Shown: in pieces, positions 1-64,000 of the stretch
How positions within the stretch are numbered: the first letter of the stretch is position 1
How the letters are laid out: each line of letters begins with the position of its first letter
Assembly (NCBI GenBank): GCA_037447655.1
Contig: JBBHKE010003007.1
Span: 1-64,000 of the forward strand
Reading direction: 5' to 3'
Origin: Zygnema cylindricum
Lineage: Eukaryota; Streptophyta; Zygnematophyceae; Zygnematales; Zygnemataceae
DNA length: 64,000 nucleotides
Notes under the pieces: model-generated
Told to the model about the DNA's origin: nothing
What the model saw: the letters and a program-made list of their open reading frames with translations, nothing else
Databases searched by the model: none
Made by a program: the position numbers and the translations under genes

Positions 1-1034
1 TAAACGACTTTCAGAAAAAAGCATGATATACATCTTCATGTAATCATGCCGTATACAATGAAAAACTTTAAAAAATCTTTTGTACAGGTCAGCTGCTCCG
101 CTAAGAATAAGTATGTTTGGAGAGTTGGAAACCACTCTCAGTTGTACTTTTCTCGTTTAGGTTTTGCCCAATTTTCCTCAAATAATAATGGAGACTTCAG
201 TTGTTTATCATTTTGAACGAGTTCTGTCTATTGCTTTTGGCTTCAGTAAGAAAGTGTACTTTTATGAAATGGCGAATGGGTTTGAATACGGTGTTAATTG
301 ATTTAGAATTAGAGATACGTGAAGTTCACCTAAAGCTTGCCATTGATGAAACAATGTGAAGGCCGAAGTCTGTTGGGGCCCATTTTTCCTTCAAAGTGTG
401 ATACATTCTACTTCTGGTCTGTGACAAATGCATGGGCTTGTAGATCTCGTCAATTACTTTATTAAGATTTTGTCTATTGGATTCTTAAAAAGTTTTTTTA
501 GGATTCTTAAGGATTTTTTAGGGCTTAAAACAAATATATGATGCTGGATTGAAAGAAGACGGATGTTTGTGTAAACTTATCCGCCAAAACGAGGTCAGCT
601 GTTGCACAATACGGATTGAAATTGTTTCCTGAAACCAGTACAAGATGTTAATACCTTGTTAACTCATTTTATTTGAAAACTAAATGTCAAGAATTGTAAA
701 TAGAGTAAATAACGAGAATTTGGCCGCCTTAAATTTTGACTCTATCACCTTAAATAGAGGAAATGATTCTAATATTTTCATTATTCTATTCAAGGTAAGT
801 TTTAACAAGCGTTTTTAATTCTAACATAGGTTCATTTTAAATAGTGTGGAGTACGGAGGATGTCTGACCGTGCAAAAATGTACTTTAAATGATTTATAAC
901 AGGCCATTATCATGTTACTGTGTTCTAACAATCCGCCTAGTGCAAACGTCATAGTGACGATAAACTGTACATATTGTCAGATTCTGTATGAGTACTTTAT
1001 TTAATGTAGATGATATAAGTGCGACAAATTAGAT
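1..1034. other. AT-rich non-coding stretch
   Basis: No supported gene. Around 845-880 there is a stretch (TTTTAAATAGTGTGG and what follows) that recurs near 63708 and, inverted, inside the MITE at 16261-16753, so part of this region is probably decayed MITE-1 sequence. A GTGCAAACGTCAT motif near 943 recurs near 61839. Nothing else is recognisable. Confidence 0.5.
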
Positions 1035-1167
1035 TACACCGCATAAATTAGAGAAAACACCTTTTTGAAAAAGTTCAATCACAAAAATTAGAGTTTATAA
1101 GTCTAATTGTTTTTTTCTCTTTTTTTACTCTAATTTTTTCATTACTCTAATTACGATTCGCGGTGTA
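1035..1167. mobile_element. MITE-1 copy a (TA target duplication)
   Basis: A short element begins CACCGC at 1037 and ends GCGGTG at 1165, flanked on both sides by TA. The ends are imperfect inverted repeats and the right end carries the ACGATTCGCGGTG form seen in other copies. It has no coding capacity. The TA duplication and size fit a Stowaway/Tc1-mariner-like MITE. Confidence 0.6.
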
Positions 1168-2533
1168 CTTTCTGATCATTTCTAACTCAGGAAAACTTAA
1201 ACACTTACTGAAAGGAAAGGAGAATTTTACTCCACCTACAAGGAAATGTAGACATCTAGTTAGCTGCATTACTGTAAAATGGAAACCGAGTAACATATAC
1301 AGTTGTCGTGAGAGTGGCCCTGCACAAGTTTCCACTGTAGGTTTAATATATACCGAAGTTTGGGAGGGCTGAGATGGATTACAGTTGAACAATGGCAATG
1401 CTTGCATGGGTTTGTAGATGGTCAGAGTTGTCTATCATCAACGAAGTCATTGACCTCAACTTACTAAGATACACAAATGTAGCCAATGCAGCATTTTTCT
1501 TTTTCCCCTTTTTGTATCTTCAAATATTCACCTTCACTAGCTGTCGCTAATACTACCTCGGTTGGTCGCGCTTGATTTGCTACTAATACCTTCTCCGCTT
1601 TTTCCTCTGAAGTCCTTAAAAAACACAACTACCGTTTTAATCGTTACCTTCCCCACTATTCACATCCGTTCGTGCGTCACTATCACCTCCTCTGTGCTTC
1701 AAGAAACTACTTCTGGAAGTGACACCTATGTCATTTTGTCCTTAGTAGAATTAGTAAATCCTTGGTGCTAACACATTATTAGAATTAACTACGCTAAATC
1801 ATGTTCTGCAATATGTTTGACATGGGTCACTTAAGCATTGCGGACATTGATTTAAGATGTTAGGTTAAGGAAAAGACTCTGGCCATGTAGTTTCACCACC
1901 GCACCAGGGACTAAACAAGGCAACCTACAGCTGATCACGCCGTACCACAATTACTGTGGTCGATCGATACACTAATCTTCATCAAACAAAACCCCGCCGT
2001 CAAACGTACACAAAATATTTACGACGATCTAAGAGCGGACAGCCGCTAAAATCAAATAGTGCGCGTTCAAAGTTTGTCTACTGAAATGACGGCGCAGTCA
2101 ATAGTTTCTTCCAAAAATGATGGCAGACTTTGTCCGCCGTCCGCAATTTCTTTCATCACCGAAGACCAACCTCCACGTGTAAATCCGGTCCCCAAATGAA
2201 ACTGTACTTCTTCGACTGGAACAACCAATCTTAACTTTGACTTCCTCATGGACAGACACGTGTGCCTAAAGTGCACCGAATCTGTCTACTCCCTTTGGAG
2301 TTACATACAACACTAAATCATGTCCCCGACAATTCATCCAGCACACAAAAACTAACTAAGGCCGGAACATCTTTCTTGCACAGGCTGGCTGCTATGGCTG
2401 CTATGACTGCTATGGCTGTTATGACTGCTATGACTGCTATGATCTGTCAGCGCAGCTGCGATGTTAGAGCAGCGCAGCGCGATGTCAATCAAAGTCTAGA
2501 GTGCTCCAGGGACTGAAGGTTTCCAAAACTACA
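1168..2533 (-). other. Unassigned; probably decayed 3' LTR region of copia-A1
   Basis: No gene is supported. The right edge is well placed: on the minus strand a polypurine tract (TTTAGGGGAG) is followed by TGTAGTTTTGG at 2533, a typical tract-LTR junction just after the copia-A1 reading frame. The LTR should run leftward from there, but its other end cannot be fixed. GCGCAGC-type repeats at about 2448-2490 resemble those in the TR-GAG LTRs. Confidence 0.35.
2385..2443. repeat. Short 9-bp tandem repeat
   Basis: About six imperfect copies of a 9-bp unit (GCTATGACT/GCTATGGCT) run head to tail. Open frames across it are a by-product of the repeat. Confidence 0.7.
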
Positions 2534-3982
2534 CTCCCCTAAACCTTTAGACTCTCTCAACCACTGGGTCCACATTCCTCCCTACAAAACTTCAACTTAG
2601 GTGCAGGTAAAGGCTTAGTCATCATATTTGCTACCATCTTCTCATCCGGCAGGTAACTGAGTTTCAAAATTCTGTTCATCAACTTCTCTCTTACAAAATG
2701 CAGCTTGATATCAATGTGCTTGCTTTTAAAGTGATGACTCAGGTTGGATGCAATTGAAATAGCTGCTTGGTTGTCACACCACACTATTTGAGGTCTGGAT
2801 TGCATAAAATGAAGTTCTTGAAGGAGAGACTTCACCCACAGTAACTCCTTGACAGCTGAGCCCGCTGCCATATAGTAAGCCTCCATTGTAGACTGAGTTG
2901 TTACCTTTTGAAGCTTGCTGCTCCAGCAGCATGTTCCACTTCCAATATTCAAAATGAACCCGGTGGTGGAACGACGGCTTGGTATATCTCCGTAGCTAGC
3001 ATCACTCCACGTCTAAATTTTTACTTCATCTCCACCGAGAGCAAGTTGAAGATTCTGTGTTCCCACAGGGTACCGAAAAACCCTCTTTGCTACCTCCCAA
3101 TCTGATTTCCTCAGATTCTGTAAACTCCGACTCAAAACACCAACTGCTGCCGCAATATCCGAACTCGTACAGTTCATGAAGTTGATTAGGCTCCCAGCAA
3201 TCTGTCGGTATGGAATGGTGGCCATAAAATCTGCCTCCCCTGAATCCAAGATGTCATCAAAGATGACCCCTCCATTGGTCTCCATGCCTTCCACCTTTTG
3301 CTTGAATTCCATAGGAGTGGCACTTCCCTTTGCCTCTGCCATGCTAAACTTTTCGAGCACATTTCCTATCGCTTCCCGCTGCGTTAGATGTATTGTTCTC
3401 CTATCTTTATCCCTTTCTACTTGAATTCCAAGTATATACTTTGCTTCATCTCAAATCTTGAGTTCAAGGCTTCCTTTATTTTGTTAATCTCATTTAATGA
3501 CTTGCTTAACAGCAGCAAATCATCTACATATACCGCAAAGTAAATAGTCCCATCTTCCCCTTCCATAACATAAACTGAGTGATCTGAGCTAATCCTGACG
3601 AATCCAAGACCGATTAGAAACTCATTTAGTTTCAGATTCCACTGACGTGGAGCCTGCTTCAAACCGTGGAGCCTGCTTCAAACCGTGGAGCCTGCTTCAA
3701 ACCGTACAGGTCCACCTGCTTCAAACCGTACAGGGATTTCAACAGCTTACAGACCAGATTTTTTTTTCCGGTCTCTTCAAACATTTCAGGCTGCTTCATA
3801 TTAATTACTTCCTCTAGATCTCCATGCAAAGGGTTTAACATTGTCCAAACCTTTGTAACATATGCCAATAAGAAAAGAAGAGTGGGTTTTATCTGTACAA
3901 AATAACGAGTATGCTCTTGCATAAAGGGCATAAACCTAACGAGGAAACAAATGGCAAAGTGAACTCTGGGAAATGATGACAT
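2534..3982 (-). pseudogene. copia-A1 pol fragment (RT-RNase H), decayed
   Basis: Minus-strand remains of a Ty1/copia polyprotein. From right to left: reverse transcriptase with the YGLKQ motif (about 3660-3740) and the catalytic YVDDLL box (about 3510-3540), the connection segment (AEAKGSATP, YRQIAGSLI; 3013-3360), then RNase H with STMEAYYMAA, WCDNQAA and the HIDIKLHF region (2557-2952). The frame is broken by indels, including a frame-breaking triplication at about 3654-3712. Gag, protease and integrase are absent, so this is a truncated copy. It belongs to the same family as copia-A2 (37268-40830), with near-identical motif wording. A polypurine tract lies directly downstream at about 2534-2545. 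Confidence 0.88.
3654..3712 (-). repeat. 19-bp triplication inside the RT YGLKQAPR codons
   Basis: The 19-bp unit CGTGGAGCCTGCTTCAAAC occurs three times in a row, followed by a partial related copy reaching the end of the motif. The unit encodes part of YGLKQAPR on the minus strand. Because 19 is not a multiple of three, the expansion destroys the frame. Confidence 0.85.
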
Positions 3983-4485
3983 TCGTATTTTTTTGCATCA
4001 TTAGGTCAACATATCTAACAAAAAAAGAGAAAAGAATTCACTTCAAATTAGGCAAATTGACTAGATTCTTTAAGAAAGTAAACCTTGGTACATAAGTCAG
4101 ATAGCAGCAATTTAGTGAAAACAACTAGATGACTAGAAAGAAACCCTACTACAGCAACAATTTCTAACCTAACACTTTTCTACCAGAATCGCTGCATTTT
4201 GTTGATCAGTGATCTCTCCTCTCACCTCCAACACCCTCCCCCTCTCCCACCTCTCCTCTCCTCTCTCCTCTCTTCTCTTCTCTCTCCTCTCCATCAGCTT
4301 TTCGTGCCATGAAAACATCTCCTAGAAAATACTGTGAACTTTTCTGAGATAGAAGGACATTCCTATCGGGTATTTCTGCATGGAAAGCGTTTGAAGGAAG
4401 TCGGTCGTGACACGTGCGCTAGTTAGCATGGATATACAAAAACTGCTTAGAGTGCACTTGCGGACAAACTCCACTCTTATTTCAA

Positions 4486-4487
<2 letters not shown>
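3983..4487. other. Non-coding, CT-rich in part
   Basis: No gene found. Positions about 4210-4312 are a pyrimidine-rich tract (CTCTCC repeats), a smaller relative of the satellite that follows. Confidence 0.5.
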
Positions 4488-4583
<96 letters not shown>

Positions 4584-4672
4584 CCCCCTCTCCCCCTCTC
4601 TCTCTCTCCCCCTCCCTCTCTTTCTCTCTCCCTCTTTTTCTCTCTCACTCTCCCTCTCTCTTTCGCTCTCTC
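4488..4672. repeat. (TC)n microsatellite
   Basis: An uninterrupted dinucleotide TC array of roughly 80 bases, followed by about 100 bases of imperfect CT/CCCT repeat. Serine/leucine or arginine/glutamate open frames over it are artefacts. Confidence 0.97.
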
Positions 4673-4919
4673 AACTTGATTTCATTGCCCAATTGCATAG
4701 TTCCTATTTTTCATTGGTTCCAGCAAAGGGTCTTGAAAATATTCTCCTGTGAACTAGGACTTCCACAGGAACAATAGTCGCGATCCCATAAGTGAGAGCT
4801 AAAAAACCCGATAAAAAAGAAAAGATAGTGTCGACAAAAAAGAAAAGGTCCTCATCAAAGCCTGAATCATTTCCCTTCTTGTCTCCATGTTAAAGATAGT
4901 GAAAAACAGATTCTCTTCA

Positions 4920-7900
4920 TTACGCTGGAACTGTCTTCTCTTCTGGTCTCCACGATGAAAAAAGCCACGGAAGACAAAACAGATTAATGGAAGCGTTGCT
5001 CAACCAAAGTGCCCCAAGTATTTGAACCGAAATATAAACCCAATGAAGACAACTGGCGGCCATGAGAACTTGTTGAGACTCGGGGGAATTTGCGAGAGGT
5101 TGAAGAGCTTTAAAAGCACTCGAGATTATAGCCGCAGCTCGGTTTAGTTGGTGGAGTCGGTAACCCTGGTCACAAAAGAAAAAAAAAAACGGGGGAGATG
5201 TGGAGTCAAAACGAGCCAAAACTAAGAAATAAACAACCAGGTTTTACAATGTCACTGCATAAAGATCCACAAACTAAACCAGATGTTTTGCTTGTACCAG
5301 TACATAATCGAAAATTTGAATTAACATGATGTAAGAAGCATAAGTCAAAACCAAATCGCACTTTCGAAAAGAAACAATAAAAAATGACATGGAATGAAAG
5401 AAGAAGAGGGCTTTCAAGACAAAAAATATCTTTCCACTTTCAAAAAGAAGCAAATAAAAAAGATTTAAAATCAAAGAAGAAGAGGGCTTTTGTAAAAACT
5501 AAGTTGTCTTACATCGAAGACAAGGGCGATGAGAGGTGCCACCGGGGACCGGTAAGATACAGCGAGCTTCTCAAAAAAAGTTTGGAAAATAAACATAACC
5601 ACAGGTGGCAACAGAACAGCAGCGGCTAACGTGCCCACATAGAACTGCGAACTGAGGAGAGTTACTCCGAGGGGAAAACAGACACCGAGAAACCAAAGAA
5701 CATTTCTCCACTCGCCATAGCCTCCAGGCAACGTGCCTTGCCTCCACGGAGCTTCCCAAGGAGCTTTGCTCATAGGGGTGTTCAAGTGAAGACCTCTAGT
5801 GTGTGTCCAGTATAGGAAGAAACAAACAGTGGCCACGAATGATATGTCTGTCCCTATGAGGGCAAGCAATTCTGCATACAAATAATGTCATCACGAAAAA
5901 TATCATTACAAAGAATGTCATTACAAAAATTGTTGACACAACGAAAGTCATCATAAAGAATGCCACTACTGATGGTCATCCTTCGTCAAAAAATGCAAAG
6001 ATTCAGCTAAGATGCTTATGGATACTTCACAGCAAAAAAAAATTAATAGACTAGATCGCTTGATTACTTATAAGTAAACCCAAGGAGGTCCATGTATGCA
6101 TTATCAGACTGACAGAAAACAGGTACACAGTACTGAAAGAGCGAGGTTGTCATTTCCTTCTCAGTGCCTTGAGGATGAGATGTTAAGTATTGCAATTGCT
6201 GTTCAAACCAGATAAGACAAATTTTGACCTCAAAGCCTAAATCTACGTAAAATTTGTTAAAATAACAATGGCATGCAGATAATTGTTGTAAGATACAGGA
6301 ATATCGAAGCTTCACGCTCCATAAACAATAATATTATTGAAACTTGCATGCGCTCTTAAAGCCCATAAAGAACACCAAGGATTGAAAAATCTTGTCATTG
6401 ATTAAAATTGCAAAAAGTATGATTGCCTTGATTGATTCTTTTTCCACATAAGTTATATGCTAGCATCATTGCAGTGTATTTGCAAATGAAAAACAGAAAC
6501 TGCTTTACAAAATTTCCACGGCTCTCTCAATTTAAAACAATCATGTGTTTTACAACATGTTAATACTGGTTTTCAATGAATTGGCAAAACACGCAACCTC
6601 CACGTCCAAATAATGAACCAGGATTCCATTGAGTTCCCAACTTCCTTCTAGATTTGTTCGATTATTATGGCAATTCACGTGAACACGAACCCAATAGCGT
6701 TAATGTTTTTTTCGCCACTTAAAACATCTTGTCTCCGCCCACATTCGTCGAATTGTCGATCCCGGTTTTGATTGAAAGTTAAGATTCTCACCTTCCAATT
6801 GGCGGTCGCCGATCAAAGATCAGACAGGTGTGCACAGAGAAAAGATGTTTTTAAGTGGCAAAAAAACATTAACGATAATGGCAATACAGGGCGTGGTCAT
6901 CAGAAAATCCTACAATTTCGCCTGGTGACATGAAGGGGTATGAATCCGCAATAAACTATGTGCAGAATCTGCTGGAGAACTGTCCACTTTGGACTCCACA
7001 CGTGTGTATTGCGCTGTAAGCTGGTTCGCCAGTGCGCCGCTAAATCGCCGTATAAACTCGGTATTAGGCGCTTGCGTACACATCGGCCGGGTAGCTCAGT
7101 TGGTAGAGCTAGTGTACGGTTCACACAGGTCCCGGGTTCGAACCCTGGCTTGGCCATTTTCCAAAGTTAACACTTTGGCGCCCTAGCGATTAGTTGAAAA
7201 TCGCCGATTCTAACATGGTATCGGAGCCAGGGGGCGATGGCAAGCCACACGAGATGGAGTACATCGTGAGGGGGCGTGTTGGAGAACTGTCCACTTTGGA
7301 CTCCACACGTGTGTATCGCGCTGTAAGCTGGTTCGCCAGTGCGCCGCTAAATCGCCGTATAAACTCGGTATTAGGCGCTTGCGTACACATCGGCCGGGTA
7401 GCTCAGTTGGTAGAGCTAGTGTACGGTTCACACAGGTCCCGGGTTCGAACCCCGGCTTGGCCATTTTCCAAAGTTAACACTTTGGCGCCCTAGCGATTAG
7501 TTGAAAATCGCCGATTCTAACAGAATCCAGGCCAAGATAAAAGCATTGTGATTGCTGAAAGTTTGAGTTGAATTGAGAGGATAAAAAGTGAGAACAAAAA
7601 CTGCATGCCAGCCATTGACCTGAAAAGCCTATAAATATTCCTTGTAACATGTTTTGATATTACCTAAAGAGGTCGCAAATGATCATAACACAAAAAAAGA
7701 CCCAACACACCAGGAACACGAGACAAGAGCAAAATGCCAGCAAACAGCAAAATTGAACAAAAGAAACCAGTTCAAACAGATTAAAAACAGAAATAAAAGA
7801 TTATGAATAAAATGCAATAATCTTATTATCTATCTTGTACTTCTAATGTCGATATCTGGAGAGCAAGGGCCTTTTAAACCTTACCAGACTGTTTGGTGCT

Positions 7901-8743
7901 TCCCATAAGGCTCGCGAATAAAGGAAGTAAAATAGCCGGAGGGGCAACAGTGGCAACCGCTAGTGCTAAGGGCCCGCATAACCAAACAAAATCCTTTTGT
8001 GCCTCCTTCAGTCTTCCAAAACCAGCAGCAATCAACTCCACCACAGAAACATCTTTCGTACTTTTAAATTTTGTCGCACTAAATTCTACAAAACCTAATC
8101 CGTTTCTGAAACTTGTCAGCCCTGGTCCCGGACTCACGACTCCCGACTCTGGTTTTGAGACAGTCGGTTTCGGAACTGCGATATTTTGCCCGGAAATCTC
8201 AGTTTCAACAATGTCTACAGGATCATCTTCTCTCAGATTATTTTCGTGTTTCTGAGAAAATGTCAACATTCCTGAACCCTGCTTAAACCTTACTGAACCG
8301 GGCTGTATGCTTGAAAGACCTACAGGAGTACTTGTCAGTCTGCCATAATTTGCTGTTGACGTGGTAGCAGGAGATTCCTTTTGACTTTCATTACCAGAAT
8401 CTGTGGAAGAAGACGAAGATTCTGTCTCGTTTCTAGACGAAAATGCCAGCTCAGCAGTTGAAGGAGAACAGGCCCGTGTGCGGCTTCCCAGAGAAGGATC
8501 AACTGGAAATCTGGGGGAAAACCCTAAAAGAAACGCGTTTTTACAATGATAATTTTCATACTGTGGTCGTTTTTCACGACAGGTAGAACGTTTTCCCAGA
8601 GAGCAAAACGAGACAGCTAAGCACTGAGAGGAATAGCGAACAGGTGAGTCAAAGGATTTGCAAAAAATGTCGGAGGGCCGCAAGCGACAAGATGAAATTG
8701 TCGGTGGGCCACAAGCAAGATAATTTGCAGGAATTGCTGCCAT
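4920..8743 (-). CDS. Predicted plastid-targeted multi-pass membrane protein, four exons
   Basis: Function unknown. Proposed exons, in order of transcription: 7885-8743, 6068-6242, 5513-5871 and 4920-5165, about 545 residues. The first exon has a Ser/Arg-rich N-terminus like a plastid transit peptide, an acidic Ser-rich linker, and a membrane segment (CGPLALAVATVAPPAILLPL, near residue 260). Exons 3 and 4 add several membrane helices separated by short loops, ending WRPEEKTVPA. Junctions 1-2 (GTAAGG donor, GTAG acceptor) and 3-4 (GTAAGA, CCAG) keep frame. Junction 2-3 does not: visible donors leave two codon bases while the acceptor needs one, so a micro-exon, unusual splice site or indel is possible. 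Intron 1 holds a MITE and a TRIM element. The C-terminal FDGYRLHQLNRA junction resembles a conserved plant protein family of unknown role. Start chosen at the first Met giving a transit-like peptide; an upstream in-frame start at 8764 is possible. Confidence 0.65.
6692..6880. mobile_element. MITE-2 copy a
   Basis: Long terminal inverted repeats of about 38 bp: left AATAGCGTTAATG...CGCCACTTAAAACATCTT, right its inverse. The internal part carries GGCGGTCGCCGATC and a GTGTGCAC motif shared with copies near 12466 and 18459. It lies in intron 1 of the membrane-protein gene. No coding capacity. Confidence 0.75.
6970..7215 (+). repeat. TRIM LTR 1
   Basis: Begins TGCTGGAGAACTG and ends GATTCTAACA; 246 bp. 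Includes a CGCCGTATAAACTCGG stretch (possible TATA-like TATAAA at about 7050) just upstream of the tRNA-like sequence. Confidence 0.93.
7085..7156 (+). tRNA. tRNA-like sequence in LTR 1 (probably not a decoding tRNA)
   Basis: Folds as a 72-nt tRNA: acceptor stem GGCCGGG with CTTGGCC (7 pairs, two wobbles) and discriminator A; perfect D arm GCTC/GAGC with loop AGTTGGTA; T arm with loop TTCGAAC. The Pol III A box (TAGCTCAGTTGG) and B box (GGTTCGAACC) are intact. The anticodon arm is abnormal: only four clean pairs (GTGT/ACAC), and the loop ACGGTTC has C instead of the near-universal U33, giving a nominal GGT anticodon. No CCA is encoded. Likely a tRNA-derived Pol III promoter or structural module rather than a translation adaptor. 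Confidence 0.6.
7216..7233 (+). other. TRIM primer-binding site (initiator tRNA-Met 3' end)
   Basis: TGGTATCGGAGCCAGG directly abuts LTR1. The plant initiator tRNA-Met complement is TGGTATCAGAGCCAGG, so 15 of 16 positions match. Confidence 0.9.
7277..7522 (+). repeat. TRIM LTR 2
   Basis: Second 246-bp LTR, beginning TGTTGGAGAACTG and ending GATTCTAACA. It differs from LTR1 by three transitions, one of which restores a G-C pair in the T stem of the tRNA-like part. Confidence 0.93.
7392..7463 (+). tRNA. tRNA-like sequence in LTR 2 (probably not a decoding tRNA)
   Basis: Same as the copy 307 bp upstream except for one transition that makes the T stem fully Watson-Crick (CCCGG/CCGGG type pairing). 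Same abnormal anticodon loop lacking U33. Confidence 0.6.
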
Positions 8744-9020
8744 TGAAGGACACGCCAGTAGCAAAAGAAAGGCAAATGGAGTAAGCCTTCACAATTGACA
8801 GCAGTTTGCTCTGTGGAAAATTACTTTCCCACATTCACAAGGTTTAGGGTGGATATTCTATACCGCATCACTACTGCAAGTTGCACTCCTATACGGTACG
8901 GTACAGGTGTATGAAACGAAGAGCGTGTTTGGGCGCAGCTACATCTTCTGCGTAGAATCTGCTAAACTTACGAGCCGCCAGAAGATCCTGACATAAGAGT
9001 GGCTGTATGCTACAGTACTG

Positions 9021-9242
9021 TACACCGCCAATCGCTATTAGCGTTGTGTACGCTAATCCCGTCCCCGCTTTTTTTTTATTTTATTCTCAAATAGAATTAT
9101 CCACACTATTTAAAAAAATCCATAATTCCTAATTAGAGTAATCGATTTCTTCCAAAATTTCCAAATTCCCAATTAGCGTACACCACGCTAAATAATAGTA
9201 CACGCTAATCAAACGTACACGCTAATAGCGATTGGCGGTGTA
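9021..9242. mobile_element. MITE-1 copy b (TA target duplication)
   Basis: Begins CACCGCCAATCGCTATTAG at 9023 and ends with the exact inverse at 9240, flanked by TA on each side within a TACTG repeat. The interior has several AATTAGCGTAC motifs and a T-run. Terminal inverted repeats are at least 22 bp. Placed between the membrane-protein gene and the lipocalin gene. Confidence 0.85.
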
Positions 9243-9640
9243 CTGTACTACGATTCAGGACAGGGCAATCAGATTCGGGTGTGAGCGCAGAAAATGAAGG
9301 GTGTGACCGCAGCTTTGCCCAACCGCAATTTGCGCGTGTACAGGACCTCTTCCCTTAACGTGGCAAGAACGCTTTCTTCAAACAGATCTTTATGTACCGT
9401 ATCTTTCCATGCGAGCTACTCATCGAAGTACTGGCCGTAAAAGTAAGTGTTGATCGGGTGCATAGAGACATCCGGCGTATCGTGGCACACGTACACATTG
9501 CAGAAATCCCGCGCATTCTACAATGCACAAACGTACAAAAGAACATTCCCCTCTCTTTTCCTCATCTTGCGTAATCGTTGTTAACGTGTCGTGTGAACAT
9601 TTGAAGTCCAGCTTTGAAGGCAGCCTTTGTTTAGTGTGAA

Positions 9641-9662
9641 GTGAGTCACGTCACTCCGTGAC
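9641..9662. promoter_or_regulatory. Possible bZIP-type motif upstream of the lipocalin gene
   Basis: GAGTCACGTCACTC, an imperfect palindrome containing a TCACGTCA core, followed by GTGACC, lies about 170 bases before the lipocalin start codon. TGACGT-type cores are bound by plant bZIP factors in stress-responsive promoters. No TATA box was confidently placed, and the rest of 9243-9827 shows nothing else recognisable. Confidence 0.35.
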
Positions 9663-9827
9663 CTTTCAAGAACAGAGAGCCCGTACAATTTTGCATTCTG
9701 TCATTCTTTTTCTCTTCTGAGTACGACTTCCATCTCCTTGTTATCTTCGAAGTGAGAAGTTCCTATTCTGGTCTGGAAAAGGCAGTTGGCTGAGGAAGAA
9801 ATTGGAATAAGAAAATAAAACAAGACC

Positions 9828-11227
9828 ATGGTATCTCGTGGAGAGCCCTTAGAGGTGGTAAAAGATGTGGATTTGTCACGCTACATCGGTCGATGGTACG
9901 AGATTGGATGTATTCCTACTACTTTTCAACCTAAAGACGGAATCAACACTCGGGCTACTTATACTTCGAAGGATGATGGAACGATTGGGGTGCTGAATGA
10001 AACTTGGACTCATGGAAAGAGAGGTTATATTGCGGTAAGTCTTTCTCGGTGTTTTTCTTTTTTCCAGTGCAGTTTTATTGTTTTACTCTTTTTTCTCTCT
10101 GTCTCTCTCTCTCTCTTATTTTTTCTAGCGTGTAAAATGGCACTGTCATTTAAGAAAAACACTAATAGTGTTTTCTTGTTGCTTACAGAACTTGGATTGA
10201 ATTTATTAGAAGGGACAAAAGTAAAAGGAAAAAAGGTCACTTTCTCTCTGAATTTAGAGTAGTTCTGTGCCCCTTCCTCCGTAAAGATTTTCTAAGGAAA
10301 TAAATCATTTTATTTTTGTAGCTGTTTTTATTGAGCTCCTTTCTTAAGGATTGGTTTTATTTATTCAGCTGTTTAGATGTAGATGATTAAATTTGGCGAG
10401 GAAGACTATAAATTCTTGACTATTTGCACTCCCGACCATGATGTCCTTAGTTTTGAAGGCATGTGTCATCCACAATCTTTGAGGACTCTTCTTGTATTTC
10501 TCATTTTGTCACACTTTCTTATTGTGTCTCTCATTTTGATTGATGGCAGGGAAAAGCTTGGAAGGCAGATCCAAAAAGTGACGAGGCCAAGTTTATCGTG
10601 CAATTCAGAGTGCCTCCCTTCCTGCCTTTGTTTCCAGTTCATGGAGATTATTGGATTCTCGCACTCGATAAGGAGAATTACAGTTACGCCATGGTTGGGG
10701 AGCCTAAACGTAACAGCCTCTGGGTAAGACCTTTTTTATCTCAATTATTTGTGTCATCTTTTCGTATTGCCAGCCGAAGTTAATCGTACCTGGTGGTTGC
10801 TCTAAGTTGTTCTATGTCATTTTCTCCTGCTCTCAATAACTTGCAATCGAATCCTGAATAAAACCTGTTGTCCTTACTCATATTTCAGAGTATCCTCCGC
10901 TTCTCTCTAAATATATCACCCTGTCTTCCCCCTCAGTGAGAAGCTTCACTTTTTCAGTCATCACTAGTTTTGCAAGAGAATGCTTGGGAAGGGTTTGGGT
11001 CCTGAGAAGTGTTTTCTTTGCTTGGTTGTTGAATTTAAATCTTACAGGTGCTTGCACGAAAGCCAGAAATGAGTGACGAAGAATATAAGAAACTGCTCGA
11101 AATTGCAGAAAAGCAAGGTTATGATGTGAGTCGGGTGAAGAAAACACATCATGAAGGGTCGGGCGAGCCTGAATCAGCCAATGATAACGGGGGATGGTGG
11201 ATAAGATCACTCTTCCAAAAGACTTAG
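9828..11227 (+). CDS. TIL: Temperature-induced lipocalin (TIL-like), three exons
   Basis: Small lipocalin, 186 residues. Exons 9828-10034, 10550-10723 and 11048-11227; all junctions are GT-AG (GTAAGT, GTAAGA donors; GGCAG, TACAG acceptors), all phase 0. Lipocalin signatures in order: GRWYEIGCIP near residue 21 (the G-x-W motif), GDYWILALD at about residue 97, and the conserved Arg in VLARKPEM near residue 130. Then come an amphipathic helix (SDEEYKKLLEIAEKQGYDVS) and a tail ending NGGWWIRSLFQKT. There is no N-terminal signal peptide, as in plant temperature-induced and bacterial Blc-type lipocalins. Known family role: membrane-associated protection against heat, cold and oxidative stress, binding lipophilic ligands. 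Open frames inside intron 1 are not coding. Confidence 0.93.
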
Positions 11228-12465
11228 TGCGGAAAGACGTAGTTTGGATATTGCAGGAGTAGAAAACAGTTTTTTGGGAGTTCCGGTATGGTGTGCATTA
11301 TGTACATATGTTTTTATGTAAAAGGCGTGATGTGAATTGACACTAAAGGCTGAGGAAGTTGCGCTAGTTATGAGTGCAGTTGATTTTGTTGAAATAAGAT
11401 AACATTGCTTTTTTGGAAATTTTGTACTTCTCCACGTCAGTGTTTATCAATGTTCAAATTTTGGCAACCATAAGGAAATTCAATGTGAGCAACTTTTTGT
11501 GTGAATAGCTTGATATTCATGATTTTCCATGGCAAAGGTGTATGTCTGTTTGGTGGCTCAACGTCTTTGCAAGAAGGGGAATCTATCTCCACATTGTTGT
11601 TTAGTTGTTTAATATGTGAATATCTATGTAGTTTCACTGGGAATGTTTGAACTTACTTTTCAAAAATAGTAGTTGTTGTTGCTCTTTTGTTATTAATCCA
11701 TCAAGCTTGTCAGATTTAGTGATGTATTAAGGCTTCAGCCCATTGGACCTCAAAAGTGGCTCATTTTTATGGTCGTTTTCAATGATTGGGCAGTTTATAG
11801 TCGTGGGATTTTGATCTGGAGGGTCATACATAGGCCAACCAGGGTCCCAACGGGTCGAAGCCCGTAGTGATAAGTAAAAAGTGTACATGAATGCGTTGTT
11901 GGTCACATGAACTGCAAGCTCGAATGTTAGTATGTAAGGAAATTTTGGTGATCTGGAAAAATAATGTTTCTAAATGTGGTATTTATATGGTGATAATCTG
12001 CTTTGCTGTGAGGAAAGAAGGTATGTCATGCAGGATGTTGTAAGACCATGTGTCATTTGCTTCATTGATTAGAAGTTTTAAGAACATCAGCCAACAAAAT
12101 GAAATTAGCATTTTGTAGGCTGGAAAATGTAAAATATTTTGTAAGAGCATTACTTTTGAGCTGCCTTGAGTATGCAAGATAGGAGGGAAATGATGGTAAT
12201 CACATGTGAAGTATAAACGCACATGTGATGTGACAAAAATTTGCAAAAGTGGTTGGATCTTCCGAAAAGCTGCTTTGGGAATTAAAAAAACCGTTTCCAT
12301 TTTCTAATATTATCCATAGGTAAAGACGTACGTTGTATTATAAAGTAGTTGCAAACACGATTTTACATTGTACGAAGCCTTAGAGCAGAAGGTTACAATA
12401 CACTACAACTCCATCCATTGCAATTATCCCTCGCTATTGGTCGATAACTCTAAACACCTTGTATC
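11228..12465. other. Lipocalin 3' flank and intergenic DNA
   Basis: Contains the presumed 3' untranslated region. No further gene, RNA or repeat could be supported. Confidence 0.5.
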
Positions 12466-12655
12466 AGTATTTAGTGTTGATGCTTTTTTTGCCACTCAAA
12501 ACATCATGTCCAATTTTTTATTGGAGACCGTTAATCGGAAGGGGAGGCGAGAATCCCACCTTTCAATTGCAACCGTCGAATAATCCATCATATGTGCACG
12601 TTGAACTCAATTCTAAGGAGCAAAAAAAACATTAACGCTAATAACGGTCCACGTT
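12466..12655. mobile_element. MITE-2 copy b, decayed
   Basis: Left end TTTTTTTGCCACTCAAAACATC and right end AAAAAAAACATTAACGCTAATAACGG match the arms of the MITE-2 copies at 6692 and 18459. The outer ends are eroded. Confidence 0.6.
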
Positions 12656-13847
12656 GTTGTGTTAATAACACTACAAGTTTGTTGACTAGTCGTTAGTGTA
12701 CATACCAGTGTTAGAGAATGGATTAGAAATTGCCTCATACCATACACGAATTAGTTGTACCGACTTTAATAGCAAGCTTTTATCCTCCAACTTCCTATTG
12801 CCGTTGTGGATTATCGCCAGTGTTCTATAATTTTTTCCGCATGCTTTACCTAGCCTAAGAAATGCGACAGATTGCTTTTAGTTCTTTCACTATGTCGAGA
12901 TTTGGTTTCAATTAGTGTTATATTGGGTACACTATTCGTTTGTTACTTTTGATATTGTTTCTTTCAATGTCCTTCTGTGGCTTGACCTTGTCTGTGTGAT
13001 AGTCCTTACGAACTCTTTTTCCTTTCAGTTTATTTCCTTTCGCGTGTGTTTCGTCCTTGCCATTTGTGATTTTTTTCTCATCAGCACAGATAGTTTACCA
13101 TCGTGTTTTCCTAATAAAGTCTTGCTGAACATGCCAATTATATATTTACAAAAAGTATTTTACTCTAATAGCAATGAGCAGTGAATTGCTAACTCTGCTG
13201 ATTTTTCTTAAAGACACAAAGCCATAAGAGTTATCACAAAAAGACATTATTTGCAAGGCAGAAGACCTTAAATTTAAATTGTTACTCTCTTGCGCATACT
13301 TCAAAGGTTTTATTTCTTTTCCTAACATTTTTATCTATGTCAAGCACCACAATATACCACATATTACATCTTACTCTGGTCAAAGGTACCATTTTCAGTC
13401 AACACATAAAAAAAGAAAAAAGGAAAGATCATTTCTCACTTTTTTTATTTTTTACACATATTTCCCCTTCCGCCTATACAACGATTTTTTATCCATTTCA
13501 CTTATCTCCATGTACTCCACTTTTTATCAAAATCCTCACGCATACAAACATGAACCACCGATGAATGAAAACTCTTATTCTTTCAATGGTATTGTTCATA
13601 AACGCTCGAGCTAGTTATCACATCCTAGTCTTTCCCACTCTCAATCTAACAACACATCTTCTTCCTCCGTCTTTGATCCAATTCGTCCATACCGTATCAC
13701 TACTATTTTTGACCAATCCCAAACATTTTTTACAACAAAAAGTTTGCAACCTCTATCTCCCAATCTCTTCATCCTTTACAAAAAATTTACAAGACCTTTA
13801 ATTGAGCGAGAATTAGAGTATTGAATTTGAACTTGAATCGAAAGCGC
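12656..13847. other. Intergenic, AT-rich
   Basis: No gene supported. It is pyrimidine-rich on the plus strand from about 13420 to 13800. It lies downstream of the minus-strand glyoxalase-fold gene and may include its 3' untranslated region. Confidence 0.5.
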
Positions 13848-15522
13848 TTACTTCATCTTGGATTGGTCCACGTAGGATCCGAGGCGAATGACAATGCCGT
13901 CGGGATCTCGGAGGAATCCGGAGACTTGCCCCCATGGCTTGGACTCCGGGGAAGCGACAGGTGTCGCGCCCATGTCGACCGCATGCTGAAGAAAAAGGGT
14001 AGGAAGGCGAGGAGAGGAGAGGAAGTGGGAGGAGGGAGAGGAGAGGAGAAAAAAAGGGAGGCGAAAAAAGACGGGTGAGGAGAGCGAAATGGAGGGAGTG
14101 GAGAGGGGAAAGGAAGGGAGGAGAGGAGAAGAATAGGGAGGAAGGCGATTTGGTGAACCAGAAAATAAGAGGGTATTTAATAAAACAAAGAAAAGAAGAA
14201 CAAGGAAAATAAAAAGAGGAGGGAAGAGAGAGAACACAAAAACTATGAAGGCCGGAAATTTGGAAATTTCTTTTGAAAATGTTTCAAAGAGATTGAAAAG
14301 AAACAAAAGAAAAAAAAGTCAAAACCCATTTTTTCTTTAAGTGTGCTCGAATAAAAAAAAAAAAAAAAACAGCCCATCATTGAAAATCTCTCAGAATTCA
14401 TAACTGTTGAATAAAAATAAAAAAATGTGTACTAGCAACAAAACTGAAACCAAAAAAAAAAAAAAGTGGAAGTTCTAAAAACTCGAGGAGAGGGGGAACA
14501 GAGAAGAAGAGGGAGTGAAAGAGAAAGAAAATGGACGGGAAGGGAGAGAAAAGGGAAAGAGAAAAGGGGGGAAGGGAAGTTCCAAAACCTTAAAGGAGGC
14601 GTGAACGTCATCCACATTAAATGCGATCTCCACGTTCTGGGGCGGGGAGGGAGAGGGACCCGCGCCCCCCCTCAGCTTCACCTCCCTCTGGTCCTCCGGA
14701 GTGAAAGCGAGAGTGGTCGATCCAGTCTCGAACTCCGCCCACCTGCCCGGAAAAAAAAAAAAAAAAAAAGGAAAACAACAAAATTGAGCTAATCAGCAGA
14801 CCCCGTTTCCGAAAAAAAAAAAAAGGGAGAATAGACAAATGCCAATGATTAAAGAGGCTCGAATATGAATAAAAAAAAAGCATAAAAAGCTAAGAAAAGT
14901 AAGTTACTGCTAAAAAACGGATAGTAAGGGCAGTAAACCAAAAAAGTAGTATAAATGGCAAAATTAGTCTCATCAACTTTATATTACCGTCTTTCATAAT
15001 TGTTAAAAAACATATATATTTATATTTTACTGTTAGAATGATGTTACAGCTGATATAAATTTTCAATTTGTCCTTATCTTTTCCTTTTTCTTTTGAAATT
15101 GTTATAATATCCACGCTATTTCCGGAGTAAATAATGGAACCCAATTCCCAACTTTCTCAAAATCTTGAAACAGAGGCGAACTTTCACCCATCTTTCCCTT
15201 CCCCTTCCCTCCCCATTTTCCTGCAGGAGAAGGGAAAGAAAGAGAGAAGGGGAGGGAGAGGGAGAGGGAGAGAGAGGGAGGGAGAGGGAGAGGGAGAGGG
15301 AGGGAGGGACAGAGCCAAGGAGGGAGGGAGGGAGGGAGGGAGGAAGGGACAGAGCCAAGGAGGGAGGGAGGGAGAGGGAGAGGGAGGGAGGGAGGGAAAC
15401 AGATCATACTTTCGCGAGTTATCGATGTAACGCAGTTTCAGGTTGAACGCCTTTTCATAGAACTGTACGGATTTTGGTACTTCAGGCACGTACACGACCA
15501 CGTAAGCCAGCCGAACAGTCAT
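13848..15522 (-). CDS. Glyoxalase-fold (VOC superfamily) protein, three exons
   Basis: Compact 134-residue protein of the vicinal-oxygen-chelate fold, similar to plant glyoxalase I-like proteins. Exons in transcription order: 15410-15522, 14589-14742 and 13848-13985; summed length 405 keeps frame. Splice sites are GTATGA/GCAG and GTTTTG/TTCAG. Recognisable parts: VVYVPEVPKSVQFYEKAFNL (first beta-alpha unit), W-A-E-F-E-T-G then TLAFTPED, EIAFNVDDVHASF, and FLRDPDGIVIRLGSYV, the usual C-terminal motif with the candidate metal-ligand region. A single VOC module means it likely works as a homodimer. The substrate is not deducible. There is no transit or signal peptide. Both introns are unusually purine-rich on the plus strand. 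Confidence 0.88.
13990..14160. repeat. GA-rich tract in intron 2 of the VOC gene
   Basis: Irregular GGAGAGGAG-type purine repeat on the plus strand. A second purine run lies at about 14485-14580. Low-complexity open frames here are not genes. Confidence 0.8.
15222..15398. repeat. (GGGA)n/(GAGAGG)n purine minisatellite in intron 1 of the VOC gene
   Basis: About 175 bases with almost no pyrimidines on the plus strand, including consecutive GGGAGGGAGGGAGGG runs. A segment containing GGACAGAGCCAAGGAGGG is present twice about 42 bp apart. G-quadruplex and triplex formation are plausible. Confidence 0.9.
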
Positions 15523-15676
15523 GGCGTACCGCGATTTGTCGTTTTCTCTTTGACCTTCTTTCCTTTTCTAGGTTCTTGCCTCTGACTTTTTAAAGGTTTA
15601 TTTTTCTTATTTTTTCTCTTTAGACCTTTTTTCTTTTATTTTTCTTCTCTATATGCAATGACGGAGAGGACCTGTG

Positions 15677-15866
15677 TCACGTCACGTCACGTTCAGTCAA
15701 CGGAAATGCATCGTGAGAACCGCAGAAGATGTCGAGGATCTGTGTCCCTGGTGTACTGCCACGTGTCCTAAGCTACGGAATGCATGCAATGCAGAAGAAA
15801 GTTCGGCTGTCTGACGTGGCTATGTTATTCCAAGGTGGACATTTGACGTGGCATGCACGTGGCATG
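15677..15866. promoter_or_regulatory. Cluster of ACGT-core motifs upstream of the VOC gene
   Basis: Between about 155 and 345 bases before the VOC start: a triple overlapping CACGTCA run (CACGTCACGTCACG at about 15679), GCCACGTGTCC (G-box, about 15759), CTGACGTGGC (about 15813), and TTGACGTGGCATGCACGTGGC (about 15843). Such ACGT cores are classic plant bZIP and ABRE sites. The clustering is seen directly; the regulatory role is inferred. The remaining bases to 16189 hold nothing recognisable. Confidence 0.45.
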
Positions 15867-16189
15867 AAAGTGAACAGTCCGCAACAGAAATGCGACAAAA
15901 CGATTTCGTATATATCGAATGTTTCATCTGATAATTTTCGTAATTGTCGTGAATGTTTTCGCACTAAAATCTGGAAGCATTTTCTCGTATTTTATTTGGA
16001 ATAAAATCAGCGAATCGGCTTCTACTATTTGCCATGTCAAGTACTGTAGTATTTTCCGTACGTTGTATTATCTTTTTACACGAATCCGTATATTTACAGC
16101 TTTCAGTTCGTACATTCTAAGCTTCCTTTCGTACAGTTTTGAGCCTTCTCCCGGTACATATGTGCCTCACTACGCAACTGTGCCAAGAC

Positions 16190-17100
16190 ATTTGAATCTC
16201 GGGGTCCGGGGAGCCCTCCCCCGAGCCTTCTTGTTTCGTTTTACCGTCAACGAGTATCAGTACACCGTGAATCGCTATTAGCGTAATGAAATAGATAGCG
16301 TAATGAAACAATTAGCGTACTTTACGGTAAATTGTGTTTTTTCGGGTACACCATGATTCTAATTTATCATGTACTCTAATTTGTAAACTGCTTTGTAAAA
16401 ATTTTCAGCACATAATATGTCCATACTAAAACATGTATATGTACGAAACTGTTCAAATCGTACGCCGTCGCGTTTTTTTGACATCTGCGTATGCCGGAAA
16501 ATATTTACGCAATTATATATTATTATATTTTCTGTACTTTTAAATTCAAAAATGTACGAAATAGTACATATCTGGCAGTCCTTACACCACACTATTTAAA
16601 AGGGAACTAAATTACAGTTATGAACCTTATTGAGCGGGGTACCTCAAATAACGTGCAAAAACAATTAGCGTACTTTATTCTATTTGAGAATTTGCCCCAA
16701 AAAAAGGGGTACCCCAATTAGCGTCATGTACGCTAATAGCGATTCACGGTGTAGCTCTTCAACGAGCGCAAGCCGCGGCCCTTCTGCGGCCGAGCACGGT
16801 GGCGGATGACAGGCGGGGCCTCCCAGATCTTCCACCAAGGGATCCAATCCACATCCATGATCTCCGAGGGTGTGGAGTTTAGTTTGTTAGGGTTGTTTAG
16901 TTTTTCCTTTTGTATAGTGTCATCTTTAGGAAACTTGCTTAGTTTTGGCAGTTATTCTAATTAGATTTGGTGCCTTCACATGTTTTCTTTACCTTTGTTT
17001 TCTTTGGCTATTTTTTAGCATTAAGCGTTTATTTCCCTTTTTTTAACCCTTTTGTACCTTGATGGATTTTTCCATCGCTCTTTTTGAAATAAAGAAAAAC
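16190..17100 (+). mobile_element. 5'-truncated LINE-like 3' end, split by a MITE
   Basis: Segments 16190-16260 and 16754-17100 align with the end of the LINE-like element at 25255-29245: shared GTTTTACCGTCAAC, GGCGGGG, CATCCATGATCT blocks, then a 3' region with TTTTGTAC and a small hairpin GATGGATTTTTCCATC near the A-rich end. MITE-1 copy c interrupts it at a TA. Confidence 0.7.
16261..16753. mobile_element. MITE-1 copy c, long form, inserted in a LINE remnant
   Basis: Begins CACCGTGAATCGCTATTAGCG at 16263 and ends with its inverse (CTAATAGCGATTCACGGTG) at 16751, flanked by TA. About 489 bp; it contains several AATTAGCGTAC motifs and an internal TACACCATGATTC end-like sequence, suggesting nesting. 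No coding capacity. Confidence 0.85.
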
Positions 17101-18458
17101 AAAAAAGATCCTCTGACATGACGATCTGTCCCACTTGTCGGCAAGAGACGAAGAAAAATGCTGTCCCACTTGTCGGTAAGAGACAAAGAAAAAGGCGGCG
17201 CAGTGAAATTTTCGGAAAAATAAAATACGAGAGGCGGGAATCACTGCGGAACGGCGATGACTGGGCTTCCACTCTAGCGACGTGGCCAAATCTCTGCCGT
17301 AAGAACACGCACGGACGAACTACAATAGTAACGGTGACGATTTTACGCCCTCCGATCGCTCCATTTCGCTTGTTTCCCACCCCTTTGTCCTCCTCCATTT
17401 GTACTTTTTGAGACCCTCGGCCGGGAAGTCTTTGTTAATCTCAATCTCGTCGATGGAGCACCCTTTAATCTTATTTATGAGCTATTCCGTGACGTCATGT
17501 CAATTGAATCTACTTGTTGTGGTTTTGACATTTCTTTTGCATATTCTTTCTTGTTTGTTCTCTAATCTCTTGGTGAAAACATTCGCCCACAAATTTATCA
17601 TTTGCCAAATGACTTATCATTTGCTTATTGTTGCCAAACCATATGGAGGGATTTCCTTTAGTGTTGTAAAAAACAAGATGGTGGCCCGTGGTATTTGCAT
17701 TCAACTCCAACCTCCTTCCTATAAGCGTTTTTCGTCCTCCGATTGAGGGTGTCGAAGTTATGAGAACAAAGTTCCGGCATTAGGGCTTTACAAAATTTCC
17801 ATCCCGATTCTATAGTCTCCCGGATCAACGTTTTTGAATGCACTTAATAATGTGGACACATAAAATTTTCAGTGCTCATGGCAACTCCCTCTCTAATTGC
17901 CCAATTTCATGCATTTGTGTGAGCATCCTATTCTTTGACCCATGACCAACCGTTTTCGACCGAGGGTGGTTCAGTTTGTCCCTCTTGTATCACGCAAACT
18001 CAAAAAAGGGCCTACTAGGAGGCCCCTCATTTTCCCAAATCCATTTCTAGGAATTACGAGTTTTCGCTAGAGCTCTCCTCTTTGCCGCTTCCTTTCAAAA
18101 GATGATAACATGTGTATAATTTGGCTCCATTAATCAGATCATTCCATGTAACAGTTACCTATTATTGACCCTATCATTGGCCCTACCAGCCGCTTCATTC
18201 CAAGTTACAATCGTTCCAAAGAGTTGTCACGGAAATGTAACCTTTCAAATTTACCATTGAAAATGTGTGGATTGGTGACCTTCTGGCATGGCCTTCCTTT
18301 TTCTTTTAGTCCCTCTCTCGGTTTGTAATCACTTCCTCCTTCCAAGGACACGTGGCGGGCTAAGATGTCCACTGGGCTTGAGTTCACTGGCAACTCGTTT
18401 TCTTAACTTAAATCTCGTCTCATATGGAAGACCTCCCCAAACTTCTCGATCCGCTTCA
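17101..18458 (+). other. Degenerate LINE-like sequence and unresolved DNA
   Basis: About 17560-17720 resembles the RT region of the LINE at 26600-26750 (shared GTATTTGCATTCAACTCC versus GCTATTTGCATCAAACTCC, with similar flanks), but no frame survives. The rest is unassigned. Confidence 0.4.
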
Positions 18459-18681
18459 CCGCTAATCGCTATTAGTTTTTAATGTTTTTTTCGCCACCTA
18501 AAACATATTTTCTCAGTGCGCACTTGTCGTATACTCAATCCGTTGGTTGCTTTTGGAAGGCAAGACCTTCACCTTCCTATTGACGATCCTCGGTTGACAA
18601 TTCGACAAGTGTGCACGGAGAAAAGATGTTTTAAGTGGCGAAAAAATCGTTAACACTAATAACGATGAGCGGCGTACTGGT
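18459..18681. mobile_element. MITE-2 copy c
   Basis: The best-preserved copy. Left arm CACCGCTAATCGCTATTAG then TTCGCCACCTAAAACAT; the right arm is the inverse, ending GAGCGGCGTA. The outermost bases match the MITE-1 termini (CACCGCNAATCGC), so the two groups share ends but not interiors. Confidence 0.8.
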
Positions 18682-21263
18682 TTTTACTCTGTTGAAGAGG
18701 TGTTTACTTAATGACCTTCTTACTTCCCACGCACCTCGTCTACCACACTTTCATCCATAATATCTCCAACTTTCGACGATCACCTGTTCCATATCCTCCA
18801 CGAGTGTTTTGATTGCGAATTTGGGTTATACAAATCAAATTCGGGCATCTCTTTCCCATCTCACCAGTAAGTTGGGTTATATCCATACAACTCTAGAGGT
18901 CTACCACTTCTATTGGGAGTTGGTACCTCACCACCTCGTCTTTCTTCTCGTTTCTTGGTTGGCAACATTCTCATTCTTGCCTCATCATCGCTCGTTTCTC
19001 AAACTTTGATCACCCTTTCTAAGCAGTCTGTTTGAGAACATGTTCTCGTCCTCCCAGTGTTGCAATATCGCTTTGACAGAAATACCCTTTTTCTTATCCA
19101 TAGTTTCAGAGTCGTCTATATGGCTCCGTAAATATATGTTTGTCGCCACCTTTGAGCCGAAGATTCTCAAAGCGCTTCCGTCATATTGTTCTCGTGCCCG
19201 GTTTCTCTCTTTTGCGGAACCCTGGTGTCAAAACTTGTCTTACTTTTTCCACCTGTCGTTTCACCATTTGTTATCGTTTCTTCCTTATCCAAGCTTGGCT
19301 TCTCTCACCTATACTTGCTTGGTTCTAGCCTGATCGTGTGCACGTGGCCCCTTGAGCCAGACGATTGACACTTGCTTCGTTGCTCCCATGGCAAAGAAAT
19401 AGTTCAGGTACACAATACTATTGCAGATTGTTTTTCAAATGCGGGTATTTTGTTCGACGGGAGGTCTCGTTGTATACCTCTGCGGTAGGTTGAGAGTATT
19501 CTGCTTGATTGTGCCAATCGTGTTTTTGTCGACATTGTTTTTGCAAATCTCGCCTCTCCAATGGGAGTGTGTAAGGCGGCTCAGTACATTGGAGTGGCTG
19601 TGCAAGATGTTGCAAAGGGCAAAGACCGTGATTGTGCGCGTTGAGGTGTTCTGATGGTAGTTGAAATATCTAGTTGTTTGGGCGCTGTTTTGGATCTATA
19701 CTGTGTCGCTTGTTCGGGAGGAAGGGACCTGGGTGTCCTCCACCTTCTATTACCCATGGACTGCCACTGTCAACATCTGTCTGTCTTTACAACGGGTGCT
19801 GGGTTCCATCCTTCTTCAATGTGCTGTTGCGATGATGAATTTCAAACGGGTTTTGGAAATCCCTTAAGAGGGCTCCACAGGGAATGGATTTCAGTGGTGG
19901 TCCCTTTCATTGGTGCTTAGTTACGTCTGGGATTCAGTTGGAAATTTTATCAGGTTTTGGTAGGTTTTAAGCTAGTCCTTGGCTTGTCTTTTGGCCCTCA
20001 GGGTGGTTTCTGTTTTTGCTGTTTGAACTCGTGTGGTACTTTCACCTTCATTTCACCCATTTCATTCACTCACGTGCTTTGGTGGTTTACCATCATCACG
20101 AACTGTGTGATTAAGAGGCATGCACAGATATAAGTCACAAAGTACTATTTTTTAACTTGATAATGGAAATCTAGATGTGCATACTATAGAAAGCACTACT
20201 ACGGTTTCCCTTCCCACACTAAAGTTAACAACTGAAAATCAGATAGCTGGTTGAGTAATTCAAAGGGTGGTAAACAAAGATAAAAAATCAAATCTACTAC
20301 ACAAGTACGTGCAGGAGTACTTATAAAACAAATGAAAGAATAAACTTGCTTTATAACACCTTATATTTTTTTCTGGTGCAGTTGATCGTTTTTTGTCAAT
20401 TAAAATTTCAGAAATATTTGCTCCCGCAACAATGTTGAACGCAATACAATTCATAATTTATTTCTCATTTTCAGGTTGGTCCAGACTCGGTCATAAAGTT
20501 AACAACAGCAAAAACAAAACAAACCAGATACTTTCTCCACTTGGGAAATTCACAGAGCATTATCGTTTTTTCATGTCAGGGACAAGAGTGTTGTCCATTG
20601 TGACATCTCACACTGCAATGCTATGCTATGATATGAAATACAATTCTCATTTGAACAGATTGCCAGGATTTAACATGTCTGTGCATCAGTAATCATGTTT
20701 TGTTTTCAATCAGCTGATAAATCTCAGTTCATGGGAGGACAATTCCACAAGCAGCCAAGAGTTCCATGATGTGGTGATGTGGTCAGTGCTAACTGTCAGA
20801 CCCAGCATACTTTCTAAGCCTGGTTTGCCTCTAATGCTCAGCATCATAGACCACAGAACTGCTGAGAGTACGTTACATATCATGCTTTCTGAATACAGTG
20901 TAGGATTAACGCACTAATGAAAATCCATGAATTCGGTACTTCCAAACAAACATAGAAGCAATGTGAAAGGACAGATTGTGCTCCGAGGCTAGAACGACAC
21001 ATACACATACAGAATAAACAAGTTTATGCATTTTTCAGCAACAGTAGGTCAGCAGAGACCAGTTTGCCAACAAATACTTTTTACAAATACACAGAAGATT
21101 TAACCTCTGTAAGCCCCTAAACATTGCTCTATTTATTCCAGACCTGGTTGGCATAAACAAACATGCCTAAAATATTAGGCAGACTTTTGTTTACAATTAA
21201 AGCAAAGTCTTACCATTATAGATCGACATTCACGTGTCAGAACTGCAAGTAATCAAGGAGGGT
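18682..21263. other. Unresolved intergenic DNA
   Basis: No gene supported. Short open frames (for example 19421-19920) have no recognisable domain, and the base composition is that of decayed repeat. The stretch nearest 21263 is likely the 3' flank of the aminotransferase gene. Confidence 0.45.
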
Positions 21264-23716
21264 TTACGATGTATGCTTAGCTTGGAATTTCTTCATGTGT
21301 GCTACTAACTTCTCAACTCCCTCCTTTGGCATAGCATTATAGATAGATGCACGCACTCCTCCAACAGAACGATGGCCCTTGAGTTGCACTAAACCCAAAG
21401 CTGTTGCCTCCTTGAGAAATTCAGCTTCCAACTCTGGACTACTCATGGTGAATGGCACATTCATGAGAGATCTAACTGGTAGTGCCACAGGACATGTGTA
21501 GAATCCATTACTTTCATCAATAGCCTGTGGCAAACAAAATTGGCAAGAGTCAGCAAAATACAAACTGAGAAAGGTAAACTTGGCATGTCTGCAACTCAGG
21601 GTACCAGCTGACAAATAAGTGTGACAGTCAACTGTATTTTAAAAAGCAAAAAAATCCAAAAATCAACATTACTCTTAACACTCCAAAACCACCCAAACAT
21701 TACCAAGTGCATAAATGAGGTCGCATCTCTTTCCACAGCAAAACCAAGCAAAACCATGAAACTTCTTCCAAACATGAGAAATAAAAAACTGCAGACTTTA
21801 CATAAGCATTCATGTTTTCAACGTCTTCAACCAGCAAATGGTTTTGCCTACATACCTGATACAAAAGGCCCGCTTTCTCCTCATTTCGCTTCGCAACAGC
21901 CTCTAAGCCTCCCTGCTTAAGCAGATCCGCAAAAACCAAACCGCACATGTAGATAGAGTAACACGGAGGTGTGTTGTAAAGGGATTCATTATCCGCGTGT
22001 GTCTTGTAATCAAACATCACAGGAGTTTGAGGCTGAGCATTTCCCATAAGGTCTTTGCGCACTATAACAATAGTCACACCTGAGGGACCGACGTTCTTTT
22101 GGGCTCCAGCATATATCAAACCAAACTTGCTGACATCAACTGGCTTTGAGCAAAAATTTGATGACATATCAGCCACTAAAAGTGCATCCCCCACATCAGG
22201 GTAATCCTTAAATTCCACTCCCTGAATTGTTTCGTTAGCACAAATATGAACATATCGGGCTCCAGGTGTCAGTTTCCACTCACTCTGTGGAGGTATATTG
22301 GTATACTTTCCTGGCTTCCCTGTTGCAGCAACATTTGATTTACAATACTTCTTAGCTTCTTTGGCCGCCTTGTCACCCCATGATCCTGTGACAATAAAAT
22401 CTGCCACGTCATCTGGAGTACAGAGATTCAAGGGAACAGCTGCAAACTCGGACGTGGCTCCACCTTGAAGGAACATGACCGCATAGTCCTCGGGAATATC
22501 AAGGAGCGTTCTAAGATCAGCTTCTGCCTTCCTAATAATGGAAAGAAACTCTTTACTCCGGTGACTCATCTCCAGCACACTAATTCCACTGCACATGCAA
22601 CAAAGTCGAACAGTTTCTATCAGCCCCCATGTATCACAAAATAAAACCAATGATAAACAAGATTTCGTCTATCCAAGCTGTGCACGGACACAAAAACAAA
22701 ATTTAAAAAATATTTTAGCTGACTGAGATGCTCCATTCTGTACTTTCAGTCTCTAAGTAGCTGCATTTAGGCATAGTTGGTAGGCAAAGAATGGCAAATC
22801 CATCGAATTTCAAACAACCTTTAGACTATTCAACCCTGTTTAAATTCATTTCCTTTTTAGCTAGAAATACATTCGAGTACACAACTTCATTTCCAGAATT
22901 GCCGTATCTGCTATCCAACCGAAAACAGATTTAGTAGACTCATTCCTGTTGCAGAAAAATAGCAGCAAGACGAAACTTGCAAAAAATTCTCACTACTCCA
23001 AAATACAAACATCATACTGTTACAAAAAAAGAGAAAACAAAAAAAAATTAACAAAATATATGACTGAGCATTTAAAGCAGCTAAGACCGTCTAAACGCAA
23101 GTTCGATCCACGTTCAAGTCTGAAAATCTGGTCAAAGAGACTATCAGCTTAAAAATCTGGATCAATACTTCTCAGCTTCAAAATCCAGCAAATTTCTGCA
23201 GCAAGGTTTCACACACATTTTTTTATCTGAATGAATGACCGACTGATAGTAAGCATTTTAAGGACAATGGAACTAGAAAAACAACAGAGACTTACCAAAA
23301 AGACACAATCACATGATGAAAAGGTTCACTTATACAACAATAAAAACAGCAAGAAGTTGTACGATAACATTGGATTCCTTACCACCCATGCCAGTCCACA
23401 AGCTCCTCCTGTGCTTGTTGAAGAACACTTAAGGGAAGAGTAGCCGGTCCAGCTGCAAAATTATACACCTTCTGGACAGTCCCCTTGTCTGCTTGAGTGG
23501 GAGATGTGACAGCTGGTGCTGATGCAGTTGCCTGGCAAAGAGGGCAAAAGAAGATTTTTTGGTCGCTGACTGCAGCGAAACTTTTTTGCTAACCGTCAGC
23601 TGTTCCACAAAAAAACTGGATCCATGTAATGAAGTCCTCTCGGAACTCTGACTGATGACGCTGTGACTTGTTGCAGAGAGACGGTTTAACATCTGTGTTC
23701 CTGTCATGGCAGCCAT
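21264..23716 (-). CDS. PSAT: Plastid phosphoserine aminotransferase, four exons
   Basis: Class V PLP aminotransferase converting 3-phosphohydroxypyruvate and glutamate to phosphoserine and 2-oxoglutarate, the second step of the phosphorylated serine pathway in plastids. Exons in transcription order: 23594-23716, 23383-23531, 21856-22588 and 21264-21524; total 1266 bases, 421 residues. Exon 1 encodes a Ser/Thr-rich transit peptide ([13 protein letters not shown] start). The mature part begins [12 protein letters not shown]. Then come [36 protein letters not shown], the PLP-lysine motif [13 protein letters not shown], and NVPFTM and [14 protein letters not shown] near the C-terminus. Length matches plant enzymes. 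Intron 1 is only 62 bp, chosen because it joins the transit peptide in frame; intron 2 is 794 bp with no other content seen. Start chosen because it yields the transit peptide. Confidence 0.93.
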
Positions 23717-24236
23717 ATTTGCGAGTGAAAATAAGGTTACACCAGAAATTCTCTTCCTCAAGGAGGGCTTCAAGGTGAAAAGTGATCAGAACAGGCAATG
23801 AGGGTTGTACAAAATACTTTTTGGTAGGCGGAAAATGGAATGCAAACTTTTCCAGGAGAGCGTGAAACGAGAGAGACTTGTTTTTAGACCCTTCAAACGT
23901 ACAGAAAAGATATCCCAGAAGTACAGTATGTACAATGACGTGTACAATTATGTACTTTTTACCATAGCATTTTGCAAAAAAAATGGACGTACGTGGTGTG
24001 TTTGGCGCTGGTTAAGGGTTCTGATTTATCGCACTTTCATCATCAGTCTTTCTGACAAAATTTGACGGCTGATTCTTTGCGTGTTTCTTGCGGAAGGCAG
24101 TGCCTGACCAGGGCCTTCGAGGAAGTCTACCTTATTTCTAACCGTTCCCACGAACAGTTACAAACTTTACCATTTACGGAAATTCGGTCCTTATTGTAGA
24201 TTAATAGAGGCTCGTACAGATTGTACAAGTTACAAA
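23717..24236. other. Upstream flank of the aminotransferase gene
   Basis: No gene or repeat supported. Presumably holds the promoter, but no convincing element was located. Confidence 0.4.
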
Positions 24237-24930
24237 ATGGGAACAGACCGAATCCGATTGCACCTCGTAAACCGGCGGCCTTCCAGAAGCTTCAGCCATG
24301 GCTTCCAGCTAGGGTTTTTTGACCATCTCTTCGTGTATCCGCCGTCAAATTTGGCGTACGGGTACTTAAAAGAACGTGTTTTCAAAAATACTTCTATTGG
24401 TGGGCAGAAAATCTCCATCCGCTATTTCGTTATCTATTAATCGAGTCTGCCAGTTTCGGCGGATTTCCTTCTTACCTTGTGTGGCCATCTCTTGCCATCT
24501 TGGCCACCCAATTTGGCGTGACACTAGTCAGGCAACAATATTACGTAAGCTCGGCTCGTTTTGGTGGGAATTTTTTGTCGCCGACACCTTCCTCGAAGCT
24601 TCGGCCATGGTTTCCTCCTAAGGTTTTTTGCCATCCTCTTCGCGTCTCTGGCGTGCAGGTGTCCTACAGAAAGTATTTTCAAGGACCTTTCTATTAGTGG
24701 GCAACTCGGCTCCATCCGTTCTCCCGTTTTTTCATAATCGGCTCTTCCAATTTCAGCCGATTTCCTTTTTTCCCTTCGTAGAGATCTCCAACCATCTTTA
24801 CCACTCAAATTGCCGTGATATTTGCGAGTATTTTGGAGAATTTCTTATTTTGCCGACGGCTCGGACACTTCGACCATGGTTTCCTGCTAGCGTTTTTTGG
24901 CCTTCCTTTTGTATCTCTCTCTAAGAGAGC
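24237..24930 (+). repeat. Imperfect tandem repeat, unit about 270-310 bp, about 2.3 copies
   Basis: The block GCTTCAGCCATGG...GGTTTTTTGACCATC near 24287 recurs near 24597 (GCTTCGGCCATGG) and near 24869 (ACTTCGACCATGG). Intervening sequence such as TTCTATTGGTGGGCA versus TTCTATTAGTGGGCA also aligns. It abuts an LTR-C fragment on the right. Confidence 0.75.
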
Positions 24931-25150
24931 TTGTAACTATAAAGGTCATCTTTGACCAGCCATAACTTACTGCTCGGGTGAGCAAATTCAGTGATTCTTT
25001 TTGCGTTTGACTCAAGGGAGTCTTGTCCTCACAAGGGTGAAAGTGGTCAGAATATTTGTGTGCCAAGGCGGCGCTTATTCAGCGGGAAAGTAGAAGGGGC
25101 AAATATTATCCTAGAGGCTTTACATAGGCTGCTCATTCTGTGGGTCAATG
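24931..25150. mobile_element. LTR-C fragment (inverted relative to the 54.7 kb copy)
   Basis: Matches the reverse complement of about 54850-55090: AAGGTCATCTTTGACCA, GTGATTCTTTTTGC, CTTATTCAGYGGGAAAGT and TCATTCTGTGG in the same order. Only part of the LTR is present; the LINE-like element begins just downstream. Confidence 0.7.
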
Positions 25151-25254
25151 GAGACCACAGAATTTCAATCACCTATTGGAGTCTTCAGTTTTTTCTCTTC
25201 TACGACTGTTGGAGTTTTCAGTTTTTATCTTCTTCGACTCATTATCACGTTCTC

Positions 25255-28200
25255 CATGGCTCCTCAAAAGCGGCGGGCGTCTCGATCCCCGTCTCCCTCT
25301 TCTTCCGATCACGTGCGACCTCGATTGGACACCTCAGTTGAGCCCCTTATCCCTCTCCTTCAAAACCCAGCAGTTAAGCCCCCTACCTCTCTCCTTCCAG
25401 CCCTGTCACACCCTCCTATCGCCGTATCCGCCTCCACGAACTCAACCATGCTCGTCAACCCACAACCCGCACTCACTCTTAACCCTATTCCATCCCATTC
25501 CGTACAACTTCCACAACCACTTCCTCATACTAGCCTTTATCGCCCTCCTCATCATCGGGAACAACCTCAGATTCAACTTTCTACATTGCTTTCACCACTA
25601 CCTCCATCACGACCCCCAACTTCTCTAAGTGGTTTATTGGTATCGGATGTCGGTCCATCAAGCAAAACATCACATCCTCCATCTTCGACCCCTTTATCCC
25701 CAACCCCTTTGGTTTTGGAGACGACAACAACTCCCATACTCAATACGGGGTCTTCTCGAGTTCCATGTCCTGGGTGTGGCAAGTTGTACGCCGCAGGGGC
25801 AGGTATCTCAAGACATTCGAAAGCTTGCCAAAAGACCAAGACTGACAATCCCCCTAGTTCCCCTGAACATCCTCTACCCCCTCCTATTCGTCGTCAACCG
25901 TCTCGTCTGATTGGCAGTTTGTTCGACACCTTGATGTTCTGGGGTGCTATCACTTGGGCTACCCGCGTCCGCGTCTCTACACCCCTATTCCCTATCATCT
26001 TTGAGAACTTATTCAAACAACTTTGCGTCTGCCTTTGGAGTTATTGGCTAACGATGTTTATAATGAAACCGCATGGCATTTACTATTCATGTTTTCGCTT
26101 TGGGTTCTAATTTTGCCACCCAGAGGGGGAGCTAGTGGAGCTCGTGAGACGAGGGCTCGATGTCAACGCTTTCTGCGTGGCGATTGGGAGTCTTACTGCA
26201 AGAGTACAGGGATCGAGTTATTGGCCTTTCTGTTTCCTTGTCGTCGCGCCCCATTACCAGGTTCTACCGCTAGACTGCACCGAGCTGTCCTCCTTGGTCG
26301 TTCGGGTGAATTTTCTCGGGCCGCGCGAGCTCTTCAACCTTTCACACCCTCTCCCTCTTCAGAGTCAACTGTCGAGGCATTGCGATTGTTGCATCCGCCT
26401 GCACCTGACGACATCCTCTCCTTTGTTGAAGGGCATGACCCTCTTGAATCGTTTGATTTGGATCGTGAAGCCTTTACCAAGGCCCTCATCAAGTCCCCTC
26501 ACCTTTCGGCGGGCGGTCCCTCTGGGATGGTTTATGAATTACTTCGTGATATCTTTCCTCCTAAGACCCCATCCCAAGGATTCGACCTCCTCTTTAAGGT
26601 ATCAAACTTAATGGCACATCCCCCATAACGTAGTCCCACTTCTTTTTGCCGCTCGACTTGTGGATGTTTTTAAGCCCGCTGAGGGGGATCCTTCCAATCG
26701 CTATTGGTGAAGTGGCTCGTGCTATTTGCATCAAACTCCAACGAGCGTTTTACGACCATTTTTTGCCGCATCAATTTGGTGTTGCTACGAAAGGAGGTTG
26801 TGAAGCGGTTGTCCATGGCTTGCGAACTGTTTTCGATCTTCATCCAGATTGGGTGGATGTGGCTAGCGCCTTCAATAGAATGGATCGTAATGTTGTTTTC
26901 CGAGAACTACGATATGCACCTTCACTTATCAACCATATGTTCCTTTTTGTTTAGGCTTTTTATGCTCGGCCTAGCTCGATATCCTTTTCCCTTGGGGGTC
27001 CATAACGTGATGTTCCCACTTTAGAGTCCGCAAACGACACTCGCCAATGTGATCCTTTAGAAGCACCTCTTTTTGCTCTGGCCCATCTTCAAGCATTACG
27101 AGCGTCAACTACGACCTTCCCAAGTTGTTTGTTTCCATCAATCGCCGATGACACGCACATCGTGGGTCCGCTAGCTGAAGTTTTTTCCGCTTTCTCTCAT
27201 TTTGCGGACTAACTTTATTGGATCGCACTCTCTGTTAAACTATCTAAGTGTGTGGCTTGGTGCCCACGAGGTTTGCTGCCGGATTACCCACTCCCCAACA
27301 ATTTTCGTCTTGCATCTCATGATGAGGGTGTCAAAGATTTAGGTAGCCGTATTTGTGCAACTTCTTTTATCAACCAGGTAGTTGAGGATGCGGTATTGGC
27401 TCATAGCGACAACCCCCCCAAGATGTCGAACTCGCAAGTGGCGTTTTCGATATAGATCCGTTGTTTTGCTCAGCACCCTTTATATCTTGGGCGAAATTTA
27501 CCACCCGCGGCTTTTTTTTTGTCTTCCCTTACGAATATTGACGACAATCTTTTGGGTGTGCTGCACCACCTTGTTGGTTATGGAGTTTTTGATCGTCCGA
27601 AGGGGCAATTCGCTCGTCAACAAGCCAACCTCCTTAGTTTCAACGGCGGTTTAGGTTTGATATCCGTGGCCAAAGTTACGCCTAGCCCCTATCTGGGTAG
27701 TTGGGCTTTGATGGTTCCAACCATCACTTCTCATTTCATTGTGGATGATATCCCCAGTAAGGTGCAAGTTGTCTGTAAGGCGGGAGACGCGCTATTTCCA
27801 TTTCTTTAAGCTCTCCTTCCAGCTCGTGCGCTATTGACCTGGACGCTCGAAACCAAGTTCCACCTTTTCATTCTCTCATGGTTGACACTAAATTCCAACT
27901 TGAACAGCGCACATTTAAGCATGTGGTCGCCGTTGATTTTGCAAGCCTCTAGGAGGCGCTACCTTTTGCTCAAGCGCGTGCTCGTTTACGTTCATGTTTT
28001 AGAATTGGGTTTGGTTTGTGGCTATAAGCGACACCAACATTTTTTACATTGCGTCCATCGTCTAACCAATTTGCTTATGTTATACACTTGCGGTTGGGTT
28101 TGCCTCACCCTCCGTTTTTGGGGGAGCCTCGATGCTTTGCAACCAACCCATTAATGTTGAGGGAATCCATTTGCTTCGTTGCTCACATGGGGGGGAACAA

Positions 28201-28757
28201 ACTATCGCGCATGATTTGGTGCGAGATACCATTGTTGCCATTGGCGAGTAGGCGAGCTACACCGTCAAATGTGAGGTTTCTAATATATTTCCGCCTCGGC
28301 CACAATCTAATGGGTTCTCGGAGCCAGTTTTTCTTCATGGCGCTGGGAGGACGCTTGGTGACGTGGTCCTCACTGATCCGACTGGGACACAAATCTCATC
28401 CCGCGCGGCTTCGCATTCAATTGTGGCAACTCGAGACGGAGCGGCTACAAAAGAAAGAGACTACGGTCACCGAGACATGTCGACCAGTTTGTTCCCTTTG
28501 CAAAGGAGATTTTTATATCTTTGGACAAGTCCTTTGATGACTTCTTTCTCCAGTGTTTGCGGAAATGGCCGGGGTATAGGGAGTCCTCCACCGAGTGTTT
28601 TAGTTGCGTTTTACCGTCAACTTGTCGCAATTGCACTTCAACGGGGCAAGCTGCGGCTCTCCTTCGGTGTATCACACTAACCGAGGACCGGCGGGGTCTT
28701 CTCGACCTTCCACTAAGGGACTCCGTTGACATCCATGATCTACGTGGTTGTGGACTT
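25255..28757 (+). pseudogene. LINE-like reverse transcriptase ORF, frame broken
   Basis: Read across several frames. 25255-25920 encodes the Pro-rich N-terminus and the zinc finger. 26023-26628 encodes LLPPRGG-like and ARCQRFLRGDWESY segments, then SPHLSAGGPSGMVYELLRD. 26646-26930 encodes PIAIGEVARAICIKLQRAF, HQFGVATKGGCEAVVH and VDVASAFNRMDR, the RT core with its first catalytic Asp region. IADDTHIVGPL at about 27146 is the catalytic ADD box. Later parts (28183-28757) give a C-terminal region ending LRGCGL. These motifs follow the usual non-LTR RT order. No endonuclease domain was recognised. Confidence 0.7.
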
Positions 28758-28777
28758 TAGCTTGTCTATGGGTAGAC

Positions 28778-28980
28778 TACACAGTCGATCGTATTTAGCG
28801 TGTAGAAATTATTAGAGTAAAGAAAAAATTAGCGTCATTAATTCTAATTCAGTGCCAAGAGATGTGGCAAATTATGGTCCACGTCCTTAAATAGCGTCAT
28901 TTATTCTATTTTAGGTTTAAGGGTCAAAATTTAGGGGCGCTGAATTAGTGTTCGACACTCTAAATACGATCGACGGTGTA
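28778..28980. mobile_element. MITE-1 copy d, inserted in the LINE 3' region
   Basis: Begins CACAGTCGATCGTATTTAG at 28780 and ends CTAAATACGATCGACGGTG at 28978, flanked by TA on both sides. About 199 bp, non-coding. Confidence 0.8.
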
Positions 28981-29029
28981 GTGTAGGTTTTTTCATTTTG
29001 TAGGCGGTCTAACTCTGGTATTGTTTTGT

Positions 29030-29125
29030 TATGTTTCTTCTTTGCTCTTGTTAGTATTATTTTGTTTTGTTTCAGTTTTTTCTTTGCTCTTGTTAGTATT
29101 ATTTTGTTTTGTTTCAGTTTTTAGG
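29030..29125. repeat. Tandem duplication of about 46 bp
   Basis: The block CTTTGCTCTTGTTAGTATTA...TTTGTTTCAGTTTTT occurs twice in direct succession in the LINE 3' untranslated region. Confidence 0.85.
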
Positions 29126-29245
29126 CGTTGATTACAGTACTTTCTTGTGACTGTGGTAGTCTCCAAATGTTTTTTTCTAGTTTTATCCCTTTTGTACACG
29201 GATGGTTTTGCCATCGTAATTTTTGCAATGAAGACTTTTCTTATC

Positions 29246-31119
29246 ATGAATTGATGTAAAAAGAAACGCAAAACAACAGTATTGCAATGAGAATAAAATA
29301 CGCACTAAATTACATTTTAATTTACACGTAAATTAAAACATTAACTTCAATAGTTACGATGAAACTAAAATTTCCGAAGTGAATAATTTGTCGTTTTTAA
29401 AACGTTTTTTTGACAGATTTTTGAATGTTTTATCTTCAATTTCGTTCTTTTTTCGAGTTGAGTCGTGTTTTTTAAAACGTTTTTTACTTTTTAACCTCAT
29501 ACGTTTAGGCAATTTTGGGTTTTATAAAGTTTTTTTAGGGTTTTTGTTGAGCCATGGACTTTGTAGAAGTGACAGAAATAGGAGAGTTTTCGGAAAATAC
29601 GGAAAAGTACGAAATAAATGAAAATTACGGAAAAAATAAAAATTACAATAATACTGAATCTGAATTGAAATCCGATTCGAAAAAAATATGGGGGAGGTTC
29701 ACAAAAATTGGATCCAAATCAAACAAAAAAAAGAAGAGGTAAGACGACTGTTTGTTTGGATCATCTTTTCTTGCAATCAATATGCAACGGTAAAATACAA
29801 TTTGTAATAAAACAATGCATTATACTTTTTATTATACAATAGTACAATACAATTTTTTATAATCTTTTGTACTATTTAAAGTGAGGTCATGAAAAAACCA
29901 AAAGATTAAAAAAGACAAGAAAGGAGGGAATCATTTAATAGGGAATTATCTGATAGGAAATTCATTGGATTTTTTTTTATTTATGTATTATTTTTATTTT
30001 TTATTTTTTATTTTTTTGGGATATCAATTGAGTATTTTGATGGGAATTATTTTGAAGGGATGAAAGTCAATTTATTATTCAAAAATTCAATATATAAAGA
30101 AAAAGATTCAAGATGTTTCTTTTTTTTCTATAAATATAAAGAAGTCAATGAAATCACAATACCTCCCCTTCCCCCTCTCCCCTTTCTCTCCCTCCCGCGA
30201 TGAGTTTTTGTTTGATGAAAGTGGGTCTCCTGCGAAGAGAGATGGTGGATTCAACAATTGGGCCTTTAAGGGTTTTCCTGTTTTATTTTGGTTATTTAAG
30301 CTTCTCCTCGTAAATAAAATCAGCAGCTATTTTGTGTTGGTTCAAATGTTATGGACATTTTTTCTTTTCTTTTTGTGGTAAAGGAGTTAAGATGAGAAAA
30401 ATGGGTTTAAAAAAAAAGTCCAAAAATATAACTTTACCATTTTTAATGTTAGTTGGTGTTATATAAATATAATTTATATCACGTGATATGTTTTATATAA
30501 CATACGATTCCGCATATTAGCGCGATATATAAACATATTTATCACATTAATATAATTTCCATTTTAAGAAATTCCAAAGTTTAGGACATTTTTCAGAAAA
30601 CTATTGTAAAATCTTATAAAAATCATTATCTTCCTTTTTTATTGAAAATTTCCCCTCCTTCCGGATCTCCTTTTGATCTTCCGATTTATCTCATTTTTTT
30701 CCCGCCTCTCCTTCCCTGACCACCGATTTAAGCTCCTTTCCCGTTTTCCCTCAGCAGCTCGCCGGTTCTTTGCCGGATCCCTCGCCTGCCCGCCCTCGCC
30801 TGGTTTTTTATCCTTACGACTATCTGACGATTTTTTGACCACTTCTATCGACATGTTTAATTAACATCGTGATTTATTAATAACACGTTCTTTACCGACG
30901 AACTGAAGCGATCTCAGTCTCCGAATCGCTAACCTACCGATGGACGACATGTGGCATATCAAGAAGGAGGAGTTTCTTGGACTGAGGCTCGGTATTCTAT
31001 GTTGGTTGTTCACGGACTTTATTCGTCGCGTCTCGCAAGTACGACGGACACCGTATTTAACTTGGATTGAATTGTGAACCGGAAAGATTTTGTTGATCTT
31101 CGAAGTTATTCCGTGGCCA
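29246..31119. other. AT-rich intergenic DNA
   Basis: Very AT-rich with long A and T runs. No gene supported. A small open frame at 30148-30381 ends in hydrophobic residues but shows no homology I recognise. Confidence 0.5.
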
Positions 31120-31640
31120 CCGTTAATTGTGTTGATTGTAAAGTGGACGCAAAATGATTTATAGATCGACAAGATTACTGTGGGCACGGTTGTTAGTGTG
31201 AGTTGTAATATGGATGGAGAGGTTTATTGGTCAACAAAGGTGTTGTGTGAACCATTATTAGTATGGATTGTAAAACAGATGGAAGACTTGTAGATCAGCA
31301 ATGGTACTATGTGTACCGTTATTACCGTGGATTGGATGGAAAAATTATTATTCAACAAAGTTACAATGTGTTATGTTATTAGCGTGGATTCTAAAGCGGA
31401 TGGAAGACTTGTAGATCAACAGAGTTATTCCGTGCAACGCTATAAGTTTCAATTACAACATGGATAGAAAGATTTATGGGTCAACAAAGGTATTGTTGTC
31501 ACCATTATTAGTGTGGATTGTAATACGGATGGAAAGATTTATTGATCAACAAAGTTAATTTTGCACCATTATTAGTGTGCGTTATAATATGGATTGAAAG
31601 GTACATTGATCAACAAAGTTACTGCGGATGTAGTATTAAA
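31120..31640 (+). repeat. Minisatellite, unit about 64 bp, about 8 degenerate copies
   Basis: Repeated blocks of the form CCATTATTAGTGTGGATTG, TAATAYGGATGGAAAG and TTGATCAACAAAGTTA follow one another across the region with substitutions and small indels. Not coding. Confidence 0.8.
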
Positions 31641-31763
31641 ATGTACAGTCCAGGTATCTTACATGTTTCCCCAGTGTGGTGATTCGTGTGAATCGACAAT
31701 TCACCGTGCAAAATGAGCCGTAAGTTCACCAGTGAAAAATACCTACGGGTATCTCGTTAGGGT

Positions 31764-31850
31764 TTACACGTTTAGGGTTTTTTACTATGTGTTTTTGTTT
31801 TTTTTTATATAAACAAAAACACAAATATGAAAAAAACCCTAAACACATAT
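31764..31850. repeat. Long palindrome with telobox-like ends
   Basis: The left arm begins TTTAGGGTTTTTTACTATG and continues GTGTTTTTGTTT; the right arm is AAACAAAAACAC then ATATGAAAAAAACCCTAAA. The arms are about 33 bp around a short TATA-rich loop. The ends equal one plant-type telomere repeat. Confidence 0.8.
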
Positions 31851-32451
31851 ATACATGTAGAGGGTCGCGCGGCGCGGCGCGTCGTAAAACGTAAAGCGAA
31901 GAGGGGGTGACGTGGATCTCTCACAATGCACGAAACAAGCCTCGCATATTCACAAAGCCCGAAAAACGCAAGATTCAAAAAAGTACGTTGTTAACTGTAA
32001 TTAGTGTAGACAAACTGACAATAGAGGATAGAAAATAATATGGGTAGAAAGTATCGTTGATATTTACGGTTTTATCATTATCCACACTAAACCAAACCAC
32101 CTGTTTGTATTTATTCGACGAATTTCAAGTACATAAGTAAAAATGTTGAGATTAATATCATTTCAATCAACTTTTGGTGATTAATCCCAAATTATATCTT
32201 TTCTTATCCAAATACTTGGAGATAATAAACTGATATTACCTTTTAATATCTCCAAATACTTGAAGATTATTATTAATTTTACTCTATCTTATCCAAATAC
32301 CTGAAGATAAAAAACTAACATTACCTTTTTTATCCCTAATTAATCCCCATTTTTTTTGTTATGAATCGGCATTAACTTCCAATTCACCAAATAAGTTGAA
32401 GATTTTAAATGAGGATTATGAATTAATGCTATACCTTTTTAATATTCGCAG
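31851..32451. other. AT-rich DNA with short tandem repeats
   Basis: At about 32205-32330, a block of the type TATCTCCAAATACTTGAAGAT repeats about three times with changes. At about 31861-31895 there is a short GC-rich run (GCGCGGCGCGGCGCGTCG). No gene. Confidence 0.5.
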
Positions 32452-32688
32452 GAAATTTAGGAATCAATCCCCAAATACTAGAAGATTATAAAGTGCGTTT
32501 GGTGGCCTATGATAGGCCAGGATATGGTCAAAGTGATCCAAAAATAAACCAAAGTTTGGAATCTTCTGCATACGATATAGCGGAAATTGCCGATATTTTA
32601 CAATTTGGACCCAAGTTTTGGGTTTTGGGGATTTTTGGAGGGCCTCATGCTTGGGCAGCTGCAAAATTTATCCCTGATAGAGTTGCAG
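32452..32688 (+). pseudogene. Isolated exon of an alpha/beta-hydrolase, nucleophile Ser missing
   Basis: A 237-bp segment bounded by TTCGCAG and GTAAAT splice-like sites. It encodes NLGINPQILEDYKVRLVAYD, then RPGYGQSDP, DIAEIADILQFGPKFWVLG and AAAKFIPDRVAG, the order found in plant alpha/beta-hydrolases around the nucleophile elbow. The expected G-x-S-x-G is replaced by GIFGGPHAW, one residue shorter and with no Ser. No neighbouring exons were found on either side, so this is probably a relict or captured exon; a non-catalytic gene with distant exons cannot be excluded. Confidence 0.55.
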
Positions 32689-33474
32689 GTAAATTGGTAT
32701 TATGTTTTCCCTTCCTCTCCCCTCTCTCCTCTCCCCTCCTCCCTCTTCCCTTCTCCCCCCTCTTATCTTTCTCCTCCTACCATTTTCTCTATTTGGGTAG
32801 TTATAGTTCTTACATTTGCATTACCTTTGCGGTATAAACCTAGACTATTTTTTATTTTATTGTTTTCAAGTCTACCATAGTGTATATATATGTCCATATT
32901 GTGTAGTGATGTATATGGATAGAAATCAGAAACAATATATTTTTTGATTTCCGTATATCATAAAATGGATATGTTCAAATGGGGATTCCTATTGACTATG
33001 CCGATAATATCGATATCGCTATACTTAGACTGATATGTCTAAAAGTATTTTAGATGTACTAAATATAGGGAAATTTTCGAAATGTAAAAAATGTACTAAA
33101 TGTAAAAATGTATGGAATGTACGGAATGTACGAAATAAATGTCTATACTGTTGGTATTATTAGATTAGAAGTCATGGCAACAGAAATAGAGTGGAAGGTA
33201 GAAGGTAGCCTGAAAATATAAGTCTTTTAATTGATAAATAATAAGAAGACAAAACAGACTTTAAGTAGGAAAGGGAAAATACTCTGAGAGTGACCTCTCA
33301 GAGACTGAAGGAACTTTCCTAACCTGAAGGGTCACTTGACCCTTCACTCAAAAGTATCCGGTCAAGATTTATAAACAGATCTTTGACCGGATTCAATTTT
33401 GACAGTACTTGAAGTACGCAGGTAAAACAGATTTGACATGATACAAAAACAGATCTGATTGACAGACTGGCAGA
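32689..33474 (-). other. Probable 3' LTR of copia-B, not delimited
   Basis: Downstream of the copia-B polypurine tract on the minus strand, so it should contain its LTR, beginning TGTTAGATGTTCAAGC at 33573 or 33720. It carries a small inverted repeat GGGTCACTTGACCC near 33342. The leftward limit is not seen. Pyrimidine-rich DNA at 32700-32780 flanks the hydrolase exon. Confidence 0.4.
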
Positions 33475-33768
33475 CAGAATTACCGAAATCCTCAAATTCT
33501 AAATTCTGGTATTCTAAAATGCTACTAGTTGTCTGAATACAAAATACTTCTAGGAAAGCTTGAACATCTAACACTTTCTTTCTTGCTAGAAGTTAAGACC
33601 GGCCGAAGTTCGATGAAGTTCCAGAATTACCGAAATCCTCAAATTCTAGATTCTGGTATTCTAAAATGCTACTAGTTGTCTGAATACAAAATACTTCTAG
33701 GAAAGCTTGAACATCTAACACTTTCTTTCTTGCTAGAAGTTAAGACCGGCTGAAGTTCGATGAAGTTC
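33475..33768 (-). repeat. 147-bp tandem duplication of the copia-B pol end/LTR start
   Basis: Units 33475-33621 and 33622-33768 are nearly identical (a few substitutions). Each contains the polypurine tract AAGAAAGAAAG and the LTR start TGTTAGATG, so the element has two tract-LTR junctions in tandem. Confidence 0.9.
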
Positions 33769-34316
33769 GAACTGAGGTCGATGAAGGCCCTTGGTGAGAA
33801 AATGTGCCAATTGGAGTGAAGTCTGGCAGTATTGGAAGGTGAGAGTGCCAGCTGCAATGGCCTCCCTTGTAAATTGGTTCTGTATGTCGCTATGTTTTGT
33901 TCGTTGGTGGTGCCTTGGATTGCTCATAAGAGCAAGGGCTCCTTGAGAGTCACAAAAAATTGTAGTTGGAGAAGATGGAGGAAACTGAAGATTGGAGAGG
34001 AGGGTTTGAAGCCATATGGCTTCTTTGGCAGCATGAGTCGATGCCATGTACTCCGCCTCTGTGGAAGACAGAGCGACTCTCGGCTGCTTCTTGGATGCCT
34101 AAGAGACAAGAGCTCCTCCGAGAGAGAAGCATACGCCGGAGGTGGAATGGCGAGTGTCCAGATCTTCTCCCCAGTCTGCATCACAAAAGCCAACAAAGAC
34201 TGCAGAGGATGCGCCAGAGAAGGTGAGTCGGAGAGTACTTTTGCCTTTGAGGTAGCGGAGTACGCGCTTTGTGAAACTTTGAGACCTCCATTGGCCCTCA
34301 GAGTAAGCAAATCCAA
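33733..34316 (-). pseudogene. copia-B RNase H part
   Basis: Ty1/copia RNase H on the minus strand: RVLRYLKGKSTLRL, CDADWGEDLDTRHSTSG, TEAEYMASTHAAKEAIWL, IFCDSQGALAL, HHQRTKHSDI and the terminal FLTKGLHRPQFELHRTSAG. One in-frame stop follows GALVS and there are frame changes. Separated from its reverse transcriptase part (35740-36467) by an LTR-C insertion. Confidence 0.85.
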
Positions 34317-34319
34317 AGA

Positions 34320-35730
34320 AGCTAATCTAGATAGTGCCGACTCCTAACTTGATATAAACCCAAATGACTGACCCCTTGACAATCAGAACTCAAATATAGA
34401 TTCATTCCTGTGAAATAAGACTTTCTGTGTGGTCAGTTCCACCACAGAATGCAAAGTTAGAATATGAGATTTGGACACATTCACCCACTTTGACTTTCCC
34501 TTAGAAATACCGCCACCCAGGCAGACAAAAAATCTGACCAACTACACCTTTGTGTAGCCTGGACTCCCTTGAGTCCGCAGCAAAAAGAATCACTAAAAAT
34601 GGTCAAGTTAATTGATAGTTATGGCTGCCCAAAGTTAGCCATTTATACAAGATGCTCTCTGGGAGAGGCGACTACCTACTTAAAATATTCTAAGTCCTAT
34701 TCTCACTCTAAGACCTTATCTACAGACGTTCCGCACGAATCACTTCACTGTACCGTACAGATAAGTACAGGAGCCGGTGTACTTTCTGTACGACAATCGT
34801 ACGATATGGCTAAAATGTCAACACATGTCATATATCTATTTGTTCCCGTAATCTCCGGTGTCGCCGCAATCCAATGTTGACGTGCCATGTGTCATCCTAT
34901 GTGGCGATGACCGTAAACAGCCAAAAGTACATACCCCGCGATCGCGGCGCCTATCGTGGTCGTCCGATCAAATCCGGCTACATTTCAAGCGGTTGAAAAT
35001 AGACGCGCGGTATTTGTTTCGCGGTCAAACCAAATGCACGATATCCGTTTCAATAAATAAATGTGTACTCCGTACTATCCATAACTGTAACTATGTCAAT
35101 ACGTATATATTTCCAGTTAAATGAACTAGTCTACGTGTAACTATTTAAATAATTATCAAACCCCATATGTCGTAATACTAGCTCTAGTCTAAATGGATAA
35201 AGTCACAGGCTAACTGCAGATTGACGGACGGTAGGTTCCAGGATCAATTCCTGAGTCCGACAAGTACCTTTTGGTAAGTCTTACTAATTTACCCCTTGTC
35301 TTCTCTAGAGAGGTTAGGCTGTCATGGCTCTAGCTCCCTATCTAGCCTTTAGTGACTAGAACAAGTGTGGGGGCTTGGAGAGGGGAGTTAGAGGCAGACT
35401 GCCTCTGCCTTTTTCTATCTTATTCAAACCTAGAAATTACACAAATATCAACACTGCGTGTAATAGGTCCTAAAAGTAGGGTTAGAGAGAAACCAATCGC
35501 GTCACTAATCAAGCCGGCCAACCGGCCGAAAGTGATCAGATACATAAGTGATCATAGTCTATATAGGTCAAGTATATCTCCATGGACAGGACCGCGGTAG
35601 TTGGTAGAGCCTTTATTAGCGTCCTGGAGTAGAGACTGCGCTAGTCATGGAAACCCGTCAAAATTCAAGAATGAATTTTCAGAGAGGTGGCTCTGGGCAG
35701 CCCTATCACGACTCTTAGAATGCAAAGCAA
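34320..35730. mobile_element. LTR-C copy inserted in copia-B (probable solo LTR)
   Basis: Homologous along its length with 54691-55900: GATATAAACCCAAATGA, CAGTTCCACCACAGAATG, CACTTTGACTTTCCC, CTACACCTTTGTGTA and GCAGCAAAAAGAATCACT in the same order, then a CTCCGGTGTC block, a tRNA-like part, and a block with ACACAAATATCAACACTG. It splits copia-B between the RT and RNase H. The exact ends and target duplication could not be fixed. Confidence 0.65.
35187..35262 (+). tRNA. Degenerate tRNA-like sequence in LTR-C
   Basis: AAATGGATAAAG (A-box-like), then a B-box-like AGGATCAATTCCTG and an end GTCCGACA that pairs partly with GTCTAAA. It aligns in place with the better preserved copy at 55508-55581. 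Too decayed to be functional. Confidence 0.3.
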
Positions 35731-35739
35731 ATTCTAACT

Positions 35740-36467
35740 CCCCAAAATCCGTGTAGAAAATGAGTTGAGCATTTGCTTCAACCCAGGTAGTGAGGGAAGG
35801 TAGAAAAAGTAGATCATCAACATAGATCGTAATGATGATAAAGTCTCATTTACCTCGGATGATATGTCAAATCTGTGACTGATTCGAGGAATCGAGCAAA
35901 GTCGGCTCCATTACCCACAGGCTGCTTTAGGCCATATAGAGACTTGCGAGGCGGCAGACGAGTTCTGCGGTTCCAAAATGTATCTTCCCTCAGAATGAAG
36001 ATTCCTTGGAGGTCCCGTGGTTCCGAATGAAGATTTCTTTGCGTCCCAGAAAAGGTTGTCTGGACATCCATCTGATGGACGTGCCATTCATTGGAGGCGG
36101 CAAGGGATGCGGATAGAGGCAAATTTTGCGACGGGAGCATATGTCTCGGCTAAATGTAGGCCCTCTTCTTGCTAAAAAATCCCTTTGCGATAAAGCGAGC
36201 TTTGAAGCAATCAAAGGAGCCATCTGCCTTTATTTTAATGTGAATTACCCACTTTGATCCTATGGCTCTGCGGCCTGGGGGGAGAGTAGTATGTTTCCAT
36301 GTGCCAATTTGTTTTAAAGAGGAAATTTCGGCATCTGAGGCGGCCTTCCAGGCTGCGGCATTGGGACCAGCCATGGCGACCGAGAAGGATAGAGAAATGT
36401 CAGAGGTGGCAATGTGGGCAATGTTTTTCTGAGACAATTGCTCGCACTGAAGATCAAGAAGATGCAA
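35740..36467 (-). pseudogene. copia-B reverse transcriptase part
   Basis: Minus-strand Ty1/copia RT: WKAASDAEISSLKQIGTW, AIGSKWVIHIKIKADGS, KARFIAKGF, WHVHQMDVQTTF, KSLYGLKQP and, after frame changes, the catalytic box IYVDDLLFL near 35810-35835. The upstream (gag to integrase) part is absent: the copia-A2 LTR replaces it at about 36468. Confidence 0.85.
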
Positions 36468-37244
36468 CAGTAGTCATTGTAGAACAAATCAAGAGAGGAA
36501 GCTTCCACAAAGACCAATGGTTGAACAACAACTTTGACAAACTATATCTTTCAGTATAGGTAACCAATGGTCTTGCAAATTTACCACAGTGTAGGTAACT
36601 TACAACGAAACACACACACGAAATTTCATTCAATTCTGCTCCCAGATATCTGAGATATGCAGAAATAACATTACAAAAAACTGAGTGTACAGTTTTCACA
36701 TCATTTGTTCCTAATGAATCAAATTCACTTAGTCCTACTTCTTTACACCGAAACTATACTAAGCTGTACGGAGGCATTCCAGCCGTACATCTAACATTCT
36801 AACACAACAAATACTCTGAGTATACCTGTGTACTAAAGGTATGTCATAAACCACATTCTCAACACTAAACAACTAATTCACTACAAACAAAATTATGTTC
36901 TACCAAATATTTACACCGAAGTTCAGACAACGTAAAGTGATAGAGATCTAGTCACGCCTCGTCAGTATTTGTTGGCAACGGCTGTCAGCCGTCCGATTAG
37001 AGGATTTGGCACCATAGAACTGACTTCACGAATTTCCGTACGTCCACGGAGGACATACTCACGGATTTCTCTCAAGTGACGACGCGTGTCCAAGTGTAAA
37101 TGAACCGTGAACTCCCAACTTCACTATCACACTAATTTTGGTAAGTATTGAACCGAACTCAACCAAAAATAACTTAAGTCCTGAACAACTCTCTCTCCCT
37201 CACAGTTGAGGCATAGAGAGGACTAAAACTTTTTAAAAACAACA
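36468..37244 (-). repeat. 3' LTR of copia-A2
   Basis: On the minus strand it begins TGTTGTTTTTAAAAAG at 37244, directly after the purine tract CTTTAGGGTAG. It contains TACGGCTGGAATGCCTCCGTAC, nearly the same block as in the TR-GAG LTRs (TACGGCTGGTATGCCTCC). The far end is near 36440-36468, where copia-B coding sequence resumes. Confidence 0.7.
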
Positions 37245-37267
37245 CTACCCTAAAGTTTTAGACTCTG

Positions 37268-38071
37268 CTAGTCACTCAGTCCACATGCCTCTCTACATAA
37301 CTTCAATTTGGGAGCAGCTAAGGGTTTCGTCATCATATCAGCCACCATTTGCTCATCCGGTAAATAACTCAACCTCAGTACTTTTCCCATCACCTTTTCT
37401 CTTACAAAATGTAGCTTGATATCTATGTGCTTACTCTTAAAGTGATGACTGAGATTAGATGCAATAGCGATTGCTGCTTGATTGTCACACCACAGTTTCT
37501 GTGGTCCATATTGCATAAAAAAAAACTCTTGGAGAAGAGACTTTAACCTAAGTAACTCCATAACTCCCGAGCTGGCAGCTATGTACTCAGCCTCCATGGT
37601 AAACTGTGCTGTTACCTTCGGAAGTTTGTTGCCCCAGCAGCAAGTTCGACTTCCGATCTTCAAAATGTATCTGGTGGTGGAGCGTCGGTTGGGCATATAT
37701 CCATAGTTCGCATCGCTCCATGTATGAATTTTGACTTCCTCTCCACGAAGGGAGAGTCTAAGATTTCGAGTTCCTGCAAGATAACGAAGAACTCTCATTG
37801 CTGCCTCATAGTCCGACTTCCTTGGATTTTGCAAGTTTCGGCTCAAGGCTCCAACCACTGCTGCGATGTCGAGACGAGTACAGTTCATGAAATAAATGAG
37901 GCTTCCGACAATCTGCCTGTAAGGAATGGAGGACATAGAATCTGCCTCCCTTGAATCCAAAAAATCATCAATCAAAACACCACTATCAGTTTCTGTACCC
38001 TCCAATTTCTGCCTGAATTCCGTAGGAGTGGCACTCCCCTTTGCTTCTGACATGCCAAACTTTTCTAACAT
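37268..38071 (-). pseudogene. copia-A2 connection and RNase H domain
   Basis: A 267-residue open segment: GMSEAKGSATPTEFRQK, IPYRQIVGSLIYFMNCTRLD, then RNase H with WSDANYGYMPNRRSTTRYI, FTMEAEYIAASSGVMELL, LWCDNQAAIAIASNLSHHFK, HIDIKLHFVREKVM and the end ADMMTKPLAAPKLKLCREAC. Intact through its length; it is separated from the RT by a single in-frame TAG near 38150. Confidence 0.9.
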
Positions 38072-38146
38072 GTTCTTGATTGCTTCCTTTTGAGTTAAAT
38101 AAATAATTTTATGTTTCGTGTCTCTTTCTACTTGAACTCCTAGAAT

Positions 38147-39192
38147 CTACTTAGCCTCACCCAAGTCTTTCATTTCAAACCGGGAATTCAAAGCTGGTTT
38201 TATTTTATTAATCTCATTAATGGGTTTGCTAATCAGTAGCAAATCATCTAGATAAACTGCCACATAAATCACTCCATCATCACCTTGCATTACATAGACT
38301 GAGTGATCTGAATTGATCCTAGTAAAGCCAAGATGTGTTAAAAACTCATCTAATTTCAGGTTCCATTGTCTCGGTGCCTGTTTCAGACCATACATGGACT
38401 TCAACAGTTTACAGACTAGATTTTCTTTCCCTTTATTTGCATACATCTCTGGTTGCTTCATACAAATTACATCCTCCAAAGCACCATGCAAGAAAGCCGT
38501 CTTAACATCCATCTGATGCAATTCCATATCCTCTATTGCAGCAAGAGATAACAAAACTCTAACGGTAGGAAAGCGAACCACAGGAGAGAAGGTCTCTTCA
38601 TAATTAATTCTCTCCTTTGGCTAAATTCCTTAGCCACCAGTCTAGCTTTATATCTTTCAATTCTATTATCAGGATTCAATTTTAATTTGAAGACCCACTT
38701 ACAACCGATAGCTTTCTGGTTCGGTGGGAGCTCCACAAGTTCCCAAGTTTGGGCTTCTATAATTGACTTTATCTCTTCATTTGCAACCGAGATCGAATGA
38801 TCCTTTTCAAGAACGGAAAAAACTTCATGAATAGTAAGCAGCTCCCTTGTACTTGCAGAAAAAGCACTCTCCACTCGGTCGCCTCGAAGGCGGCTGCTTT
38901 GCCTTCTTCCCCTTGGAAAATCTGACGCGGGAACTGTTGGTTCCCTAGTTTGCCGCACAGGGCGTGTGTTGGGAAGAGCATCAACAGAAGGAGCAGCTCC
39001 TGAAGGAGTATTAGACGGCCCAAAGGCATTTGGGAGAGAGCTAGAAGAAGTAGAAGAGGATGGAGTAAAAGGTACCTGCTCAAGAATTATATACTCTTGT
39101 ATTTTCTCATTCCTTTCGGCTGCATCTATGCTAAAAACGTCAACAGATTGACTTTCTTCTTTAATTGAATATTCCTGGCTGTTTGAAGGCAT
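38147..39192 (-). pseudogene. copia-A2 reverse transcriptase
   Basis: N-terminal linker rich in Ser/Pro, then AQTWELVELPPNQKAIGCKW, KARLVAKEF, a frameshift near 38600, HQMDVKTAFLHGALEDVI, KSMYGLKQAPRQWNLKLDEF and the catalytic box VYLDDLLLI, a YLDD variant of the usual YVDD. Ends EAK followed by TAG where a Tyr is expected. Confidence 0.9.
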
Positions 39193-39241
39193 CCTCTCTG
39201 AGGATTATACACCTATAACCTGCAGATTTATCATCATAGCC

Positions 39242-39985
39242 TTAAAAGACACCAGGTATAGAGTTTGGACTAAGCTTCCAATTAGGAAGATTATCCAAGA
39301 TAAAACAATTGCTACCAAAAACTCTAAAATGACTCACATTTGGCTTTCTGCCTGTCCACACTTCATAAGGTGTCTTACCCCTAACAGCTCGGGTTTCCAC
39401 TCTATTTCTGATGTAGGAAGCATAATGAAAAGCTTCCCCCCAAAGCTTTGGATCCACACCTTTATCCGCCATCATAGATCGAGCACATTCAGTCAAAGTC
39501 CGATTAAGTCTCTCGGCAACACCATTTTGTTCCGGTGTGTACGGAGCAGTAAATTCACAAGAGATGCCATTTTCTTTCAAAAAATCAGCAAAGGCATGAG
39601 ACACATACTCTCCACCATTATCCGTCCGCAAAGCAAGAATAGATTTGTCGTGAAGTTTCTCCGCCCAGATTTTGTAGTGCTTAAAGTGAGTGAAGACTTC
39701 TCTCTTCTCCTTCATGAAGTATATGCGACTATACCGTGAGTAATCGTTTGTAAAGGTGACAAAGAAACGGTTGCCACCAGGATAGGGAACTTTGGAAGGG
39801 CCGAAAACATCAGAGTGAATAATACCAAGAACATATGTGGCTCGGTGATCAGAAACTTGTGATAGGGGAAGCTTGTGAAGCTTTTCGAGAGCAGAACCAT
39901 CACACACATGAGACTCTTGTTGACCAAGCTTGATTCCCTCTATCATATCATGCTTTATCATCTTAGTAAGTCTCACATGATGCAC
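39242..39985 (-). pseudogene. copia-A2 integrase
   Basis: Integrase core with the D-D-E triad in IIHSDVFGP, ALRTDNGGEYVSHAF and NGVAERLNRTLTE, plus YTPEQNGV and the C-terminal GKTPYEVWTGRKPNVSHFRVFG (GKGYTPYE-like) motif. A continuous frame of 247 residues. Confidence 0.92.
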
Positions 39986-39994
39986 ATGACCAAG

Positions 39995-40453
39995 CTATTT
40001 ATGCCACAAAACATTATCACATAAAACACTGGAGTACGCAAAATCAATTTTATTAGCCAGGTCCATGCGGTACAAAAAGTTTGGGCCTCTAGTTCCTACT
40101 AGAGTTACTCTTCCATTCTTGCTCACTATTTTCTTGCCAATTTTATGGAGAACCTCAAAGCCTTTGATTTCAGCTACAGGCGTAAAAAACATATTTTTCT
40201 TCAACTTTGGAACATACAAGACATCATACAAAGTTCTCTTAACAACCTTTCTATCTATCACACAATCCAGATCTATGTTTCCTTTGGCATTTGATTCAAC
40301 GGGATAGCCACAAGCATAAAAGATTTGACGTAAAGGAATAAAATACATCTCCTTGAACCAAGACTTCTTCCAGCACATGTGTGAAGAGCTACCGGAATCC
40401 ATTATCCATCCGTCATGGCGAGTTGGCGAGAGCAAAGAACTCTTTGTTATCAA
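39995..40453 (-). pseudogene. copia-A2 protease and pre-integrase region
   Basis: Aspartic protease active site WIMDSGSSSHMCWKKSWF, followed by LYDVLYVPKLKKNMF and GPNFLYRMDLANK, the usual copia protease to gag-pre-integrase spacing. Confidence 0.88.
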
Positions 40454-40589
40454 TTTTTGGAAAACTGATCACATCAGGTGTCGTTTTCTCGTTCTTTTTC
40501 TTCTCCAATTCCATATCCTCCGCTGAAAATGCAAAAATTTTATTCGGAGGTTTTTGGGAAATGGGAGGTCCGCGGTGTCTCCATCCAAT

Positions 40590-40830
40590 CTAAAAGGTAT
40601 CTGTTTCAAGAGCTTTTATATGCAAAGGACAAGCTCTAAAGGAGTGACCATCAGTATAGCAATAAACACATTTATCAAACTGAGGATTAAACTGATTTCC
40701 TTGATATCTACTTTCCCCATGAAACTAAGCCCTAAATGCTACAGCTCGTTTTCCAAATCCTAAAACTGTCTGCGTAGCCTCTTATGCTAAGATAAACTCT
40801 ATAGTTGTTTGCAAATTCCAAAGAGGTTTA
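40590..40830 (-). pseudogene. copia-A2 gag C-terminal zinc knuckle (truncated gag)
   Basis: On the minus strand, FDKCVYCYTDGHSFRACPLH carries a CX2CX4HX4C knuckle. The rest of gag would lie to the right but stops at the TR-GAG LTR edge (40831). Confidence 0.75.
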
Positions 40831-41816
40831 TGTTGTTTTGAAAAGTCAGTTTCGTGCGTACTAGACAGTTTGTCCGTAACTACTAATTGGATTTAATATG
40901 GAGGTTTGAATAGATTCACGGATTGGGGGAGCGAACGGATTGATATAATTAAAGTGACGTAGAAGACTCATTGAGTGGTGTGAACAAGCTGTGACAAATG
41001 GACGGCGGATCGCGAAGCGATCCGATGTAAAATAAACGGAATAGGCGCCGCCGGTACGGCGGAGCTGCGACGCAGTTAAGTCAACGTAGCTGCGGCTATT
41101 TGTATGATCCGTACGGACAAGCGCAACCAGCGCAGCCAGCGCAGCTAGCGCAGCTGCGGATAATATGACTAGGATAGATCTCGAGTAATAGTGATTGTAC
41201 GGTAGTGGTAGCTTAGTAGTTGCTTAGTGGTAGCTTGGTTTCTGACATACGAAGAGTACGCTGTAAATATTCTGTACAACAGAGGTTTGTCTTTTTTACT
41301 AGTTAGGTTATTAGAGTAGATATAGTACGGCTGGTATGCCTCCGTACTCTGAGTATAACTTGCAGGACTTAGATTATTTTATGTATCGCAGTCAAGTTAA
41401 TCAAAGTAATGGCAGACTGTTTTCTGCATCTTTGTCCTGTTGGTGTGATCACTCTGATTGGTGCTTTCATGTGAAACTTTGTGGAGTTATTATATGATAT
41501 AGAATCTATATGTGTGTAAAGTTTCATGGTATTCCAGTATCTCTGTAAGATTCTGTGAACAATCAAAGTGGCTAGTTTGTGAAGCTGTCAGCTACTTTTG
41601 GGAAACTCTATAGCCTATATCTTCTAGATGCCTTGGTGGATTCGGCTGTAACTTTGGGATTTTATAGTGTATATGGTATACTGCATATTGGTGTAGTTTG
41701 AGACCATTTTTTTTTTAGTGTGGAGTAATCTGTGCTGTCTGAAACACAGCTGTTTTTGAGGTAGTCTGTGGGTGTTTTCGTGAGTAATCCATGGCTGAAA
41801 TAGGCTATGGACAACA
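40831..41816 (+). repeat. TR-GAG 5' LTR
   Basis: 986 bp. Contains a perfect 8-bp-stem hairpin CGGATCGC-GAA-GCGATCCG (41006-41024), a CCGCC/GGCGG inverted repeat, four 9-bp GCGCARCYR units (about 41118-41155), and the gag start codon at 41791, 26 bases before the LTR end. Confidence 0.92.
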
Positions 41817-43512
41817 GGTTATGGGCCCACACCCATGGCTACCTATATTTGATGGATTAAAATATCACTACTGGAAGTGTGCGCTTGAGAGCTACTTCGA
41901 GATGATGGAGCTAATGGATGTGGTGGACGGTACCTTGGCCGAAACATCAAATGACTGGAAAAGGAAAAATCATGAGTGTCTAAGGGTTATCAAGAACTCC
42001 TTGACTGGGGATTTGGTAATGTCATACCTAAGTTTTAAAAGGGCAACTGAATTATGGAAGAGCTTAGAATGTATGTATGCAAAGACGTCTTTATATCATT
42101 GGCTCAGTAGTGTTACCAAAATAGTTGAACACAAGTATGTAGGAGGTAGTATGGAGAAACACTGTATTGACTTGCAAGTACTATTTGCAGAAAATGATTT
42201 GGCAGGGGGAAACTTTACAGATGCTCAACAAGCTATCTTGTTAATGAGAAGTCTACCTAAAGAATATAAGAGTGCACTAGATCGATTGACTTTAATTGAT
42301 AAAAATGATTGGAGTATAACTGTAGCTAGACGAGTTATTCTAGATGAAGAGGCTAATAGAAAGGTTTTATCAGGTGAAAGGAATATGAAAGAATCTAAGT
42401 CTCAGTTTCAGAAATTTAAAGGTAATAGTGAGTTCGGAGATCGGCCAAAGAATTGTTTTTACTGTAATGATTTAGGACATACCTTCAGGGTATGTCCATC
42501 GTATAAAAGTGCATGTGTTACAGGGAATTTCAGAGATGGATGGGACAACACCAAAGTTCGAACCCCAACGAGAAAGGAATCAAGTGCTTTCGTGAGTGAG
42601 AGACAAGACTCGACAAATGACAAAAGGCATACACCATGTGTTGACGAATTTATGTATTTACCGACCTTCTGTGGTGTTTGGAATAGAGTAAAGGAGGAGG
42701 TGACAGAAAAGGATTTAATGTCTGTCCCTTTTCCCGACGACAGATTGGTGAGTAACAAAGAGTTACAGGAGGAAGAGTTGTTTGAAGTAAGAGAAATTAG
42801 AGGAAGTGAAGGTCACTTGGAAGTGGAAGCCGAAAAATACTTAAACATAAAGACTAATAAACTAAACCCAATTTTTCTAGAAGGACCGGGCGAAGATATG
42901 AAGAAAACTGGAATTAGGAATGAGGTGTATAATGTGGAAACTGGTGGAAGGAGTTATGTCACCGAAGATAGTGTGGTGAAGGACGAAAGAGAGAAGGACA
43001 CGATTTCTGTGACCTTATCAAGTGAAAAATCTGTGAGTGAAAATTGCTTACAAGAAAGTTTGTTAACTAAAGCAAGAGGAGTTGAAGGAGGAGATGGACA
43101 CTTAGAAGCAGAAACTAGAAGTAAGGTGGCCGTGAAAATTGGTGAACTAGGAGAAAAACAAAGAAAAACTGTTCAAAAAATTGGAGTGAGAAAAGAAGTT
43201 TGTGGGATTGAAAATTGTAATAGAAATGCAAAAGTTAAAAGAGTGCAGCTGAAAAGAAGAAGAATCAAAATTAAAATTTCTCAAATGAATGAAGTTGATG
43301 GAAGTAGCAAATCTATGGAGAAAAACATAAAGGTGAAACAGAAAACTAGTATTTGTGACTTTAAACGAGTAGAAAATTGTGATAGAAATGTAAACTTTCA
43401 AACAAGACAAAAGATCATGAAGAAAACAAAAAGAAGATGTAATATTCAAAGGATCAAGGGTAGAAGAAAACATGCTCAAAAAGTGATCAAGAAAAGAGAG
43501 CGGGAGAAATGA
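41791..43512 (+). CDS. TR-GAG gag protein, 573 residues
   Basis: Copia-type Gag, starting inside the LTR (MAEIGYGQQVMGPHPWLPIF). The gag domain runs about residues 17-190: FDGLKYHYWKCALESYFEMM, CLRVIKNSLTGDLVMSYL and LLMRSLPKEYKSALDRLT. A CX2CX4HX4C zinc knuckle, CFYCNDLGHTFRVC, lies near residue 221. The remaining roughly 340 residues are a Lys/Glu-rich extension with repeated blocks (RKEVCGIENCNRNAKV versus KRVENCDRNVNFQT) and a strongly basic end. There is no protease or polymerase sequence. The frame is open throughout, unlike most elements here, so this copy may still make protein. Codons 10-14 overlap the primer-binding site. Confidence 0.9.
   Translation: MAEIGYGQQVMGPHPWLPIFDGLKYHYWKCALESYFEMMELMDVVDGTLAETSNDWKRKNHECLRVIKNSLTGDLVMSYLSFKRATELWKSLECMYAKTSLYHWLSSVTKIVEHKYVGGSMEKHCIDLQVLFAENDLAGGNFTDAQQAILLMRSLPKEYKSALDRLTLIDKNDWSITVARRVILDEEANRKVLSGERNMKESKSQFQKFKGNSEFGDRPKNCFYCNDLGHTFRVCPSYKSACVTGNFRDGWDNTKVRTPTRKESSAFVSERQDSTNDKRHTPCVDEFMYLPTFCGVWNRVKEEVTEKDLMSVPFPDDRLVSNKELQEEELFEVREIRGSEGHLEVEAEKYLNIKTNKLNPIFLEGPGEDMKKTGIRNEVYNVETGGRSYVTEDSVVKDEREKDTISVTLSSEKSVSENCLQESLLTKARGVEGGDGHLEAETRSKVAVKIGELGEKQRKTVQKIGVRKEVCGIENCNRNAKVKRVQLKRRRIKIKISQMNEVDGSSKSMEKNIKVKQKTSICDFKRVENCDRNVNFQTRQKIMKKTKRRCNIQRIKGRRKHAQKVIKKREREK
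41817..41830 (+). other. Primer-binding site complementary to the tRNA-Met anticodon arm
   Basis: GGTTATGGGCCCAC follows the LTR directly and is complementary to the anticodon arm of initiator tRNA-Met rather than to its 3' end, as in Drosophila copia. It lies within the gag frame, read as Q-V-M-G-P. Confidence 0.75.
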
Positions 43513-44261
43513 TTTTCTGGAGGATATTTTTGAAGAATGTGAATTTAGAGAAATCTTAGTTTTGGAAAAACCTTTTTACAGACATGTCTTATAAAGACAT
43601 CTTTGTTTGACATTCTATTTGTTTTTGGTTGGACTTTAGATTTGTATTCTCCCTAATTGCGTTAGTTGAAAAGAAACAAAAAGATTTATTTATGTATTTT
43701 TGAAGACGAAGGAGGTGGTGGAAGCAATGACTTGTTCAGGAACGAAAATTTCGGGGGACATGGCAGAGCGCAGCGAAAGCGGTGGAGAATCATCAGAAGA
43801 AGTTCGCGTCGCGAACAGCGACGCAGCATAACGGCGCAACAAAATGAGTGGTGCTGTAAGACACTTACACGCTGATTATTTTATTCCAGGTACAGGCGAC
43901 TTAACATTCAGGGGTTATGCATTTATGGCGTAAGGGGAGCTATTACAGGACACCTTTTGCAAGAAGACAGCAAGCGACTGGGAATTGGCAGAGGGCAGCC
44001 GGAGCAATGGCGATGTCAACAAAGCACTGGTGATGTGGTGTTTTTGCTAAATTTATTGTATGATGAACAGTGGAGGCTGATACAGAATTTTGAATATTTA
44101 AATATATTTTTTTTCTTTTTACATTAGAGTGGAAACATTTGCGTACAGCATGGACTAATGAGTCTAAAGCTTTAGGGGAGTGTAGAATTTGAAAGCTTTA
44201 GTCTCAGTAGATGAGGCTATGAGGAGGAAGTTAAAGGTGAAAAAAAGCAGCAGTTAGGACT
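43513..44261 (+). other. Non-coding part of TR-GAG after gag
   Basis: No gene. At about 44175 there is TTTAGGGGAGTGTAGAATTTG, which looks like a second, internal purine tract and LTR-start motif resembling that of copia-A1. Confidence 0.6.
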
Positions 44262-44446
44262 ACGATGTCAAAACTAGCGCAGCGTAGCAGCATAGCAGTA
44301 CACGCTGCACTTTGTATTCATACTGCGCTGCGATGTCAAACTAGCGCAGCGTAGCAGCATAGCAGTACACGCTGCACTTTGTATTCATACTGCGCTGCGA
44401 TGTCAAACTAGCGCAGCGTAGCAACATAGCATTACACGCTGCATAT
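44262..44446 (+). repeat. 67-bp tandem repeat, about 2.6 copies
   Basis: The unit GCGCAGCGTAGCAGCATAGC...CATACTGCGCTGCGATGTCAA starts at 44277, 44344 and 44411, spaced exactly 67 bp. It is nearly identical between copies and forms GC-rich stem-loops with itself. Confidence 0.92.
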
Positions 44447-44481
44447 TTTTATGGGTGCACGAAACTAAATTTTCGGGGGAG

Positions 44482-45482
44482 TGTTGTTTTGAAAAGTCAG
44501 TTTCGTGCGTACTAGACAGTTTGCCCGTAACTACTAATTGGATTTAATATGGAGGTTTGAATAGATTCACGGATTGGGGGAGCGAACGGATTGATATAAT
44601 TAAAGTGACATAGAAGACTCATTAAGTGGTGTGAACAAGCTGTGACAAATGGACGGCGGATCGCGAAGCGATCCGATGTAAAATAAACGGAATAGGCGCC
44701 GCCGGTACGGCGGAGCTGCGACGCAGTTAAGTCAACGTAGCTGCGGCTATTTGTATGATCTGTACGGACAAGCGCAACCAGCGCAGCCAGCGCAGCCTGC
44801 GCAGCCAGCGCAGTTAGCGCAGTTGCGGATAATATGACTAGGATAGATCTCGAGTAATAATGATTGTACGGTAGTGGTAGCTTAGTAGTTGCTTAGTGGT
44901 AGCTTGGTTTCTAACATACGAAGAGTACGGTGTAAATATTCTGTACAACAGAGGTTTGTCCTTTTGACTAGTTAGGTTATTAGAGTAGATATAGTACGGC
45001 TGGTATGCCTCCGTACTCTGAGTATAACTTGCGGGACTTAGATTATTTTATGTATCGGAGTCAAGTTAATCAAAGTAATGGCAGACTGTGTTCTGCATCT
45101 TTGACCTGTTGGTGTGATCACTCTGATTGGTGCTTTCATGTGAAACTTTGTGGAGTTATTCTATAATATAGAATCTATATGTGTGTGAAGTTTCATGGTA
45201 TTCCAGTATATCTGTAAGATTCTGTGAACAGTCTAAGTGGCTAGTTTGTGAAGCTGTCAGCTACTTTTGGGAAACTCTGTAGCCTATATCTTCTAGATGC
45301 CTTGGTGGATTTGGCTTAACTTTGGGAGTTTATAGTGTATATGGTATACTGCATATTGGTGCAGTTTGAGACCATTTTGTTTAGTGTGGAGTAATCTGTG
45401 CTGTCTGAAACACAGCTGTTTTTGAGGTAGTCTGTGGGTGTTTCCGTGAGTAATCCATGGCTGAAATAGGCTAGGGACAACA
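44482..45482 (+). repeat. TR-GAG 3' LTR
   Basis: 1001 bp, begins after GGGGGAG. It differs from the 5' LTR by scattered substitutions and by having six instead of four GCGCAGCY units (about 44775-44828). The gag start codon copy is kept, but a T-to-G change makes a TAG shortly after. Confidence 0.92.
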
Positions 45483-45677
45483 CATTCTTGACCACCAATA
45501 CCGTTCCAGAACTAGACTTAACGTTTGCTTGCTACCGTAATGACCAAGCTTAGTGTGAATCTGCTCAATGAGAGAAAGACACTCGGTAGGCCGTGGAACG
45601 TGCCTATGGCTTCCGTCTGCCAACAACCGAACTAAAGATCCTTCGAGCCAAAGGTAACTTTTGGCCCTTTTTTTCAC
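45483..45677 (-). pseudogene. gypsy integrase zinc-binding domain, truncated
   Basis: YLWLEGSLVRLLADGSHRHV then LIEQIHTKLGHYGSKQTLSL and YWWSRM, the H-H part of the HHCC domain that begins gypsy integrases. The catalytic core would follow but is lost at the TR-GAG boundary. Confidence 0.8.
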
Positions 45678-46087
45678 TCTGTCTTCTTCATCAGAGGTAG
45701 TGACGGACCTGAAGGTCTGGGAGGATAAGAAAAGAATGAGAGGCCTATCACGCCAAGGATCTGTGGCGGGACAGGGGTTCGGAATAGACGCCAGATAGTA
45801 AGTAAGATAAGAATCCGCTGATTTGGCAGGAACCTTGTCATCGTTGAAATCCTGTTAAACTCCGTTATCCGTCGTTCGAGGCAAAGGATTTCGAGAAATT
45901 TCATCCGCATTTAGACTAAGCAGACCCGGTTGGTGGATTATTTCAACATCATATTTTTGTAGAATTAAATCCCATCGGGCTAGTTTCCCGGAAAGCTTAT
46001 CGTTAGTCATCAGCTAATGCAAGGGCTGATGGTCAGTTAGAAGTGTGAAAGGTTTACGTACAAATAATGGTTAAAGTGAACGACTCC

Positions 46088-46360
46088 CTAAACCGCGGCT
46101 AGACACTCTCCTTTGTAGCTACTATAATTTGATTCAGCCAGCTTATTGCTTCTACTCGCGTAAGCAACTACGTATTTCTCTCCGCTCAACTCTCTTTGTG
46201 TCAAGATGGTAGCGATTTCGGGTTTTCCAAAATCTGTTTGGAGACAAAAGGAAAGTTTGTGATTGGGAGGACAAAGAATTGGAGCACTCGATAAGGCCAT
46301 TTGTAATTTTGAAAATGCGGAAATCTGATCGGTACCCCATATAAACGCCACATTCTTCTT
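46088..46360 (-). pseudogene. gypsy RNase H (partial)
   Basis: FIWGTDQISAFSKLQMALSS, LQTDFGKPEIATILTQ and YVVAYASRSNKLAESNYSSY then KGECLAAV, the standard gypsy RNase H start (first Asp in QTDFG; Y-S/K-GE motif). The downstream half to about 45680 is decayed. Confidence 0.85.
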
Positions 46361-46371
46361 GAGAAGATCGT

Positions 46372-47526
46372 TTAAAGGAGATGCGATTGTACTGAAATTA
46401 AGTTTGAACCTGCGATAATAATTAGCAAGCCCGAGAAACGCTCGGAGCTTGTGAGGTCCGTGGGAGCGGGCAATTTACTGATTGCATCTACCTTTGCTTC
46501 GAGAGGATTGATCCCCTCAGCCGAGATAAAATAGCCAAGGTAAGGCACTCCTTCGGATCCAAAGGTGCATTTTGCGGGATGACACTTTAATCGAACCTTT
46601 TTTAATTCAGTCAATACCCATTCGATATGAGCCGTGTGCTCTTCGATAGCAGCGGAGGCAATGATGAGATCATCGATGTAACACCTAGCAAACTTACAAC
46701 CTCCGAGGACTGAGTCCATGACTTTTTGAAATACCGTGGGAGCATTTTTCAGTCCGAACGGCATTACGGCCCATTCCCATCGGTCGTCGCTACCCCAAAA
46801 GGCAATTTTATGCCGGTCTTTTTCCTCTATATCAATTTGATTGAATCCTTGACGGAGGTTAAGGATACTTAAATACTCCGCCCAGCATACGTGATCAAAT
46901 ATTTCTTCGGCAAGAGGCATGGGATGACGATCTTGAACCGTTCTAGCATTTAGTTCACGATAATCACCACACATTCGACGTTCACTAAAATAACCCTCAG
47001 AATCCTTTTTCAGAGGCATGACAATGGGAGCTGCAAATGTGGAGTCTGACCGATAGATTAGGTCAGCTTCCTCTAGTTCAGCACATCGATTGTCTACCAT
47101 TTCCCATTCAGTTTCTGACAGACGATGTTTGGGTTTAAATATCGGGCGGTCATCTTCGAGATCTATCGACATCTTATAAACGGTGTGACAACCCAAATCA
47201 TTCATAGAAAAAGAAAAGGCATCGACATTTCGTAAAACTACCTCATTTAGTAACTCTTGTTCGGCCTTTGTTAGATTGGTGCCGAATTTCCATTTAAGAG
47301 CATCAGGATTTTCGGTTGTCATAGCTTCCATGGCTTGTGCAAAGGCCAACTGCTCATATGCGATAAGCGTTTCACCTAACTCGTAAGCTACCGGTGTCTG
47401 TTTAAGGCAATTAACCGAATGATTCCAACTGCGTGTTGGAAAAGTAGCACTCCAATGAGGAGGGGGTAGAATATGCATGGGACTTGTAGACTGGCCAGCC
47501 ATGTATGTGGGAATAGACCAGGACAT
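46372..47526 (-). pseudogene. gypsy reverse transcriptase
   Basis: A 384-residue open segment. RT motifs: FKPKHRLSETEWEMVDNRCA, STFAAPIVMPLKKD, RMCGDYRELNARTVQDRHPM, LRQGFNQIDIEEKDRHKIAF, MPFGLKNAPTVFQKVMDSVL, the catalytic CYIDDLIIAS, HPAKCTFG and VPYLGYFISAEG. The usual LDLxSG(Y/F) is LNLRQGF here, so the first catalytic Asp appears lost. Confidence 0.93.
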
Positions 47527-47639
47527 ATGGCTAGGGTTAAGGAAATCCTAGATAGAGATCTCCAAGACTGGTGGAATTGGAGAGGGAAAGAGGAAAAAAT
47601 GAAATGTGGTCCCTTGGAGAGTGGGACGGAAAGATTTTC

Positions 47640-48690
47640 TTAGTGATGCATCCCCCCCCCCAGCTGGTTGAGACGCGTATGCCTAAGAATGGCGACGCTG
47701 CAAACCGAAGACCTAAAACAAAAGACAAAGACTGAGGGTCCATGACACGACCTAATAATGTACATCTTTGACGTTCTCTAAGACCTAGAGCGGATGTAGT
47801 GCCAGGAATGAAATGCATGAGGTGTTCTCCTTCCATAGCGGTAGGCTTTTTGAGCTCACCAGTATGAATATTGCTGAGCATGCCAAGACTGTCATTAGAG
47901 AATGCATGTGAATGTGGGTAAAAAACAAAGGTAGGAAGCACCTTGAGAGGTTGACCCAGGACATTGACACTGAAATTAGGGGGACAGTCCTTTTGAATGC
48001 AAGGCTGCACCTTATAGAAAGGAAGAAGGGCACCATGAATAATTGAAGGAGGAGGACGAACTTACAAGTTGGCCTTCCGGAGTCTACCAATATCGATGAG
48101 GTTCATCCATTTGGAGCGAACCCGGTGTGCTAGTGAACCATGGCGAGCCGCGTCAATAATAAGAGGCGGACAAATTAATTGTTCGATCCGTTGATAATCA
48201 GCAAAGACTGTAGGTCTTGGATCATTATAGACTGCGACATTTTCCAAGATATACCCCAAAGGATGATCTAAAGTTTGTAGAAAATTTAGGATGCGAACCA
48301 ATTCAAAAAAAAAAAATGGTGCGGGGAACGGCTAATCCGAGACCTTTCCCGGCCCGAGACATTCCTTGGCACTCCCATGCGCCAAGATCTAGATTGATTG
48401 GACCAATCTCCAGTAAGTGATGGTTGCCCACAATGCGAATGTCTTTTGGGAGGGCAGTATGCATATGCTCATATGCAGATTTTGGTAACAAATGCGGGTA
48501 TTGGGAATGCAACAGATTATAATGATGTAATTGTGCTTTCCGTGCTAACGGATCAATCTCAACCGAATAATATGATCGGATTAAAAATCCATTCCTCAAT
48601 CATGCAAAGAGGGAAGTACCTATTCCAGCGAAGAGGTCCAAAATCACCAATCCATTTGGATGAGGTTTCAATTTGACCAGTTTCCAATTA
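47640..48690 (-). pseudogene. Cytosine-5 DNA methyltransferase domain inside the gypsy element
   Basis: C5-methyltransferase motifs in order on the minus strand. Motif I is VILDLFAGIGTSLFA (about 48650, SAM binding); motif II is YYSVEIDPLARKA. Motif IV is LGAWECQGMSRAGKG, with the catalytic Cys but Glu where Pro is usual. Motif VI is GYILENVAVY (ENV) and motif VIII is ARHGSLAHRVRSKW. The target-recognition segment carries VLPTFVFYPHSHAF; motif IX/X is FIPGTTSALG and LLGRVMDPQSL. Family role: transfer of methyl from SAM to cytosine C5 in DNA. Broken by a TGA directly after motif I, a frame change in a T12 run near 48305, and another change near 48685. It lies between protease and RT, in the same orientation, so it belongs to the element rather than to the host. 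Confidence 0.9.
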
Positions 48691-48970
48691 ATGGGAAGAA
48701 ACCTAGAAGAGTCTGTAGGGACTTGGAAAGTGGAATTGACAAGGTTTGGTTATAGATTCGATCAAATTCCCTCATATCTATAAGAAAACGTGGGTCACTG
48801 CAAATTTCCGGTAAATAAGAACTATCGGGCAGAATTTCTTCTGCTCAGAATCAATGAAATATTTCGGCCCCCACTGAATTCCTTGAAAATGCAGGTATGA
48901 ATGTGGCCGAATTTGCCATAACAAGCATGGGCTTCCTAGCGGAAATTAGCGGAATGCATATTTTGCGTTC

Positions 48971-49330
48971 CTAGAAGTTAGTGGGCCTATAAGAAAATGT
49001 CTGATCATGCATGTTAACTCCACCCCCTACACGAAATATAACGTCATGTCCCACTAGGCATTCATAGTTAATACATTTAGTGACCAGAACGTGAACCGAG
49101 ATCTCAGCAAAGTCTGTGGCCGTTCCGTTCTGGAACCTGAAAACGAGCGGTTCTTTAGTGATTCTTTTGACTAGCTTGGTTGTACCCGCTGATGTTAATA
49201 AGCAAGTAGAAGTTGTCTGAAGCTTGTCCGGAGTTAGACCAAGCTTGAGTGCAAAGCTAGAGCCCAATATCACCGGCTTCGCACCCGTATCCATGATAGG
49301 CAGGGAACGGGCTATACCATTCATCAACAA
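48971..49330 (-). pseudogene. gypsy aspartic protease
   Basis: Retroviral-type protease with active site LPIMDTGAKPVILG (DTG-A form), followed by ECLVGHDVIFRVGGGVNMHD, the flap and second-half region. An open segment of about 119 residues. Confidence 0.85.
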
Positions 49331-49416
49331 TGCACCCTTTCGTTATCCAAAAAATTGATGTGAGGATTGAGGGAATTTCGCTCCTCTATGGAAATAGGCT
49401 GAATAGCAGCTAGATT

Positions 49417-51311
49417 TTAGTGCAGCTGAAGTGCTTGTAAAGCGGCAGCTGCAGCTGAGCTATCGGACGCAAAGGAGATACGGGAGATTTTTGGTGAATC
49501 TGAAATCATTGTGGATAGAATGCACAAGCGTTCTTTTACGCGGTGTGCCTCGTGTATAGTTCGATCCACTATGTTGAGAGCTTCAACTGCGATGGCTGAA
49601 GCGTTTTTGGGCAAGGGAGGGGAACGCTCTTTAGTGAATGACAAAGGAATGCGTGTGTTAGGAGTTTTACCGTCACGGTTGTGATCACTTGAACCTTTGT
49701 CAAACGTAGCCTCTCGTTGTTGGATGGTGGAATCTCGGAAAATTCGACCTGCCAACGTGGGCATGTCTACAACGGTGCGAGCCATGCTTGTAAATTGTGG
49801 CTTCATTTGAGTCATAAAGGTTGCGAATTGTTCCTTCATCATAGCCGCCATTTGCTCTTGCATTTCCAAACGCTCTCTCCCTCTCTTCGGGATACCTTAG
49901 GTGGAGTGGTGTCCTTCTCCAGTTCTTTAACCGGTTGAACCGGTTTGGCAGATAAAGCAAGAATGCCACCAATCTTAATTTCGTTCTGATAGGAAAATTC
50001 CCGGTTCTTTATATGACAATGTTGGACATAATGTCCGGTTTGCTTGCAATGTGTACAGGTAGCAGTTTTGTTTGGACACATTCGGGCATCATGCCCCATC
50101 TTCCCACATCGAAAACATAATTGGTTTCCGAGAGCAACGGGTGGGGTTCCCATGGCCGCGACTTTAGGAGGTCGGATGTTAAAACGAGGATTATTCCATG
50201 GTGGAACAATCAGTTCTTTCGGGACTGCTTTAGGACGGTCATGGGCTTCCCACCAACAATTTTGCATTTCGTATTCCACGGCATGCTGGCGACTTGGTCG
50301 AAAGTGAACTTTAAGTCGTACGTTTGAGTCAGATGACTATGAATAAACTTCTTATACTGACTTGGAAACTGTCCAACAAATTTCTAGACAGCTTCAGCAT
50401 CCGACATTAAGTGCGGCAATGCTTCACAAAGAGCTTCCATACGAGCACGCATGGCAAGGGTTGTCTTTCCTGACTTCCGTTCAAAGTTCATTAACTCACG
50501 AACTTGGTCAGGGTTTTGCATACGCTATTCCGTTTGCAACATTTCAAACATGACAGAGAGCAGATCCAATATAGGGATTGTCATCGTTGGTCGTACTGGG
50601 ATTCCACCACGTGCGGCTATAGCAAAACTGTTGCGGTATTTCCGCAACTGCTGCCGTAATAACATCGTCGTTGAGATCGAGGACTTCCGGGATAGCTGGT
50701 TGGTAAGGAATTTATGGTTGTCCTATAATAGCAGGACTCCTAGCAAAAGGTGAAGAAAACTCGGTCATCGCAAGTACGGAATCATACTTGCGGGAATAAA
50801 GAGTAAGGGCTGAACCACGAAAATAACGGCCTAAAAGAGAGAAAGCGACCCGTAGGTCAAACCGATCTTGGTACCGAAATGCAAGATCACGCATTTCGGT
50901 ATCGAATAGCATTCGAAAATGCGATTAAGTCATGGTGTCCTTCATTCCTGAAAAACAAAAATGAAAGCGACCCCTTCCCTCGGATGTGGAAGCCATTTCC
51001 AATAATGGAATGGTTGGGGACAATAATGAATTTGTAATTTGTGGAAACCAAAAAGATAATGAATTGGAATCCGACCCGTCAAGGGAATTGCGGTTAGATT
51101 CTTCCTCGAAAAATGTGGAAGAGACTGATGATATGGAAGATACTGAGGTAAGGGAAGATCGAACCGAAGGGGTAATTTGACCTGAGATATTTGGAAAATG
51201 ATGGTCCAAAAGACTAGGTAAATTTGATGGTCCTGATTCTGTGGGCCTAAACGGGGCCGATGATCGGGTGGTTCCGAAAGGATAATCGAGATTATCCCAA
51301 TCGGTGGGCAT
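49417..51311 (-). pseudogene. gypsy gag region
   Basis: Starts MPTDWDNLDYPFGTT with a Ser-rich stretch. It continues across frames through RYQDRFDLRVAFSLLGRYF and a capsid-like part. Two CCHC zinc knuckles, CFRCGKMGHDARMC and CTHCKQTGHYVQHC, lie near 50040-50110. A Met/Gln-rich coiled region MEMQEQMAAMMKEQF follows. At least two frameshifts. Confidence 0.85.
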
Positions 51312-52719
51312 AAAAATGATAAAACCAAATGATAATCGGATAACAAAATCGATCTATACGAGGTGCTTCAAATGCCACACCACACCACTCACTTGTCCAA
51401 TCAGCCAATCAATCTCTAACAGGGCCTCGATGGCCAGATCTACCAGGAAGCCGTATTACCAAAACCTTCTACCCTGCAAACAAGGGGACAAGGCCGAAGG
51501 GCCAGATCTATAAAGGCAAATAGCTTACTACCCAAGCACTCACAAGTGCAGATCTAAAGCGGCACAATCCACAATGGAGCTAACCAATGCCTCCAACGGC
51601 AAGATCTATGGAAGAAATTCCACACCAGCAAAGCAAACTCAGCCAAGGCCACTCAGGGTCCGATAGCAAGCATGGAAAGCTAGATAAATGCAATGCCCAA
51701 TACAAGTGGATTAACACTAATCCACTCCAAACACGATCCCTCTAAACGATCAACCGACTACCTTAGCACGCACCTGCACCCGCAAGGCATCGTGATACTT
51801 ACATAACACACTTAACAATCTGGTGATTGCCAAGGGTGAACTGCGGTTGTTCGCTACAACCGAAATTTTACAGAGCTCCCAAGAACGGATCCGCTCCACT
51901 AACTCCACTCTTTGGTGAAGTATGTCACAAGGTGAGCACCTGATGCCCAAGATATAAACAAAAACAAGGAGGAAACAAATACCAAATACTTAAGTTAGTG
52001 TTGTATACAGTTGACAAAAATTGGCCAATAAGATAAAAACGACAACCAACAAGCAAATGGTAAATATAAAAGTAAAGCTAGTTATAGATTTTTGTAGAAA
52101 TGTATCTATAAATATATATTTTTGATTTTTTTAATATATATTATTTTAATTTTATTTTAACCAAAGAAAACAGAAATTGGAATAAAACAAAGTCAATTGA
52201 AAATAACAATGGAGAATGAGACGACAATTTTCAAGTGCAGGAATACTAAGCCGATGGATGACCACTAAGCCCCACGGTCTATTTATATTCCTTGCAAGAG
52301 TTATCTTTATCGAGAATAATCTGAATTTATACTTAAATAAAATGAATCAAAACATAAACAACCGCGAAAGATAAATAAAAACTGAAAATGACAATATGCC
52401 CAACACTTATGAGGTTTGAGATAACCAAACTCAAAAGATGCGCAAAAGCCAAATAGAAATAAATACACTATCACAAGAAATAAACACAACAAATCAATAA
52501 TCCTAACATGCAACTTCCACACTAATTAAAATTCAGCCACAGCCGGGGAAAGAAGTTCGTGTTATGAGATCGCGGTCGAAATCCATTGAAAGGACAAGAA
52601 AAGTGAAGGGAAACCGTGTAGGTCTTGGCGAAGCCGTATAGATTAATATGTAAGGCTTTACAAGATATTGATAATGTAATAGAAAACTAGATGCTTCACG
52701 CAAAAGCAGAAAATCGCCT
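51312..52719 (-). other. Probable gypsy leader and 5' LTR, not delimited
   Basis: Upstream of the gypsy gag on the minus strand. No gene supported, no partner LTR is present for comparison (the 3' end of the element is lost), and no convincing primer-binding site was found. Part may belong to copia-D. Confidence 0.3.
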
Positions 52720-53647
52720 CTATGCTGTCTGGACAATTTTACAAATAAAAAGATGGCTGCAGAAAATCCTCAACAATGAAAACAAATAATTCCTGCACTT
52801 GAAAATTGTGTGCAGGTATTTTTTTTCGTTGTTGATGGGAAAGCTGGTCACGTCCTCCTCAAGTTTGTTGAAGAGATCAGTTGGTCGTCCACCTGATTGA
52901 GAAGGAACCCGACCTCTATGCCTGCCTGAGCGAAAATTTCCTATGGCCTTGGCTCTCTTATAAGCATTACAGAGTCTGAAAACATACAATTTTTCATGAC
53001 AATAGTAGCATGTCAAAGGTGACCTTTTAGGGCCACTTCCTCTGCCACTACCAATCTTAGAATCTGAAAATTGGTTAGATAGTGACTGAACAGACCTCCT
53101 ACTACCTCATTGTGAAATTTGGTGAGCTTCTTCGCTCAAAATATGTCGAACAGCTAATGTGATGTTCCATAGACGTTGTGGAAGAGCCCTAAGCCTATTC
53201 ATGGCGTCTTTATATTTATCGGGTAAAGTTCTCATTAACAACGTAGCCAATTGAGGGGGGGGGGAGTCCCCATCTGCACTAGTACATTGTAAAAACAACC
53301 TTTTTATAGCATGACAACGATCTGACATACTATCTCCATTATATCCAAATTCAAAGAACTATGTTGTTATATTAGTTAAAACTCTGACATTTAGCTGAAT
53401 ATGCATAGCATGTACACTAAACCAGACTTCAGAAGCCTTTTTCATCTCAAGGTAAAACATTACCAACTCTTTTGTCATAGACTGCTTGAAGACGTTGAGG
53501 CAATTGTGATTCATTTTTCTAGAATCCGGTGATGTCTCATCGGCACTTCTATCCACAGTCGATGACAAGTCCCTCTCTTAAAAATATGAGCTCATCACAT
53601 CTTCCCAATACAAGTAGTCTGATCCATCAAAAATAGGCAACTTGGAC

Positions 53648-53662
53648 GGTGGGCCCCTAACC
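53648..53662 (-). other. copia-D primer-binding site (anticodon-arm type)
   Basis: GGTTAGGGGCCCACC directly follows an LTR-like end ATTCAACA on the minus strand; one mismatch to the complement of the initiator tRNA-Met anticodon arm. Translated as Q-V-R-G-P in gag. Confidence 0.65.
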
Positions 53663-53684
53663 TGTTGAATCTCAGGAGCATACT

Positions 53685-53760
53685 GACTCGGCTGCGATCC
53701 AGTTGCACTTTGAGTCACACTTGACTCGGCTGCGATCCAGTTGCACTTTGAGTCACACTT
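53685..53760 (-). repeat. 38-bp tandem duplication in copia-D gag 5' end
   Basis: Two exact 38-bp units (53685-53722 and 53723-53760). Removing one restores an open frame from 53852 through the primer-binding site into the gag domain. Confidence 0.92.
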
Positions 53761-53852
53761 GCACCAACTATAATATTCGTCCCTGGAGGAGCAGGTGGAG
53801 CACTAAGGCCAAGAGGAGCACTTGCGACATGAGGAGAGTCATTATCCAACAT

Positions 53853-54690
53853 GTTAGCAAAAGCAAACCCAAATAAGCATACCCATCAGACTAGATAAAT
53901 ACTGTAAGATATGTAATTATAAATGAAAGAGGTCTTTCAACCAGATAAACATATACCACAAGCAAATCAAAGACAATAGAGAATGTACATGCTGTATCAA
54001 ACTAACTATTCCTAATTGAACTAAATACTCTAAAGATATTCAAAACATCTAAAACGTAGGTACAAGGTTCACCTAAAAATCCTTTAACAAAATTCTAAGT
54101 ACTTAGACCAAAATTGTCCATTCAAAAAATTATACTATAATAATCCGGGATATATGTTTCACGCCTACATTCAATGGCGGCGGTACACACTAATTTACTC
54201 AAAGAAAACTACTCGAGTAGACACTACAAAAATCCACATTAAAACAAGTTAATATTGAACAATGGTAGTCTAAAAATATTTTAATTCCTAAACTCAAATT
54301 TCTAAGACTTACTAAAGTTTTTTTTTCAATACAAGGCAACGACTATCTATGCAACAAAAGTATTGTAATTTATTAATTTATTTTTGATGTATATATTTAT
54401 GGAGACAAGGTGAATAAACCTAATTATTTGTAGTTATGACTGTCGTGCTTGTTTAGGAATTTCCTCCGAGTCAAGGAGACCTTGAGAAAATAGAGAATGC
54501 ATAGAAAAACGTCGGGTGGTATTTATTTTTTTCAAATCAAAATGGAAGCAAGACTAAATATTGGACTTTCGTTGGTATAAAATTGTCCGTGTTTGTTTTT
54601 CTTTCCACGGATCTGCTTCCGCCAATTTCTAATACTCGGAGTTCGGTATCCTATCCTCAACTGTCACATGTGATAGAATGCAATGTGAAA
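53853..54690. other. AT-rich, probably copia-D LTR
   Basis: No gene. It should contain the copia-D 5' LTR (minus orientation), which ends at 53663; its other end is not visible. Confidence 0.35.
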
Positions 54691-55900
54691 TTCTATCGGC
54701 TCCATTGCCCACAGAATTTGCAGATCCAAAAGAAGCTAATCTAGATAGTGTTGACTCCAAGTTGATATAAACCCAAATGAATGATCCCTTGACAATTAGA
54801 ACCCCAGTACACCTTCACCCTTGTGAAGAGAAGACCTTCTGTGTGCTCAGTTCCACCACAGAATGAAAAACTTGAATATGTGTTTTGGACAATATTCCCC
54901 ACTTTGACTTTCCCACTGAATAAGTGCCACCCTGGCACGCAAATACTCTGACCCACTACACCTTTGTGTATCTTGGACTCCCCTAAGTCTGCAGCAAAAA
55001 GAATCACTGAATTTGCTCACCCGAGCATTAAGTTATGGTTGGTCAAAGATGACCTTTATAGTTACAAGCTCTTTTAGAGAGAGGTACCTAAATATCACTA
55101 AGTCTTGGTCTGCCTACTCACGACTACCTACTTCTAAACCCTAGTCCAATAGGAACACTATATAGTACAAGAAGGTACGATAGGCGATGCACTTATTGTA
55201 CGGCCATTGTACGACATGGTCTACAAGGTGATATTTGCCAAATCGGGAGCCATGGTTCCTCCTCTCATCTTCTCCGGTGTCAAATAATGTGGCGCCACGT
55301 GGCACCGCGTGACGCTATCCCCAAAGGCCGCCGAAATTTTATTGCGGGTGACGGCTGTAATGGTGGACGTCCAATCAGTTGTATTTATACGACTTCGATT
55401 CGCTTCCATGCATAAATTGATTAATGCGCGTTTTCGTTAGTCTGCTGCGAATTAGTCCTTTAAATCAATATGTAAATATGCGTGAAACGTTGTACGTGTA
55501 ACGTTTCGTTAGTGACTTAATGGATATGACGTTGGTCTATGAAGCAGCCTAAAGACCGCGGTTCAAATCTGGTTGGCGGCAGTATTTTGCTAAAACTAGT
55601 AAAATACCTTCGAATTCATTCTGCCTCCTTCTAAATGATGCGGCAACCATGGCGTGCCTTTGGTCTTCTCTTTCTTTCTCTTTACATTCTAACTAAAATA
55701 TAGAAGTGAATTATTAATCACCTCTTTTCAACACTCTATTTATTTTTCCAATACAGACCTAGAAAATACATAAATTTCAACACAATGTGTGAATTGTTTT
55801 TTCAGTTTTGTTGTTGTTGTGTCACTTAGTTTCAGTTTTGTACCGTCCGCTTAGTTTAGCTTTGTTTCGTACCCTTATAGAAGTATTTAGTGCGTAGGAC
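54691..55900. mobile_element. LTR-C copy
   Basis: Homologous to 34320-35730 and partly to 24931-25150, with conserved blocks in the same order. No coding domain. A minus-strand open frame beginning MILFAADLG (54741-55007) has a counterpart in the 25 kb fragment but looks like chance openness in an LTR. Ends not fixed. Confidence 0.6.
55508..55581 (+). tRNA. tRNA-Arg-like sequence in LTR-C (degenerate)
   Basis: TTAATGGATATGACG resembles the D arm of plant tRNA-Arg; TTGGTCTATGAAGCAG resembles its anticodon arm with ATG in place of ACG; GCGGTTCAAATC is a good B box; the end is GGCGGCA. The acceptor stem pairs only partly and the anticodon arm is disrupted by an insertion. Not a working tRNA. 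Confidence 0.4.
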
Positions 55901-56056
55901 CTGGTACGGTGTACAATCAAATGTACGAATTAGTTTCGACGTAAATATGTTTTGTTAGGCGAGTTCGTTTGCACGTTTCAGCACCTTTTTTTCTGCAATG
56001 AGTTAGGGAAGTTAGTGGAAGATAAACTGCAACCATTAAGTCTTTTTGTGGAGTTT

Positions 56057-56694
56057 TATTGGAGGTGGATTGGCGGAAGCAATGAAATTATACACAAAAG
56101 AAAGATCAATGCATTGGAGAGAGAAATTGATTTGTATTTGGGATGATTTCATTAAGTGAGAAGCGTCACTTATATACAAAATACACAGTGGTAGTTACTG
56201 TGGAGTCTAAGCGCTCTTATTGTGCGATGTAACAAAAAGATCCTAGTTCAGATTGTAATTAATGTATTTGTGACTTTACCTAATTGACATTACGACTATA
56301 TTCTACCGTATATAGTCTACATTCTAATGTATTTAGTCTAAAGTCTAAAGGATTGACTTTAGGGCGGCAATGTACAAAGGTAATTAAGACCAAAAGTAAC
56401 AACGTAGAGTCAAGCGACAAAAAGCACGACTTGACGAACAAAATACAAAAGAGAATCAAAACAAAGAGAAATAAACATACGTAGGACAAAAGGAGAGACC
56501 GTCGCTCAAAGAACTTGTACGTAGAGCCAGAAGATTGGACCGACGCATGTAATAATAAGTACGAACAAGACCAAAAGAGAGTCGTTCAAAGAACTTGTAC
56601 ATAGGACGGCAAGAGTGGGACGTCACATAAAATGAAAGGTACACACGGGACCAAAAGTTACAAAAAGTCAACCGACGCTAAATGACCCTTAACA
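56057..56694 (-). repeat. copia-E 3' LTR
   Basis: Begins TGTTAAGGGTCATTTAGCG (minus strand) and ends CCTCCAATA. Its copy of the gag start codon is destroyed by a one-base insertion. Confidence 0.8.
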
Positions 56695-56746
56695 CCCCCC
56701 CTCAAGCTAAAACTAGGAAGTAGATTGAGATGAAAAAAAAGGAAAT

Positions 56747-57160
56747 TTAGCTGGGAGAAAAAAGAAGACGAAGGCCGGAGGAGAGGCTATGCTGCTCAAA
56801 GTGAGGGCGATGAAGAGCATTAGTGAGATAATCAACCACTAAGTCCGCACATTTCACATAAAGAAGGAGAGTGCCATCTTCGACCCGCTCCCAAAAGTAA
56901 TGATATTGAATGTCGATATGCTTCGTCCTATTGTGGTGAATAGGATTCCGGATTGAAACAAGGGCTCGTTGAGAATAAAAACAAATAGGGCTAGGAGCCA
57001 AAGGGGGAAATCCAAGATTGGAAAGCAGAGTACGAAGCCATACAACTTCATTGGCCGCGTGAAAAGCGGTCATATATTTCGCCTCGGTGCAGGAGCATGC
57101 GGTGATAGGCTGTTTTTTGCATGACCAAGAGATAAGACCATGGTTTAAGAAGAAACACAA
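56747..57160 (-). pseudogene. copia-E RNase H
   Basis: FFLNHGLISWSCKKQPITAC, CTEAKYMTAFHAANEVVWLR, HHNRTKHIDIQYHYFWERVE and LTNALHRPHFEQHSLSSGL. The usual CDNQ(A/G)A is FYSQRAL, so a catalytic Asp is missing. Confidence 0.88.
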
Positions 57161-57334
57161 ACTAGTGGTGGAACGGCGAGAAAGCTCAACTTGCTCCTAA
57201 TCTAAATCTGCAAAACCCGTGAGAGCACTAGAGCTAGAGGAAGAGTATTTGAGACCAAGAGTTTTAGTGCCCTGTAGAAAACAAAAGACACGTTTGGTTG
57301 TGGCAAGATGATCAAGCAAAGGACGTTGGAGGAT

Positions 57335-58124
57335 TTAACTAAGTTTAGTGACAGTTGTGGCAATGTTAAGGCGGGTGGCATGCATAGCGTACATAAGAGC
57401 CCCGACCATCGAGCGGTAAGTTGCATGGGGAGAGGGGGAGAGAAGGGAGTCAGTGGAAGGGAGGAGAGGGGCATTAGCATACAAAGAAGTGGAAAAGGAG
57501 GAGCGGTCTGCCAGGCCAAAGCGTTCCAAAAGATTAGAGATAAAGGTCTCTTGAGAGAGAGAGAGGGTGGGAGTCGAGCGATTACAAGAAACTTGTATGC
57601 CCAAATAATAAGCGAGCTCGCCTAGACCGACCATGTCAAAATTGGTCTGAAGGAGAGATTTGACAGTGGAGATTTCATAGAGAGAAGGACCAACAAGAAG
57701 GAGATCGTCAACAAAGATGGCAAAAATGATCAATGAGGTGCCAGAGCCACGAGAGTAAATGCTAAAATCGGCATCAATTCGGGTAAATCCTTCTTTCCGC
57801 ATAATGGCATCTATGGTATAGTTCCAGAACCCGGGGGCATTTCTTTAATCCATAGATTGTTTTAATGAGATGGCAAACCAGATGTTTAGATCCAAGGGAA
57901 ATATAGCCTTTAGGCTGATGCATGTAAATGTCCTCGTATAAGATCCCATTTAAGAAGGCATTTTTAACATCCATCTGATGAACATGGAAATCATGTTCAA
58001 CAGCTAAAGCAAGTAAAGTGCGGATAGATGTCAACTGGGCAACAAGAGCAAAGGTTTCAGTGAAATCTATACCTTTGATTTGGGAAAAGCCCTTTGCCAC
58101 CAAGTGAGCTTTGTATTTGTCCAC
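57335..58124 (-). pseudogene. copia-E reverse transcriptase
   Basis: VDKYKAHLVAKGFSQIKGID, HVHQMDVKNAFLNGILYEDI, IKTIYGLKKCPRVLE, a frame change near 57800, then IFVDDLLLVG (FVDD variant), GELAYYLGIQVSCN and YRSMVGALMYAMHATRLN. Confidence 0.9.
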
Positions 58125-58691
58125 GGATCCATCCGCTTTTTGTTTTACACAGAAGACCCATTTCGAACCGATTGCCTTTCTTCCAAGGGGAAGGGGAACA
58201 AGATTCCATGTTTTGTCGGAAAGTAAGGCATTGAATTCAGCATCAACGGCAGTTTTCCAAAGGGAGGCATCAGGTCGTTTTAGGGCAGCCTTGAGAGAGA
58301 GAGGGGCTGAAATAAGAGAGGCAGAGGCCCCAGCCGAGTAAGCGTAAGCTAGAGAGGCGTGGCCTATGGAAGTAATAAGCCGAGAGGGGGGAACTCTAGA
58401 GCGTGCGGGGTTTCGACGAGGTAAAGGAGAGGGGTCAGGAAGAAGGGAAGGCTCAGGATCGGGAAGTGAAGGCTCAAGAGGAGCAAAAGGCCCAAGAAGA
58501 GGTGAGTGGGAAAAAATTGTGGGAGAAAGATTGTCAAAAAGAGGATCACCTTGGGAAAGAGGGGGAGAGGAGGAATTATCTTCAGAATTTGTGACAGGAT
58601 GAAGAGGAAGGGCAACTGAGTGGCTGGCAGGAGTGATGGGAGCAGCCGGGAAAACAAAGGGGGTAGGAGAAGATGGAGGAGGAGGGAGACT

Positions 58692-60140
58692 TCAAGATGA
58701 TGAGGGGGAAAATATAGGAGGATTAAGAGGAGAGGGGTGGGAAGGGGTAAGGTAGGTGAATTCAGATGTGAAGAGATTGAAGGGGAAGGTTTGGGGGAAG
58801 AGGGTCATAGAGGGTGAGGGAAGGAAAGTCGGATAATGGGGGAAGAGGGGAAGGGAAGGGCATACGGAAAAGGTTTGGAGAAGTGGCGTTTCGTTGAAAC
58901 TTACTTCTCTTGTGGTGATGACGCGATGCTGAGAAGGACTCCAGATGCAGTACGCTTTGGAATTTGGAGCGTACCCAACGAAAATGCCACGAAATGCGCG
59001 AGCGCCCAATTTGCCGTCCGAGTGGAGGAGGTCTTTGTACCACGCTTCACAACCAAAGATTTTAAGGTGGCGTATATCTGGTTTGACAGAGGACCATGCT
59101 TCCATTGGAGTAGATTTTGGTAAAGCGTTAGTGGGACAAAGATTGCGTAAGTAATTTGCGCAAACGACAGCCTCTGCCCAAAATTCATAAGGCAAATTCG
59201 CAAAGTACAGCATAGAGCGTGACATGTCATGTAATGTTCGGTTGTACCTTTCTGCAATGCCGTTTTGTTGTGGCGTCCGAGGCGCCGTTAAATGACGTGA
59301 GATTCCATGTTGCATGAGAAATTCAGAAAATTGGTTGGACAAAAATTCGCCACCGTTGTCACTACGCAAGACCTTGATGCGTTTGTTGTGAAAATTTTCT
59401 GCCAACGCTTTAAATTCCCGAAATCGGGCAAAAGCGTCAGATTTATGACAGATTGGATACACGTGTGAAAAACGAGTGGCGTGGTCAATGAAAGTGACAA
59501 AATAAAGGGATCCACTGTAACTACGCGTGCGCATGGGTCCACACACGTCCGTATGTACAAGTGCAAGTGGTTCAGTGATGACCGTAGTGCTAGTGGGAAA
59601 TGAGTGACGCGGCATTTTTCCTTGCACGCAACCGTGACAAAAATCCAAAGATTTGTTAGAAAATGAATTTAGTCCAGTTACAAGATTTGGCAAAGTACTC
59701 AAACTTTCGCTATTTAAATGCCCATATCTTAAATGCCAAAGTGGAAAACTTTCGACGCTAACACTTAAAGCAAATATCTTTGGCGTACTATACGATTGTA
59801 GGACGTACATAGAATCTCTTGCTACTCCAAAACCTACAGTATTGTTGTCTTTTCTATCATAAAAAGTTACTCTATCATTATTAAATTCAGCTTTTAAGCC
59901 GTCAGAAGTGGCGACTTTCACAGAAAATAAATTCCTAGCTAGACTAGGAACAAAGAGTACGTTCTGAATGTGAATAGACACATTAGGGACGTTGACGTTG
60001 CCAGAATGAGTAGCCAACAGAATGCGGTCGTCGCCTAAACGAATCTGCATAGGAGATGATAGAGAAGAAAGGTGAGTGAACCAATCAGATCGTGGTGAAA
60101 GGTGGTGACTTGCACCACTATCTATTAGCCAATCGACGAG
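58692..60140 (-). pseudogene. copia-E protease tail and integrase
   Basis: Just upstream of the long frame, WLIDSGASHHLSP (about 60100-60140) is the protease active site. The 452-residue frame has FVPSLARNLFSVKVA, WHLRYGHLNSESL with CHGCVQGK (integrase zinc domain), and the D-D-E core in LVHTDVCGPM, VLRSDNGGEFLSNQF and NGIAERYNRTL. KIFGCEAWYKD and FRGIFVGYAPNSKAYCIW follow. A Pro/Ser-rich linker leads to the RT. Best-preserved integrase in the window. Confidence 0.92.
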
Positions 60141-61308
60141 GTTTGAGATAGAAAAGCATACCCTTGTGGAAATTGAGTATCCGGAGTGACATAATTTGGG
60201 ATATGATGGGCAACATTGCCATATCCAAATTCTGGTGAGGGAGGGAGGACAAAAGGGGAAGCTACTGGAGTGGGAAAATTAGAGTGAAAATGTGGGGAGA
60301 AAGCGGTCGACCAATGGAGGTTAACGGGGTTTGAAGAGGCATAGTGCGCTGCGGCGTTAGAAGATTGTGGAAAGGATGGAGAAGGGGAATAATGGTGAGG
60401 ATAAGGAAAATTTGGAGGGAAAGAAATGTGTGGAGGGAGTGGGGGGGTGGGAAGAACTGGTGGGTTGACATGGGCAGCTTTGGCATTCCCTCCAAGTTTA
60501 GGGGGATTGGAAGCCTCGGCTGCTTTCTGCCTCGCCAATTTTTGACAGTCTTCAACGGAATGTCCTTTTGTTTTGCAGTAGGCGCAAAACAAACGCTGCA
60601 CCCCCTTAGAGTTAGTCTTCTGATTTTTGGCAATAAAGGCATTTGCATTAGAGAGATTTGGAGCAGAAAAAGAGAGAAGTTTTGTCTCTTCATGCAAAAG
60701 TTTGCTACAAAGTGAGTGAAAAGGAATGGATTGGTCTAGATTGTCAAACGAGGAAATGAAATGGGAAAAGGTTTCAGGGAGTCCTCCCAAAAGGGTTGAA
60801 GAGAGGTCCTCGTCGGAAAGATGCACGCCTATCATGGTGCATTTTCCGGCCGACAATTCGACGGTGCTAATCCAATCCTGCATAGATTCCGACGGCTTTT
60901 TCATGGAGTTAAAAAACGCTCGTTTTTGAATTCGGCGAGCGGCCCATCTGGTTTGAATGTAAGCTGCTTGAAGACGACTCCAAGCCTCGGCGGAAGAGGA
61001 GGCGCCGCGAATAAGACGAGTGCGCTGGTAGTAAGTGACATCACTAGACGAGCGTGCGCATCCTCGTCCTTTTGTTTCCATGTAGCTATTGCCAACTCTT
61101 TGGTAGCTTTTTCTGCTGGTGTATCAGTAGAGGAAAAGATAGGAGGTTTTGAAATTCCTATAAAATGGTCCCAAATCTTCTCGTGTTTGAAAAAATGCAT
61201 GGCTGAAAATGACCAATCATAAAAGTTTTGGCCATCAAACTTCTGGATACTATTAGAAGTGGCATGGCTAGGCCCATAACCTATTGGAGGTGGATTGGCG
61301 GAAGCCAT
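60125..61308 (-). pseudogene. copia-E gag, one frameshift
   Basis: Starts at 61308 inside the LTR (MASANPPPIGYGPSHATSNS). The gag domain is FDGQNFYDWSFSAMHFFKHE, then after a frameshift near 61010 AWSRLQAAYIQTRWAARRIQ, LLGGLPETFSHFISSFDNLD and the zinc knuckle CAYCKTKGHSVEDC. It ends in a long Pro-rich tail. Codons 9-12 overlap the primer-binding site. Confidence 0.88.
61271..61281 (-). other. copia-E primer-binding site (anticodon-arm type)
   Basis: GGTTATGGGCC directly follows the LTR end and matches the TR-GAG site, but is read in a different frame (G-Y-G-P). Confidence 0.7.
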
Positions 61309-61716
61309 GAAATTGTACACAAGAGAAAGATCAATGCATTGAAGAGAGGAATTGATTTGTATTTGGGATAATTTCATTAAGTGAGGAGAGTCACTTATAT
61401 ACAAAATATATAATGCTAATTACTGTGGAGTCTAAGGGCTCTACGGTGCGTTGTAACTAAGGAATCCTAGTCTAGATTCTAACAAATGTATGTAAGACAA
61501 AAGACTGGACCGTCGGCCAAAAGACTGGACCGACGGTCAAAGGACTTCTACGTAAAGGACTAGACCAACGAAAAAGTACAATTGACTGGACCGACGTATG
61601 GAAGTACGGATAGGACCAAAAGTGAGACGTCCGGATATGCCGGTCAACAAGACTTGACCGACGTAAGAAAACGTACGGACAAGACAAAAATATCCTACGC
61701 TAAATGTCCCGTAACA
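61282..61716 (-). repeat. copia-E 5' LTR
   Basis: 435 bp; starts TGTTACGGGACATTTAGCG and ends CCTCCAATA. Contains the gag start codon 26 bases before its end. Confidence 0.85.
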
Positions 61717-61825
61717 GCGGAAAACTTAGAGCGCGCCGAGAGAAGCGTGACGGGCGTCACTCCCAGGGGAAATAGGCGAAGGCATAAATATGCGACGAAG
61801 ACCATTATGATGTCACTGCGTTTTC

Positions 61826-62086
61826 ACAAACCGTGAAGTGCAAACGTCATAATGACGTGAAATTGTACGTTTGTCAGATTATGTATGTGTACCTAAAAAT
61901 CGGATAATTATGACGTAAAATTGTACGTTTGTCAGATTCTGTAAAGCGGATAATTATTACTGACAGAAACCTAAAATAGAGTTATTGATAAACTAGAGTA
62001 CAACTTTGTTTTGAAAAAACGGAAAAATCTACTTTGGAATGGATAACATTAATTATTTATTTACGATGATTACGATTCACGGTGTA
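61826..62086. mobile_element. MITE-1 copy f, decayed left end
   Basis: The right end TACGATTCACGGTG with flanking TA (62085-62086) matches MITE-1. The left end near 61828 is CACAAACCGTGAAGTGC, an altered terminus. The interior has CGTCATAATGACG and repeated AATTGTACGTTTGTCAGATT blocks, also seen near 943-985. Confidence 0.5.
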
Positions 62087-63241
62087 ATAAATCATAGTTC
62101 AAAAGTAGGCGTTTTTATGGTAGGCCTTTGGTAGACGCACACAACTTGGCACTAAACTCGCGTAGAGTAGGCATACTGTATGTGTGTGCGTTGTGCACAC
62201 TCATGTACGAGCGTACGAATCTGACGTATGATATTTAGTACAGCGGACGCCGACGGATGAAAGTTTTTAGCGAACTTACACGGCATAGGATGAAATTCCG
62301 CAGGAAAGAAAACCCGGAAAAAAGAAAAAGGGGGCCGGGCAACCAAACGAAATTTCTAATGAATGAACCACGGAAAAAAAGGGGTAGATTACAGACCCAG
62401 CAAACCGGCCACAAACTAAAAGCTTCCAAAGAAAGGGATACCGTTAAGGGTCAAGTTCCATCAGTCGTTTCTGTAATCGTACGGCCAACTCTACGGGCCG
62501 GGTTAATTGAGCCGATGTTCCATCACGAAGAGTATGTAGTCCACGTGTTATACATCGAGCGGCACCACGTAGGTTTTGACCGGATATTTAAACTCTTTTA
62601 AAAATCTTCACACCGACAAATTTCAATTCAAATCTTCAATTGCGTACCATGTACCTGAGTACCAAATCATGATACGACAAAACTTTTGTACTCTCTGCAA
62701 ACGCCAGTCTTTTACGCCAGCTCCTTGTTTAGGGTTTCTGTTTTCGAACATGACGAAAATCCTTTGCCGAAAATAGTGTGACGAAAGAAATTGCGCGACG
62801 AATGACCGTTTCAAGATTACTTTTTTAATTTTCAGTTGCATTTTGAAACGTACATACCATGTGCAAATTTCGTCAATTTTCGTTGGTTTTCCATCGTGAC
62901 ACGTAGTTTATTTGTCCAGCGTGTCACGATTATTTTTTTTCTGTATCTGCCAACCTACCTCTTACAGGTACGTTGGCAGAAACAGAGAAAAATGAAGCGA
63001 ACGCCTCGCGGATGAACATCTGACGGTCAATATTACCTCCAAGACCTTTGGAGAGTATTGGCAAGATTCTGTGTAATGTTGTTTCGCGTATAAATACAAA
63101 ATAAGCAGTACGAATTGGTACAGATAGTCAAGAATTTATGTAAACTACCCCACTTTTCGACTGATGGAACTTGACCCTAAGTCAACATCCCAACATTGCA
63201 TAAAATGTAAGGAAACACTATATGCGGTTTTCAAGTTATTT
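62087..63241. other. Non-coding, with one MULE-like MITE end
   Basis: ATAGTTCAAAAGTAGGCG at 62094 and about 30 following bases match the left end of the MITE at 63360. No matching right end was found, so this is a truncated copy. Small open frames here have no recognisable content. Confidence 0.5.
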
Positions 63242-63720
63242 AAACCGCCAGTCGCTATTAGCGTAATAAACACTAATTCGCTCCCGCATTTTTTTTCCCA
63301 ATTCTTAAATAACATATATTATTCTGTTCTTTCTTTTACGCCATTTAGGGTTTTTTTCCATAGTTCAAAAGTAGGCGTTTTTATGGTAGGCCTTTGGTCG
63401 GCGCCTTTATCGTAAGTTGTGTTATGGGCTTTTCATGTGATCTTATTAGATCGCTACTTTGATTAGAGACCGTCCGATAGTCTGAATCTGACGGTGTAAA
63501 TAATTTTTTTTGGTCCGAATGTTTTAATTGGTCTAATTTTTGGTTCGAATGTTTTAATTGGTCCCAATAGGTCCAAATACAATATGGGTCTTAAGGTCAT
63601 ATTGTATGTTTTGCATACAATATGCATATTGTATGGGCCTACTTTCACCTACTTTTGAACTATGTTTTTTTCCAATTAGCGAAAAAAATGAAAGTACGTT
63701 GTCTTTTAAATAGTGTGGTG
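63242..63720. mobile_element. MITE-1 copy e, interrupted
   Basis: The left end CCGCCAGTCGCTATTAGCG at about 63247 and a right part ending AAATAGTGTGGTGTA near 63720 are separated by the 304-bp MITE described next. Removing that insert joins TTTAGGGTTTTTTTCC to AATTAGCG, a typical MITE-1 interior. Confidence 0.6.
63360..63663. mobile_element. MULE-like MITE with 10-bp target duplication
   Basis: 304 bp. Begins ATAGTTCAAAAGTAGGCG and ends with the inverse CCTACTTTTGAACTAT. Flanked by GTTTTTTTCC on both sides (63350-63359 and 63664-63673), a perfect 10-bp duplication. A 9-10-bp duplication is the mark of Mutator-like elements. No transposase is encoded. Confidence 0.88.
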
Positions 63721-63861
63721 TACGGATAATGTGAGACTATACAAAATTGTACCTTTTTAAGTGAAAAAATATAATTAGTGAGTTTTAGTAGCCGCGGACG
63801 CCTAAGAATATACGCTCTAAAAAAGGGATGAAATCGAGTTGTCAAGAATGTCATTCACACC

Positions 63862-64000
63862 ATAGTTCAAAAGTAGGTGAAAGTAGGCCCATACAATATG
63901 CCTATTGTACGCAAAACATACAATATGACCTTAAGACCCATATTGTATTGGTCGCGAAATGAAAAAAACAAGTAACGGGGTTGAGTTCCACATTGGTCGA
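63862..64000. mobile_element. Second MULE-like MITE end, running off the window
   Basis: The first 90 bases (ATAGTTCAAAAGTAGGTG, then GTAGGCCCATACAATATG) are the near-perfect inverse of the right arm of the 63360-63663 element. The right part lies outside the window. Confidence 0.75.

Follow-up and report, generated by a model that had tools for sequence, protein, structure and literature searches.

The window analysed here, a stretch of 64,000 nucleotides, contains a broken copy of a gypsy retrotransposon with a DNMT3-like cytosine-5 (C5) DNA methyltransferase between protease and reverse transcriptase (RT). Judged from its copies in the assembly, the family is large and in part recently active, with some intact frames and near-identical repeats. 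Complete copies have the split repeat layout A-coding-B-A-B and 4-bp target duplications. With moderate confidence, we explain these elements as a DNMT3-bearing gypsy family that would use LTR-type reverse transcription, have its cDNA circle opened inside the LTR by the integrase, and methylate itself. Retrotransposons are usually the victims of DNA methylation; here the enzyme is encoded by an abundant retrotransposon family, part of which is very young.

The copy in the window

The copy (45483-52816, minus strand) is a truncated and disabled gypsy element that shares 89.6% identity over 7.4 kb with a longer copy on contig C829. Its domains lie on one strand in the order gag, protease, C5-methyltransferase, RT, RNase H and start of the integrase (Table 1). 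A sequence-only reading of the window had described C5-methyltransferase motifs I, II, IV, VI, VIII and IX/X in order, flanked in the same orientation by gag-protease and by RT-RNase H-integrase. All of these motifs were found on the minus strand, across two frames, and both flanks are present, but the integrase is valid for the zinc-binding part only, because the copy stops at 45483 inside that gene. The integrase core and PHD finger of the gypsy copy were not found within the window. The domain order is that of a methyltransferase-bearing gypsy element, as had been proposed, but the copy itself is a dead, truncated pseudogene, as its methyltransferase is broken by in-frame stops at two sites (48600-48602 and 48062-48064) and changes frame at an A-run near 48305-48316.

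The 5′ end of the copy (52816) lies inside the first repeat, where homology begins at about position 803 of the C829 repeat A, and the 3′ end (45483) abuts another LTR element. This copia-type neighbor is 4.65 kb long and has a gag frame of 573 aa; no other plus-strand frame of at least 100 aa was listed, and the element is probably non-autonomous.

Table 1. Positions in the window of the gypsy copy's parts and of the element at which it is cut off.
Feature	Position	Strand	Evidence or remark
Repeat A1 (5′ repeat) remnant	52242..52816	-	from near predicted RNA start to repeat end; 90-91% to repeat A of C829/C1915
21-nt A segment, exact complement of predicted primer-binding site (self-primer)	52789..52809	-	same 21 nt in C829/C1915
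Predicted self-priming primer-binding site, end of A1	52224..52244	-	rule from five other copies
gag region, broken; CCHC zinc knuckles in 49842-50336	49420..51353	-	zf-CCHC 5.2e-6
Aspartic protease (DTGA)	48974..49342	-	Asp_protease_2 3.2e-4, under that family's own cut-off
DNMT3-like C5-methyltransferase; two stops, one frame change	about 47684..48749	-	motifs and profile matches
Methyltransferase motif I, DLFAGIG	48618..48638	-	
Methyltransferase motif IV, ECQ, catalytic Cys kept	48366..48374	-	
Methyltransferase motif VI, ENV	48236..48244	-	
Reverse transcriptase	46375..47547	-	RVT_1 1.5e-25
RNase H, shifted frame	46091..46474	-	RT_RNaseH_2 1.2e-18
Integrase, H2C2 zinc-binding part only	45483..45854	-	Integrase_H2C2 1.1e-7
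Copia-type LTR element cutting off gypsy copy; one gag frame	40831..45482	+	Retrotran_gag_2 2.5e-16; LTRs 95% identical

The family in the genome

The assembly (352.8 Mb, 2689 contigs) was searched with a 98-residue piece of the window enzyme, and the resulting counts are lower bounds. Collecting genomic copies with the window translation, as the sequence-only reading had suggested, gave 1016 candidates, of which at least 150 methyltransferase stretches, counting that of the window, were scored. A search with RT found at least 106 places, including the window. In 53 of the 105 other RT copies a listed methyltransferase lies 0.9-1.6 kb upstream, as counted against one methyltransferase listing and part of another. 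Twenty of the other 52 were chosen for inspection, and 18 carry the methyltransferase, some in part within the 1500 bases taken. The enzyme, whole or partial, is present just upstream in 71 of 73 checked RT copies (the remaining 32 of the 105 lie outside the check). A lack of the methyltransferase in other gypsy copies of this family, named beforehand as evidence against the proposal, was not what we found.

Two subfamilies were recognized. Subfamily A includes the window copy; in near-full-length matches, the enzymes of subfamily B share about 35-39% identity with that of the window. The order methyltransferase, RT, RNase H, integrase recurs in a subfamily B frame on contig C1374, which has a protease frame upstream of it, and the same four domains follow one another in this way on C544. 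The order protease-RT-RNase H-integrase is that of Ty3/gypsy elements, and rve matches in the C1344 and C1374 frames (9.7e-12 and 5e-12) identify an integrase of the DDE type, also as in Ty3/gypsy. Methyltransferase and RT distances are correlated (0.97 over 23 copies, reached in 0 of 999 permutations; 0.87 within subfamily A and 0.94 within B), and mean distances between the subfamilies are 0.62 for the methyltransferase and 0.60 for RT. Such parallel distances fit one old methyltransferase acquisition followed by co-inheritance. In one copy the 931-nt repeats are 100% identical and one frame spans 2395 residues, and A repeats are 99.5-99.6% identical in two other copies. A scan of viral contigs found no relative.

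Repeats, termini and a proposed replication cycle

Repeat layout was determined from ten fetched regions of 17-20 kb. Four of these (C1344, C829, C1915 and C449) contain complete copies with the layout A1-coding-B1-A2-B2, as opposed to the plain LTR-coding-LTR arrangement of Ty3/gypsy elements. The outermost ends of complete copies are TGTC and GACA. Short target duplications, as in Ty3/gypsy, are present: the 4-bp sequences TTGG, AAGG and CCCT are exact in three of the four copies, and 3 of 4 bases match in the fourth.

Several sequence features recur at defined places within these repeats. At the end of A1, a stretch of 15-21 nt is the exact complement of an internal segment of A in all five copies examined (0 of 300 shuffles of each A). 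This self-primer sequence varies between lineages. Both partners are retained in the window copy (21 nt, exact), where homology starts close to the A segment. In C829, the self-primer segment forms part of a strong hairpin (z -4.8, 0 of 200 shuffles; 4201-4260, minus strand, of the fetched region) that recalls the folded 5′ end of self-priming elements. A poly-G run of 9-12 G directly precedes B1 in 5 of 5 subfamily A copies and in C1374; in the one copy folded, a hairpin before the run was no better than shuffles. The sequence GACAGCTGTC occurs at the B1/A2 junction in all six regions with such a junction and in none of the four without. The junction itself is an invariant palindrome, GACA-GC-TGTC, present once per junction-bearing region. 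The A2/B2 joint varies by copy, and in five copies between 0 and 3 of the poly-G bases are retained there; in C1407, 226 nt of A are missing at this joint, which has a 9-nt microhomology.

From these features we infer a replication cycle as follows. The RNA would start inside A1 and prime itself on the site just past A1, and the poly-G tract before B would prime the plus strand. Self-primer and poly-G would then sit at the minus- and plus-strand start sites of an LTR element, which would make B-A the true LTR. Ordinary reverse transcription would restore B-A at both ends, and the cDNA ends may be joined to give the A/B joint; end-joined cDNA would leave variable joints such as those between A2 and B2. 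The DDE integrase would open the circle at the palindrome between B and A and insert it. A circle of B-A-coding-B-A opened once at this palindrome would yield A-coding-B-A-B with GC lost at the outer ends, as observed.

The methyltransferase may methylate the double-stranded cDNA of its own element, either before insertion or at that step, thereby masking this DNA or setting its chromatin state. In the intact Pol frame, a PHD finger (PF00628, 3.4e-10) follows the integrase core (rve, 9.7e-12), and it may guide insertion by reading histone tails. Seven of the 10 fetched regions contain its cysteine-histidine pattern, and all seven belong to subfamily A; the PHD match in the subfamily B frame is weak (0.0034).

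A first alternative is that this is just another KnitGypsy-Dnmt3, with the same family and layout and nothing mechanistically new, in which repeats and replication are DIRS-like and the circle is closed by an internal complementary region. KnitGypsy-Dnmt3, as described in the text available of de Mendoza et al. (2018; PMC5890265), is indeed a Klebsormidium gypsy element with DIRS-type repeats whose Pol contains a Dnmt3, and the layout found here is the same. We nevertheless consider this unlikely. The integrase found here belongs to the DDE (rve) type, no tyrosine recombinase was matched by Pfam in the scanned C1344 and C1374 frames, 4-bp target duplications are present, the poly-G tract and self-primer are located where an LTR element requires them, and a PHD finger is not mentioned in the main text of PMC5890265.

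If the circle-opening cycle is correct, the anatomy offers a testable answer to the presence of DIRS-like repeats in a gypsy element, and links such repeats to a possible reason for carrying methyltransferases. A wider reading, which we advance tentatively and rate just short of an even proposition, is that a methyltransferase-bearing gypsy lineage shifted its integrase site into mid-LTR, keeping LTR-style reverse transcription while the DDE integrase opens an end-joined cDNA circle at an inherited palindrome. Retroelements that expose double-stranded circular nuclear cDNA, namely DIRS types and these, would then repeatedly carry methyltransferases, and DNMT3 and the PHD finger in Pol would form a writer-reader pair acting on circle and target. 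Among the titles and abstract openings covered, we found no description of a DDE-integrase element that inserts from a circle opened inside its LTR.

The methyltransferase

The window enzyme, read through with X at the stops and frame change, matches PF00145 at 5.7e-5 (23.1 bits, cut-off 22), and matches solved structures of DNMT3C, 3A and 3B at 4e-7 to 3e-5. Scored singly, none of its four pieces reaches PF00145. Natural relatives from the two subfamilies match at 9.7e-13 and 3.7e-14 and clear the cut-off (48.7, 53.3 and 50.1 bits). These searches agree with the C5-methyltransferase assignment made from motifs by the sequence-only reading. A profile built from one natural relative of subfamily A and four of subfamily B matched DNMT3A at 1.4e-19, HhaI at 3.7e-8, DRM2 at 1.9e-6 and DNMT2 at 3.5e-6, all of these being solved structures; by comparison with that set, the enzyme is DNMT3-like, nearer to DNMT3 than to other classes. 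In plant DRM enzymes, motifs VI-X precede I-V. Here the motifs run from I to X, without such rearrangement, which is hinted at for DRM in the portion available of PMC5890265. Neither an ADD nor a PWWP domain was reported in the scanned Pol frames.

Motif IV reads ECQ in the window copy with the catalytic Cys kept, as had been noted, but this is no peculiarity of one copy. Among copies picked by similarity, and thus non-randomly, 19 of the 20 subfamily A copies that are readable at this site have ECQ and one has DCQ (eight more fetched A copies are unreadable there), and all 16 readable subfamily B copies have PCQ. Subfamily A therefore has Glu for Pro in the PC dipeptide of C5 enzymes, and subfamily B has the dipeptide. 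To our knowledge, this dipeptide is near-universal in C5 methyltransferases and active enzymes nearly always have Pro at this position, so the fixed Glu is a natural change at a near-invariant site. Between subfamily A lineages, methyltransferase dN is 0.12-0.24, whereas dS is above 2.2 or saturated, which indicates that the ECQ enzyme has long been kept by selection. On these alignments, we read ECQ as a fixed, long-constrained trait of one subfamily and not as a product of decay. In the recent trio C829/C1915/C2577 the ratio is higher for the methyltransferase (0.33-0.46) than for RT (0.155-0.293), which counts against our explanation, but it is 0.45-0.65 for the integrase and 0.41-1.04 for the protease.

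CpG is undepleted in the elements (observed/expected 0.85-1.07; 0.80 for the whole window), and lasting CG self-methylation is therefore not visible. Both this and the replacement of PCQ by ECQ in subfamily A (19 of 20 readable copies) would suit an enzyme that is a passenger, that acts on RNA or protein, or that ECQ has turned into a catalytically weak, regulatory DNMT. We think such a role improbable, given that the catalytic Cys, ENV, the motif VIII arginines and motif I are conserved, that the methyltransferase has been under long-term constraint and that PCQ is kept in 16 of 16 subfamily B copies. Methylation of the element's cDNA remains the role we favor.

Incomplete copies and other origins

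Not all fetched regions have the complete layout. C2577, C783 and C544 are A-coding-B only, without matching flanks, and the circle-opening model accounts for them only with later recombination. Only the 3′ block is present in C1407, C1374 shows rearrangement, and neither A nor B was matched in C82. The gypsy element that hosts the C1344 insertion has a single pair of long direct repeats and lacks a methyltransferase in the interval from protease to RT; as a methyltransferase-free control for plain LTRs it is a single case, and concerns long repeats only.

The three single A-coding-B forms without matching flanks, together with the rearranged appearance of C1374 and C1407, could suggest that the split repeats arose when ordinary LTR copies recombined, in tandem or ectopically, and not through a replication cycle. 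This origin is already disfavored and we regard it as very unlikely: four complete copies share one layout, three of them combine repeats that are 99.5-100% identical with exact duplications at their outermost ends, and B1/A2 junctions do not vary, in contrast to A2/B2 joints. The idea that a methyltransferase fragment from a host or a bacterium came to lie beside a retroelement by chance, for which only the weakness of single pieces of the window copy could be cited, has practically no standing and was rejected because one uninterrupted frame encodes gag, protease, methyltransferase, RT, integrase and PHD finger and because of the copy counts (71 of 73 checked copies).

Host markers and other features of the window

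The sequence-only reading had taken the element as a hint of the host lineage. Marker genes from the assembly point the same way, to a streptophyte. A host methyltransferase fragment of 100 residues matches chains 4fsx/4ft2/4ft4 at 104.5 bits, versus 51.5 for the next group, DNMT1 chains; the former are named methyltransferase 1 in the match table and we take them to be maize chromomethylase. A host light-harvesting gene matches CP24-type chains best (294-303 bits), followed by multi-repeat LHCI chains (at most 200) and single LHCs (121). CP24 is a streptophyte protein. Clusters of many light-harvesting (PF00504) matches are present on contigs C519, C2590, C1116, C610 and C1077. The RuBisCO large subunit had no match in the assembly.

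Elsewhere in the window, two 246-bp repeats (6970-7522, plus strand; 98.8% identical) each contain a tRNA-Thr(GGT) prediction. This anticodon is more typical of organelles, and the repeats may be organelle-derived DNA or a tRNA-like sequence. Also present is a copia element (57338-61419, minus strand) with gag, integrase and RT domains across several frames. The sole clearly host-like match among ten window frames scanned is a Class-V aminotransferase frame (21703-22668, minus strand; PF00266, 4.8e-36).

Comparison with known systems

That retrotransposon-borne methyltransferases have a precedent in charophytes, as the sequence-only reading stated, is correct (PMC5890265, as far as its text was available). 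The closest known element is KnitGypsy-Dnmt3 of Klebsormidium nitens, a name that turned up in a single paper among those listed in a literature search. Compared by description in the same source, the two share a DNMT3-type enzyme without rearranged motifs in the Pol of a gypsy element, purifying selection, A-coding-B-A-B repeats and a streptophyte host. By that comparison, the family described here would differ in the fixed ECQ of one subfamily, the PHD finger, predicted self-priming, integrase-type duplications and the circle-opening model. The Klebsormidium enzyme produced no methylation in yeast, a result that its authors call inconclusive (PMC5890265, text available). A search of titles and abstract openings, with subscription journals mostly outside it, found no description of a PHD finger in a gypsy integrase. 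As far as these sources and our alignments reach, the PHD finger after the integrase, the fixed ECQ, the predicted self-priming and the repeat anatomy appear to be new here.

SymbioDIRS-Dnmt3 of Symbiodinium also has DNMT3 in Pol and A-coding-B-A-B repeats, but it has a tyrosine recombinase in place of a DDE integrase, and the acquisition was independent (PMC5890265, text available). Unlike DIRS elements, which have such a recombinase and no target duplication, the C1344 and C1374 frames lack this domain and duplications are present. Tf1/sushi and plant Tcn1 gypsy elements share predicted self-priming and the lack of a tRNA-type site; the Tcn1 elements have chromodomains, and neither a methyltransferase nor a PHD finger is mentioned in the main text of PMC6317226. 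The catalytic domains of animal DNMT3A/B/C are the best solved relatives and have the same motif order, but they are distant only (profile E 1.4e-19, mainly mid-domain), and their ADD and PWWP domains have no reported counterpart in the Pol frames scanned here. A parallel for the proposed integration step is provided by foamy virus, whose integrase, according to the available text of PMC1180852, cuts a palindrome at the 2-LTR circle junction. As in our model, a single cut at the palindrome yields two processed ends, with the loss of two bases upon insertion; the foamy virus palindrome, however, is the LTR-LTR joint, whereas the palindrome here would lie inside the inferred LTR and be inherited.
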